A stretch of 64,000 nucleotides of DNA from Lytechinus variegatus (lineage: Eukaryota; Echinodermata; Echinoidea; Temnopleuroida; Toxopneustidae). The translations under genes and the position numbers were made by a program. Of the stretch, positions 1 through 64,000 are shown one piece after another. Location: assembly GCF_018143015.1 (NCBI RefSeq), contig NC_054757.1, forward strand, positions 7,794,501-7,858,500. Direction: 5' to 3'. Numbering within the stretch: the first letter of the stretch is position 1; each line of letters begins with the position of its first letter. Below the pieces are notes generated by a model. It saw only the letters and a program-made list of their open reading frames with translations. It searched no databases and had not been told where the DNA came from.

Positions 1-3000
1 GAATTCACGCTCATGGAGATGTACATTTTTATGTCGCTAGAAAAATGTGCGCAATGTCAATCCTCAATATGTGATGATTGTCAATGACCCATTCCAAAGG
101 CGACTCTGGGCCTCAATTTCAGGATATATAAGTATGATTACTGTGTTTTTGCCATTTTTTCAACTAAAATGAATGGCTTGATTTTGATTGGCCGCTGAGC
201 CCAGATAAGCTAGTTAGTAGCTATTAGTACCATAATAAAAAAGGTACCATAATATGAAATGTACCCCAGATTTTGAAATGCTTGAAATGAAGATTGATGA
301 AAATACATATTTGACTGGAGTGGGGGATGATGGTCACAATCTATCCAATTTTGATCAATATTCAATGAACTATACATAAATCATTTGTACATTTGCAATT
401 TCACACTACAGATCTGACAGGAAATTACATGCCTGTTGTACTATTAAAAAGTGCTGAAATATTTCTTTTTATAATCAATTGTGGTAAAGTTTCCTTTCAA
501 CAAACAAAATGTTTGCATAGTTTTCATATTTGCCAGTTCTTCATTCTTTACACCATAAATATTTGACCTAAAAATGGCGAGTCCCAGCCCATGTGATCAT
601 AAAAAATAATGTTGTGAATTCCACATGAAATAGACCATAACTTTTTAAATCAATTTATATCACTGTGCCATAGTAGATGACTAGATGTCCTATCTCAGTC
701 ACAAAGGATTTTGGAAAGATTTTTTTTTTTTTGCTATTGTCTTGACGGTAAATATGACCTCACAATACCAACAATTATAAATTTTGAGCTTCAATGGGTG
801 TAGTGAAAAGCTTTACAGGAGAAAATTTTGAGACAAGAATTTGAAGTTGTGCACTGAACTCAGTTCAGCAAACACAACTGTGTATAACTGTATGAAAGGA
901 TAGAGTATATTGTGGGAATCAGTATTAAACTCATGAAGTACACTGTATACTTAGTTCACAAAACCTAAGAAGGATATAGTATATAGGCAAGAAAGAAGAG
1001 ACGAAAAGGACAAACAGATATGGATGTAGAAAGAGAGAGAGAGAGACAGACAAAGAGAAAGAGATAGAAGGGAAAAGGTAGCTGTGTAGAATGCCACAAA
1101 GATCCCATACAAAATTCTTGTCCTTTTCCTAATAAATGGAGTTTGCGTATACATGTAAAACTCAAGTTTCCTTCCTTGTCAATAGAAAAGTCTATGGTGT
1201 AATAAACTTTCAAAACAGACTTCTATCCAACTCATTTCCTTCATAAATAAGGAAATTAAATACTTAATGCTTTCTTACAAATTACATTATGTTACATAGC
1301 ATAATACAGGTATTAAACATACACTGTATGCTTAAAGGACAAGCCTACACCAACAAAAAGTTGATTTGCATGAAAAGAAAAAAATCCAACAAGTGTAACG
1401 CTAAACATTTCATCGTAAAATAAGAAAGTTATGACATTTTTAATTTTCGCAATTTCACAAAAAAAGTCTTGCACTTCCTTATCAGTAAAGAAATGAGGGG
1501 AGTCAAGGGGACTGATGATGTCGCCCACTGACACACTCAACATTTCTTCTATTAAGTCAAGTTGGTCCTTACCTGTGTATAGTCAAATCTGTAAAATAAA
1601 TGTAAATAGTCAAATCTGTAAATTAAATTCAAATACATGTATTATATAATTCAAACAATTAAAAAAATAGTGAGCGAGGGACATAATCAACTCTCTCTCA
1701 ATTGCATGTACATGTATGTAACTGAATTCTGCATAAATTACTGTTTTGTAAAAAATAAGTAAAACTTAAAATGTCACAACCTTCTAATTTTACATCCGAT
1801 TGTGATGAAATTTTCAGCATCATGCTTGTTTGATTTTTCTCTATTGATTCAAATCAACATTTTCCTGGGGTGGACTTGATCATGACCTATAAACAGCATT
1901 GCACTGAGATGGGATGCTATACTGTTCACATACACTAAAAAGGATATTAAGGCATTGGTTACATGCATATCAATTTGACTTTTTTATCTGAGCTGAAAGG
2001 TTTCATTTGTCACCTGTGTCTACTATATTTCAAAAAATGTAGTGACCTGAAAAATCATCTCAATTTTATTCTTGAAATCTCAAAATCTCCCAAGGAGATT
2101 AATCATTTGATTTTTCAGTGACAGATGTCTTGAAAGTGTCTGCATGAATTTGATTTGTTTTTTTTCATGGATGATCATTGTTAATTCATGTGACCATTAG
2201 AATAGTGTAACACACATCAAATACCAGGATTTTTCTTTAATATGTAAAGTTACCAATGTCTTTAAAATGGAAGTATTTCATATCAAACTGACCTTCTCCT
2301 TTTCCCCTGTGTTAAGTTCCTACTACTATTTCAAGTGCAGCAAGTCATTTGAAGTGGTTGTTCAAAACAGATGTGGAAGGATCTGCAAACTTCTTTTGAG
2401 CTAATTAAAAACATCCTTTTTAGCGATCATAGATTCACAAACATGCTTGGCGGCTTCTAGGAATCGGCATTAGAGGGTAATATAACCTAAATCCTGCTTT
2501 TCCCTCTCATCTCATCAAAACAATTTCAGACAATTATTTCACACCTTCAATTGTGATAAACTTTGAGTAAACTGTACACTTTATTAAAGAGTGATCGGCA
2601 TGTGAAATCCACAACAATAATAGCATGTAGTACTTTTAGTTTATAACCTATTTTGAAAAAGTAAAATTTCATTATTGAAAACTGACAAGGCTTAACATGA
2701 GAGATCCAGTGAAGTGTATTACTGTATGTAATTTACAACCGAAAATTTAGATCTGACAAAACAAAATCAATTTCTGTTGTGTATTACTATTATTTCTAAG
2801 AATAGATTTCACTATAAAACCCTTTTTAACATAGCCTCAACTTGTAATGTAATCACTTGACATTTTGATGGATGTACAGTATCATGGTCAGAAAAAAAAC
2901 AAGGGTCATTTATTAAAAAGTTTAATGAGAGTCGGAGGATATTTTTTTAAATATGAATCTAACATAACTAAACTTGTATCATATTGCTGGGCATATGCCA

Positions 3001-5560
3001 TGGGTGTTCATTGATGATGTGTGTGCTCAATATTAAAGTCCACACTGTGACTCATTATCATATAGATAGAACTAGCAATTAAATATAGGTGATTATCAAT
3101 TACTATAGATACAATCATTACAATGTACCTTGATAATGCTTTCGTAACCTTCTATATTTTATCAAGGAATTGGTCAACATTGATTCAACTTTTACAAATT
3201 ATCTGAGCTGTATTTCAAAGGTCCTACATGCCACGGTTCCCTGTGTTCAGTATCTTTAACAAATTGCACCTGGAAATCACGGCTTAGTGCTTACACCTAC
3301 AAACACTATTTATTTTCCTCTTCCTGGATGTCTTTTTCATTAAAGTTTAGAAATTGTTTTTAATACAACCTTCAATAACCAACATCTGCGACTAATTTTG
3401 CCCTGCATGTTCACATGGCTGCCTTCATATCAAGCTCTGTGCAGGTTTATTGTTTGAAGAACGTTAGGGCACCAAGACAAGAGTTTCCCTACATGTAAAT
3501 ACTGTCCTTATCACCTTGATATTTTCAAATTCAAGAAAGGATTAATTCATGTGTGAACAGTGATTATTAAAAATGCTGTCATTCAAAAAGGTATCATGAT
3601 AATCCTGCTGAAATAACCATCTAAAAGCTATCTTGGAAGCATGGCCGAGCCCGACTATCTACCATGTACTCAGTTGAACTCTGGATGCACGCAGTAATAT
3701 TTACAAGAATGTGAATAATTGTGTGTACAGTATGTTGATGACAAATCCAGCAGCTACTCCAGACTATGAATGAACGGCCATGGGAAATTGGTTTCCCAAT
3801 GCATTTCCCATTCCAGTCTCTAATTTGTGAATTACTTTAACAGAACCTCTAGCTGGTTAAGTCCACAGTCGAGGAGGAATAATGGAACCTTCTTCATACC
3901 TACATGTATATGAGTACACATCTCATTTTGGTGCTTGGAAGATCCATCTTCTTCATGTGCTTGTGTAACTAATACAGTATCTTAAATCTCGAATTCTATT
4001 TTAAAGTTCAATTTATTGGCAATCTTTGCCATTTCCCCCCGTTATCCATCTGGTCAAACCTACATGTATCTTAATTAAAATCTGTAACTATATAAAATGG
4101 ACAGTTCATAATCAAATAATGGGCATTCATTTTCCAAAGACAATTTTGGTAAAATAACCCCCCCCCCAAAAAAAAAACATCCATTCCAAAATCAGGCCTC
4201 TGTGGTGAACTAATACAAGGAAAATTTACAACAGTGAAGATGGACACTTATTTCTTGCTATATATGTTATTTCTACAGGGAAAATAAAAACATCAGGTGA
4301 TGAAGAAGATTCTAATAAATGCACCCATGACTTGGTATTATATTTTGCCTTAAAGTTTCATGTAAATTTACTTTAAATGGTCCGTGATGGTGATGAGCGC
4401 TAAAGTAAAATGACTGGTCATTGGAATTTTTTTAGTTACACAAGGACCGTGAAGGACGGATAAAATAAATAAATCCGCATCACTTATTTTATCAAAAATA
4501 TAATAAACTCAACGTCATAGAAAATGGGGGTATCAATATTTCCCTGAAGAATTAAAAAAATAATGCAATTTTACAGAAATAGAGGCCTACATGTACAACA
4601 GGGTGTTTTTTTTTCTTGTCCCTGTTGGGTTTTTTCCTTCTATTTTTAGAATATTATTATTCTCTTAACATCACTGTACATGTAGTTGTGTAGAGATGAT
4701 GGCTCAATTAGCATACATTCTGAATTCCTAGATTCTTTAAGGGAATTCAGTTTCCAAGGGATAAATTAGTCCTAGGATAAATGCCTTGCCAAAAGACACG
4801 AGTGCTTCAGAGGGAATGTGAACCCCTCGGCTTTGAACCACAGAGCCAAGGGACTAATTTATTGAGTAACAGCACCTAGAGCTACATTAAAAAAATGGAT
4901 GAGAAAAAGAAATGAGATCACATATGAAGGAGTATTTTGACTCATCAAATGCTAGCTCCCACTTGACATACCAATACTAAAGTGAGTGATCGTATTACCA
5001 ATGCAATTGCAATCAGAATTGTATTACCAGGACAAACAATTATACATTGGTCAGAAATAATTTTATATTAAGTAAGCCTATTACATGTATACTTTATTTC
5101 CCCGGTCAGAATTTCAAGAGATATGACCAAAAAACGCAAAAACACATAATTTATGATATCTCTGTTTTCTGTATTATAATGAAAAGAATATTTTTCAAAG
5201 TAGATCTATATAGGTGATAGTTTAGTTTTTGTAAATTGTCAAATTATCCCAGCATTATCATGAAATTTGTCACCAGTCCATTCAGTGAGCACCGTTTATT
5301 CTCCACTACACTTTCTACACTCCACATTCTACACCCTTCCACTTTGTACAAATCAAATACATGTATACACGAATGAGAAGAGAAATAACAAATTTAGAAA
5401 TAAGGTCATTTTTCCCACATAAAGGACATGCAATGGTCTAGATAGTAACCCTGGGAGCCCAGGGGCTTACCGTGTATTTGCCCATACTCACGGGACTAGC
5501 GTGATTTATGGTCTAAATATTTCTCCAAATGAATTGTGAAAAGAGAAATTATGCACTTAC
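1..5560. other. AT-rich unassigned DNA
   Basis: No supported gene. It holds a foldback element (1331-1886), a GA-rich simple repeat near 1035-1070, a C-run/A-run near 4160-4180, and a faint tRNA-SINE remnant near 4770-4860 (ATGCCTTGCC plus a decayed B-box). The rest is unique-looking AT-rich sequence, possibly UTR or intron of a leftward gene. Confidence 0.5.
1331..1886. repeat. foldback (long inverted-repeat) element
   Basis: The left arm (1331-1440) and right arm (about 1750-1886) are imperfect inverted copies, sharing GTTGATTTG, AGAAAAATCCAACAAG-like and AATTTCATC blocks. Short frames here are by-products. Remnants of the same family appear near 49590-49640 and 50030-50125. Confidence 0.6.
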
Positions 5561-5607
5561 CATGATTGTATGGATGAAGGTTTAACGAGTGGCAGTTTTC
5601 CTGACAT
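5561..5607 (-). CDS. possible first coding exon of a leftward gene
   Basis: On the - strand an ATG at 5607 opens MSGKLPLVKPSSIQS and ends at an ideal donor (CATG/GTAAGTGC). A second good donor at 6529 (TCT/GTAAGTAT) could end a non-coding first exon. No convincing downstream exon was found in 1-5500, so the gene may continue past the left edge or the signal may be chance. Confidence 0.25.
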
Positions 5608-5664
5608 CTGGGCACAGACTGGAACCTCAAAAAACGTAAAGTTCCCTCCTTCTACCCCCGTCTT

Positions 5665-5706
5665 GATCGGCCATTTTTGTTATGAATTGTAACAAAATGG
5701 CCGATC
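5665..5706. repeat. short near-perfect hairpin
   Basis: GATCGGCCATTTTTGTTA and TAACAAAATGGCCGATC flank a 7-base loop. It differs only by one A and carries two opposed GGCCATTTT blocks. Confidence 0.6.
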
Positions 5707-6199
5707 GAAACGTGCAGCGGGCAGGAGCTCCCTGGGTTAGATAGTATAGTGGCCAACCAGTACTACCCGCCCTTGTAATTGTATTCCCGAACGCACACAT
5801 CATACGCGTCAGAAAATTAAAAATACATGTATCATACACTCAATTTCCCTCAAAACTTTGCAAGTTGCAGCAAAGGGAACTTAAATTATAAAAGAAAGAT
5901 GCTGAAAAATGGTCAAAAACACATTTTCAAAGTGTTTATATTCTGTAAATAATAAAATATTGTAAGAATATGAATAGCTCATCCTCATTAATGTTGCAAA
6001 ATTCAAACAAGACAACTGACAGGCCAATTCACAGCAAAATTTTTCATATCTTTATTTCCTGTAAGTATTTATAGTGGCGGTATTATGAATTAAAAAAAAT
6101 ATCGTGTTTAGTACGAATCAATTTTTGAAAGGTGTTCGGTAGCCACTAGTACGTCTCAATCCTGCGACCCGGACGCGGGCATGGCCAGGGAAAACATCA

Positions 6200-6356
6200 G
6201 GGGCCTGTTGCATAAAACTTTTTACCTGAGAAAACTCTGGTAAGAACTGAAAACTAAGGTTAGTCTGATTTCTGCCATTGAGTTTAACACAGGACAAAAA
6301 CTCCGGTAAAATCAACCTGAGTTTTCTCAGGTAAAAAGTTTTATGCAACGGGCCCC
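6200..6356. mobile_element. palindromic MITE, GGGGCC ends
   Basis: About 157 bases. The ends are inverted copies (GCATAAAACTTTTTACCTGA with GAGAAAACT). The termini GGGGCC/GGCCCC are shared with the element at 56937-57083. Confidence 0.7.
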
Positions 6357-7779
6357 AGGAAACCCGCGGGACGTTTACCCGGTCTAATCAGTTACCTTCT
6401 CGCTTTCACACCCATCTCCGAGTATCTGTGCGTTAAAAAATAACCCGAGTACTTTTTGGTTGTAAAATGTTAGAGAGAGATTGTTAGATGCATTAATGCT
6501 AAACCATAACTAATAAAAGAATACTTACAGAATTATTTGAAGCGATTTATGGAACGGATTTGGCTCAAAGCACCATAAAAAATAGAGAACAAGCTGGAGT
6601 TCTCCTGTCAACAAGTTGTTCACCCCTGCTGCGTGAAAAATAAAGTTTTGTACGATCGAGACTTCCGGGTCTATTGTCGCAAGGGGGCGCGGCGCATGAA
6701 AAACGGGGAGATAGATCAGTGGTATCCGTGCGTTTATTAAAAAATGGCCTAAAAATGAGAGTTTTTAAATGTACATCCATAGAGATATATACTAATAACG
6801 ACTTTGGTTTGATTTGATATTATTTTACAAAAAAAATCAAATACAGTGTATTGCGAATTTTAGCATAATAATGATAATTATCAAAATATACGGATGTTGT
6901 TCCTCGAAGTCCAAAGAAAGTAGCGAGGTTTAATCAACAAAACATATGAATCATGAATAACAATTACTTTAATAATTAAAAATGTTTTAACAAATACGCA
7001 AAATCCATGAAGTGATCGATCGAATAATAATAACACAAAAAGTATCTGCTTTATGATCTGACATCATATACTCACTCACTTCACTGTTTGGCACGAGAAT
7101 GCATATCCGTTTTGTTCCGGCCGAGAAAAGAATTGGAAAGAGACTGAGTCTTCCAATAAAAAAACAGCAAACAATAGAAACTATGGATGCAACTGGTATA
7201 CAGAGGGGGGGGGGGGGGGGGGTGCTCCAGAAAAAGAAGAAGAAAAGGGTGAAAATTAAATCGTTATTTGAACATTATATGTCAAAATAATTCCCAAATT
7301 AGAAAATCATAAAAGACAAAAAAAAAATTGTTCGCTCTAGACTTTTTTAAAAGAAAGTTTGCCCCATTCGCTATGTTTCGTTCCATAGGTACGCTACAGG
7401 CCTGACGCCACTGGTATAATGAAAATTATTAAATGTATTATGTACATGTGGCAGCAGCAGGGGAGGTGTGGGACGCAGGCATTTGCCTCCTCAGTCAGGG
7501 TTGTTGCCCCCACTTACCCCCCAGAAATTCTGAAAACTGAAAAAAAAAATGTATGGTAAATTTTGGAATAACATCCTACTCAAGCTGTAAAGTGCTCCAA
7601 AACAACATTTTTACACTCTCCAAATTTTAATGTTCTCAATAATCCAGTCACTGCATGGTAGCTCCCATTACACTGGCGTAAATCCGTGTTGATGGGAGGG
7701 GGGATGACTGAAATATTTAGGCATTTTTTTTTTGCAATCATGTCTTTAGATATGCAAGGAATTGTCATTGATATGTCCA

Positions 7780-8949
7780 CAGTGGCGTACCGTGGGTCAC
7801 GGCATTGGGAGGGGGGCACCAGCAAAATGTTTGAATCACTGAGTGAGCGCGCTCAGTTGCCAGTTATACTGACCTAATAGAGACATTTTCTGGACAACTT
7901 CATTAAACGCGTGCGCGGATATGCATCTCACTGATCAGATAATGCAAGCGCGAAGCGCGAGCTGAAATTCTTTTATATTCACACCTAAAAAGAGATATTA
8001 TAATCAAATTTGTGTAATCATGATAGGTACCTGTCTCGCTAAACAATACGAGCGCGAAGCGCGAGCTGAAGTTTTCGTATATTTTGACCCCAAACAGCGA
8101 GATTTTGAGGAATATATTTTAGGAATCCATTAAGAGTATGCATATCTCACCATAGTCATCTAATGCGAGTGCCAAGCGCTTGCTGGTTTATAAGAATTAC
8201 ATCTGAACACATGAAACACTTTTTGTAGTCATTGCAATCATGATTATCATACGCATCTCACTAATCAAATATTGCGAGCGCGATGCCCGAGCTGAAAATT
8301 TAGATAATTCAGACCTGAAGTGGGGCATTCTAAGGTTTCTTTGTAGGAATTAACTAGGACCATACGTATTTCAATATCCAAATGATGCGAGCGCGAAGCG
8401 CGAGCTGAAAATTTTTGATATTCAGATCAGAAGAAGGGACATTTTAAGGACTGATTTTAGGAATTCATGAAGAGCAGACATATCTCACCAATCCACTAAT
8501 GCGAACGTAATCACGGACAGGAAATGTTTCACTATACGAAGACCTTAATACGGGGCAATCACTTTTTGAGTCATGAAAAAAGAAGCATATGTCACTACAT
8601 GAAACAATGATAACTCAAGTGCTAGGAAATATGGTTTATATTGACTTGTAAACGGGATGTTTCAGTACAACAGGATTATATATCTCGTTAACAGACAATG
8701 CAAGCACTAGGAACAATGAAGACGTAGGCCCTGTGTAAATTATGTTTCATGAAGTTATGATAAAAATGTTTTTTATGTAATGTAACATAACATAGTTATA
8801 ATATAACATTATAATGAATATTTTCTTCTTTCCCACTATACGTTTCTTTTCCTTTCTCCCTCTTTTCTCCTTTTCCCCGTTTTTTTTTGGTCAGCCAATG
8901 CCGGGGGGGGGGGGCACGTGCCCCATGCCCCCCCGTAGCTACGCCACTG
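7780..8949. mobile_element. non-autonomous hAT-type transposon
   Basis: Perfect 10-base terminal inverted repeats (CAGTGGCGTA / TACGCCACTG) flanked by a perfect 8-base duplication TATGTCCA (7772-7779 and 8950-8957). The CAG-type ends and 8-bp duplication fit the hAT superfamily. No transposase frame. The inside is an array of about 110-base units. Confidence 0.75.
7940..8520. repeat. tandem array with GAGCGCGAAGCGCGAG core
   Basis: Five to six units of about 110 bases inside the hAT-type element. Intact cores include 8050-8065 and 8389-8404, with decayed cores near 7948, 8165, 8276 and 8500. Units share CATATCTCAC and TTTTAGGAATTCATGAAGAG-like text. Confidence 0.7.
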
Positions 8950-9329
8950 TATGTCCATATGGCAAATACCCCTCCAATATCACCAGTACGACAATACACC
9001 AGACGGTGGACTGTACTGTTTCCAGAAGAAGAATAAGAATATTTTTGTCTTTTTACCCCATGATGGTTTAATGGTTTTATTAGAGATTACATTAAAAAAG
9101 AATTGACATTCCATCTTAATCCCTTCCCAAAGACCCCAACATTGATGAATTGGAAGAAACGGGAGTTTCTCTTCAATGTTATAATAAGGACATAAGTATT
9201 TCGTTTGGAAATGGTGAACTGGCTCTTTATTTGCATTTTATGATTCAATAATATTGTTTTATTTGTTAAGTGGTATTTCAGGAAGAATTTTCATCAATAA
9301 AACAATTATCTCTTGTGATTTTTTTTCAT

Positions 9330-10015
9330 TTCTTTCGTAAAAAGTGGGGGGAATGTTTGTACAGGCCACCCCCCCCCCTCGAAAAGTAGGGGGGATATAT
9401 CCCCCCATCCCCCGGGATTTTTACGCCATGGCTCCCAACAATATTTATTAGTCACTAACATACTGAAAACTTAAGGTCATTATATAAAATTCGCTCGCGC
9501 TTCGCGCTCGCAGTGGCTGTTAATTGAGATAGATAAATGATCTTAAACATTCAGTGTTCAAGTCGATATTTTGCACAAATCATTCTTCTCGCGATTCGAG
9601 TTTTCAGTATTTGTTTTAGTGAGTCACGCATCCTGCATGTTCATAATTATAGAAAATGCTGAATATCAAAAATATTAAGCTCGTGCTACGTTTTCCCAAT
9701 CATTGTGTTTAATTAGATACCATCATATTCATGGTTACAAAAAGTGCTTCCAGTTATAATATCAGGGTATTAAAAGTTTTCAACTCACGCTTCGCGCCGG
9801 CATTTTTCATTTGGTGAGATATCTTCACGAGCCACTGAAGTAGTTCTCTTTTCAAGTTGGTAGGGCCAATATTAAAACATTCAGCTTGCGCTTCGCGCTT
9901 GATTTTGTGAACTAGGCAACAAAAATCGTGTCCACCTTTGCTCCTCCCCCAAAATTTTCTTTTGCCCCTATAGTGTCCCCCTTATTTAAAAATCCTGGCG
10001 CCGTCACTGTGTACA
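9330..10015. repeat. repeat-derived block with inverted GCG cores
   Basis: G/C runs (9343-9415), then cores in the opposite orientation to those at 8 kb (about 9490-9510, 9785, 9890). Ends near CTGGCGCCGTCACTG. Probably a related, broken element; no clean boundaries. Confidence 0.45.
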
Positions 10016-10824
10016 TGTAGCACATAAAAAAGTTTGCAACGTCATGTTGTACGCTGTGTTATGCTTAAGTGCGCCCTCGTGCGAACGAAGTTTTGTTTCG
10101 AAAATAAATTCTCTCCGGATGGAGTCGGCTTTTTTTGTTCCATGCACATATTAAATTAGTGGTGGATGCAGGAAAAATAATCATAAAAATGTCATATTTT
10201 GTGGAAAATAACGTAAAACAAATGTATAAGCACGCCATTGTGGATTTTTTTTTCAATTTCCCATTCGTTACTTTTCTATCCGTTAACTTTTTGTTCTATT
10301 CTGCACGTTCATGCATTAGTTTTTGTCATTACTTGTGAGTTCACTTTATTTCTTTTTTTTGAAAAATATGTTGCTGAGAACAGGATTTTAGTTCCACATT
10401 AAGAAATTTCGAAGATATGTTTTTTCGTGCTTTCTCTTTTCTTAATGGATTTCTTTTCTTTATTCCTCTGTCTTTACTTATTCTTTTCACGTTTCTATCA
10501 TACCAACGGAGATAACTAATTTGCTGACAAAAAAAAACTTTGAAGGGAGGGGAGGTTTGCCACACCCCACTTCCCTTTAACGACGCCCCTTGCTAAGAGA
10601 AAAGGGAGGGGAATGGGGGCTTCTGACGGTTTGGAGCCACGATAGATCAACGGGAGAGGAAGGGGTGTATATCCCAATCAACCAACATCATTTCAAAAAC
10701 AAACTTGATCATACGAGATAGCGAAGCGAGAGAACGCCCTGAGGAAGCAAGCCCATATTTAATCTCTCCAATAATTTTGATCGTTTTTTTACATTGTGAT
10801 ACAACATTCTGTTTATGCTACCGA

Positions 10825-11322
10825 CACTGGCGGATCCAGGGGGGGGGGCACAGTCGGCCCGTGCCCCCATTTTGAGAGGCATAATTAAAATTTGTAATGT
10901 AAAAATGCCGTTAAAACAGAAGTGTGCCCCCCCCCTGACCAGTCATAACCCATACAAAAGACATATCCCTGCCCCCCCCTGACTAGCTTTAAAACCTATT
11001 TTGCCCCCCTGACGAGATTGATTACCTATTCCCCCCCCCCTGACGAGCTTGAAGACCTTTTTTTTGGTTGTCACATTTTTTTTCTGGTACGATGGAAAAG
11101 CTTTTTGATTGAAGACCTTTTTTTTTGGCTTGTCAAATTTTTCGACCGGTTTTGCTCCCCCTGTGGAAAATCCTAGGTACGCCACTGCCCCCCCCCCTTT
11201 GAAAGTGAAGATCTTTTTGGGTTGTAGACGAAATACCGTTAAATGTTGGTTGAAACCCCTTTTTGTCAAATTTTTCCTCGGGAGAATCCCCCCCCCTTTG
11301 AAAAATCCTGGATCCGCCCCTG
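10825..11322. mobile_element. second hAT-type non-autonomous element
   Basis: Ends CACTGGCGGATCCAGG and CCTGGATCCGCCCCTG, inverted with two mismatches. A perfect 8-base duplication GCTACCGA flanks it (10817-10824, 11323-11330). C-runs inside; overlapping open frames on both strands are not genes. Confidence 0.75.
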
Positions 11323-12181
11323 GCTACCGATTATATATTGGCGATGAAAGAGATTGTAATTTTGATGCTCTAACCAGTAGAAGTGAAGATTTATCATGAA
11401 AATATACAAAGGCTCTACATCTAAATGATTGCTGCATGGTCACAAGTCACTGCGTCCGTTTGTTACTCATTCTTATACGTGCGAGCTCAGCGAGCGAGGG
11501 GATTGAACGTGATTTTTGTGGGAGCTAAGGAGCTGAATTTATATAAAAGGGCACTATTAACCTGATTTATCATGTTTAATCCCCAAACATTTTGATTTTT
11601 TCCTGAAACTTTATGGAACTATTTTGCTTTTACAATGGAGTAGCGACCAATAAACAATACTATTTTATTTGTATGTTGCTATATATGTCGTCAATTATGG
11701 AAAGAGTATATAACTGCAAGTAAAGAATGAATCAAACAAAAATCGTTTTGATGTGCATAAAATTTACGATATTTTGAGGAGGGGCTTCATCCCATTACTC
11801 AATGGGAAAATAGAGAGGAGAAAAATCATCGTTAGCCCCTTCCCGCTTCGTCGTTACTGTACACAAAACTTTCTAATCCTCACGACAACCAGCAAAAACC
11901 CATGTCGACTCAAAATAACCAAACTCAAAACACACGGCTTCCTCATATAAGCACTTTGGAAAACAAACTTTTAAGTGCTCTGTCTCTTCTCTGTTTGCCA
12001 TCCGAACTATTCAATACGGCCCATGTCCTGCTATTCACCACTCCGCCCCTCTCCCATTCACAAGCAGACGACACTCCTATTGTGGTGTCGCGCTCGCCCG
12101 CTTCGCCCGGTTGTCATACACAAAACCCGTGCATTGATCTATTTAGGAATGACCCCCCAGCGCCCGCGCTGCAGAAAAGGC

Positions 12182-12194
12182 GTCCCCTAGCAAC
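12182..12194 (+). promoter_or_regulatory. X-box-like (RFX) motif upstream of TBATA
   Basis: GTCCCCTAGCAAC fits the RFX consensus RYYNYY-N-RRNRAC with a one-base spacer. It lies in the CpG-rich patch about 240 bases before the putative 5' exon donor. RFX X-boxes mark ciliary and flagellar genes, which would suit TBATA. Function is inferred from motif and position only. Confidence 0.35.
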
Positions 12195-12299
12195 GGGCTG
12201 TCGGTACCTGTCGTAGTAATTGAATGGTGTGTTGTGTTGTAAGCATGTACTCGAGGATTTTCTGCATGTTGCGATGTTGACTCGTCCGTGCTTTCAGTG

Positions 12300-12430
12300 A
12301 AAGGGAGTCCCAGAAACAGACGTGCAGTTGGTAGTATATGTTTCTATTCCATATGTCCACTTTCAGGCTGGGGTGGTGATTTTGAAATCAGCCAAATATA
12401 TATATTCTGGAGTAAGAGAGCAAAAAGAAG
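12300..12430 (+). other. tbata: candidate 5' non-coding exon of TBATA
   Basis: A strong donor (AAG/GTAAGTTC) follows 12430, downstream of a locally CpG-rich stretch (about 12090-12200). The first coding exon needs a spliced 5' UTR, and this is the best upstream donor seen. The 5' boundary is a guess. The intron would be 12431-15638. Confidence 0.35.
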
Positions 12431-14197
12431 GTAAGTTCGAATATTTCCTTACTCTGAAGAAAAGAATTATGCCTTTTTTCGATAATATTTACTTTATGAC
12501 ATACTATATACAGATAAGCCATATTCGCGTTGTCATAAATGAACCACATTACCATGATTACGATTTTATGGTAGTTCAAAATGATTATAATCATGATTAC
12601 TTAAGAAAAATTACAATACTGTCTGGTAAAACACGCGTTTTTCTTCTTTTAAAAAAATACTTTCTAGGCGAGATGTTGATTTTTGATGATATATTTCAAT
12701 ATAACTAGGAGTAATTGCATATTAGAGGTGTGAACAAAAATTATATTGTTTCATAATCATTTAATGACTTCAGGGATAGAAGTGGCTCACTGTTATATAG
12801 GCAAGCATATTTCGTAATTCGCTAGGGAACAATATTGAACTCGATGGACATTTTTTTTATAAAGAAGGGTTTTTATTTTAGTTTAATATGGAGGTACGGT
12901 GTAAATGTATATTTATACCACAGTATTATTTTCAAAATAAAGTCTTACTATTTTCACCTAAATGTAAATCAAAGCACTTTTATCTTGAGGACCTAGACAA
13001 CTTTTATTCTGTAGTAATCAGTTAAAACTCTTCCTGGAGTATTTCGGACGAACATCATACCAAGTACCAAATACTACAAATTTTTTTAATCTGTGGAAAT
13101 TGATGCACAGTGAATGAAGGCTATGCAGAGACATCTATAAAACGAATTATTGTAATAATATAAATACATTTCATTGTAATAAATCACACTGGTGGTTTTG
13201 ATATTGCACACAACGGAAAGATAATAAATTCATATATTGCAGGACTGTTCAAATACTTCACATGCATGCCGTGACCTCTCGCTTTGCTTCAAGCAATTCT
13301 GTCACCGTCAATATAATCACCTGCAAATCATGCTAAGAAAGAGACCATATAAGTTTCCACGCTATTCTCCTCAAAATATATTTAAAATACATTAATAAAA
13401 ATGTATGTTTGTTTTGTTCGATCATGGGACGGTTGAGACCAAAATCACACTAATGAAGTGTTATGAATTACAGAAGTAAAAAAAACTCTTGATATTAAGT
13501 GTTAATTCGATTTCCAACATTTCCTTTACTTTGAAATTTCACTTATTTCATTGAAAATAGAGAAATATGCATAGGAAAAATAAGACATAAGTGAAATCTT
13601 GCGAATTAATATGAAAACAGCCTGCGTACCAATGAAAGAAACTTTCTTCAGAAATTCACTATCTTAGACTCTGAATCGCGACATCCTAGAAAGACTAAAT
13701 AAATCATTAAAATAAGTTTTGTATATATCAAATCTTGACAAGAACAAATGAACAAACCGACAACGAAACATTTTACTTGAAGTTATTGAAGGCATGATGT
13801 CATATTATCGTAAAGAGGAAATTCGACACTCTTCACCAATAATCACTCTTTATAATCATGCTCTTGATTTCAAATATTGATCTCACCAATCAGATTAGCT
13901 TCTAGTATTTTCTTTGACTGAAGTAATCGGATTTATTCGTTTGTCGTGAACGTTCTTAAAAATCACTCAAATCGGATTCCATGCCAGTTGTCTCGATAGG
14001 TTTGAATTATAACATCTGCTTTATTCACACCAATGAAATTAATCCAAACCGACAGATGACATGCCATGTGAAATAACGTAATCGTTAGATCGCTTTGAAA
14101 TCGTTTGCGTTGGTGAGAATGAGGCGTAACATGCCCACCAAACATTTAGGTCGTGGCATTAGATATGTTAGGGGAATCAATCGAGACACAAATGTCT

Positions 14198-14370
14198 GGG
14201 TGTTGTGGCGTGCGCCTGTAATCCAAGCTGTGGGGAAGTTACAAATTGATGCAGAGGGTCGAGGTTCGAGCCCTGGTCACGTCTTTCGGATGGTGACGTT
14301 AAAGGTCGGTCCCAGACGTAAATAATCATATCTGATTGATACACGTCTGACAAAACTCAAATACACACAC
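14198..14370 (+). mobile_element. SINE with 7SL/Alu-domain-like head
   Basis: Flanked by a 12-base duplication ACACAAATGTCT (14186-14197 and 14371-14382). It starts GGGTGTTGTGGCGTGCGCCT, then GTAATCCAAGCT, like the 5' end of 7SL RNA. A B-box-like GGTTCGAGCCC follows, then GACGTTAAAGGTCGGTCCC and an (AC)n tail. Confidence 0.6.
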
Positions 14371-15102
14371 ACACAAATGTCTATGCAAAGCTAGATTATG
14401 ACATTAAAAGCAAATATATTTCACATTAAGGACTCGAGAGCAAATAAAGAAATGTGACTGAGCACAGTTTGTTTTATTTGCTCTGAGATAAGATCAAATC
14501 CATTGTGTCTATAACAAGGACTCATAATTGCTGTATCATATGGTTCTGTTTATTTCCAAATTTGAAGTCGAAAGATAGGCCTGCCTTTAGTATTGGGTGC
14601 ATTGGTCTGTGAGTGTTGAATTCAATCATTGACTAAAACTATCCCGCCGCCCCCCCCCCCCCCTTCCAAATGAATTTTAAAAACAATTTTTACGAGAAAT
14701 TTTACAATGTAGATAAACATACAAATATTTTGCTGGGCAAACTTTAACAAATCTTTCTAGTTAACATGGTTAATGTTGATCTGCACTTTTGTCATATTGA
14801 TTTGATTAGAATACTTTGACCAGATTAATATAAAATCCGTGATTAAGGGTTGCATACTTAAGCCTACAGTAACTTAGGTTGGACCTATACAGACGTTTCC
14901 AATTGTTTTGTGTGTTAACTGTTACCTATATCCTTCAGATGCCTATAGTGGCAGATAGGGTCTCCACCGAACACGTCTCTTCCCTGACCAATAATTTTAT
15001 GTATGGAATATATTTTATGAATACCTAATATGGAGGAAACGATCACATTTCGGTTCTCTTCATATTTCTCTCTTTCGGGGGTGGGGGGGGGGGGGGCTTG
15101 TC

Positions 15103-15525
15103 AACGGTAAATTGGCAATTCGTCCACTGCCAACCCGTCCACTCCCCATGGTCTACCTTCGTTTAGTCTAATGCCATTCCATCCATCAACATTTCGTCTA
15201 ACAACCATTTGGTCCAATATCCATTTGGTCAAATCATCATTTCGTCTGATCACCAGTTCAGTTCGTCTATGACCATTTCGTCTAATAAATAGTTGGTCTT
15301 ATACCCCCTTTCTTTTCATTTATTTGGCACAATTACCACTTTTCCAATTAGACCAAATGGTTTATGGACTAAATGGCTATTGGACCAATTGGTTATTAGA
15401 CGAATTGATGAGTGGACGAAATGGCAATTAGACCATGTGGATAGTGAATTGATGATAGACCAACTAATAGTAGACGAGTTGGTAATTAGACGAATTGGCA
15501 TTAGACCAATTGGAAATAAATTGTC
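15103..15525. repeat. inverted minisatellite
   Basis: The left half (to about 15300) repeats TTCGTCTAAT/CCATTTGGTC-type words about every 20 bases. The right half (from about 15345) carries the reverse complements (GACCAAATGG, ATTAGACGAA). Overlapping frames on both strands are artefacts. Confidence 0.65.
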
Positions 15526-15647
15526 AACAACTAGAGCCGATTCACGCCAGTGTCGTATGAGCACCCGTCACCCATCATGCGTCTAGAAAAGAATAGACAT
15601 ATAACTTGATCTTCATCGTGGTCTTATTCCATTACCAGATATTTCCA

Positions 15648-15876
15648 ATGAGTATACCCGTGTTCCGACCCTCCAAGGGCGACTCCCTGATCGTCCGCGA
15701 CACCATGGGACACGTCGCCGAGAACAATGCCCGATCGGCCCACCATGCGATCACCAAACTCGACTTCGCCGGACGTCGACCTCACACCCAGGGAACTGCT
15801 CGCTTCGGCCAGCTCAGCCAGAGCTCGTTTTTCGCCCGTCACAACCCACAGTCGAAGAGAGTTAGGCATATAAAAG
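15648..15876 (+). CDS. tbata: TBATA coding exon 1
   Basis: Residues 1-76 plus one base of codon 77. The acceptor AG is at 15637-15638 and the donor GTAGGT at 15877. It carries the family signature FGQLSQSSFFARHNP, matching vertebrate FGRLSHHSFFSRHHP. It ends in phase 1, compatible with both exon A and exon B. Confidence 0.9.
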
Positions 15877-18800
15877 GTAGGTTGGAACACGATTTTGTAT
15901 AAATGATGATATGGTTACCATAGTTATAATGATAATAACACAACGTACACTGTAAAAACTGCGGTGTTAAAACTGACACCGATTGGTGTTAATAGAGGAC
16001 CACACCCTGAGGTGTTAAAATTACACCCTAGAGATTAAACGTAACACCAAAGAGTGTAAATGTAACAACAAAAGGTGTTGTAATAACACCTATAGGTGTA
16101 AACTAACACCACCAATTTAACACCAGTGTAAAATAACTGGTGTGGTCCTCTATGTACACCGGTTAACACCACAGTTTTTGCCGTGTAGACGCTTTGCACG
16201 GATCAAAGCGATTTAAAATCGACGAAAGTTGGTATAGTTATGTTTATTATAATGAAACAAATTATTGAATTTTAAACAATGTCTTTACATTTCACACTAT
16301 TATCTTTGTCATAGTAAATTGGTTGATAGTTTGCAAAGAAATTATGATTGTTATGAAATATTTGATTGACATGATACAAATAATATTTTAAAAGGGTGAA
16401 AGAAATGCATCAATTCGGCCCCTTGTATGACTACCTTAAAATGGGCAATTTGAAATATACATGTATGTGTGTCGATGTTTTCGCCCTTATCCATTGAGAA
16501 CGTTTCTGTTAATTCCATAAACAAATATTCACACTTATCTGTCAATTACCATTAAGGCCACATTATCATTTGAAGGCTGAGATTATTATAATCATTTGTG
16601 TATTTTTGTCCTCGGTAGTTAATAAATGTGTGTTGTATAAAACTTCGTTTGCAATAAGAGTTTTCCGACTTTTATGATCCTCTATAAGTGACAATGACCA
16701 TTCTTTTTTAGAGTTTCGAGAGTGTAAGTTGATTATACAAATTTTACAAATTATTCCGCTTTGCACTACAAAACATACTTTAAATCTAGGCTTGCTAGAC
16801 TTCCCCATATGTTCCGTCCACGACGACGGGTATATCGCGAATTCCCGTCTCAATCGACGACCGGCAACCATGGACGACATCAACTTGACGAGGAAGTCGT
16901 GGCCGTTGACGAAGGCGCCACCGCAGTCGGCCCCCGTGGCCCGCCTGGCCCCTCTTGGGCGTCTTCCCGTTCACGCGATCAACTACCACCCAAATCACAT
17001 CAACCCAGCTCTCCAAAACCATAAGATCAATGCCCTTGAAGCGAATACCATATATGGGCGCTATCCAATGTCGTATCGGGAGAGGGCTGACCCAAAGTTT
17101 GGGCTGAGTAAGTCTACAGATCTGTGCAAATTTGGCCAGAATAATCTGTTTTTGTCTCTTGGTAGTTGATATATGGATGGTTGTGGATATGCTACCTAAC
17201 TCATTACGCCCATCGCATGCATCATTACTAATATTTAATAACGTTCTGTCCATTTTCTCTTCATCCTGTTCGGGTCCATCTTTTCATTTTGCAGATGCGG
17301 CAAGCAGTGATCATTCCCACTTAAGAGTATTACTCTTGGTTGACCCGATGTTGCATGCTGCTTTTTCATCCATTAACCAAAACTCCTTGCATGAACGTAA
17401 CAGACATCGTGCCGCCTTCCACCCCTATCCCCTCTTTCCGCTTTCGATTCTTTGAAGCTCCCTGTTTTAGGTTCCACATGGTCAAGGGAAAGGCAGAAGA
17501 AAACCAGAGTTAGAGGAAAACATGAAATATCACCACTCTTACAAACACTTGAAAGACGACCAACATTATTTTCTTACTCATGATGTACCCACTCCCATCA
17601 CCATAATCATAAATTCTTTAGTACGCAGGGAAAGGGTTAGTGCTGAACTCTTATACGCAGTAAAATATGAGGAAAGGATCAATCCATTTAAGAAGAGAGG
17701 GTACTTGTCCGGGGTACTTGTTTTGGAAGTGTTGCAATTATCAAAAATGAAAAATAGGCGAAATGTCGACACAATAGTGTCCAGCTCTTGAATTCCTCCA
17801 AAACTTACTGACGACAACCGGAAGTCAAGTGCACTTTCCCCTCAAAGTCCTGCCCATAATACCAACTAACAGCACTGAGGAACACTGTCCAGTCCATTGG
17901 GTGGCCATCGTCGCGATCGTCTTGACCATTACTGGTCAGTGTGGTCACCGTCAGCTATCAATTTCTGAAGGACACATCCCTTTAAATGTCCTGAGAATGT
18001 AAACAGATCGATGATTTCAGAAATAAAATGCACACTTTCCAGTCAACAGCGACGAGATATAACATTTTCCTTTGTCTCACGGGCCTCTACGTGCTCTTAT
18101 TTGATTAAGCTAGGACGGCATGTGTCAATTTTTTGCTTAAACCTCTGTTACAGTATATTACTTTTTTTCAGACTGACAGATGCAATCATTGCACCAATCA
18201 CGACTTTGTAACAGCCTTGACTAGACCTACTCTCATTTGGCATGTTCGACGCTTGCAACTTCGTTCATTGTTTCTGGACTCTGGCGCATTGCTTTTCATA
18301 AGTGACGTCTACAAATTATAGAAATCCCGAATTCACAGAACTTTTCCCACTCTGCACATACAATTTTGACATTATTCATGTTATTGCTACGTGCCAATTC
18401 TTCTTCCCGAACTTCGAGAATTTCCTAACACATTTATACAATTAAGGAAACATTGACGTTTACCGACAGTTCTCGTCAATACTCGTCAACATTTTTCGTC
18501 ACCCTCGACGCGAGGGATTTATAAGACTCCAATGCATACTACTTCATCATTTGTTCTAGCGTCTGAACAATCTTCAACATGACTATGAGAAGTTCGTCAA
18601 TATCTAATGCCTGCTTTGTCGGCAATATAAGCATACCTTTAGCGCTTACTCAAAATATCACCCCAACGCCGGCTAATGCTATTTCGACAACTCTGATGAT
18701 CCTACTTCGTCAACCATTACTTGTATTGTTTTGTTGTCGCGAGCACAGTCCATTTCAACAATTTAGACCCATCACCTCTTCGTCGATGTCAGTCACAAAG

Positions 18801-21800
18801 TCAATGACCGAGAGAATTTGTCGGATTCTGACCCACTCCACAATGACCATTATCATTTACGCAAGCCATTTAATGCCGTTCGCAAGCGTCCTCCCCCATC
18901 CCATCTTAATTATCCTTCTTTCCTCTATATCTTAGGTGGATAAAATCAATACATTAGACAATAATGCACTATACTCATAAATCTTTTGACATCGCAATCA
19001 CAGGCCTTCTCGATGTCCCGATCTGCGCCGTGCACGACGAGGGATACTTCACCAACCCACGGTTACGTCGTCGACCGGCGACGGCGGAGGCGAGAGGGAT
19101 GTATACCTTCCGCATCCCCAAGCCAGCCAAGGAGGTGTACAATCTCAACCCCACCATCAACGCCTCCCAATACCCGATCAACACCCTGACCGGACTCAGC
19201 ATGTTCCCGCAGGGGTTCAGGGAGAAGACCCACGCCCCAATGTTCGGCCTCAGTACGTTCCCATTTCGAGGATTTTATCTGTGTTTTGTGAATCTCACGA
19301 TTGCAGTGCATCTGTCTGACACCCACCCCCCTAAACGGACACCACACACCCCTTGCTTGACATGCCCCGCCCCACGACCTGCTCCTCCACGCCTTTTATT
19401 TCTTTCAGATTGCCGTTAGAAATATATTTCTCCATGCCGTCACATTTGCTCTGCTGTGTTCACACAATGCACATAATGTTAGTTGTTAAACAATATTCGT
19501 TAAATAGTATTTGTGTCATAAAGTTTGAACAGGGAAGTGCCCCAAATGTTAAATAGCCACCTCTTGCTCGTTAGTAATAGTGCACACAAAATATAATTTA
19601 CATGCAGAAGAAAAAAGAAAACTATAAATGACCAATGTTGTACAAATAAAATATCTACAATAACCAACTTCCAGAGACCTCCAATACATATTTTGTATTT
19701 CCCTTGAATAGCACATTGTGATTAGAGTTTAGAGGATTTAGAAGCAGAATTGTCTAATTTGGGTTGTCGAAATTTTATTCATGGGTCCTATATAGTTACA
19801 ATGAAAATAAATTCAGAAACACGATCATTTATGATACCAAATATACACGTTCCAGATTTATTTCTGCTCTCTATTTGCATCATATCCAATTGTCACGTGG
19901 CTAATCTACCTTTTCTGTAAATCAATCCTCTTCTTCATTTTTTAAAATCACAAAATTGCTTTCACTGCCTTTCCTTTCAACTGTTGCTAATCCTAAATTA
20001 TTAACAATAAAGGTAATATAATGTCGTCTAAGATTTTTTTTATATGCATCCCCTGTTTTTTATCACCTTAATTAGATTTTAAATGTATCGAGTTGTTAAT
20101 AATATCCTATTCTAAAAAAAATCTTCTTTTTGTGTATCATGTATAAAAAACTCTCCTTTTTATTCTTTGCAATTTAATTTAGCTTGTCGTTTGGGCTGAT
20201 ATAAAAGAGCACTTTGAACTAGCAAGAATGTAGCTGTTTTTTTCATTGCCCAAAACTTATGTCTTACGGTAACTTATAGTAACTCACGCGCTGACTGATT
20301 GGCTGTTTAGTGGTGTTGCCATAGTTACCTGACGTTACCGTGAATAATAAGTTGCATGAAGCGAAAATAAAAAAGAGAGCATATTTCATATCACTTGTGT
20401 GTATTTCACATTTTCATCTATGTTTTACTTCCATGATAATACTCATTGGGCGATTTCAAGTCCGGTGTTGGTGTTGAAATTTGGACACCTCAACAACTAG
20501 TGAGTGAATTTTCGGGACCATCTTCTTTTTATATTTGGTGTTATAATCGTGTAAAAATTGACCTAACACCAACACCAAAAGGTCAACACTGAACTTGATA
20601 TCATCCAGTGTATCTTCTGTGCATAATTTCATAATTTTGATCGCTCACTAATACACTAATTCTTCTTCCTGTAATCTTGTCATCACTATATAACAGCTTA
20701 ATCATTTTTTTTTCTTTCCGTAATGCATATAATATGAAAATGCGCACATTATTCTCATGCATGGCAATTTTTTTTAGCGATCACATTCCTTTCAAAACAC
20801 TAATTATTGCCGACTCTTTTGCGTTGTCATTTAAAGTGTGCTGTGAAACTAACTCATTTTGATTTTATTGATATGGAGTTGTCTATGTTTGAAATCAATT
20901 TCAATTACCAAAAAGTATTCGGTTTTCTTCAAGAAAGTAAGTTTAGATATAAATGGAAGAGAGTCGTGAATAAAAAAAATGAGAAATTGTTAAACACAAT
21001 ATAAAACAATCTAATGTTGATTCCTATTTTGTTTATAAGAAAGAAATATTTATTGAAATCAGATATTAATGATAGGAATATTACATCACATGTTCACTTT
21101 TTAAAGCTAAAGATAATTATACGAAAAGAATTGAAAACAAACTGAATAAAATAAAATTTGTTCTATTTCGTAGTTAATGGTAATAACATGTTCCTTTGTT
21201 ACAAAATCTTCAACTTAATAAAAATAAATTCATTCCAATTGAATTTATAGTTCCCGTCACCGACAAATGGAGGGATGAACTTCGGGAAATAACGGAGCAG
21301 GCTGGCTTCGGTTTGCCGAAGGAGATCAAGCAGGCCCAAGCCGAACAGCCGAAGCGGACTTCGGTCTATTCGGCAGACACTGGTCGGCTAATTCCGCCAC
21401 CCTCTCGGGCGATGACTCGAGGCGCCTCAAGACAAAAACATGAGCAACATGATCTCATGTACCACATCGCCGCCGAAGGCAGCAATGAATCACTGGTGAG
21501 TTTCTTCTTAATCATCATCTTCCTCCATCCCCTCTATTGTTTCTTTACCCCCCCCCCTCATTCATTCTCACCCCTCCCCTATTATATCAGTTTATTTAAA
21601 AAAAAATCTCCCTTTTATCTCCTTTCCTGATCTTGCTAGAATGTTAAAAAAGGAAAGAGGGAAAGACTGAAGAAGGAATATAGATTATGGAGGGCAGATT
21701 GAATTTTGAAATCGAATGATATGGTTGAAAACGTGAGGATCAAAGAGGACTAACGAAATTTCTATGTGAATTAAAGTGGAGTTCACTTTATCCTCAATCA

Positions 21801-24800
21801 ATTTGTTACCGGTAATAGGCATACATCGCAGTTTTGTTTCAGTATTTTTAATATACTGATTAAACAAATTTGACAAGTAAAAGTACAAACTGGTCTTCCC
21901 CTCTTAAACATTTCTACAAACCAAAAGCGATGAATCACTTTCACTTTTGATAATACGTGTATCGATCACAAAGCAAAACTATTTCAAACTTTAACCCTTT
22001 CCTCATTCATTGTTCAAAGTATCTTTTGATTATTGATTATTGATGTTAAATGCAAAACTTCGTGGCGTTTTCTTGCAAGTCTTGGCACATTGTGTCGCAT
22101 ATACTTTATTAGCGTTGTTGTATTCTCTGCACATTGCCCTAGGCAGCCTATAAGTTTGGAGCAAAGTTCGGATCGATATATCACATTGTTGTTTTACATG
22201 ATAATATCCATGTAGTTGAAGCGTTACATGTATGTAGACTCGTGCAATCGATAGCTTATTGTTCCGAGCAACAATAGAATTCAGGCGACGAAGGATGAGC
22301 AATAGTTCACGGAAGTTTGAAGGCAAAATAGTTCTTATTAAAGACCAATTCGATATGAATGGACTGTCAAGAGATCAAAGAATAGTAATCAGTCTTTTTC
22401 CAATCAGATTAGAGATTAAAAAGAATCGATTATTAAATTTCATTTACCTGAAATATGCAAAGGGCAAAACAGAAAAATAAAGGTCTAATAAATTTTGTCA
22501 AACAGCTGATAGAGTGAGTGAGGGAAAGGAAGAGAGCGATGTTGTGGGGGAAGTGAAATGCAACATTTTGAATAAAATAGATTATAACACTATTCGGAAA
22601 AGGTGAGATCATAATGATATAAGCAACTTTGTGCATTGCCTAAGTAAAAATTTAGTACGAGATGGAGGTTCTATTTTGGAGATGGTTTGTAGATAATGTC
22701 TGTGACTTTAGAATTCGATTGAACAAGTAAAGTTCAGAGACTTCATGATCATGCCAATTCTATGATAAAAAATATATCAACAAATAATTAAGCTCACGAA
22801 AGTTGAAAGTCCAGACAGTGTAAATAGACCCTTAAGACCCTTAAAACGTGTCTAATTTCGCACATTTCAAGTTGATAATGATAAGATAATTGAAAAAGCA
22901 GATACGGATGAGGTTTGAAAAAAGCCGGGGCAAAGTTAGACTGAAACTCACGGTCTACAATACGAGACAATAATTATGATCGACTGCCTCGAGGACCTAT
23001 ATGTAAATGTATGTTATTTCATAGAGGCATTATATAATCCATTTATATCAAATTTATATCAAAATTTGGACACAGTTTGCACATATTTCTTCTGATATTA
23101 CAGACACGCAACCTTCGTGACAATTGAGTTGTGCGGATTGGCTTTGCATTGCACTTGATATCTATTCTTTTTGTCAGTCGAGTAAGAATTAAGATACGAC
23201 AGACTGAATTATTGAGAAATGAGCTTAACAGTTTTCATTCAAGCAATGTTATCTGATAAATACTGCATCTCCGCTGCATGTATAAAATGGCACCTTTATT
23301 GAAATCTTTTATTTAAGGCATGTAAACTTATTCAAAGTTTATTGTCGAGTTCAAGACAGTGCTGGCCTCTTATCAGGCCACCCAAAATCCAATCGTGTAG
23401 CGTTTCATTCAATTTTATATGTGTATTTTTGTAATATTCCTGGAAAGAAATTACCCATAATTGGAGTTCCAAGAGCTAGGAAGGGCCATCAGGTAATATA
23501 AATAAATTGGGTCGAAAGTGAAAGATGTTTGGTGGTGGTGGACCATTTTTTTCTTGATAGTTAAAATTGCTGCAGTGTAAAGTGTTGACGTTATTGAAAG
23601 TGTTGTGGATGTGAACGGTTCATTGGATTGATTTCATTTCTGGTATGTCATCATCATCATGATATAGATTCAAATTATCTCATTCACAGTAAAAAAAAAA
23701 AATAGCATGTTGTTTAAGCCTGTCACTCTACAACATTTTAAAACGGTTTTGTAATTGTTTTAAACTTTTTAAACAACTTGTTTAAAAAGTTTTAACAGTT
23801 GTTTCAAAAGTTTAAACAGTAGTTGTTAGAGTGACTGGCTTAAACAATGTGCTTAAAATTTTAAACAGCGTTTTTACAATGTTCATCTGTTATTTTCAGA
23901 GATGACAATTTTCATCTATATGAAAACAATATTCCCATTTGTTTTTTATCAGATCTATATAAAAAAGTAGTTTTCATTATGCATTCGTCCATACTATAAC
24001 GACACTGTTAATATAGATGAATGCCAAAAATGGAACTACTTGCACTTTCTCCACTCCCGGGGAGCATTAGAGGGCGACATTTTAACACTTACTTTGCTGA
24101 GAAACTAAAATCATGATCAAGACAATGCTCAACTGCGCACAATGCATGACTCTCCACTCCCTGTGGAGCAGAGTAGTCAGGCGTCTTTTTGACTGAATAT
24201 TTTAAGCTGAGCAGACCACACCAATGTATGATTCAAACTTGTCCACTCGCACTCATAGTTGGGACCGGGACATACTCCACTTCCTGGGGAGCAATGCGCA
24301 ATGTTCGCACTTAAGTGCACGCTAAGCAGACTACATTAATGTTGTAAATCTATTCGACATACAGGTCCTTGAAATGCTTTGCCAAATCCTCCAGACAGAC
24401 TCCCTCAACGCAGTGCAATCATGGCTCGTATCGGCTGGAGAAAGAGGTAAGTTGTTTGCTTCTCTGATAAGTTTTCGTCTCATGAAATAAAATTTATTGC
24501 AACAACACAATTTATGTGTTCTACGGTCATTTACATTTGGGGGAATGAATGACTTCGGGGGAAGCGACGAAAAATTATAAATTTACTGGTGCATGAAAAA
24601 TAAGAGCATTCATTATGAACAAGTACGCCGCTGTATACAGGAGAGGGCGTGGGCGAGACCGCAAATATTTTTTTTTTCTAGTTGTAAAAGAGGGGGTGGA
24701 AATAGGAAGGGGAAATGAAGAAAGAAGGTTTATCAAAGAAATGAGATCTTGTCGTAAAATAATTCATATACCCTAATTATGCAATTGATAAAAACACATA

Positions 24801-27644
24801 CGTCTCCTTTGGGTCGTCTTCCACAATAGCCTTGCGACTCACATTCTTACGAATATTTCTCCCTTTTTTTAGATATAAAGTGGATTAAACATGCCCCATC
24901 ATATCCATTGGTAGACCTCATACAGAATGATTAATGAGTATCATTAACAAACGGAAAACAAATCAGAAAGTCGAATTAAACTCCCGGATTAAACTACACG
25001 ATGAGGAAAGAGAATTAGCATTCGAGATGAAAAAAACATCTCGAAAATGATTTCAAACTTTTTCCTCCATCAGTGGATTTTTTCTTCTTAATTTCATCAA
25101 GCAATTCAGTCTCCATTGCCAATAAATATTTACCATATTTTGTGTTCCAGGTGAAATAATCATTTTAATGAAAACCGATACATGTATTTACTGATAAAAT
25201 TTCCTGTTTGATATTTTCTCCTACTCTTTAGAAAAGGCACTGGTTCTCGACATGATTAAATCAGCATTTAGTAACGAGGCAGATTACTTCCAACGAACTG
25301 TCGCTGAAGCTTATAACGACGCTCCTGCACCGCCACCACCGCGCCCATCAACCAACCTACCGGCAAACATGAACGTCACAAACGGTTACGGCGACGTCGA
25401 TATTCCTTCGCCGCCGCCGTTCGCCGGGAGAGACATTCGTTACCAGGCTGTGGCAGAGGCAGCTGCTGGCCTCAAGACGCCAAAGAAGGTCGAAAATAAC
25501 CAAGAAAAGACGATATTTGACGCAGAAGGTAGTTTGAAACAATCTGTTTTTTCTAAAGTATCTAGACTTTCTCCCTTTCTTCATTCAAACTTCGTTCTCG
25601 ATTCCTGTAACTTTCTTATTCTCATTATAATGAATTCATCTATGTTTAACTCATGATTTAATTCTTTCTTTTTCTCAATAATCATTTGATAATTTCTTTA
25701 TTATTGCTCTTATGAAATATTGATATTTACATAACTACCCTGATACTATCGCACAGTTTTCTTTTTCTTCTTCTTGCTCTTCACTTCTTCTTCTTCTTAT
25801 TTCATTTTTTTGTGTTCAGATTCCACTTATTGTCCTTGATCATTTTCTTCTTACTACAGTACTACTACCACCACCACTGCAGCTGATACCACTGTTGCTG
25901 CTGAAACATCTCTTGGACCTCTACCACTTCTTATCATGCAATGAATTAACACATTTCTTTAATAGTCTTCTTTTTCACATTAACTTTGCAAATTTTATTC
26001 TTAGGAAGTTTACCAAAGTTGGATTTAAAGAAGAAAAATGATTCAAATGGTAAGATGGTTGGTGTCAGGTATATTTGTGATTGTTGTGGATTCAGACACC
26101 ACTCCTCTGCATGTAAGACCAACAGTTTGATTTGTTTTTGGTGCAGTTTACACCCTGCAAAAACTCCGGTGTTGATTTAATACCAGCTCGGAATCTATAT
26201 ATGTCCACGCCAGAGAAGTGTTGAACAACACCAGTTTGGAATCAAACTGATGCTGTTTTTATTCTAATTGGTATTATATAAACACCTATCTGGTGTTATA
26301 CCGAAACCAAACTGGTGTAGTTTAACACTTCTCTGGTGTGGACATATGTAGATTCAAGGCTGGTGTTAAATCAACACCGGTGTTTTTGCAGTGCAGCGTG
26401 TATTGATTTGGAGTACACTGTATGATGTATTAGGTTGAGTATACGGTTAATGCGGTGTGGGGACACTATAGGACATTGCCTTTGTAGCAAAATGGGTTGA
26501 ATCTTACGCATTTTCCATCACTTCTAACCCCAAAGTATTTCTTCATTTCCTTTTAATTGCAAAAATCAGAATTTCTGATTGAAAATTTTCAAATACTTGT
26601 TCATTACACCAACTTAAGATATAACTTTGAAAAATATCAAACATTAATCCACACTACCCCAGGGCTACAAAAAAGGTGTATAGAAGTATACCTTTGTGTG
26701 AGAAACTCTCCGAAATGTACCATTGCAACTTATTTCATTTAAATATCTTATATCAATACATCACCAAAAATAAATGAATTCCAAATGATTCACCAATTGA
26801 AAAAAAGGGGGAAGATAGAAAGAAACAAAATAAGACTGATAAAAAACATCCATTGATTTTAAAATGTTAATAATTAATTAAATACCATTCTGCATACTGC
26901 ATGTAAAGTGTGTGTAATTTGCATGAAATAAATCCTTTTGAATCTAGAGTGTTGAAACATTGATTTATGCATTGTTTTGAACTGAATTTGCAGATGTATT
27001 ATTGAGAGGATTTGATTTCGATTAGCTCAGTAATTTTCTACTTTTCCCTCCATATTAAAAAAATATATATTTTGTAGAACATGGGATGGGTGGGGGGTGC
27101 TAAACAATGTGTTTACAATCACAAACTAAATCTAAAATGGTTGGCTGTGAAATGATTAATAGTTTGGGGATTTTTGTCCGTTGAAATGGCATAATTTCCT
27201 TTATTAATCCTTCAGAATCATCCTTGACATTATGAGAAATTCAGGGGATGGTGGAAAAATTCAGGGAAAAATTTAACCTCAGGAAAAATTTACAAATTAT
27301 TTATTGCAAATCATCCAGCTCTGTAATCATTTAAAGACACCATAAACCAATGCTGGAAAACAACTCATATAAAATTGCTTTGGCATTGATCATATATTTT
27401 CTAAAGCAAATACTTAATAAGAATTCAAACTAAATACATTTTATAATCTCTTCTTCCAGATCACCCAGCCTTACGACAGAGAAGTCACAAACCAGATGTC
27501 TTCAAAATCGAGCACAATTCACCCCGTCCTGCAACTAAAAATGGGAAGCACCCAGCCAAGCTGCCGCCCCTTTCTCCCAAACATGAGAATGGACAAGAAG
27601 AACAGAATTGTGACTCTTGGAAACCAGATGATGCCGTCGTTTGA
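15648..27644 (+). CDS. tbata: TBATA/SPATIAL homologue, multi-exon gene
   Basis: Coding exons joined by GT-AG sites with phase kept throughout: 15648-15876, 16790-17107 (exon A), 19004-19252 (exon B), 21251-21495, 24365-24446, 25232-25528, 26005-26049 and 27460-27644 (TGA). Isoforms would be 466 aa with A, 443 aa with B, 549 aa with both. Hallmarks shared with vertebrate TBATA (thymus, brain and testes associated): FGQLSQSSFFARHNP (residues 53-67), then a PICxVHDxGY segment, a W-x-x-ELREI helix with YSADTGRLIPPPSRA, and LEMLCQILQTDSLNAVQSWL followed by GEREKALVLDMI. Human TBATA is about 350 aa; the excess lies in the A/B exon and a proline-rich stretch after the helical region. Vertebrate TBATA is linked to thymic epithelium, spermatids and microtubule/kinesin biology; its molecular activity is poorly defined. 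The ATG lies nine bases after a good acceptor, so the 5' UTR is spliced from upstream. Confidence 0.9.
15946..16187. mobile_element. MITE with GTGTT-rich ends
   Basis: Inverted ends TACACTGTAAAAACTGCGGT and ACCACAGTTTTTGCCGTGTA in the first TBATA coding intron. The inside is many GGTGTTA/TAACACC words. Confidence 0.65.
16790..17107 (+). CDS. tbata: TBATA duplicated exon, copy A
   Basis: 318 bases, phase 1 at both ends (acceptor AG 16788-16789, donor GTAAGT at 17108), so it can be skipped or included without a frame change. It encodes GLLDFPICSVHDDGYIANSR, then RLNRRPAT-like sequence, ending in ADPKFGL. Compared with copy B it has about 30 extra residues in the middle, rich in Pro, Ala and Arg (APPQSAPVARLAPLGRLPV). 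Confidence 0.85.
17108..19003 (+). other. TBATA intron between duplicated exons
   Basis: No third exon copy recognised. 18480-18560 contains TTTATAAG followed by ordinary-looking sequence, too weak to call a promoter. Confidence 0.4.
19004..19252 (+). CDS. tbata: TBATA duplicated exon, copy B
   Basis: 249 bases, again phase 1 at both ends (acceptor AG 19002-19003, donor GTACGT at 19253). It encodes GLLDVPICAVHDEGYFTNPR, an RRPAT motif, a middle resembling copy A (YNLNPTINASQYPIN), and ends HAPMFGL. Homology to exon A runs end to end, so this is a tandem exon duplication, used alternatively or together. Confidence 0.85.
19253..21250 (+). other. TBATA intron with a palindromic repeat
   Basis: Contains a palindromic element at about 20240-20365 (ACGGTAAC / GTTACCGT ends) and a GTGTT-word repeat at 20456-20600. 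Otherwise nothing recognised. Confidence 0.4.
21251..21495 (+). CDS. tbata: TBATA exon with GRLIPPPSRA motif
   Basis: The acceptor is TTTATAG ending at 21250 and the donor GTGAGT at 21496; it enters in phase 1 and leaves in phase 0. It encodes PVTDKWRDELREITEQAGFG and YSADTGRLIPPPSRAMTR, aligning with the human SSEAWKKELKELA and YSAETGRLIPASTRAV stretches. Confidence 0.88.
23705..23852. repeat. palindromic repeat in TBATA intron
   Basis: Arms GCATGTTGTTTAAGCCTGTC and GACTGGCTTAAACAATGTGC enclose TTTAAAC/GTTTAAA words. Intron 21496-24364 is otherwise unremarkable. Confidence 0.6.
24365..24446 (+). CDS. tbata: TBATA helical exon
   Basis: 82 bases between ACAG at 24364 and GTAAGT at 24447. It encodes VLEMLCQILQTDSLNAVQSW and LVSAGER, closely matching human LELLCRILETDLLSAIQFW. 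It ends in phase 1. Confidence 0.88.
25232..25528 (+). CDS. tbata: TBATA exon with proline-rich linker
   Basis: Acceptor CTTTAG ends at 25231 and donor GTAGTT begins at 25529. It continues the helical region (EKALVLDMIKSAFSNEADYF) and then runs into a low-complexity linker with two proline clusters (APAPPPPRP, PSPPPF). Phase 1 at both ends. Confidence 0.85.
26005..26049 (+). CDS. tbata: TBATA microexon-sized exon (45 bases)
   Basis: Acceptor TTCTTAG ends at 26004 and donor GTAAGA starts at 26050. It encodes SLPKLDLKKKNDSN, lysine-rich. Phase 1 at both ends and a multiple of three, so it could be optional. Identified only because both phase and splice sites fit. Confidence 0.7.
26151..26394. 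mobile_element. MITE, CTGCAAAAAC family, copy 1
   Basis: Ends CTGCAAAAACTCCGGTGTTG and CAACACCGGTGTTTTTGCAG are inverted. Nearly the same as 46449-46662. Lies in the last TBATA intron. Confidence 0.7.
27460..27644 (+). CDS. tbata: TBATA terminal coding exon
   Basis: Acceptor CTTCCAG ends at 27459. The frame set by the previous exon reads DHPALRQRSHKPDVFKIEHN, then a Pro/Lys-rich tail ending PDDAVV and TGA at 27642-27644. A longer overlapping frame (27496-27678) is not phase-compatible and was not chosen. I found no clear AATAAA in the first kilobase downstream. Confidence 0.8.
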
Positions 27645-28695
27645 AGGTCATTACCAATGTCAAGAAACTATTTTCTGAGAGTCACTTTCATAAGTCACAA
27701 GACAACGTCAACTTCCACCGATAGCCTGCAGACAGAAGACATTGTTTTGTCCACGGGCTGATATCTTCAACAAAGTTTGGAGATTACGAGAGTTTATTCT
27801 CACCCATGAGACCTGACATAACAGTTTTTAAATTGTATAAAACATTGAGAGTCTAAATTATGAGATATGATATAAAGTTATACATAGGAACATATATTTG
27901 GCATAGAGATACTGCATTGAAGTGCTTTTTTAAGATTTCTTTTAGTATGCATTTAAACAGAATCAAAGTAAATGTATATTTGAGTAATAGTAACATGTAC
28001 TCCATACCTCTAGTTCAAAGTATCATTGCTGTTGTGGTAGAGAGCTGTTCCGGAACAAAATATAGGCCTAGTACCTCGCTTTTGTACATTACATAATACT
28101 TTCTTGACATATACACGTTTCATACAATTGTGATGTGTTTTTGCTGAGGTCAAGCCACTTTTCATGGTAGAATCATAATAGCTCTATGGTAAAATGTTAT
28201 CATCTGTTATTTGTAGGTAATGCCTCCAGACACTACTGTGCGTGTCAGTGTCACAGGTCAAAAAAAGGGTACAAATGTTTTTTGTGTTGATTTAATCGCA
28301 ACAGCATGATTCACAAAAGAATACATTATAACAGATGTACATGTACACTGTACTATCTTTAGAAGTAGAAGTTTAAAAAAAAGTCTTAGACAATTAACAT
28401 TAAATCTTCTTTCTTCTTCATATATTTGAAAAATATATTAATCTGAAAACAGATTATTCAAATTGTAAGTCAGAAAGGAGAAATTAAAAAAAATCTATGA
28501 AAAATTACCTTTTATAGTAATGCTATGAGGCTGAAATGTGTTTAAAGCATTTGGTTAACTTGACTCAATTTCCATCTGAATTAAGAAAGGTCACGTAAGG
28601 TTGACACATATATATATATATATGGATGGATGGATCATACCACAGATTTGACATGAAACCGGATTACATATACTGGGATATTTCATATTGTTACA

Positions 28696-28964
28696 AACGG
28701 GTCCTGTCCTATAAATGAATGATCCAATCAAGCTCAGCTATGGAAAGCCAGCAATGTCATAATTCTTCGCACTAAAGCTTTATACAATGGCCCTCTTTTG
28801 AAAACAAAGGGGAGCACACTGATTTAACAAGACAAAGATTCAGGCAAACCTTGTGTCTTAAGACACCATGATGTTGTAAATGCATTCTAGATGTTTGGGT
28901 TGTTGGCTTTCCATAGTTGTGATTGATCGGATCAATTGTAACTCTTCGCAGGACAGGGCCATGG
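28696..28964. mobile_element. palindromic MITE with internal spacer
   Basis: Left arm holds GATCCAATCAAGCT and CTATGGAAAGCC; right arm GGCTTTCCATAG and GATTGATCGGATCAATTG, ending CAGGACAGGGCC. Related to 51650-52103. Confidence 0.55.
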
Positions 28965-30085
28965 TGTATTTTTTTTAACTAATCAAGTAATACATGTATG
29001 TTTCTTTGATGCAATATATAGTGTCGATTTAGTTAGATCAAGATCATGCAACTCTATTTCATGTTTAAACAAATTGTCTCGGTGTCAAAATAATGTTTGG
29101 TTTGTATAAGTTTTGTCAATTTATTGCAATTTTAGACATCATTTCTATGTGTCGATCACTCACATATTTGCAGTGCTGCTTTGAATGGGGGAGCATTTCA
29201 TGAACTGTTATAAGCTACTGAAATCCCTGCATCTGATTGGCCGAGAGCAGATTTGCAGGTGGAAAATTGCTGACAAGGTTCTTCATGAAATACCCCCAGA
29301 GTTATATTTGATTTTTTTTTGCAGTTCAATTCCATCATTTGGGTATTTTCTAGATGTTGTTCGGTCGTTCAGTATTTATGTAAACAGTAAAGATTTTGAA
29401 AAGAAAGAAACAATTCATTTCATATATTTGCTGCTGCTTATTCCTTAGCCACTTTGTTCACTCTCTACAAAATATAGTTCCAACATGATAATTATAGTTG
29501 AAAGTCAACCCTCAGAGCAAAAGTCTGAAAAATATGGACATTCCAAACCTTTCTAAACATTCCATACATTCAGTATTTTAAGTGAATTTAGAGACTTTAT
29601 ACAAAAGACAATACACGTACAGAATTGAAAATTTTTTAAACTTTCAATTATTCTTTACCCCCTAAAATTGATATTCCTAAAGAGCACTGGTTGATAAAAA
29701 TAAAGGAATGAGAAATTACGAATACCGGTACATATCCAAATAACAAGCATCCTTTTAATTTCTAAAATGTCAATATCATTTTATCTTGCTCAAGGATTAT
29801 GCACCATTTTATCATAAAGAAAATATCTAATAATATATGTTTGTAAATACAATAAACTCTATGCAGTATATGCAAAATATGTTTTGTTGTATATAGGTAA
29901 TCAAACTCACTATTAATGAGAGAAGTTGTAATATATGACAGATATTGGTATTTGAAATAATAATCATGCATATTTGATAATTTGGCGATTTGAACCTACC
30001 ACAAATAAAGGATTCAGCAGTAGAGAGAAGGGCATTCGTGATACAACAATTCTTGTACACAAGCACATTCATCCCACTAGCTAAT

Positions 30086-30245
30086 ACCTCGGTCACATTT
30101 GCTCTAGGGCGGCCGTACGGCGAGTCGAAACCAGCCGTTTTATTCATTTTCATTCAAACCACCTATATGCGGCTATTACAAAAAATGTTTAAACAGCTGT
30201 TTTTGACTCGCCGTACGGCTGCCGTAGAGCAAATGTGACCGAGGT
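30086..30245. mobile_element. 160-base MITE, copy 1
   Basis: Perfect 20-base inverted ends (ACCTCGGTCACATTTGCTCT) followed by CCGTACGGCGAGTC. A second copy is at 52238-52385. Confidence 0.75.
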
Positions 30246-30423
30246 GAGAATGTCTCAAGTTTTCTTGGGAAAAATGAAAGGGTACAGAAATAGCAATAAG
30301 CAAAGTGACAAAAATTATTGCTCTCTAGTACAGGCACAAATCCAGCCAGATTGGAAAAAAATAGTATCGAGAGGCCGACTATTTTACAAAAACAACATGG
30401 CCCCTGAAATGGTATCGAATATA

Positions 30424-30838
30424 AAGGTGAATGCACGCCTTAAGAATGGTCCGCGACCCGATTTCAGAATAGGATGTAATAGAATTTGATGCTAATGTTG
30501 AGACTTGGAATATCTTATTGTGTTATGTTCAAAATCATTGTACGAATACCAATGATCAAATTTGTGACTATGCTATCATTCTTAGAATAAAAGGGAATTT
30601 AATATCTAATCGAAATGACGTCATAGTAGTCATACGATTGGCTACGATTTGAAACTAATTTGGCCTTTACTTGAAAATAAAGGCTTGCAATCTTTCAAAA
30701 TGGTTATATTAGTATTCTTTCAATCAATTTTAACCTCAAATAAAATGATATGTTCCATTCACATCTTAAGAAAATGAGCAAAATGCGATTTGTTCCAAAA
30801 TCGGGTCGCAGACCAGTCGTAAGGTGTGCGGTCGCCTT
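30424..30838. mobile_element. 415-base MITE family, copy 1
   Basis: Ends resemble CGACCCGATTT near the left and GGTCGCAGACCAGTCGTAAG, GTGTGCGGTCGCC at the right. Close relatives lie at 36271-36680 and 58898-59306. Confidence 0.75.
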
Positions 30839-31885
30839 AATCCAACTGGATCCGCGCCTGCTCTACTAATCATGGACAAGAAGAAAGTTTTTAGAAAAAA
30901 AAAACAACCATGCATGCAGTCCTCTGTGCTACAGTCACAATGAAACCATCTCCATTGGATATAAACATAATAGATTGGGTCGGACTGTAGTCAAATTTTG
31001 CTGGTATGACTGGGGCATTATGGGAGATTGCTATTGACTGTCTGAAGCCATATTTGTGGTAGGGTCAATTAAGTATGCAAAACTAATTTGTGCTATGCAA
31101 CTTTCTAAGGTTATTAATCATACTAATTCTATTTATGTTTGCATGTCTGAAATGTCCTGGTATATAGCATATTTCCGTCCATTGTTATACTCGTCTTTTG
31201 TACTCGATATATTAACTGAATGTACATATTTCTTGCAATGCTATTATTATCGTTTTTTTTCTTTTGCTTCCATGTTCTCTGTGCTGAGCACCTATTTTCA
31301 AAATATTTGAAATAAAAATATAAATGCAAAACTTGCTGTGTTTCTTGACTTTTATTAAAAGTTTTACTATTGGGATAAAGCCATTTGGACAATTAAGACA
31401 AAGAATACACATCATGAGGAATAGCAACGATTACCTAGCGTTAAACATGACCTTTGGAAACATTTTTCCAGTTCAGCTTTCATGCAATAGCCTTGCACAG
31501 TGTACCGCCAGTATGGAAAAATTTAAGTCTAATGATATCGTCACACCAACGAAAACCGACTCCAAACCCAGTGATGGTTTATCATTAGTTATGATGCAGC
31601 ACCTTTGGGTCAACCTAGGTCCCATAACACAATGTTAAGCGATTAATCGTACGCTTGATTTTTACGATTAATTGTACATTGTAGTCAATGTAATCAATCA
31701 TAAAAACAATGTTCTACGATGATTGCTATAAAGCTATGCGTTACAGGCCCGTGGAGTTGATTTCTCTGTCTTGGCTATAGCATCGGAGCCATTCTTCATA
31801 AATGGGTGTATCTGTACAGCCCTATTTGCATGAGAAGAACACTGGCTTCTGGGTAGATTCTTTAAATTAATCCTATTCCCTTAGT

Positions 31886-32505
31886 CCCATACTCTGAACC
31901 CTGGTTTAATTCAAACCACAACCTAAAGTTTTGGTTTAACTATGGGGAGAAAATAGTGATGCAGACAGATAACTACATGATCAATTTATCATCACTTAAG
32001 GCAATCAAAGAATTACAAGCCATCTTGAAATGATGAATACAATACTCTACATTAAAACATGGCAAAGATCCCAGTTGACCCAGTTAACTCAAAAGAACTT
32101 AAAGAAGTATAAGGAGCAATAATGTCTGATGCTTATCTCAGCTCCCCATAATTTTAGCCCAGACCTAGACCAAGGTTTAAGTCAAACTGGAGTTCAGAGT
32201 ATGTGCCATAGGACCGTATTCTGAACTCTGGGTTTAATATAAACTCTGGTTTAAAGTTGTGGTTCAACTATGGATAGCCAATAGTGGCATAAATCTCTAA
32301 CGGTATAATTTCAATATATCAGCTCATTTTTTGTCTCAAATCATTCTCAACTTTTTCTTGACCATTCATAAGTTAAGAAGAGCACATAAATGTAAGACAC
32401 ATACAAAGTAACATTTTTTGACATTTTTGGCTTTCCATAATTTTAGGAAAGAATTAGACCTTCATTTAAGATAAACTCAAGTTCAGAATATGTGCAATTG
32501 TGTCT
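31886..32505. mobile_element. two adjacent copies of a MITE
   Basis: 31886-32210 and about 32211-32505 each have ends like CCGTATTCTGAACTCTGG and its complement (GGAGTTCAGAGTATG). They lie head to tail with no gap. Confidence 0.6.
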
Positions 32506-33536
32506 TAAGGGTAATAGTGAAAATTAAAAGCAGAAAAGATGGCAAACTGCAGCCAAATAACTATCACCTCCTGTAGTTTACACTCAATAACTGAAAGGTA
32601 CTAAATAGTGAATTTCATCTTTTGAAATGTACACCCTTGAGAATGTTAACAGGTGCAAAGAATGCGGTAATCAATTAACTAAAATGTCAAGGACGAACTG
32701 TACATGGGAGCAGGTGATGAAGGGGCCGGAAATAAATGCCCCTCTATGCAACCTGATCTATTTTTCATGGACTGGATATACTGAGAGGCTGCAACTAGAA
32801 TCATGGAATGCAATAATTAACAAAGAGAAATGGGAAAATGAGCAGTTTGTCAGTATCTTCTGCATTTTGTTATACAAGGAAACTATAAAAAGTTAAAAAT
32901 AGTTGAACATAAGCATTTTTTTTTCAGATAAATATTCTGTACTTGTCTTTCGTATTTGCTTTGTATCTAAGAACTTGCTACTATATATGGAAATGATTTG
33001 ATTCCACATACAACTAGGACCCCCCCCCCAAAAAAAACAAAGAGAGAGAGAGAGCAAAAGAGGTATATCATCAGGAGTGAGCAAGCCTACTGAAGCTATG
33101 AATCCACAAACTATTTGCCGAAGATTTGAGCTCATCTTCTTGAGAAAAATATTATACTATTACCTTAGAAAACAATTTCTAAACACTAGAAAGGCCAAAA
33201 CTATGGCCTGAAAATAAAGCTATGATGACCTGAAAACTCAAATTTATAGAGTTTGTTTTAATCACATTGTCTCAGTGATTGCACTGATATATTTGTTTCT
33301 CTCCCCCCAATCAATCACATGATACAAGTGCTTACAATGTCACTATTGCAACTAAGATCTTATAACTCATATTTCTTCAAGGAATCACTTCAATTTAATG
33401 ACTAGTAATTCTTTATCATAATAGTCATGACATGTCTAATCCTTAATCCAAAAGATATAAAAGCCATTAAACCGCATAAAAGAAATACCTACAAGGTTAT
33501 GACAGCAATGTTTTCCTCACTTTGTGATATGCACTA

Positions 33537-33979
33537 TCAGCTGACATCTTTGTCTTCGCATTCAATCTCCCCATCCGTCAGCTTCACACCAGAGTGAAGT
33601 TTGTCTGAATCTAACGCTTTGGCAGCATTTCGGTCATTATCGTTTCTACTGCGAGTGTCACACACTTTTACCGAGTCAACAACATCTTGTTCAAGTTTCT
33701 CCTTGTTGGTTTGAGCATCAGCGAGATCACCATCCCCTTTGCCCAACCTAGCAACAGCAGAATGACCCTCATCTTCTCTAGTTCGGTCAACAACCGAGTC
33801 ACTGACATTCCGTGATGTCTGATCCTGAACAGAGGTCTCTGTATGACTCGATAATTTGCCCGAGTCTTCAGGAGAATCGTTTTTGGAGTAGTACTCTTTC
33901 ACCTTGCGATTCGGTAAGACTTGGAAGAAGGCATCTTTCCAGTTGCCTAGTTGAACATAGGCTAAGATGATTTCATAAA
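33537..33979 (-). CDS. trmt10a: TRMT10A terminal exon
   Basis: Begins [26 protein letters not shown], the end of the catalytic core. It continues for about 120 residues rich in Asp, Glu, Ser, Lys and Asn, ending in TGA at 33539-33537. The tail looks disordered. An ATTAAA variant poly(A) signal on this strand lies near 33393. Confidence 0.88.
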
Positions 33980-36900
33980 CTGACAAAAAAAAGAAGAAAA
34001 TGAATAGAATGAAATAACTACTTGCATGTTAATTAAGTATGAGCATTAAAATCTGTTTTATTATGCATGATGTCTAATATATATTTCTATAATGAACAGA
34101 AGGATACTTTAACTTATTTTAAGTTATTTTTGTACTCATCGAGAGTTCACATTTTCCAATTTGGAAAACTCTACCTATATCCTGCACACAACCTTACATT
34201 TAGATTTGAATAACTTCTGCATTTTTCCTTTGAAAGTGCTTACCATGGTTGACAGCTAAAACCTTCCTAGAGTTGAGTTTCACAAAGTCACCAATCGGAA
34301 GTTGAGCGTGACTCCATCCATTCTCTATCACCTTCTCATAACAGTATCCCTGTTAAAGCAAGACAAAAGATAACAATGTTATGATATAATAGCTGGAGTT
34401 ATATAGCACTTTTTACCAGAGGTTACAAAGTGGATTTATGGTACCCCATCTTTAGCGACCACTTAATCAGCAGCACTCGATGCATTCAGCAAATTAATCA
34501 GAGGTTACAAATGGGTACCCATTCACCTCACCTGGGTCGAGCGCAGCACAGTGCAGATAAATTTCTTGCTGAATTAGACATGGAAATGCCTAGTTGCGAA
34601 TGTATATATTACAACCACTTACAAAGAATAAATGATGACATTACTGCAAAATGCTTTACAGACAGTGTTCTGATGTGTTAAAAATGTGCCATAGTATGTG
34701 AGGGAGTGTGTGTGGGTTTGGGTGCTTCCATGTGTTTCTGATGACGGCACAGAGGGTTGGGATTTTTAAAGATATTTCTCGTCTATTTTGCACATTATGT
34801 ACTGTATAATTTGTATCTATTTTGATTAAAAGGGCCCGATTGCAAACCAGCTCTTTATCTTTGTTAATGTTTTTATCGTGTATAACTGAATTGGATACCC
34901 TGTATAAAGATGTGAAATAAATAAAATACCAATATAAAAGTGGAGTACTAAAATCAATACTTCATGTAGCATATAATCATTGATGTCCAATTGTCCATCT
35001 TCTCTTTTACAGATTAATAGAAAGGTCAAACTGAATTAAAAGCAAACAGGAGAGAGGGAAGCACAGAGGTCTAATAGTATATAAGATGGACTTTATACTG
35101 TTCAAAACAAAATTATACAGCCCTCGAAGGATTGCAAATTTGGAACAATCTGCTAGCCTAAAAACAAAACCTGAACGCCATCCCTTTATCATCTAGGTAG
35201 CTAACCCCATGCAAAATAAGAATTGGGTAGTGTTTCACAAGGATTAAAGTGTGACTAAAATTCGCCCATACATTCCCAGTTGCAATCCATAAACGACACA
35301 TCACTGCATAGGGGTGATCATGCTCAGAGGATGCAATCTACTACTCTGGTTCAATGACATTTGCTCTGGCGACAATTACTCTGCTGTAAATTCCACACAC
35401 TAGTCAAATGAACAACTTCAACCCTGGGTTTAACACAATACCCTAATCTAAACCTAACCATAAAACCCTATTGCAACCCTAACCCTAAATCTTAGACGAA
35501 ATTAAGCCCGGAGCAATTGCCACAGGATCAAATGTTGTGTCACCACTACTCTATAATGGAAGCGTCGTGGTGTAGCAGTTCTGACTATCGCCTTGTATTC
35601 AGAGGGTCGTGTGTTCGAATCCCACCATGGCCTAACGTCCTTTGGCAAGGCGTTAATCCACATTTTGCCACTCTCTACCCAGGTGTTAAATGGGTACCCG
35701 GTAGGATGTGAAAGCCTATATGTAGTATGCCTAGCAATTGAGTCTTGGAACTCTTGTTGGAATGCTCCCCAGGGAATGGAGAAGGTGCACACATTGTATG
35801 CGGGCATGCAAGGATCCGATGACCGGGGTAATAATATGTCTGTAAAGCGCTTAGAGACGTCATTCCGATGTATCAAGCGCTATACAAATGCAGAATATTA
35901 TTATTATATCACACTTTACTCTTTGTGAAACACCCCCCTCTCTAGATTCTACTAAGGAGTGTGTACAGACCTTGTAATGGTTGTGATCAACTAGACCACC
36001 GATGATATAGGCCTTGTTTGGATCCAGGTCTTGGAGTATATTAGGAGACTCAGCTGCCAAGTAGACTACATTCTCAGATCCAAACGCCGCTTCAGGCTCT
36101 TCTTCTCTGAAGTGAATCTGCCATAAAATATAAATTATTTCTGTTTGATAAATAAATTTGCACCTTGGATTCAAAGACTTGTAGCAACCAACTCATAAAA
36201 CAAGCCTTAGGAGATAATTGCCATCATGGCACATCACAAACTGTCAACACTGAAAGCTCACCAACTTGTTAAGGCGACCACACACCTTACGATTGGTCTG
36301 CAACCCGATTTCAGAAAAAAATGTAGTAGAATTTGATGCTACCATTGAAACTTGGAATATCTTACTGTGTAATGTTCTAAATCATCGTACGAATACCTAT
36401 GTTCAAATCTGTGACCATGCTATCATCCTTCTTAGAATAAAAGCGAATTTAATATCTAGTCGTAATGATGTCATAGCAGTCGTATGATTGGCTATGATTT
36501 GAAACTAATTTCGCCTTTACTCCGAAATAAAGGCTTGCAATCTTTCAAAATGGTTGTATTAGTATTTTTTCAATTAATTTAAACCTCATATAAAATGATA
36601 TGTTCCATTCACATTTTCAGAAAATGAGCAAAATGCGATTTGTTCCAAAATCAGACAGTCGCAAGGTGTGCGGAGGCCTTTAATGAAAGCTGAATATTAC
36701 AATCAACTCAACTTTCAAGAAATTGTTTGTGAACTTCTTCTTCAGGTGAATGCCAAAACAAAGAGTTGAAATAAATTCACTGAGAAAAACAGTGACAATA
36801 TCATTCATGTTACATAACCAACACCAAAAAGGAACTTACAAATTTTAATGATCCTTCACAAAGAAAATTTTGATTCATACAGAGTTCATCTAATCATTTA

Positions 36901-39900
36901 AACATATTTGCTTTAATTCAACTACAAATTTCAGAAAATGGTAATGGGCAAATTCAGCATGGTTAGTAGATGAATTTGTTGTTGTAGAGGAAGTGGCAAC
37001 CCGGGGGAGGGGGGGAGGTTACATTGAATCAGTCGATTGATTAATTCGTTGGTTGCTTTAACCGGTTTCTCTCAACATCGGTTGAATTGATGGTTTGGAA
37101 TTAATTGACTGATCAACCCAGGGGGGGGCACTTACATTGACGAGTGGATACCATGCGTGACCAAAAAAAAACGTAACAAGTGGAATGCCTCTGGCCGTCT
37201 CACCTGCATCACGCGGTTCAATATAGCAGCAGTGCTGACTTTGAATACTACTCTAACTCTAACAAGATGTTCAGTGATACATGGTTACTCTTATGTCCAC
37301 TTTTTATGAACGAGACCAATAAACTTACAGAGATATGATGGTTATTTAACAAAAAACCCCAACATAGCCAAAGTTCATTGACCTTACATGACCTTTGACC
37401 TTGATCATGTGACCTGAAACTCGCACAGGATGTTCAGTGATACTTGATTACTCTTATGTACAAGTTTCATGAATCATATCCATAAACTTTCAAAGTTATG
37501 ATGGTAATTCAACAGATACACCCAATTCGGCCAAAGTTCATTGACCTTTGAACTTGGTCATGTGACCTGAAACGCGCACAGGATGTTCAGTGATATTTGA
37601 TTACTCATATGTCCAAGTTTAATAAACTAGACTAATAAACTTTCAAAGTTATGATGGTAATTCAACAGATACCCCTGATTCGGCCAAAGTTCATTGACCC
37701 TAAATGACCTTTGACCTTAATCATGAGACCTGAAACTTGCACAAAATATTCAGTGATGCTTGATTACTATTATGTCCAAGTTTCATGAATCAGATCCATA
37801 AACTTTCAAAGTTATGATGGGAATTCAACAGATATCCCCAATTCGGCCAAAGTTCATTGACCCTAAATGACCTTTGACCTTGGTCATGTGACGTGAAACT
37901 CATGCAGGATGTTCGGTGATACTTGATTAACCTTATGTCCAAGTTTCATGAACTAGGTCTATATATTTTCTAAGTTATGATGACATTTCAAAAACTTAAC
38001 CTCAGGTTAAGATTTCGATGTTGATTCCTCCAACATGGTCTAAGTTCATTGACCCTAAATGACCTTTGTCATGTGACATGAAACTCTAATAGGATGTTCA
38101 GTAATACTTGATTAACCTTATGGCCAAGTTTCATGAACTAGGTCCATATACTTTCTAAGTTATGATGTCATTTCAAAAACTTAACCTCAGGTTAAGATTT
38201 GATGTTGACGCCGCCGCCGCCGTCGGAAAAGCGGCGCCTATAGTCTCACTCTGCTTCGCAGGTGAGACAAAAATTATGTCTTTTTCAAAATAAGGCATGT
38301 CACGTACGTAAAGTAATAAGGGTGTCAAAAACACTAAGATAATGAAAAAAGGGTATATATTTCGCTAGGAAATCTATGTGTTTTGGGTCAAATTTGCGAG
38401 GGACAAAAGACTAAAATGGTATATGAAGGATGTACTTTTTGCCCCAACAGTCATCTGTGTTTAGAGTCCGATTTGCACGAGGTGTGGGAGGTGGGGCTGT
38501 ACTAACCCAATGATGTAGGTAAAGGTCAAACTGACGTCAGTGACATCTACCAATTAAAATATCGCTGTACTTGTTTAGGGGTTCGATTCAGGGAATACTT
38601 GCCAAGAGTATGTTTCCAATACTTGTAAAGGGTAATAAGATTTCAAACGCCAATACTTGTTAAGGGGTGCATTTTCAGAACATGGAAAATACTTGTTTAG
38701 GGTGCTTTTCGGGACCCCATGGTCGCACATGGTATCCACTCATCAATGGAAGTGGCCCTTCGGGGTGGCAACCAATACACTTACATCCCATTTTTGGTAC
38801 CCTTCGATGACATCATCCAAGATCTGCTTAGTCTTATCTTTCAGACTGGATACATAAAGCTGGAGTGGTTTGTTGGCTTTTCTGTTCTCTGCGTAACATC
38901 TCTGTATCTGCTTGATTAATTTCTTTATGTCCTATTAACAAAAAGTAGATAAAAATGATAAAGATATAAATTTCAATTGAGTAAAATATATTGTTGAACA
39001 AGGTTACATAAAAATAACATCTGATCATATGATATAGAGAAGTTATTAATTTTGTGTTTATAGACATTGATCTATCTGGCAATGAATTAAGTCAGAGGGA
39101 AATATCTTGCAAAACAATTAGTCTTGTTCATTTGAAAATATTAGTATATACTTTTTTATGGATGGGTGAGACAAATTGCAAATCTATATGCACTTATCTT
39201 ATATTATATCATCACCTATCTAGATACAATCTTTCCCAGGGGTTTTTAGAAAACCAATGATTAATGAAATGAAATTAAACATACTGATTCTGTCATGAGT
39301 GAATCGTAGGCACAGTCAATGGCTACCTTGATGTTGCTAGCTTCGGGGTCGCTCATCTTTTTCTTCTTCACAACCAGACTTTCCTCGTCTATTCCTTGTT
39401 TTCTCGCCTCTTCTAACATTTTCCTTTTCCTGTCTTTGTTCTTCTCTCTCTCTTTTTTCCTACAAAAGTAATGATGATGATGGAGGAGGAGAAGAAGAAA
39501 AAGGAGGAGAAGAAGAAGAAGAAAAAGGAGGAGAAGAAGGAGAAAATAAAGGAGAAGAAGAAGAAAAAGGAGAAGTAGAAAAAGGAGAAGATCAGTAAGA
39601 GGAAGAGGATGAGGAGGAAGGGAAAGGAGAAGATGATGATGATTATAACAATGATTATAACATTAATAATAAAAATAACATCCAATAATTTATATCAATA
39701 ACAATAAAATATCAACAATACTGATAATAGAATAATCATTATAACTGAATAGGACTCTGGTTAAGTACATGTATGTTGGTCTTGTCTGACCTTTTGAAAA
39801 CAGTTAGGCCTAATACTGTAAATATCAAATCAAAGATGACGTACTATGAAAACTAAGCTATCAGAGCAGAAAATTCAAACAATTCAAACAAACGATGAAA

Positions 39901-40650
39901 AGGAAATGTGAACTTCTAATACCAGTGACACTGATGTCATAAAACTCATGACATCAACTCTTTCATTCATCTTCAAATGACTCTAACCCTTCAGTTTTTT
40001 TTCTCCTAATTTCAAAAAAAAAATATTCAATTTTTTATTCAACTGACAATCAAATGATTAAACTAGTATTTTAATTGTTGTTATTTTTATTGTTATTACT
40101 ATTATTATTTATTCTAATTTGGTTCACTCTTTCGTTGTTACCTTCGATATTTTGTATAGCCTCCTTTTAAACTGTCTTCCGTCTCTCCTTTATACTATAG
40201 TTTTGTAATATACGTATTGAAACTAAGTTACGGGGGCTTGCCTCCCATACAAGCTTCGCTTTTCTTGGCAAGCCCCTCCGTTCTGTTTTACATAGTTATT
40301 ATAGTCAAGTTACTTTAGTTTGCATTAATTCTCATTGTTTATACCTTATTTCGATTGATGTACTTTGAATTTGACTATGTATTGTTTGATTTTGTTGTGC
40401 TTTGTGAACGGAAAATTAATAAAATCTAAATCTAAATCTAAATCTAATTAACTTGAACATCATATCGAAATTTGATGTTATTTGTGAAGACACACTGCTA
40501 TTTGTACCTTCTTTCTTTCTTTGTTTCTGCCCATCTCTCATGCCTGCGCTGTTTCTTCAGTTGGTTTTTAGATAGTACTGGCGATGTTTTGTTCTCAGTC
40601 TCCTGTTTACTGTCGTCTTCTTGGGGTTGGCAATTTGATTCTTCATCCAT
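33537..40650 (-). CDS. trmt10a: tRNA (guanine-9) methyltransferase TRMT10A
   Basis: Six exons on the - strand: 40650-40508, 39459-39285, 38931-38785, 36117-35971, 34349-34244 and 33979-33537 (TGA), total 386 aa with phase kept at every junction. The family makes 1-methylguanosine at position 9 of tRNAs with a SPOUT-fold domain and S-adenosylmethionine. The N-terminus is a Lys/Arg/Glu-rich basic coil, typical of Trm10. Then come [57 protein letters not shown] (D199 corresponds to the conserved active-site Asp), [20 protein letters not shown] and [20 protein letters not shown]. This fits TRMT10A rather than 10B or the mitochondrial 10C. The C-terminus is an acidic, poorly conserved tail, as in vertebrate TRMT10A (about 340 aa) but longer. 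Confidence 0.93.
34244..34349 (-). CDS. trmt10a: TRMT10A coding exon 5
   Basis: Encodes [20 protein letters not shown] and [15 protein letters not shown], matching human [20 protein letters not shown]. Acceptor TAACAG, donor GTAAGC, phase 0 to phase 1. Confidence 0.92.
34485..34590. repeat. tRNA-SINE remnant
   Basis: GGGTACCCATTCACCTCACCTGGGT-like text split around 34514-34538, in TRMT10A intron 4 (34350-35970). It matches the GGTACCCGGTAGG part of the SINE at 35558-35908 only loosely. Confidence 0.35.
35558..35908 (+). mobile_element. tRNA-derived SINE with ATT tail
   Basis: The head has an A-box-like TGGTGTAGCAGTT and B-box GTGTTCGAATCCC. The body includes GCAAGGCGTTAATCC and TAAAGCGCTTAGAGACG. 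The tail is ATTATTATTATAT. Lies in TRMT10A intron 4, opposite to the gene. Confidence 0.7.
35971..36117 (-). CDS. trmt10a: TRMT10A coding exon 4 (active-site exon)
   Basis: 147 bases, phase 0 at both ends. Encodes [20 protein letters not shown] followed by [13 protein letters not shown]. This is the SPOUT cofactor-binding knot region, with the conserved GGLVD Asp at residue 199. Confidence 0.93.
36271..36680. mobile_element. 415-base MITE family, copy 2 (TRMT10A intron 3)
   Basis: Starts AAGGCGACCACACACCTTAC and ends CGCAAGGTGTGCGGAGGCCTT. TTA lies at both edges, consistent with a 3-base target duplication. Confidence 0.75.
37197..38268. mobile_element. 1.07-kb element with internal tandem repeats
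   Basis: Perfect 11-base inverted ends GTCTCACCTGC / GCAGGTGAGAC, in TRMT10A intron 3. The last 26 bases (38243-38268) also fold on themselves. About five units, 153-192 bases apart, share GTTATGATGG, CGGCCAAAGTTCATTGACC and TGACCTTTGACCT. A (GCC)n run lies near 38210-38223. No coding capacity; class uncertain. Confidence 0.65.
38785..38931 (-). CDS. trmt10a: TRMT10A coding exon 3
   Basis: 147 bases, phase 0 at both ends. Encodes [20 protein letters not shown], nearly identical to human [19 protein letters not shown], ending EGYQKWD. Donor GTAAGTG. Confidence 0.92.
39285..39459 (-). CDS. trmt10a: TRMT10A coding exon 2
   Basis: Encodes the basic coil ([20 protein letters not shown]) and the start of the methyltransferase core, [14 protein letters not shown]. 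The acceptor TTTTGTAG is preceded, in transcript sense, by an exceptionally long pyrimidine tract. Donor GTATGT. Confidence 0.9.
39475..39645. repeat. 170-base polypurine tract
   Basis: GAA/GGA-rich on the + strand, so pyrimidine-rich in the TRMT10A transcript, ending about 15 bases before the exon 2 acceptor. The 90-aa frame across it is low complexity, not a gene. Confidence 0.8.
40080..40450 (+). mobile_element. 3' end of a LINE-like element
   Basis: Contains the hairpin GGGGCTTGCC...GGCAAGCCCC, then GTGAACGGAAAATTAATAAA and four AATCTA units. 5'-truncated, in TRMT10A intron 1. CR1-like by tail style; not proven. Confidence 0.45.
40508..40650 (-). CDS. trmt10a: TRMT10A coding exon 1
   Basis: Start ATG at 40650 in the context AAGGATGG. 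An ATG eight bases upstream hits a stop after four codons. Encodes an acidic start, then [18 protein letters not shown]. The donor GTACAA follows 40508, leaving phase 2. Confidence 0.8.
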
Positions 40651-43600
40651 CCTTCATGAACAGTGGAGTAATGATCCCCCTGAATTTAAGCTGAATAGAA
40701 TTTAAACAGATTTAAATTCAAAATACCAAACAATAAAGATTGGGATGAGAGTACAGAGAGGAATGGGGAAAGAAAAAAAATTAAATGTAGCAGATTTATA
40801 TATATGTACTAGATCTAGATTTTACATCTTTTTAATTATCTGTTGTTTTCCTCTCTTTTTTCCATAGGATTTGATCAAGACTTTTCTCCTCAATTCAATT
40901 ATCTTCCTCTTTTCTTCTTTTAGTCACAGTAGTAGACTTTATACAGAATTGGTAATATTCATAAAAAATGAAAGCCGCAATTAGCAAGAGATAATGACAC
41001 TAAATGGATCTTTTATCAACATCATCTTTCAACATTGGAAAATCCACAAACTATCAGATAGCTTCAGCCTTGACATAACATCATAAGACTCAAAGAGTCT
41101 AAGTAAGACTCACTCGCATGTATTGCGAGGTTAGTATGCTATACTAACCTCCTAAGAAGGAAATAAATATCAATAAATCTGGTATCAAGCAAAGCCTACA
41201 TCTTTTATAACATGCTCATCAAATATTGAATTTATTATTTGACAAATAATAAAATTCAAAACTTGATTATGAATAATTATTATTGTAATAATTATTTATA
41301 ATCAAGATTCAAATTTTATTGTTTGTTAAATAATCCTTTTCATCTATGAAATGATCTTCACAACAGCATTTTGTAACACTAACATCGCTTATCGAAGCTA
41401 TGCAGAGCTACCAAGTCTCACGCATTATGCGTGAGACTCAAGCATTTTGGACTCTTGTTCATCCCCTCAAATCTCTGTCTCACGCAACTATCACAGCCTA
41501 TCCCCATATACATTGTACACAATGTCTGTGATCTCACTCAGATTCACAGAAAATCTCACGCATAGCTGGTCTTTGAACTTGGCATCTCTGGCTATGTCAT
41601 AAGGAAGCGGTTCAAGCATATTGCAATTGCAGTGTCTATGAATGGATCAAGGGATCTACACGAGATCGGTCTGGTAAGAAACCTCTCATTTTTGCATATT
41701 AATACTAAAATAATTTTAATTCCTTCATACGCATTAGGCATATGAAGGTTCATAAATAAATAAAATCAAGAGAAACAAACAGATTTCATCCTCTAATTAA
41801 TTTCCTAGCCTAGGGAAATCCATGTTTATTAGTCTCGCTGATATGGCAAGCATTTCAATGCTCCGTGATGAAAAAGTATACGTAAAAATATCATCTCAGA
41901 GTCCTCAAGGCTAGGTTTGTACTGTGTACAAACTTGTACAAAACCCAGAAACACAATGCCACTGCGTGGCGTCACATGAACAGGCCCTCTCTCAGCTCCG
42001 TGGCGCATGAAGTGAGTGAAAATTGCGTTTCTTCTCTTCATTTGGCCTTTTTGGGTGGCCTATTCTTGGTCATGTTGGTTAATTTTTCTTTTTGTTTTGT
42101 TACCTGGATGGAGTCAGATGCTATTCTAGGAGTTGAAATCTTTACATTGATGTCAAAATCTTATTTTTAGTGATCGTCTTCTAGTTATGTCTCCTTTCAG
42201 AATACCGCTCCGCCAACTAACCTCGCATGCTTGTGCGAGTGGGCTTTGCATCTCGTAAACGAGACACACGACATAAATTTCAGCCTATGGGACCGAGTAC
42301 ACAAAACTCAATTATCGCCTATGCTTATAGCAAAATGTTTGGTCAAAGCGTGTAAATTTATACCTTAAGCAGCATTTCTTGGTTTAATATAGTGTTCAGT
42401 TTTGACTTACATGATAAACAGTCGTGATTTAAGCCCAAAACTCGCCAAAAATCAGGTCAGAAAACTTTGTGATCTTTCCGTGAGCAACTGACTATGGTAT
42501 CGCAAAGACTAAAATAGAAAAGGAAAAGTTGCCCGGCCCACAAAATTGTATTGGTAGTATGCTATTCGTTGCGATCCCAATTGCATATACATGTAAATTG
42601 TAATAAATAACATTTGAGATTAACAGTCCAGCCGATAAATCTTCACGATCAAAGTTCTGAATATTGACAGGACTACTTATATCGAAATTCAGTCTAGTTC
42701 GAGCCCTCCTGTAGGAATGCAATTTCAAGTTGTATAAATGCCTTCATCATCGGCTGCGATTTGTAGCTGATTTGGACTTTACTCCGACCACAGGGCTTGC
42801 CGCAAAACAAAATTAAGATTTTATTATTCCTAACACAATGCTGCACTTCAAATAAACTAACATAACCTCTTGGAAACTTCAAATTTAATGCAAAGTGCGA
42901 TTTTATTTTTTAAAAAATCACGTCGCATTGGATCGCATATTGTGTGCGCTGTGCTTTAGTAAAGTCTCTATGGTTAATAAATTTAAAACAAATTGTTTTG
43001 TTTAATTAGGCCTTGATAAAGCCTTTCTGATCATGGCATCGTTCAAAATGTTCATAAAGTTCATATGAAACTCGTTATATGAACTATGTATAGGTAAGAT
43101 TTATGTGCAGAATGTTTTACTTTATATATTTTCTTCACGTTTGACTTCGATTGAGTCACTATCTAAGTGGTTTTATGAGCTTACTCTTAACCATCCCAGA
43201 GTATAGTTTCACTTTTCTTATACAATTCCTACAATAACATCCCGGATGTTATTTGGCAATGGCGGCTAAAAATAAATGTATTACTATTTAGTCTACCGGT
43301 ACTTGAAAAGAGAATATTAGAAATGAATGTTTGTCAATCTACCGGTATAGGCCTATGTGCAACACTTAAGATGTGAGAACTTAATTGATGGCTACAGAAA
43401 AAGAAAAACAAAACACACTTTAGAGGGATATAAATCAATGAATGTCGGGTCTTGACAAATACGTATTAGTTTTGCGTAAAGTGTAATTGAGTACTTCCAT
43501 TTCACCACAACCCGTTATTGTCTGGGCAAAGAGATTAACCACCGCGAGGACGGCATCCAAACGTCAAAATGCAGTTTAATCCCATTTATTCTTAGGAATT

Positions 43601-43732
43601 GTGATAGTGCCTGGCTTCGTTACTATCTGTGCAGCGGCGACTAAACGTCTAAGTATCCTCCCTCTGAGTTAGAAAGTGAAGCAGTCACCGTTTAAAAAAA
43701 TCCTTACAAAATCTTCCAGAGACGGTACTCAA
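40651..43732. other. intergenic between divergent TRMT10A and MAM gene
   Basis: Holds an AT-rich palindrome (41234-41334) and a possible element 41108-42242 with ends like ACTCGCATG...GCGAGGTTAG. Inside it are CTCACGCATTATGCGTGAGA and similar words. Promoters of both genes must lie here but no specific site stands out. Confidence 0.45.
41234..41334. repeat. 101-base AT-rich palindrome
   Basis: Two 49-base arms with roughly eight mismatches around a TTG-centred loop. Shared words are AATAAAATT, CTTGATTAT and AATAATTATTA. Confidence 0.65.
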
Positions 43733-43802
43733 ATGGTGACAATGATTATGTTATCTCTGATTGTAGTTTCATTACAACAGGCATGCGTGACAGAAGCATC
43801 AA
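43733..43802 (+). CDS. MAM protein exon 1 (signal peptide)
   Basis: Encodes MVTMIMLSLIVVSLQQACVT and EAS, a typical secretory signal. The second Met (43742) could equally start translation. Donor GTAAGTG at 43803, phase 1. Confidence 0.75.
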
Positions 43803-46800
43803 GTAAGTGCCAAAAATTATCATGAATATTTCGATTTTCTTTTATAATTTTGTCGATTTTATTTTGCTTGTCAAATATTGATATCGACATTGGTATTGGA
43901 TAAGCAAATATATCCCCATGCACCGGTCGTGTTTTAGAAACGCTCGGCCAAAACAGGATTACCCAAATAAAACAAAGGTTGAAAGTTAAACAACGTCTCC
44001 AGGCGCCAGAGAAGAGTAGTTATCTGAATAAATGATATATGTTCGTGAAAGTAGAAATAAGAAAAAATAACGCAACTGAACTGAACCAATCACCAGGTGA
44101 GACTCACCTGTTTTGTTTTTCTTCTTCAATGTTTACTATAAATATTGATTCAAGATATACATGTATTCAAGCAGGGAGTTAGGACGTTATTAATTTTCCC
44201 GCAATCAGTACATATTGATTTAGTATGATACCTTACACTATCAGTTGAAAACGAATTATCAAGTTTTGAAATGCTTTTGAAAAATAAAAAAACCCATTCT
44301 CTTTAATGGCAATGAAATATTATATATTTTTATACTCTCTATCTGCTCGTGATCCTATATGAACAACTTGCTTTAAAAAGGCAAAGTTTTGATGATTTTA
44401 AATTATTTATTGCGAAATTAGTTTAGTTCTGATATTTTGTGTGAATGGGTAATTTCGTACTTCCTGTTGTACTGAGGAATATGCATATTGAGTCTGTTAG
44501 ATTTTTTCCGTCATATATTTGCAATGTAAGTTTACCTCAAAGCCGCTTTCGCTTATCATTTTTGTCTGGTTTAGTTTCTGCTTTCTGTGAACAGATTGGT
44601 CATTATCAATTATCAGTCAGCCAGCCCACTGCGCCCTGATCGAAACGCCATGGATTTTATTATTGTTAATTGCATTCTCTATCCCTCCTTTAAAAAAAGT
44701 TGATTGGTAAAAACTACTTTCTTTTCTTTTAATCGACCCCTGAAGAGTTTCGAAAGTGGGAGGGAGACTGAGCTTGCAAAAAGTAATGATTGTCATCTTT
44801 ACGACGTGTACACGGTTATTGAAAAAAATGGAGCCCCCCCATGCATGTTAGCGATATTCCTTCTTTTATTGTATATTTTGCCTCTGAAATAATCATGATT
44901 CATATCATTGCAATTTCGATTATCTTTCTGCCATGCTAGTCCTTTTTTCTTGCGATTTTGGGAGAGAAGTCTTGAAGAAACCCGGACATAATGCGTGTGC
45001 TATCACATCACAAGACTGGAGAATATACAACGCTCTGACCATGGCGGGCCGTTATGGTGCGGCCAGATCTATGGACGATTTAGGTAAGATATATATTATA
45101 TGATATTGATATGATATTACTCAAAACTAACACTAAATACAAGATTGCTTTTCGATTTTTTTTACTTTATCTCAGCACATAACTTCTAAACACTTTAATA
45201 TTACTTACTTATCTTTCCTATCAAAGTAAGTTCGTTTTTCTGTTTTGGAAACGGAAACAGCAAAAACGGAATATTTAGCCAAAAGTGATTCTGAATTGGT
45301 GATTTTAGACAACAAAACGGTCTTTTATCAATAAGTCGTATCAGGAATGAAATAGGTAAAACACATTAAAAAAAACCACACAACCGTTTTTTTTTCGTTT
45401 TACCGTTATCTATAAAAAATTATTTTATGTATATTTTCTCCGCATTAATTCAGACGGGTATTACGTCCTTCAACGGATGACTGGAGGGGGTCGCTTCACC
45501 CTACCCCCTCTAGAAACTCAGTCACCCAAGGTCCGTCTCTCCTTCTTTTATAAATTCATCACGCCAGGAAGATGCGGATTTGACGTGACCGGTGGACAAA
45601 AAGTTATCCCCATCAATATAAACATCACCTCTCAAGTTGATAGGTGGCTCCAATTTCGCGGCGTCACTTTCACCTGCCGAACTGACATTCAAAACACTTG
45701 CCCACAGGTAGGTCCATAAATTCATCATACTGCAAAATTAGTGGTGTCAAAACTGAGAAGACCATATCAAGCACTTTAAACCAGTGTTGATTTCACGATA
45801 TTAATTGAGCACCGATGAATCTTATTACAATTTCAGCGGGACATCTTTTGCCCAGTTATTTTGAGAGTAATAACGGCTCTCGTGTTTTCGAAATTATATT
45901 TCATTATATAAACATCCCTGAAGCCGCGTGCAATATTTCATAATTTAAAGGTGTGTGCTATAATGGGTTGAATGAATGAATTAATTGTTTGTTCTAAATT
46001 TGATTACTTTATACATAGATTGTCTTCAAAGGTACTTGCGGTAAGAATACCGGCGTTGTGGCCGTGGATGATATCGTCGTCGAAAGTTTTGACGGTTAGT
46101 TAAAATGCTTTTTTTTTCGTCAGTACTTTTGTACCAGACGCGACAAGGCACTATATCGTAGCCGTTACTGTTCTTGAATAATAATAGGTATGATGATATA
46201 ACAGGGTGTATTTAGTCAGACTACACCTTACGTGGCAGGGCACTGGAAACGATTTTTCAATATAGGGGTCTGGTTTTCATACAAGCAAAAAAAAATAGTA
46301 ATAAAAAATTAAGAGTTTCCCTACTAAAACACTGCATAGTATTATTGTATCATAGAAATGATTTATATATTATATTTTGTAAATATGTATTTTAAACTAT
46401 CATTGTAAATGTAAAAAGATTGAAAGAGAAAATAAATGAATTGAATTGAACACCAGCCCGGAATCTATATCTGTACACACCAGAGAAGTATTGAAATAAC
46501 ACCAGTTTGGAATTAAACCGATGCTGTTTTAATACTAATTGGTGTTGTATAAACACCTATCTGGTGTTAGACCAAAACGAAACTGGTGTTGTTTAACACT
46601 TTTCTGGTGTGGGCAGATATAGATTCCGGGCTGTTGTTAAATCAACACCAGGGTTTTTGCAATGAAGAAGGTCATTTTGGAAGGTCATCTAAGGGGAAAA
46701 ATCGGCACATGCACACTTCGCGCTCGCATTAGTTGACCATGATGAGATGTATGCTCTTCATGGATTCCTAAACAGAGTCCTTAAAATGTTTCTTCTTTGA

Positions 46801-49508
46801 TAAACAATAATTTTAGCTCGCACTCAGCGCTCGCATATATGCCCATTCTGCTTTATGAATGTATTAATTAATTCAATTAGTATAAGTTTGGGATTGTCAT
46901 TTTTTTTCAAGCAATCTGCTTATGATGACAATCCTCCTGCAAATTGTGAATATCATATAGTTAATCATTTTTGTATGTAAGTATTTTTTAGTACTCTTTA
47001 TTTATGATTCATGCCAAAAATGCTATACATATTATGTTTATTATGTTATGAAAAATGTATTATACGAATGTTTTTGATGCAGAAGAAAACAATAAATCAA
47101 ATCGAATCAAATCAGTTATTTGCTTAGTGAGACATGATTACATAAATGTACTTACAATGTTCCGTTCACAGATATAAAAAAAATCAACTTGCGCTTAATT
47201 CGCGCTCGCGATATTTGGTTAGTGAGATTCATAGGCCTTTCATGAATTCCTATCAACACTCCTTAAAATGTATCTTTTCAGGTAGGTATATCTAGCTATT
47301 TGCACACTCAGTATGTTGTAATTCAAAAGTTTTGGTCATGCCCCCGCCCCCCCCCCCCTTGCCGTGACCCAAGCCACTGGTGACAGGATTAAACTCTAAA
47401 ACAGTGAGTGTTTTACGGTGTAAGCATTTATAAGTTCCTGTAATACTTTCAGTTATTCACGTGTGCCACATGTTTCCGGCCCAAGTTTACCAACTCCTCC
47501 CGGCCGCCACTGACGTCTAGGATAAACCATATCCGAATCAACTCCTTATAACACTGACCATAAGGGCTATACCAGCTAACTAAAGAGTTCTAAGAACTTT
47601 CAACCGCACTAACTTGCACCGAGTATCACCACACCACTTATACTAGAGCTACCTTGATAGATAGTTAAATGTAGACCAATCAGAGCATTATAGATCAGTT
47701 ATACCGAAATTTTGATATAGACTTCAAGACCTATACATAGAATTTAAGCTTAGATATCGACAATCATAATTCTGAATTATTGCTTCTACCGCATACGGTG
47801 GTTTGCATGTACTTCGTTGATTTACTAGTAATATATACTATTAATTTAATGGAAAGGTTTATTGGAAAGCTAGATTTATTGAAATCTATTGGAAAGGTAA
47901 ATAAATGCTTCGTGATTTAACTTTACTATTTATGCTTCTCGTCTAAAATACCATACCATGGACGGTCATAAAACTGTGCATGTCGATGGGCATGGTATTA
48001 GCGAGCATAACTCCGTCACATTCAGATAATTCCCTCCAACAATTTATTGGATTTCCATTTTTGACATGTTTGATACTTATTTGCAGCTACATGCTAAAAA
48101 TGAGATAATACTACATCGCTTAGATTTTGTTTGTATTAAGCGCTGTAATGTTACATAATTATTATAGTATTATCACTTTATTATTATTATTATTATTACT
48201 ATTATTATTATCATCATTATTGTCATCATCCGATGTCGTCGTCATCATCATCATCATCATTATCATTATATACATGGATTTTAGAACGTAAGTAGCCGAA
48301 ATTTATTTTGGCAATATTTCATAAACTTTTAATGGGTATATTGTAAAGCAACATTCATCATTAGCCATACAATATGGTTAATATCATTGTTCTACACAGG
48401 TAGAGTTTAATCCTATTCTCTTCAATGAGTGGACTGTGGTTTACTTTTCGGGGCAGTATGTACTCGACTTGCTCAAGAAATGTAGTATGCATGGGCATGC
48501 TGTAAACGAGTAAATGGGGGGAGGGGGTGATCCAGGATCCTGTGGTCGGGGAGGGGCCATTCTGCCTTTTCATTATTCATTGGAAGTCCAAAACTAAAGT
48601 CGTCATAAGTTACAACGCTCAAGGAGCATTTAATAAGATGGCCTATGAATTAGATAGGAATTAACAATCATTTTCCAACTGTTTTTTTTTGTTTAATCAA
48701 AATCCTGATATAATTATTCTTCCTAGATCTACATACGGCAATGGACTTGACTTCCATCGCTACTTCAAGAGACTTCGAAGTAACATTTAAAAAAGCAGCT
48801 CGGTCAAGCACGTCTGCACCCAACACTTCAACTCTTCAACTCCGACCGACCATGATCACGAACCTCCCAACGATCACGACGTCGAGTCCGATAGCGACCA
48901 CTATTCCATACCCAAGCGCCATCGCACTAGCCGTGCTTTTCTTCATGATGACCATCGTGATAATTTTCTTACTGTCGAAAATCTTCTCGTCGAGACCGTG
49001 CTCGCCGCAGAAATATCCACACCTGGATAGGGGAGCAGAGTTTGTTCGAACACTTTCGAACCCGATTACCCGAGTGTCAAACGATGGCACTGACGTAGAG
49101 AGGTTAGTCCATCAAGCTGAGCATAATTTTCAAGATCATGAAAGACATTTGTATATCCCAATGACAGCAAGGACACAGTGGTGTGGTGCTCTGCAAGAGA
49201 GAAACGCCGGGGAAAGCACGGACGTCGATGACCAGCGGACGGACGACGATGACGACGACGAAGACTACGTTGAGCCTGGTGAAGATCTGTACGTGAATTC
49301 CTTTTGGATTCGTCATGTGCAGTCGGGTGATTGTGAAGTTCCTCGGGCGTGTTGCAAAACCAGCAACTTGGAAGACCTTGCCCGACATGGACCAAGACGC
49401 CATTTGACCGGTGACCTGCGGAGTCATGACGAGGCAAGAGACGAAGGAAATGATGATGAGTTTTGTCCTAACCCGACGTACGCTCCATTTGAAGAAATGT
49501 CTTTATAG
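43733..49508 (+). CDS. MAM-like single-pass membrane protein with tyrosine-motif tail
   Basis: Exons 43733-43802, 44940-45083, 45454-45707, 46019-46094 and 48727-49508 (TAG) give 441 aa with all phases consistent. Residues 1-20 form a hydrophobic signal peptide. Residues 24-181 resemble a MAM domain (Meprin, A5, mu): CDFG start, paired Cys (28, 43, 112, 146, 154, 163), DGYYVLQ, a central LSFFYKF strand, W136 and closing GVVAVDDIVVESF. A Ser/Thr/Pro-rich stalk (about 205-244) precedes one membrane helix (about 245-268). The cytoplasmic tail is acidic and holds YIPM (Y324), YVEP (Y362), YVNS (Y370) and NPTY (430-433). The topology suggests a cell-surface adhesion or signalling receptor. I do not recognise a named orthologue, and there is no kinase or phosphatase domain. 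Confidence 0.85.
44940..45083 (+). CDS. MAM protein exon 2
   Basis: Acceptor ATGCTAG ends at 44939 and donor GTAAGA starts at 45084. Encodes the N-terminal part of the MAM-like fold, with CDFG, the second Cys and the SQDW motif. Phase 1 at both ends. Confidence 0.8.
45454..45707 (+). CDS. MAM protein exon 3
   Basis: Acceptor TTCAG ends at 45453 and donor GTAGGT starts at 45708. Encodes DGYYVLQRMTGGG, the central beta strands and three Cys. It contains one N-glycosylation sequon (N128-I-T). Confidence 0.85.
46019..46094 (+). CDS. MAM protein exon 4
   Basis: Short exon encoding IVFKGTCGKNTGVVAVDDIV and VESFD, the characteristic C-terminal strand of a MAM domain. Acceptor ACATAG, donor GTTAGT. 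Phase 0 to 1. Confidence 0.82.
46449..46662. mobile_element. MITE, CTGCAAAAAC family, copy 2
   Basis: In the last MAM-gene intron. Shares ACACCAGAGAAGT, TTTGGAATTAAAC and ACACCTATCTGGTGTTA with 26151-26394. A retroelement tail (AATAAATGAATTGAATTG) lies directly before it. Confidence 0.65.
46680..47400. repeat. GCG-core repeat remnants in the last MAM intron
   Basis: Cores CTTCGCGCTCGCATT (about 46717), CTCAGCGCTCGCAT and TTCGCGCTCGCG (about 47200), then a C-run at 47341-47358. Related to the arrays at 8 and 9.5 kb. Confidence 0.5.
48180..48270. repeat. ATT/ATC microsatellite
   Basis: TTA units pass into TCA units, interrupted by CCGATGTCGTCGTC. Confidence 0.85.
48727..49508 (+). CDS. MAM protein exon 5 (stalk, membrane helix, tail)
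   Basis: Acceptor TTCCTAG ends at 48726. One open frame runs to TAG at 49506: Ser/Thr-rich stalk, hydrophobic helix (ALAVLFFMMTIVIIFLL), basic stop-transfer region, then an acidic tail ending in NPTYAPFEEMSL. A poly-Asp run (DDDDDDED) sits just before YVEP. Confidence 0.88.
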
Positions 49509-49742
49509 TTCTTCGTTATACGCAGGGAAATCATGAATGCATCTCATTGATCTGAAAGTTTAATTTTATTCAATTTTTTATGTCCATCCCAACTAAAAGT
49601 TGATTGTGGTTATTAGAGAAAATAATCAAACAATGTCTATGACGTCGAAAATTTTTATCAAAATTGGAAGTATAATAGGAACGTCATAAATGTCGTTCGG
49701 TTCACAAAATTATAATCATGTACATGCTGCAGTCGGTTTCCA

Positions 49743-49748
49743 AATAAA
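49743..49748 (+). terminator. poly(A) signal of the MAM protein gene
   Basis: Canonical AATAAA 235 bases after the stop codon, on the coding strand. It is the first one downstream. Confidence 0.5.
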
Positions 49749-51649
49749 GGGACAGATGATACCACCACTCACTATTTCTTTTATATTTCAATATATCGAA
49801 TGTGAAATATTATTATTTTCTTCTCGTAAAAAAAATGTGATCCAAAATTTGATTGGTCCCTGAACATGAGGCACTGCCAATCAGCCAATGTGGTAACGGA
49901 AGAAACTATTGTGACTTGACGAAGAGTCTGTTTAAACTGAAAACAATGAGTGGGTACCATCATTAAGTCTCTCCTATGTTTTGTGAAAAACCCGATATTT
50001 GAAAATGTCATCTCATACTTTTTTAACATTATGATGTTTATGACATTTTTTAGCGTTATATTTGTTTGATTTTTGTCTTTTTATTCAAATCAGCTATTTG
50101 CTGGGGTGGGCTTGCCCTTACTTAAATGGCAATTGTATGATAACGATCATAAATTATGATATTAGTATTGTATATTTTCATGAAATAGATCTATGCAATT
50201 TAGATAGATATACATAGAATATAATGACGAACAATAGTAATCTCGTAATGAAAATAGTAAATTTGATATTTATGATAACATCGATAATAATGTATTTTTC
50301 TTTAAATTTAGACAAAGTTCCCAATGAAGTCTGATATTGAAAAGAATACAAATTGCATATAACCTATTGTATTATATACTTATTGATTTTTATTATGTTT
50401 GTTTACTTTTGTTTTCACTCTAAACAAGAATATCCTTTGTGGACAGAATTTTTTTCTTTAGTCGGGAGTGCTTTTTATAAAAAAAAATAGCAAAATATTC
50501 CGGAACGAATAGTCCCAATAAATGATTGTCGTATAAAGGATGGGTTTTGGGGTGAACCATGGGCAGAAATCCCATGCAGGGGGGGGGGGGGACAGGGGGT
50601 ACGTGTCCCCCCTTCCCAAACTAGCAGGGGACACAATATCAAATGTCCCCCCTACTATTTTTGGCCTTTTACGATGGAATGAGTTTTCCAACGGAGTAAA
50701 CTAATTTATTTCGAATTATGTGAATGTTGTCGCTGATTGTATGGCGTAAATAAATACGACACAGACTGGGCTCTGTCAATCCTGTCATGAATTTTATTTC
50801 ATTTAGCTGCAATTATTTTGAAAGCAATTGATGCCAATTCAAAGTGTTTTCTACAGATTTAATTACGCATGCGTCAATTTCTTTAAAGATCACATTGCGC
50901 TCCTCAACGTTTCCAGAGGAATGATGAATTTCCATAAATCTTGATTTTCAAAAGCTTAGGTTGATGGGATTTATCACAATTCTTTGTAAAAACGGGTCTC
51001 GGTTGTAATTTGTTTTAAAATATTTTTTCTAAAGTATAAGAAATAGATTAACCTTCACATTCAACTTCAAAAGGTAATTTTAAGTCAGTTAATATTGTAG
51101 AAGTAAAGATTGTAGAGAAATGCCAACTAAATTGAATTATTAATTCTTATGGGTACTTTCTATTAAGTTTCGTGTCCCCTTGAAGTTGTAATTTTGGATA
51201 TATCAACCACAATGACTTGATGTAATACTAAGTTTGACTAATGAATAGAAGGGTCCAAAAGGGAAAGGCTATGAAAAACAAAACAACATCATTAATTGCA
51301 ATAATGATGGACATCAATGTATTTCAATTTTATACATGATAAATTAAGAAAAAAGTGATGAGTGGTTTTAAAATAAGCTGCAACGCGGTATCTGAGCACT
51401 CATCACGCTTCATTAAGGGAAAACATAATTTGATGAATTATAGATAACAAATATTATAAACGAAACTGAAATGTAATTGATACCCAGTCACCAAGATACT
51501 CACTGTAATATTTTTTTCTTTTAATTGATTTGAAATTCGTAGGGAACCACTTGTGAGCATACATTTGAAGTTTTCTTATTATTTTTAAAATGCCATTGCG
51601 TTATGAAATTGCTGGATTTATTTTATTGTATCGTATATTATAGGCATAT

Positions 51650-52103
51650 CAGGGCCCATCTTACAAAGAGTTACGATTGATCCGATCAATCCTAACTCTA
51701 TGGAAATCCATCAGTGTCACTAGCGTACCAACGGGGGGGGGGGGGGCAGGCAGACTGCCCCCTGACGAGTCACAACCCATGCAAGGGACCTATCCCTGCC
51801 CCCCTCCTCCTGACGAGAAGTTGAAGACCTTTTTTTTTGCTTGTCAGTTTTTTTTTCTGGCGCAAAATCCTTTATTTTTAGGCACGCTAATAAAAAAAAA
51901 TCAGTGCCATAATTTTTTCCTACGAAAAACTTGCACAATGTCGTCTGTATGCAAAAAAAATTCAAGAAAACAATGAATGCATGTATATACATCACAGCTA
52001 GAAAATATTTCGAACAAACATGCATAATAGATGTTGATGTTGCTGGCCGTCCATAGTTACAATTGATTGGATCAATCGTAACTATTTGTAAGACGGGGCC
52101 CTG
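51650..52103. mobile_element. palindromic MITE interrupted by a second element
   Basis: Outer arms: GGGCCCATCTTACAAAGAGT with CGATTGATCCGATCAATC, and GATTGGATCAATCGTAAC with GTAAGACGGGGCCC. The inside from about 51719 to 51891 is a G/C-run repeat with ACTAGCGTACC-like ends. The 220-codon minus frame over it is spurious. Confidence 0.55.
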
Positions 52104-52237
52104 GTATGTATCTTTTCTAGAGGAAGAAATAAAAAAATTGTCTAAAATAGTATTGTGTAAACACCTTTTTAAAGTCAACGATTTTGTTGAACTTGGGTTC
52201 ACAACACAAAAACAAGCAGAAAATAACGAGGATTTAT

Positions 52238-52385
52238 ACCATGGTAACATTTGTTTTACGGCGGCCGTACGGCGAGTCAAAAAGAGTGGTTTTAACATTT
52301 TTGTACCAGCTACATATAGGTGGTTTGAATAAAAAAGAATAAAACGCCTGTTTTCGACTCGCCGTAGAGCAAATGTGACCAATGT
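52238..52385. mobile_element. 160-base MITE family, copy 2
   Basis: Shares GGCGGCCGTACGGCGAGTC and the closing AGAGCAAATGTGACC with 30086-30245. Ends more diverged. Confidence 0.7.
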
Positions 52386-52998
52386 TTTAATATTACCTCA
52401 AAACTTTGGCTGCTAACTGCAACCTTCGTCAGCGATGTGACCCGATTTGACCACAAAGTTCAACAAAATCGTTATCTTTTACCAACACAGTTGAACTTTC
52501 ATGAAACTTTTTCAAGTGTTGGGAAACAAGAATGTGATATCACATTTATTCGCTGTTGTTTTTATTGTTGAGAAATTTCCTCAAGATTTCCCCAAACTTT
52601 TTTAAACAAACAAAGCAGTACAGCTTGTACATGATTGATTTTCATTGTCTTCCGCTAAATATATTCTCATAAATAATTGGCTGAAAATTCCCTACTCTGT
52701 GAAGCTCTTCATAAATTTCCGGGTGAGTAATCCGTAGGGGCACAGCGTTTTTTTTTTAATCTTTCAGAAACTACTTTTCGGAATTCTCTTGTGGTATCTT
52801 ACTAGGGATTTCATTGATATGTGTGGAAAATTGATAAATTCCTTATCTTTTAGCTTATAAAGAATTAACATCTACGACAAATGGTTATGTTTAAGGAATT
52901 TTCGTTCTGCTTTTCATTTTAATCCTATTTCATTTCGTGTTTCGGCACCCGTCCCCTCACCCTCCCTTTGCGCATTCATCTGTAACCAATCGAACGTT

Positions 52999-53462
52999 AA
53001 GGCATGGTCACACCGCCCCGGCGTTGTTGGAGCGGTCGTGGAGCGGAGAGAAAAAAATCATCACCGCTCGCTACCGTTCACCATTTTCGATTTCGATTGT
53101 TTTTTTTGATTTTGTTTTCGATTTTTCCCCAACATTGAGAGCGAGATTCGACCCTCTTTCCCTACCGCACCACGACCGCTCCAACAACGCTCGGGCGGTG
53201 TGACCAGGCCTTTAGATTTAAATTTAAACCTAAAGGAATGGTCACACCGCCCGAGCGTTGTTGGTGCGGTCGTGGTGCGGTAGGGAGAGAGGGTCGAATT
53301 TCGCTCGCAAAATTGGGGGGAGGGGAAATCGAAAACAAAAATCGAAAAAAAAAATCGAAATAAAAAATGGTGAACGATAGCGACTCTATCGAGCGGTGCT
53401 GATTTTTTCTCTCCGCTCCACGACCGCTCCAACAACGCTCGGGCGGTGTGACCGTGCCTTTA
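52999..53462. mobile_element. head-to-head pair of one MITE
   Basis: 52999-53213 and about 53235-53462 are inverted copies. Each has ends ATGGTCACACCGCCC and GGGCGGTGTGACC plus AACAACGCTCGGGC. Together they form a 460-base near-palindrome. Confidence 0.75.
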
Positions 53463-54501
53463 CGGATTCAAATTTAAAGCTTAAAGATTTGAATTCTAAT
53501 ATTTTTGTAGTTGAAAGTTAATCCTTTGGATTATTATATAACCAATCAGCATTTTTTTAGTGTAATGTTTAGGATTATCAAAGCCGTTGCAAAGTTTTAT
53601 ATATTTATGCATTAATTTATTTATCTCTGAGGGGGAATGCAAACTACAAGCTCTACTTGTCATCATTTACTCACAAAGTCAGTTTGATACCAAAATTATT
53701 GATTTTATGAGACTCATGTATAATCATTTTATTAACGGTGACATTATTTATGACAATTTTGTAAATGTAGAAAAAATAAATGAATGAATAAATAAATGAA
53801 AATTACATAAACATGACGTCTTTTTCTCAATTGAATAAATTGAATTGTAGGGCCAAACGATTTTCTTTTATATGTTTTTCTTTTTGTTCTTTCTTCTTCT
53901 TTCTCTATCCCTCTTTCTATCTTTTTTTCTGAATTATTTCCCACATTCTAAGGAGGCGGTCGCACTGAATAAAAGTTCGCTTCGGGGGTCTGGGTCTAGT
54001 ATTGGTTTTTATTTGGCTACCGAGTATTTGCGTGCTTTCATCACGAATTACATGACAAAGCTCCGAAGTCGATTACTTCAAGTGAATACTTTCTAATCTG
54101 TTTCAAAATGTTTCTACTTTCACAAATACATTCCCACGGTACTCTAATAATTAATGATGTCCTGTTTCACTTCTTAACTTGAAAAAACTTAATTCTATGT
54201 ACTTATAAGAGTCATTTTGTTCTTCGCAGCAGCTGATTTTTTTTCAAGTGCGAAACATTTATTACATGTCAAAATGTTGTACTACAATATGGATTGTTAC
54301 TTCAAAATAAATTGATAAAATCTATTTCAGAGTTTCTAGTTTTGTTGGCACGTGATGCGATTTGATATTCATGTTTATCATGTGGATGTGCGTGTTGTAG
54401 CAATTATATTACTAACCGTTTCCCTTTCTTCACTTTTCTTCCTGTTCTCTCCACCCTGTTATTCCTCCTTTTTTTCAATGCCCCCATAAAAATAATCACA
54501 G

Positions 54502-54688
54502 TGGGGAGGTAGATGGGGGAGGAGGGGGCACCCTGCCTATGATCTTGCCCCTAAGTGACTCCCACTTCATACACAATGCCTACATCAGAGGCAGCGAAGC
54601 ATCCTCCAGAGTGGGATGGGCACCTACAAAAAAGGACACTTTATTGAAAATTAGAAGGCAAAGCGATGAAGAAGGTTTTACAGGGCCC
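54502..54688 (+). other. possible orphan exon, 62 open codons
   Basis: Preceded by about 80 bases rich in pyrimidines and an acceptor ATCACAG, followed by donor GTAAGT. One frame is fully open and reads protein-like (SDSHFIHNAYIRGSEASSRV, then GWAPTKKDTLLKIRRQSDEE). No partner exon was found and it starts in a G-rich stretch like local repeats. I do not recognise the sequence. Confidence 0.25.
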
Positions 54689-56516
54689 GTAAGTCATGTT
54701 CGGATATAATATTATAGACATATCTGATAATATCAATTACTGTAACCTGATGTTACAGTATATAGACATGCTTTGATGGCCGAGATGGGGGGGGGGAGTA
54801 ACGGGACGTTCTAAAAGTGATGTCATGTAAAAGTGATGTCATGTCATGCCTTTTTTTTCTCAGTTGAATAACAGTGGTAATATCATAATACATGCACGAT
54901 TCAGACCTCTCATTTTTATACTCCCCTTTTACTTTTTTCGCCCTCCTTTTTTTCTACTCTTCGTCACTACTTGAAAAAAAAAAATCATATCGGGCAGTTT
55001 CCCTTGCCCCCTGTGCACGGCGCCACCCGTTGCAGTTGGTAGAAAGTGGACACTGAGTCGAAAAGAGGTGGAGTGTTAATGCGCAGTCCCACATGCTAAA
55101 CCAGATACGTTATTTCCAATGACTTTCAGCGGTCGGTTTTGATTCATTTCCCTTGGTGTGACAGTGGCACACTGATATACAGATCAGTGCTGTGGCATTT
55201 GGAGGAGATAACTGTGAATAAATCAGACAAAAGAGGGCGCCTGTCCAAGCGGGCTTTCATTCAAATATTAACAAATGAACACGGTTTCTTTAACAAGTTT
55301 ACAATCAGCCGATAAGTGAATGATTTCAGTCGCTTTAAACTGTATTGCAAACCTGTTATTATAATGAGAACCTTAAATGGTGGCTCTTCTTCTTCTGTAA
55401 AATTAATAAAGATATTTATTATATACAGGAAAAATACAGTCACTCGCCCTTTGTAGAATTATAAAGGACATTTATTGCATAAAATAAACAAAATATAAAT
55501 AGAAAGGAAAATAGTCACTCGCCCTTTGTAGATTTAAAATGAGATTTTATTGTGGAGGCAAATTTCAATATTGAAATTAAAATTATAAATTGAATTAAAA
55601 AAAAATCAGTCATTGTATATGTTTAAATGATGCACAATTATTCAGATTCAATATATTTCCAACAGAACATAAAGAATAATACAAACTATTTTAATACATT
55701 TATAACAAACATTTACAATATACGAATTATTGTCATTTGAAATATATTCAATAACATCAATGATAATTAACATAATATGGTACATTTTGTAGACAAATTA
55801 TAATATATAACCTAAATAGAAAAAAAGGGAGCTGTGGAAATGGGAGATTCACTTAAAAGCATATCTTATATATTGTGATCATTCCTAAAGTACGAAAAAG
55901 GAAAGAGGAGAATTACTATAAATTAAGTTTTACTATAAATTGCAATGAATAAAGTAAAAGGGATCACTTATTTGGAAGTGGACGGGCACTTATGTTAAAG
56001 CGATTTACGAAGAATACAATGTGTTTAACAGGTATACAATAATTGTGTTGAAATAGAAGAGAAGTTACTTGAATATAATATCATGCGATATGATAAAGTG
56101 TAGAATGAAGACAAATCTTTGTAAAAACCAGGACAAATATGAAATGAAATATAAATTCAATTAGGGGATAAATATCAGCATTGTAATTACTGATACTGGA
56201 ATCTTGATAAACAGTATTGTAAGAGGAAATTCTGAATAAAAATAAAAGGGAAATGGATTGAGCAATGAAGGATAAGATACTTATCGCATTGCGGTGTTAT
56301 AATCAAAACAATATTGAGACTGAAGAAAAGAAACACTGTTGATGACATTTTCAATTAATTAAAGTAGAGGGGTAGATATATGAAAATGCATTAAGAAATG
56401 TAAAAGAACACTGAAATTCAGGTAATGTTTTATAAATAAATATATTTTACAAAACGACATCAATCAACCATCGAACCTATATATTTTTATCATTAAAAAA
56501 AACCCAGCAGCATGAA

Positions 56517-56552
56517 TAATAATAATATAACTACTACTACTACTACTACTAT

Positions 56553-56584
<32 letters not shown>

Positions 56585-56680
56585 ATAATAATAATAATAA
56601 TAATAATAACAATAATAACAATAAAGATAATGATAATAATAATAATGATGACAATAATATAATAATAATAATAAGTAGGA
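56517..56680. repeat. ACT/AAT microsatellite
   Basis: Long ACT run followed by AAT units with interruptions. Frames in all registers give homopolymer proteins and are not genes. Confidence 0.9.
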
Positions 56681-56738
56681 ATAAATGCATTTAATTCGGT
56701 CATGATATTCTCGGAATACTCAGCAGATATTTTCATCT

Positions 56739-56897
56739 GGGGACCGTTTCATCAACATTTCTGTCTGACAAGTTGTCAGATCTGACAACTTTCCTTGATT
56801 CTGATTGGCTGAGAGGCACTGTTACTATAGTCACCGTCGGATGAAATGGGACTTGTCGGATAAAACGTCTGACAAGTCCTTTCATGAAACCATCCCC
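56739..56897. mobile_element. palindromic MITE, GGGGACCGTTTCAT ends
   Basis: Inverted ends GACCGTTTCAT / ATGAAACCATC with TCTGACAAGT inside each arm. A fragment may exist near 29190-29260. Confidence 0.65.
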
Positions 56898-56936
56898 TGA
56901 TCCCACTCAAAGGAATACTGTTTGAACAGCCGTTCT

Positions 56937-57083
56937 GGGGCCCGTTACAGAAAGAGTTGCAATCAATCGCAACTCTAAAAATCATGCGCAACTTGGTTTT
57001 CAACCAATCAACAGCGCGCATTTGGGACTTGCGATTGATTTCTTGGCTTGCGTTTAAACGCAACTCTTTCTGCAACGGGCCCC
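56937..57083. mobile_element. palindromic MITE, GGGGCCCGTT ends
   Basis: Ends GGGGCCCGTTACAGAAAGAG and CTCTTTCTGCAACGGGCCCC are inverted. Same terminal style as 6200-6356. Confidence 0.75.
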
Positions 57084-57871
57084 AGATGATTTTACTCAAC
57101 CAAAATGCCGGCACCCTCTCGTGTTTTTTTTTCACTGAAAGTAAATGCACAGAAGTCAACTCGCTGCCGTTTTTCTGAGAAGAATCTTCTGGCTTGTTTG
57201 CTGCAAAAGCATTCGACTTAAAACGAACAAAAAAATAAAAAAATATCTGGAGAACTAGCCAGAAGCAATGAAGGGTTGAAGTCCATGCTGTGAGAATAGA
57301 ACAAGTTTTTCTTTGGCCCCGTTTCGACCCATTTTAGGGCATTCATCAAGTTCATGTCAAAGGGATCATTGTACATCATGAAAATCGCTTAGGGTTCACT
57401 TTGGAAACGTTGGCCTTATCACAGTCCTGCTTACAGGATATCGTGTGCAATGTGTGATGAGAATTCGGGCGTTTCTGTGAACATTAATATTAATTAGTTT
57501 ATTATTTCACTTAAGACGAAGACGGAAATAAAGATAGGAGTACATGGCTATCGTTTCATAGTTGCGTTTCATGCGGAGAGTCTATATCGGGGATCATTTC
57601 TGGTGAATTATGTCGTTATATCTTCGGGAAAATACTACGTCCAACTCGGGTTCTATGACAACAAGAAGTGATAACTCCTTGATGATAGAATGCACAGGCC
57701 TTTAGTGAGTAGAATTTCTTTTCATTACGATAACGACTCTATACATCCTTACATCATAATTTTTTTTTAAACAAGTGCACACCTAGTTACCAATAATGCA
57801 TATAGTATTTCCATTTATTTGAAAGCAGGATAAAAGAGCATTGTAGATTAAATGCCTTGCTCACGGGCATA

Positions 57872-57946
57872 GGTTCCGCGGCCGGGGATCGAACCCCGGA
57901 CTTTCCATGAATAGCCAGGCGCCTTAGACCACTCGGCCACGGCACC
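57872..57946 (-). mobile_element. tRNA-Leu-like SINE head
   Basis: A-box TGGCCGAGTGGTCTAAGGCG and B-box GGGTTCGATCCCC are intact, with a 7-base acceptor stem (one mismatch) and a good T stem. The anticodon arm does not fold and a long variable arm is missing. The following GGGCA/TTGC text (57856-57870) is typical SINE body. Treated as a SINE, not a tRNA gene. Confidence 0.55.
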
Positions 57947-58897
57947 TCCATAATGATTCTTTTTTCCGATTCACTTTGAATTTCCTAAAAAGGACTTACC
58001 AATCTGATGGTGAGTATACCTTTTTATCATGGACCCGGGTCCATGGCATAATCATGGTAATGTATCCGATGGACAAAAGTATAGTCGAAATCATCCAATT
58101 AATTAGTTAGAATTTCAAAATTATTAACCACTTTATTCGGCCGAACACATTTTAATCTGAATTAAGAGTGTTGGTCACTTTATCTTCTCCGCAAGCAGAC
58201 ATTGTGGAACATTATGCTCCTTTAAGGACGCACCCGGGGGAGGGCTGGAAGTTTGGGTTGATACATATTTTTCCCCCTTTTTTGACAATTTGTCAGTGGA
58301 CCAAGTTTTCTTTTTTTACTGTGATGGTGAGTTAAGGTTTTTTTTCTCATCTAACAAGTCAAGTATTTTTTTTTTTTGGGGGGGGGATCGTCCAGCCCCC
58401 TGGATAAATAATGGTGCGTCCCTTATCTATAAGTAGTCTCGTTTACATAGTAGATTTCTTTAATTTGTCTTCTCCAAGCATTTAAGAAATCAATTTGAAT
58501 TGTAGACACAAAAAGTCGATGGCAATAATTAACCCTATAATAATAAGAAAGAGGTGACTGATTCAGTCCCTCTCTCATTACTGATTACGCGTCAAAATAA
58601 CCCAAGCACACTTTTTAGGGTTAATTAAGAAAACGAACCTCGCCATGGACTGTGTAAGATAGGATATGACGTCATCTCGTCGAGTAGATGACGATTATAA
58701 CGGCTACCAGTGCTTATCAATATCAATTACGAGTACCTAACTTAATTAAAGTCATAAAACTTAACCTAAAGTCGTAAAACTATAGGATATCCCTTTATTT
58801 CACCTGGAACAAATCGAATTTACTGTATCTTCCCCATGTTGACTGACTTGAAGAGTTTCCTAACCCTTTCGGAGGCGGTTGGACACTGGTCTTTATT

Positions 58898-59306
58898 GAG
58901 GCCACCGCACACCTTACGACTGTTCGCGATCCGATTTTGGAACAAATCGCATTTTTTCTCATTTTCTGAAAATGTGACTGGAACATGTCATTTTACTTGA
59001 GGTTAAAATTAATTGAAGGAATAATATTACCCTTTTGTAAGATTGTAAGCCTTTATTTTGGAGTAAAGGCCAAATTAGTTTCAAATCGTACCCAATCGTA
59101 CGGCTGCTATAACGTCATTGCGACTAGATATCAAACTTGCTTTTATTCTAAGGAAGATAGCATAGTCACAGATTTGAAGATAGGTATTCTTATGAATATT
59201 TAAAACATTACACAGTAAGATATTCCAAGTCTCAATATTAGCATCGAATTCTACGTTTTATTCCTGAATTGAGTCGCAGACCAATCGCAAGGTGTGCGGT
59301 CGCCTC
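58898..59306. mobile_element. 415-base MITE family, copy 3 (inverted)
   Basis: Same element in the opposite orientation, beginning GGCCACCGCACACCTTACGA and ending CGCAAGGTGTGCGGTCGCC. Short frames inside are not genes. Confidence 0.75.
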
Positions 59307-60959
59307 TAGGGAGCTTTCACATTGGCATCAAAGCGAAACATCCACAGGATAGGCCTACCAGGTTGAGAGGGTAAACTATCTTTGGTGCTACGGTAGGAAT
59401 CCCTGGGGTAAAGATGGAGGGGATGGGGGCCATGGATCCCACTCAAAAGTTTCACGAAAGGGGTGAAATGAGATATTAAATTCAGACTATGTTGTGTCCA
59501 AAGCTATATTAAAAAAAAACAAGAATAATGTTCATTTTTATGGTTTTTCATTCGCTCACAGCTTATTTGAGTTTGCACATGCCCCATGTCTAGCCTCCTC
59601 AAATTTTTTGGCTTATTGTGCTGTGCTGCTGGTACTCAGGGGACGGCGGTCTGTAAACTTTGATCTTTACTGGTGACATAGAAAGATATAAAAAGGAAAT
59701 GGAGAAAAATGGAAAAGAAAGAGAGAGAAGAAAGAGTAGGCCTTTCAGCCTATGGAAAATAAATGATTTAGTGGTAGAACAATAACATATCCCTTTAATT
59801 AAAAAAAAATCAAGACATCTTCCCCTGTCAAACAAAAATGTCTCGATAGCGCCAACTACATCACATGTGTTGACCTTACTTCTTCTATCAAGCTGTTCAT
59901 ATAAACTTAATAGGTCTATACAGATAGGTATCCCAGAAAAAAAAACATGCTGTATACTCAAAGATAAATGCCAGTTGTGGCAACGCAAAGGATTCTGCTA
60001 GAAATTGAGTAATTGCCGAGAAAGTAGCAAACTAAGCATGGTATTCACGCTATTTTAAAACCTGTTAACATTGTATATGCAACTGAAAATTTCAAATATT
60101 TCATATGACATTTCATGATAATTTATGAAATATTCCCCCCCCAAAAAAAAAAAAGGGGGGGCAAGTGATGTCATCGGCTATCTTATTTGCATATCACATG
60201 TGTTGTACACACAACTTTTTTTTCAATTAAAAATGTAATAATGTTTATTTACAGCGTCCAATTTTGATGAAATCTTAAGTGCTTGTTTACATAATGTCTC
60301 TTTAATATCATGCAGTCAACTTAAACTCAGCATAATTGAATTCGACTTTACCTCAAGGAAACACGTTAGGCCTCAGACACATCAGCGAACCAGATCCAAA
60401 CTGATCGATAGTGTGACGGTTTGAAATAACTATGATCGTAAAAGTAAATTTCGTTGATGTGACTGTGACCCTGGACTGCGACGTCATTTCTGATGAGTTC
60501 TAGATTTTATTTGTCTTCCCTTTTTCTCGGTTTGTACATACAAACATGAAGAGATATGCAGTTACAGTTATGTGATAATTTTTATTCAAAAGACTATCTA
60601 TTGTAACGAAGAATATTGATATGTGGTAGGGCCCGGTAGGTTCAATATATTTGTCTCAAGGCATGTAATATGTCTCCTGCTATGTCTATGCAAAGACTTT
60701 AAATTATAGACTTATTTTTACTGAACGAGACCGTTATTCAACGAGTAGTGATAATAGATTTCCAGAGCTGAGTTCGTGAAATGTTTGCGAATATATTTGA
60801 CTAGGGAACACCAGTAGTAAAGTAGATCACACTGTGTTTGAGCAGGAGATTTAATCATTCACAGATTTAGATCACCCTATTCACCGAAAAGCATGCTGTT
60901 TGTTGGTAAAGCTCTTTCTTTTTCCTTTCCCCCTCTCTCTCTCTCATTCTCCCTTACAG

Positions 60960-61089
60960 GTTTGATCACGCAATGGTTTACGAAGCTGTTTTGAAGTTCA
61001 TGGAGTTATCTTCAAGACGGGGTGGGTGACTTGCCTCCGATGTATATGCCAGATATTCGTCACACTGATATCGAGGTCGATAGCAAAAG
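60960..61089 (+). other. candidate 5' UTR exon of the receptor gene
   Basis: A strong pyrimidine tract (CT repeats at 60931-60955) and acceptor CTTACAG end at 60959, and a donor GTCAGT follows 61089. Stops interrupt all long frames, so it would be non-coding. The next acceptor, CGGTAG ending at 61617, leads into the coding exon. Confidence 0.45.
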
Positions 61090-61621
61090 GTCAGTTAGTA
61101 TCAGTGGGCAGGGTGGTCCTCTATACTGTGTGGAAGTGATTATCTCGAAGTTTTTAGGGGATCTTAATTGCGTTATCTATCACATCCATCCATGATTAAC
61201 GAGACAAATAAACAGAACTGCCACCTCTATATATAATTAACACCGAGTATTAACATTGGACTGAATTCGTTTCTATCGTACCTAAGCACTGAGGAAAGAT
61301 TGATGTGAGTGCTTTTGATGTTTGTAATGGAATGAATGACCCCGTATGAAGGTGTTTAGTTCATCGGCACAATGTTCATCGTCGCATGTGATTGACAGCT
61401 TAATGGGAATGATCTCTTTGAGGGTATATAATGAACGGTAACGACCACGGAGCCCAGATAGTGCTCCTCAATTTCATTAACGCTATTAGGCTTAATGTGT
61501 AATGAATCTAGTTTATGAAGCTTTTTAACGAGATCGACATAATTATCTTTATTTGGACATTAATTTTTGCCACACCAATTTATTGTACATTAGATTTTTC
61601 TTTTTTCCTCCCGGTAGCAAC

Positions 61622-61727
61622 ATGGAAATTCGATCGTCAGGTCTTCTTCAATTGGAACATTCTGGCTGGATAGGTATAGCATCTTCCTGTTGATATGTAA
61701 GGCGCCATGCAGCTTGATATACAGTGA
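61622..61727 (+). promoter_or_regulatory. cluster of upstream ORFs in the receptor leader
   Basis: Three upstream ATGs lie within about 105 bases of the main start: 61622-61693 (23 codons plus TGA), 61695-61700 (a minimal ATG-TAA), and 61707-61727 (six codons, its TGA overlapping the main ATG by one base). Such arrangements usually lower translation of the main ORF. Confidence 0.5.
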
Positions 61728-62953
61728 TGGAAACCGAAACGTCTACTTTGGCGGGAATAACCACGCTTGGATCTGACACGGGACTTGATGGGGACACAGG
61801 TGTAACTGCCGTCCGAATCGTCTTAATGTGCTTGCTCTACATTCCTTTAGCGGTTATAACTGTTCTTGGAAATGCTTTCGTTTTTGCAGCATACAGACGA
61901 GATGAGAGAATACGGAGCAAGAAGACAAATACGTTTATTCTCAACCTGGCCATTGCCGATCTCCTCGTTGGCATCATCATGTTCATTCACATCCCCCATT
62001 ACCTCACGGATAAGTGGCTCCTTGGAAGGGAGTTCTGTATCATCATTTGGGCCATCGATTTCATCTCAACCGATATGTCCGTCATCACCATCATCGCCAT
62101 CAGCATCGACCGGTACCTCATGGTGAGCGATACAATTAAACACCAGCGTCATCAGTCCCGGAAACGCATCGTCCTTATCTTCATCGTTGTCTGGTTCGTC
62201 TGCAGTCTCGTACATACCACGCTTGCCTTCGTCTATTCTGCAAGGACGGACTACAAGTACCTCGAGTATCAGACCTGTAATTTGGAATACCGCCGTGAGA
62301 AGGCTCTGGTTATTTCCATGTTCATCATCGAGTTTGCGTTGCCCGTGGCGTGTCTGTTTCTGCTGAACCTGAAAGTGTTTACTAAAATACAGGAGCGGAG
62401 GGGGAGCAAGATACAATTAAAAAGGCGCCAAGAAGAGCATCGGAACTCCAATACCGTCTCCGGACGGATGAGCACAAAACATGCAAATGGCACAAAGAAA
62501 CCCCCTGGACTCCGCTCGATCGATGAAGACAGTGTGCTTACGAGTGTCGATGGTGGAGCTGCTGTTGACGCAGCAGAATACAGTAGAGGATATCCTGGAC
62601 CAAGTGCTCCGATGGTTGGTGCTCTTCAAGAAGGGCAAATCCTGAGGAAAGCTTCCAACGCTGTGATGCGCGTCCATCGTATGACGTCATCAGGTCGGGG
62701 TACTTGGAAAGCAGCCAAACTTCTAACAACCCTTCTCGTGGTCTTCATCCTATGTTGGATGCCGTACTACATCAACGACTGCTATGTCCTCATACACGGT
62801 GATGAAGCCAACCGTCGGGTGACGGAGGCAGTGACGTTCATCCTATGGGCGAACTCCGCCGTCAATCCCATGTTGTATGCATGCGCCAACGTTCATTACA
62901 GGGAGAATTTCTTTTACTTTTTGCACATCAGAAAGAGGCCGATGAACAACTAG
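61727..62953 (+). CDS. class A amine-type G-protein-coupled receptor
   Basis: 408 aa in one exon. The frame also opens three bases earlier with GTG, but the ATG at 61727 is taken as start. Seven hydrophobic segments with class A anchors: N49 in TM1 (LGN), D78 in TM2 (LAIADLL), C104 and C184 for the extracellular disulfide, DRY at 128-130, W156 in TM4, P206 in TM5, CWMP 343-346 in TM6 and NPMLY 380-384 in TM7. D111 sits at position 3.32, the amine-binding Asp. The third intracellular loop is long (about 110 residues) and polar, the C-terminal tail short, as in muscarinic, histamine H3 and related receptors. Position 7.43, usually Tyr in amine receptors, is Trp here. The ligand is not predictable from this alone. 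Expected at the plasma membrane, coupling to G proteins. Confidence 0.92.
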   Translation: METETSTLAGITTLGSDTGLDGDTGVTAVRIVLMCLLYIPLAVITVLGNAFVFAAYRRDERIRSKKTNTFILNLAIADLLVGIIMFIHIPHYLTDKWLLGREFCIIIWAIDFISTDMSVITIIAISIDRYLMVSDTIKHQRHQSRKRIVLIFIVVWFVCSLVHTTLAFVYSARTDYKYLEYQTCNLEYRREKALVISMFIIEFALPVACLFLLNLKVFTKIQERRGSKIQLKRRQEEHRNSNTVSGRMSTKHANGTKKPPGLRSIDEDSVLTSVDGGAAVDAAEYSRGYPGPSAPMVGALQEGQILRKASNAVMRVHRMTSSGRGTWKAAKLLTTLLVVFILCWMPYYINDCYVLIHGDEANRRVTEAVTFILWANSAVNPMLYACANVHYRENFFYFLHIRKRPMNN

Positions 62954-64000
62954 ATGAATAACCGACGGTAACCATGGTAACTCAAGGTGATGCCGTGGTA
63001 ATCGGCCTATGTGCAGTTGATGTTTCTTATGCTGCAAGGGACAACTGCATTGACATAAATTTTACACAGTGCAGATGATTTTTGATCAATTTAAACCTGT
63101 AAATATTTTTTTTTCACGATCTACTACAGCTGATTGTGTCTGAGGAAATATGTATTATTTCAGCAGATATATTATATTCGTTTAACTGATAATTCGTTCA
63201 TTTTGTCATTTCTCGTCACCATTAAGCAAAACCATGGACCTTACAACATGTACAACGAATGGGCCGAGAACGAAGGGGGGGGGCAGGCGACAATTATTGT
63301 AATCTGCCCTCGTCAACTACATTTTACCTCACACCTTTCTCCCATATTTACATAATTCCAAATTTTAAAGGGATGGTCCGGGCTAAAAGTATTTATAGCT
63401 TAATAAATAGAGCAGAATTCACTGATCAAAATGCCGAAAATTTCATCAAAATCGGTTAACGAAAAACAAAATTATTAAATTAAAATTTAGCAATATTTTG
63501 TGAAAACAGTCATCATGAATATTCATTAGGTGGGCTGATGATGTCACATCTCCACTTGTTCTTTTGCATTTTATTATTTGAAAATAGGTTTATTCATTTT
63601 TTTTCCTCCAAGAACTAGAAAAATTGGATTGACAACTGATTTAGTGCATTAGATGTTTATTGCTGCAACTTATTGCATTATACGGGAGACATATCATTCA
63701 CACAAGCATGAAATAATCAAGTAATTATGATGTAATAACATAAGAAAACGGAAAGTGGAGAAGTGACATCATCAGCCCACCTAATGAATATTTATCACGA
63801 CTCTTTTCACAAAATATTACTAAACTTTAAAGTTCAATAACTTTATTATTTTTTTATCCGATTTTGATGAAATTTTAGGCATTTTGCTCAGTGAATTCTA
63901 CTCTATGTATTAAACATAAATATCTTCAGCCGGAGCATCCCTTTTAGGCAACAAAGCGAATGTTCTTTTATCCACTGACAATCACCGCTGCTCCTGCATG
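62954..64000 (+). other. receptor 3' flank with foldback element
   Basis: Possible 3' UTR to about 63360; AATAAA occurs at 63402 inside the foldback. The rest is the foldback (63366-63947) and a short unassigned end. Confidence 0.45.
63366..63947. repeat. foldback element downstream of the receptor
   Basis: Arms about 190 bases, roughly 80% alike when inverted. Shared words are AATTTCATCAAAATCGG, CAATATTTTGTGAAAA and TAGGTGGGCTGATGATGTCA. No coding. Confidence 0.7.

Follow-up and report, generated by a model that had tools for sequence, protein, structure and literature searches.

Receptors of the CD6 and CD28 type carry SRCR or Ig ectodomains, and the tail motif of CD28 is YMNM. The part of the literature drawn on here gives CD6 a cytoplasmic region of 244 residues with a YxN site that binds the SH2 domains of GADS and GRB2 (PMC5440646), and describes CDCP1, a glycoprotein that crosses the membrane once, as docking Src and PKC-delta and as having five intracellular tyrosines, each of which can be phosphorylated (PMC3534080). 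ALK is reported in the cited excerpt to have two MAM domains and a juxtamembrane NPxY, and the related LTK to have NPxY sites plus one YxxM, the latter inside the kinase domain (PMC3276580). The shrimp class C scavenger receptor MjSRC binds beta-arrestin2, itself a clathrin binder, according to the passages used from PMC5222524.

The window analysed here, a stretch of 64,000 nucleotides from the sea urchin Lytechinus variegatus, contains what looks like a real cell-surface receptor gene. Five exons on the forward strand (43733-49508) splice in frame into 441 residues ending at 49508, with intron phases of 1, 1, 0 and 1, and encode in order a signal peptide, a MAM-like domain, a Ser/Thr stalk, one transmembrane segment and a tail. 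Exon 1 (43733-43802) encodes the signal peptide, residues 1-23, with a hydropathy of 1.99 at residue 1, and ends at the phase 1 donor CAA/GTAAGTG; an in-frame stop at 43670 lies 5′ of the ATG. The MAM-like domain is divided among exon 2 (44940-45083, phase 1 at both ends; N-terminal part ILFSCDFG...CAI...W), exon 3 (45454-45707, phase 1 in and phase 0 out; core DGYYVLQ...LSFFYKF...W...C...CPQ) and exon 4 (46019-46094, phase 0 to phase 1; C-terminal strand IVFKG...VAVDDIVV). Exon 5 (48727-49508) holds all that follows, including the stop codon, namely the stalk (48729-48917), which is Ser/Thr-rich in sequence as are the paralogues at the same place, the transmembrane segment IALAVLFFMMTIVIIFLL (48921-48974), which reaches a hydropathy of at most 3.08 and has basic residues on its C-terminal side, and the entire cytoplasmic tail (48975-49505); a polyadenylation signal AATAAA stands at 49743-49748. 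The reading frame containing exon 5 is open for 264 codons and in none of 5000 base shuffles was it open, and a search of the genome found no second copy of this exon. Since a single exon, joined in frame to the MAM-like ones, encodes the stalk, the transmembrane segment and the whole tail, and since the paralogous C9 and C17a genes described below share this layout, the tail is hard to assign to another gene.

The initial annotation had described this gene as a docking receptor with a multi-tyrosine tail, and that observation is real, as the five-exon model is in frame and Y324, Y362, Y370 and Y433 are found exactly as claimed. The tail was given as 173 residues and counts 177, a gap that depends on where the transmembrane segment ends, while its acidic background is evident from 38 acidic versus 19 basic residues. 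The stated absence of a catalytic domain also agrees with a Pfam search of the window protein, which listed neither a kinase nor a phosphatase family at E values up to 1; CCP, CUB, LDLa and Gly-rich domains were likewise not listed.

The ectodomain was proposed to be a MAM domain, and the data support a MAM-related domain, a much-changed version of this known adhesion domain, although this is weak when judged by the single sequence alone. A comparison with the Pfam MAM model (PF00629) does give a match for the isolated window-gene domain, at about 13 bits (13.1-13.2) and thus under the cut-off of 26.4, and with the full-length protein as query MAM does not appear among the matches up to E 1. 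A single-sequence PDB search returned no MAM, the matches being designed proteins and an unrelated plant enzyme. An HMM built from 18 canonical exons placed exon 3 of the window gene sixth when it was ranked together with 2000 shuffles, and the exon did not stand out (E 19) when the same HMM was run against 2141 open reading frames of the window. A comparison by hhalign gave a probability of 10% and a P of 0.003, and the single-sequence AlphaFold model of exon 3 alone, with a mean pLDDT of 40.5, was set aside. It is the family profile that makes the case for MAM. MAM is the sole Pfam family listed for the domains of the family, with 13.2, 20.4, 15.0 and 15.9 bits in four of the five members and no match for the C9 member, and all five fall under the curated cut-off of 26.4 bits. 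When the five-gene profile is searched against the PDB, RPTP-kappa (E 0.0028) and enteropeptidase (E 0.0076) rank first, each matched in its MAM domain, followed by an SR-C-like chain with an E of 0.24.

The exon structure points the same way. The phases of the core exon, 1 in and 0 out, are compatible with 17 of the 28 canonical MAM loci of the same genome, the phase-0 donor of the canonical exons having been chosen by eye among several candidates of which a few are weak (L011, L012); the other loci lack the first of the two introns flanking the core (7/28) or the second (1/28) or are of unclear phase (3/28). In MAM domains the conserved cysteines form two internal disulfides. The window-gene domain retains the N-terminal cysteine pair, C28 and C43, and shares the VAVDDI strand with canonical MAM. 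The canonical third cysteine, before the L.FWY strand, is missing in all five family members, and their core exons have at least two cysteines at other places. All 18 canonical exons carry this third cysteine, a count that is partly conditioned because the pattern by which they were kept from the 28 loci required C, A, V or S at the tested position; the loci left out (L001, L002, L004-L007, L019, L025-L027) were missed by the pattern, near-duplicates or of fused exons. The assignment thus holds as kinship, by family profile and exon phases, and not as a standard MAM domain.

The window gene (C18) has four paralogues in its own genome, C9, C17a, C17b and C17c, and the resulting family size of five is a lower bound. 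An exon 3 with matching phases can be read from the DNA in all four, and the exon-3 pair scores exceed all 500 shuffles in each of the ten family pairs. A counterpart of exon 2 was read in C9 and C17a, exon 4 of C9 is identical to that of the window gene at 14 of 22 residues (E 1.8e-4, the database being the four paralogue regions), and the last exons of C9 and C17a end in a stop without a kinase. Exon 4 of C17a, exon 2 of C17b and C17c, and the tail end of C17c were looked for and not found. The weaker exon-3 scores within the family (40-58) overlap with the best scores against the 18 canonical exons (38-58), and for this reason a single origin of the five, distinct from the remaining MAM genes, can be proposed only tentatively. 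Other paralogue candidates (L030, L035, L053-L058, L062, L063 and L070-L074) were read and judged to be chance matches; of these, L035 (C19, E 0.85) scores between two kept matches and L070 (C5, E 0.027, with stops) better than several kept matches elsewhere, and both were dropped because no suitable open exon was present. Searching with a degenerate-codon pattern for LSF.YKF was uninformative, with 151 sites versus 214 for the backward control, and matches of the tails to DUF2635, DUF2171 and A36R were below the cut-off and taken as chance.

The window-gene tail has five tyrosines. Y278, missing from the earlier list, is in YPHL (YxxL; 49014-49016), Y324 in YIPM, which fits the YxxM consensus of the PI3K p85 SH2 domains (49152-49154), Y362 in YVEP (YxxP; 49266-49268), preceded by an acidic run, Y370 in YVNS, which fits the YxN consensus of Grb2-type SH2 domains (49290-49292), and Y433 in NPTY (NPxY; 49479-49481). 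The LDLR spacing is FxNPxY, and the context of Y433, with F at -6 and C at -5, differs from it. In shuffles of the tail, YxxM arises by chance with a frequency of 0.057, YxN of 0.20, NPxY of 0.013 and all three jointly of 0.0002, and four of seven stricter motif classes are present (P 0.00095). These motifs are short and were picked after the tail had been seen, and consequently the test on the paralogues weighs more.

The C9 and C17a tails do not align with that of the window gene, and tail sequence is not conserved between paralogues. The C9 tail nevertheless contains YIPM twice and YxN twice, four YxxM or YxN sites versus 0.61 expected by shuffling (P 0.0016), and the C17a tail YYDM once and YxN four times, five versus 1.07 expected (P 0.0029). 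The C17b tail has eight tyrosines and no YxxM or YxN, and none is found in the recovered part of the C17c tail. For C9, C17a and C17b combined the enrichment has a P of 0.0004. With the five tails pooled, 11 of 35 tyrosines fit YxxM or YxN and mirror matches number 1, versus 1 of 29 tyrosines, again with 1 mirror match, in the pooled ectodomains (Fisher P 0.008); three of the five ectodomains and the C17c tail are partial in this count, and C17c is outside the shuffle test. Of the docking motifs initially proposed, YxxM and YxN thus recur in two paralogues, while NPxY, confined to the window gene among the four tails counted (C18, C9, C17a, C17b), and YxxP, with one site each in C18 and C9 and none in C17a and C17b, show no family pattern. 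YxxL/I shows no enrichment in C18, C9 and C17a and a mild one in C17b (P 0.028). With a single transmembrane segment, no enzyme domain found and SH2 or PTB docking motifs in the tail beyond chance, the gene fits by sequence the functional class of non-catalytic phosphotyrosine docking receptors, C17b being an exception for YxxM/YxN.

The genes are best read as a small group of MAM-like receptors that have no catalytic domain and would dock SH2 proteins. In the window gene the one divergent MAM-like domain, by kinship a jelly roll, would be raised off the membrane by the Ser/Thr-rich stalk, which is probably O-glycosylated, and the long acidic tail, probably disordered, would serve as a multivalent phosphotyrosine scaffold. 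Clustering of the ectodomain, whether brought about by a ligand, an adjacent cell or the ectodomain itself, could lead to phosphorylation of the tail by a Src-type kinase, and the tyrosine motifs, once phosphorylated, probably recruit signalling proteins; phospho-YIPM would recruit PI3K via p85 and phospho-YVNS Grb2-type adaptors, while NPTY and YPHL may engage PTB or clathrin adaptors by which the signal would be limited or internalised. Across the at least five genes the tails diverge freely, but two paralogues retain p85- and Grb2-type docking sites. For the whole account, a type I non-catalytic MAM-like receptor with a phosphotyrosine scaffold tail, we consider the case reasonably good, and CDCP1 (PMC3534080) and CD6 (PMC5440646), as far as the cited portions describe them, support it as worked examples of non-catalytic docking tails. 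Also in its favour are two exon-sized matches to the p85 iSH2 region, over the cut-off, on C11.

Chance could also account for the motifs if the tail were an ordinary, fast-evolving disordered segment and the protein mainly adhesive through its ectodomain. The motifs are short and post hoc, YxN and YxxM taken singly are unremarkable in the window tail (P 0.20 and 0.06), C17b does without them and tail sequence is unconserved between paralogues; yet the out-of-sample enrichment in C9 and C17a and the low mirror and ectodomain controls make this explanation rather improbable. A scavenger or endocytic receptor, whose MAM-like domain would bind particles or a soluble ligand and whose tail would serve mainly in clathrin sorting, with YPHL as YxxPhi, NPTY as NPxY and PI3K/Grb2 docking minor, is suggested by the presence of these two motifs, by the SR-C-like chain among the PDB matches of the family profile and by the invertebrate class C receptors, which in the cited part of PMC5222524 combine CCP and MAM domains, one transmembrane segment and an intracellular region. 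We regard it as unlikely, since no CCP domain is listed in the window protein, none of the three counted paralogue tails has NPxY whereas two of them have YxxM/YxN, and YxxL/I is enriched, mildly, in C17b alone. A kinase-less descendant of an ALK-type receptor, with the MAM domain and the NPTY and YxxM docking sites retained, would recall the MAM domains and NPxY of ALK and the NPxY and YxxM of LTK, but in the passages cited the LTK YxxM sits within the kinase domain (PMC3276580) and would vanish with it. The window protein also has no listed match to LDLa, Gly-rich or kinase domains and no canonical third cysteine, and the C9 and C17a last exons stop without a kinase, which leaves this origin very improbable indeed.

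If the docking-receptor account is right, it adds a receptor class that joins a MAM-type contact domain directly to PI3K/Grb2 docking, with no kinase or phosphatase of its own, and in which, over several genes in one animal, the type of docking site persists as the tail sequence changes. A broader proposal, which seems quite possible but is made tentatively, is that at least five genes form an undescribed MAM-derived family with a rewired disulfide and fast-evolving tails that lose sequence similarity yet keep multivalent p85/Grb2-type docking, an invertebrate counterpart of CD28, CD6 and CDCP1 that may serve immune recognition or the recognition of self in an animal that has no lymphocytes. 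The MAM domains of RPTP-kappa/mu, neuropilin-1, meprin and enteropeptidase (PF00629) resemble the family in that the profile aligns along most of the domain, in the exon phases and in VAVDDI, whereas the family falls below the Pfam cut-off and lacks the third cysteine, with at least two cysteines at other sites of the exon. ALK and LTK possess a kinase domain, and none was found in the window gene. The class C scavenger receptors, Drosophila SR-CI and shrimp MjSRC, are likewise MAM-bearing type I proteins with an adaptor-recruiting intracellular region, but they have two CCP domains, absent from the window gene, and the partner demonstrated in the cited part of the source is beta-arrestin2, not SH2 docking (PMC5222524). 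CDCP1 has a CUB ectodomain, whereas that of the window gene is MAM-like and without a CUB match. The CD6 and CD28 type receptors have non-catalytic tails, as predicted for the window gene, but unlike it belong to vertebrate lymphocytes.

The gene at window positions 43733-49508 on the forward strand is read here as a putative non-catalytic docking receptor, based on the recurrence of docking motifs at the level of its gene family. As predicted from the DNA, five in-frame exons (43733-43802, 44940-45083, 45454-45707, 46019-46094 and 48727-49508; intron phases 1, 1, 0 and 1; donors CAA/GTAAGTG, TAG/GTAAGAT, CAG/GTAGGTC and ACG/GTTAGTT) encode 441 residues, with a stop in the same frame upstream of the ATG and an AATAAA about 235 bases 3′ of the stop codon. 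Among 25 open splice combinations, this predicted model is the one with acceptors that retain the SCDFG start as well as the IVFKG strand, each of which is seen again in paralogues. A signal peptide (residues 1-23) is followed by a MAM-like region (24-181), a Ser/Thr stalk, a transmembrane segment at about residues 247-264 and a cytoplasmic tail (265-441). The YIPM, YVEP, YVNS and NPTY motifs listed in the initial annotation are all present, at tyrosines 324, 362, 370 and 433, together with YPHL at tyrosine 278, and the acidic background is borne out by 38 acidic against 19 basic residues; the claimed absence of a kinase or phosphatase domain agrees with the Pfam matches of the protein, which include no enzymatic domain up to an E of 1. 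Intron 4 harbours a MITE-like foldback element (46445-46642) with 51-nt inverted arms that are 86% complementary; a pair of related arms occurs at 26192-26354. Elsewhere, the window contains a Rhodopsin-family GPCR in a single open frame (61718-62950; Pfam 7tm_1, 151.9 bits across the whole model), an exon of a tRNA (guanine) methyltransferase-type gene (35863-36192, reverse strand; PF01746, 45.2 bits) and a SPATIAL/TBATA-like gene (16678-25653, forward strand; Pfam SPATIAL, 44.6 bits in 21187-21627), of which the ORFs beside the match, without matches themselves, may be further exons.

With the window domain as query, the L. variegatus genome (869.6 Mb in 33 contigs) yielded three weak non-self matches, on contigs C9 (E 0.7), C19 (0.85) and C17 (2.6); those on C9 and C17 have a fitting exon on inspection, and the C19 match, lacking one, was dropped. 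The family comprises at least five genes: the window gene on C18, C9 near 8.138 Mb, C17a near 1.364 Mb, C17b near 14.689 Mb and C17c near 14.980 Mb. The window gene is retrieved by both C17a (E 0.41) and C9 (0.22) as queries; C17a also retrieves C9 (0.006) and C17b (0.15), C9 also retrieves C17a (0.007), and C17b and C17c match each other (5.6e-8 and 8.5e-9). All ten pairs of the MAM-like core exons outscore every one of 500 shuffles; nevertheless, a single origin for the five genes is likely but not settled, since the lower-scoring pairs, at 40-58, overlap with the highest scores that the family exons reach against 18 canonical MAM exons (38-58). C17b (L047-L049, C17:14669201-14699200) and C17c (L064-L066, C17:14960901-14990900) lie about 290 kb apart. 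The two look like a sub-family with the transmembrane segment and tail seemingly in separate exons, unlike the window gene, C9 and C17a: stalk, transmembrane segment and tail share a single last exon in C9 and C17a, whereas, as assigned from position and open frame only, C17b has a transmembrane exon distinct from the tail exon and C17c a transmembrane exon plus one or more tail exons that contain tyrosines.

The proposed extracellular MAM domain holds as a kinship, although the window sequence by itself would barely carry the call, as Pfam MAM gives the domain alone 13.1 bits (E 0.086 among 24,736 models, or by our arithmetic, E over the number of models, a chance of about 3.5e-6 for a single pre-named family). 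The best PDB matches of A2, the profile of the five genes with invariant LP, LSF.YK, W, C and P, are MAM domains, namely those of RPTP-kappa (E 0.0028) and enteropeptidase (0.0076), and MAM is the sole Pfam family listed for the members, matching four of five (13.2-20.4 bits); the C9 protein has zero Pfam matches. Canonical MAM exons are abundant in the genome (150 scored of 1039 candidates, on C3, C5, C6 and other contigs) and often clustered on C6 and C5. Many begin in phase 1 at, or immediately ahead of, G-Y-Y-[MIV] and end in phase 0 immediately ahead of an IIYEG-like strand, a pattern that fits 17 of 28 loci (16 of 20 fetched loci and L008; L019, L025 and L027 stand in the count without a phase assignment), while the first intron is absent in the seven best-scoring loci (L001-L007) and the second in L026. 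All five family genes have identical phases to this pattern, as seen in the DNA. Exon 4 was located in four of them, that of C17a being sought but not found, and exon 2 in the window gene, C9 and C17a, with none found in the other two. A cysteine immediately before L.F[WY][YFH] occurs in 18/18 canonical exons compared and 0/5 family members, a contrast somewhat conditioned by the pattern that kept these exons, which accepted C, A, V or S at that position. Instead, the family cysteines lie at +12 (window gene, C9) or +19 (C17a, C17b, C17c) from the LSF start, with a further one at +42 to +46, which suggests that the disulfide has moved, its pairing being one that we infer.

The window tail does not align with the other family tails, and no second copy of its exon 5 was found in the genome. 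When YxxM and YxN, drawn from the window gene, were tested on the paralogue tails against shuffles of these short sequences, the docking motifs recurred in C9 (4 against 0.61 expected, P 0.0016) and C17a (5 against 1.07, P 0.0029) but not in C17b (none), the three together giving P 0.0004. Across the five tails, C17c being partial, 11/35 tyrosines fit either motif (backward motifs, 1), as opposed to 1/29 tyrosines of the ectodomains, of which three are incomplete (backward, 1; Fisher P 0.008). Among the four tails counted, NPxY is confined to the window gene, YxxP enrichment is absent and YxxL/I is enriched, mildly, in C17b alone (P 0.028).

With tail motifs that we take to be SH2 and PTB consensus sites, clustering of the receptor at the surface would be followed by Src-type phosphorylation of the tail and then by recruitment of p85 and Grb2-type proteins, while NPTY and YPHL would serve as trafficking or PTB sites in the window gene. 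Two p85 iSH2 matches above the cut-off adjoin each other on C11 of the same genome, in a search that also gave an under-cut-off signal in 1 of 14 control genomes. The ectodomain by itself need not dimerise, as the MAM domain of neuropilin-1 is a monomer in solution (PMC5104691). CDCP1 (PMC3534080) and CD6 (PMC5440646) are examples of tails of this type functioning in receptors that lack their own kinase. In literature titles and abstract openings, a scope mostly outside subscription papers, we found no description of a MAM receptor whose tail is both non-catalytic and rich in tyrosine motifs, which hints that the arrangement may be undescribed. The nearest systems by design are SR-C, ALK/LTK, CDCP1 and CD6; the window gene falls outside SR-C, ALK/LTK and CDCP1 by one defining test for each, and differs from CD6, whose ectodomain is of the SRCR type.
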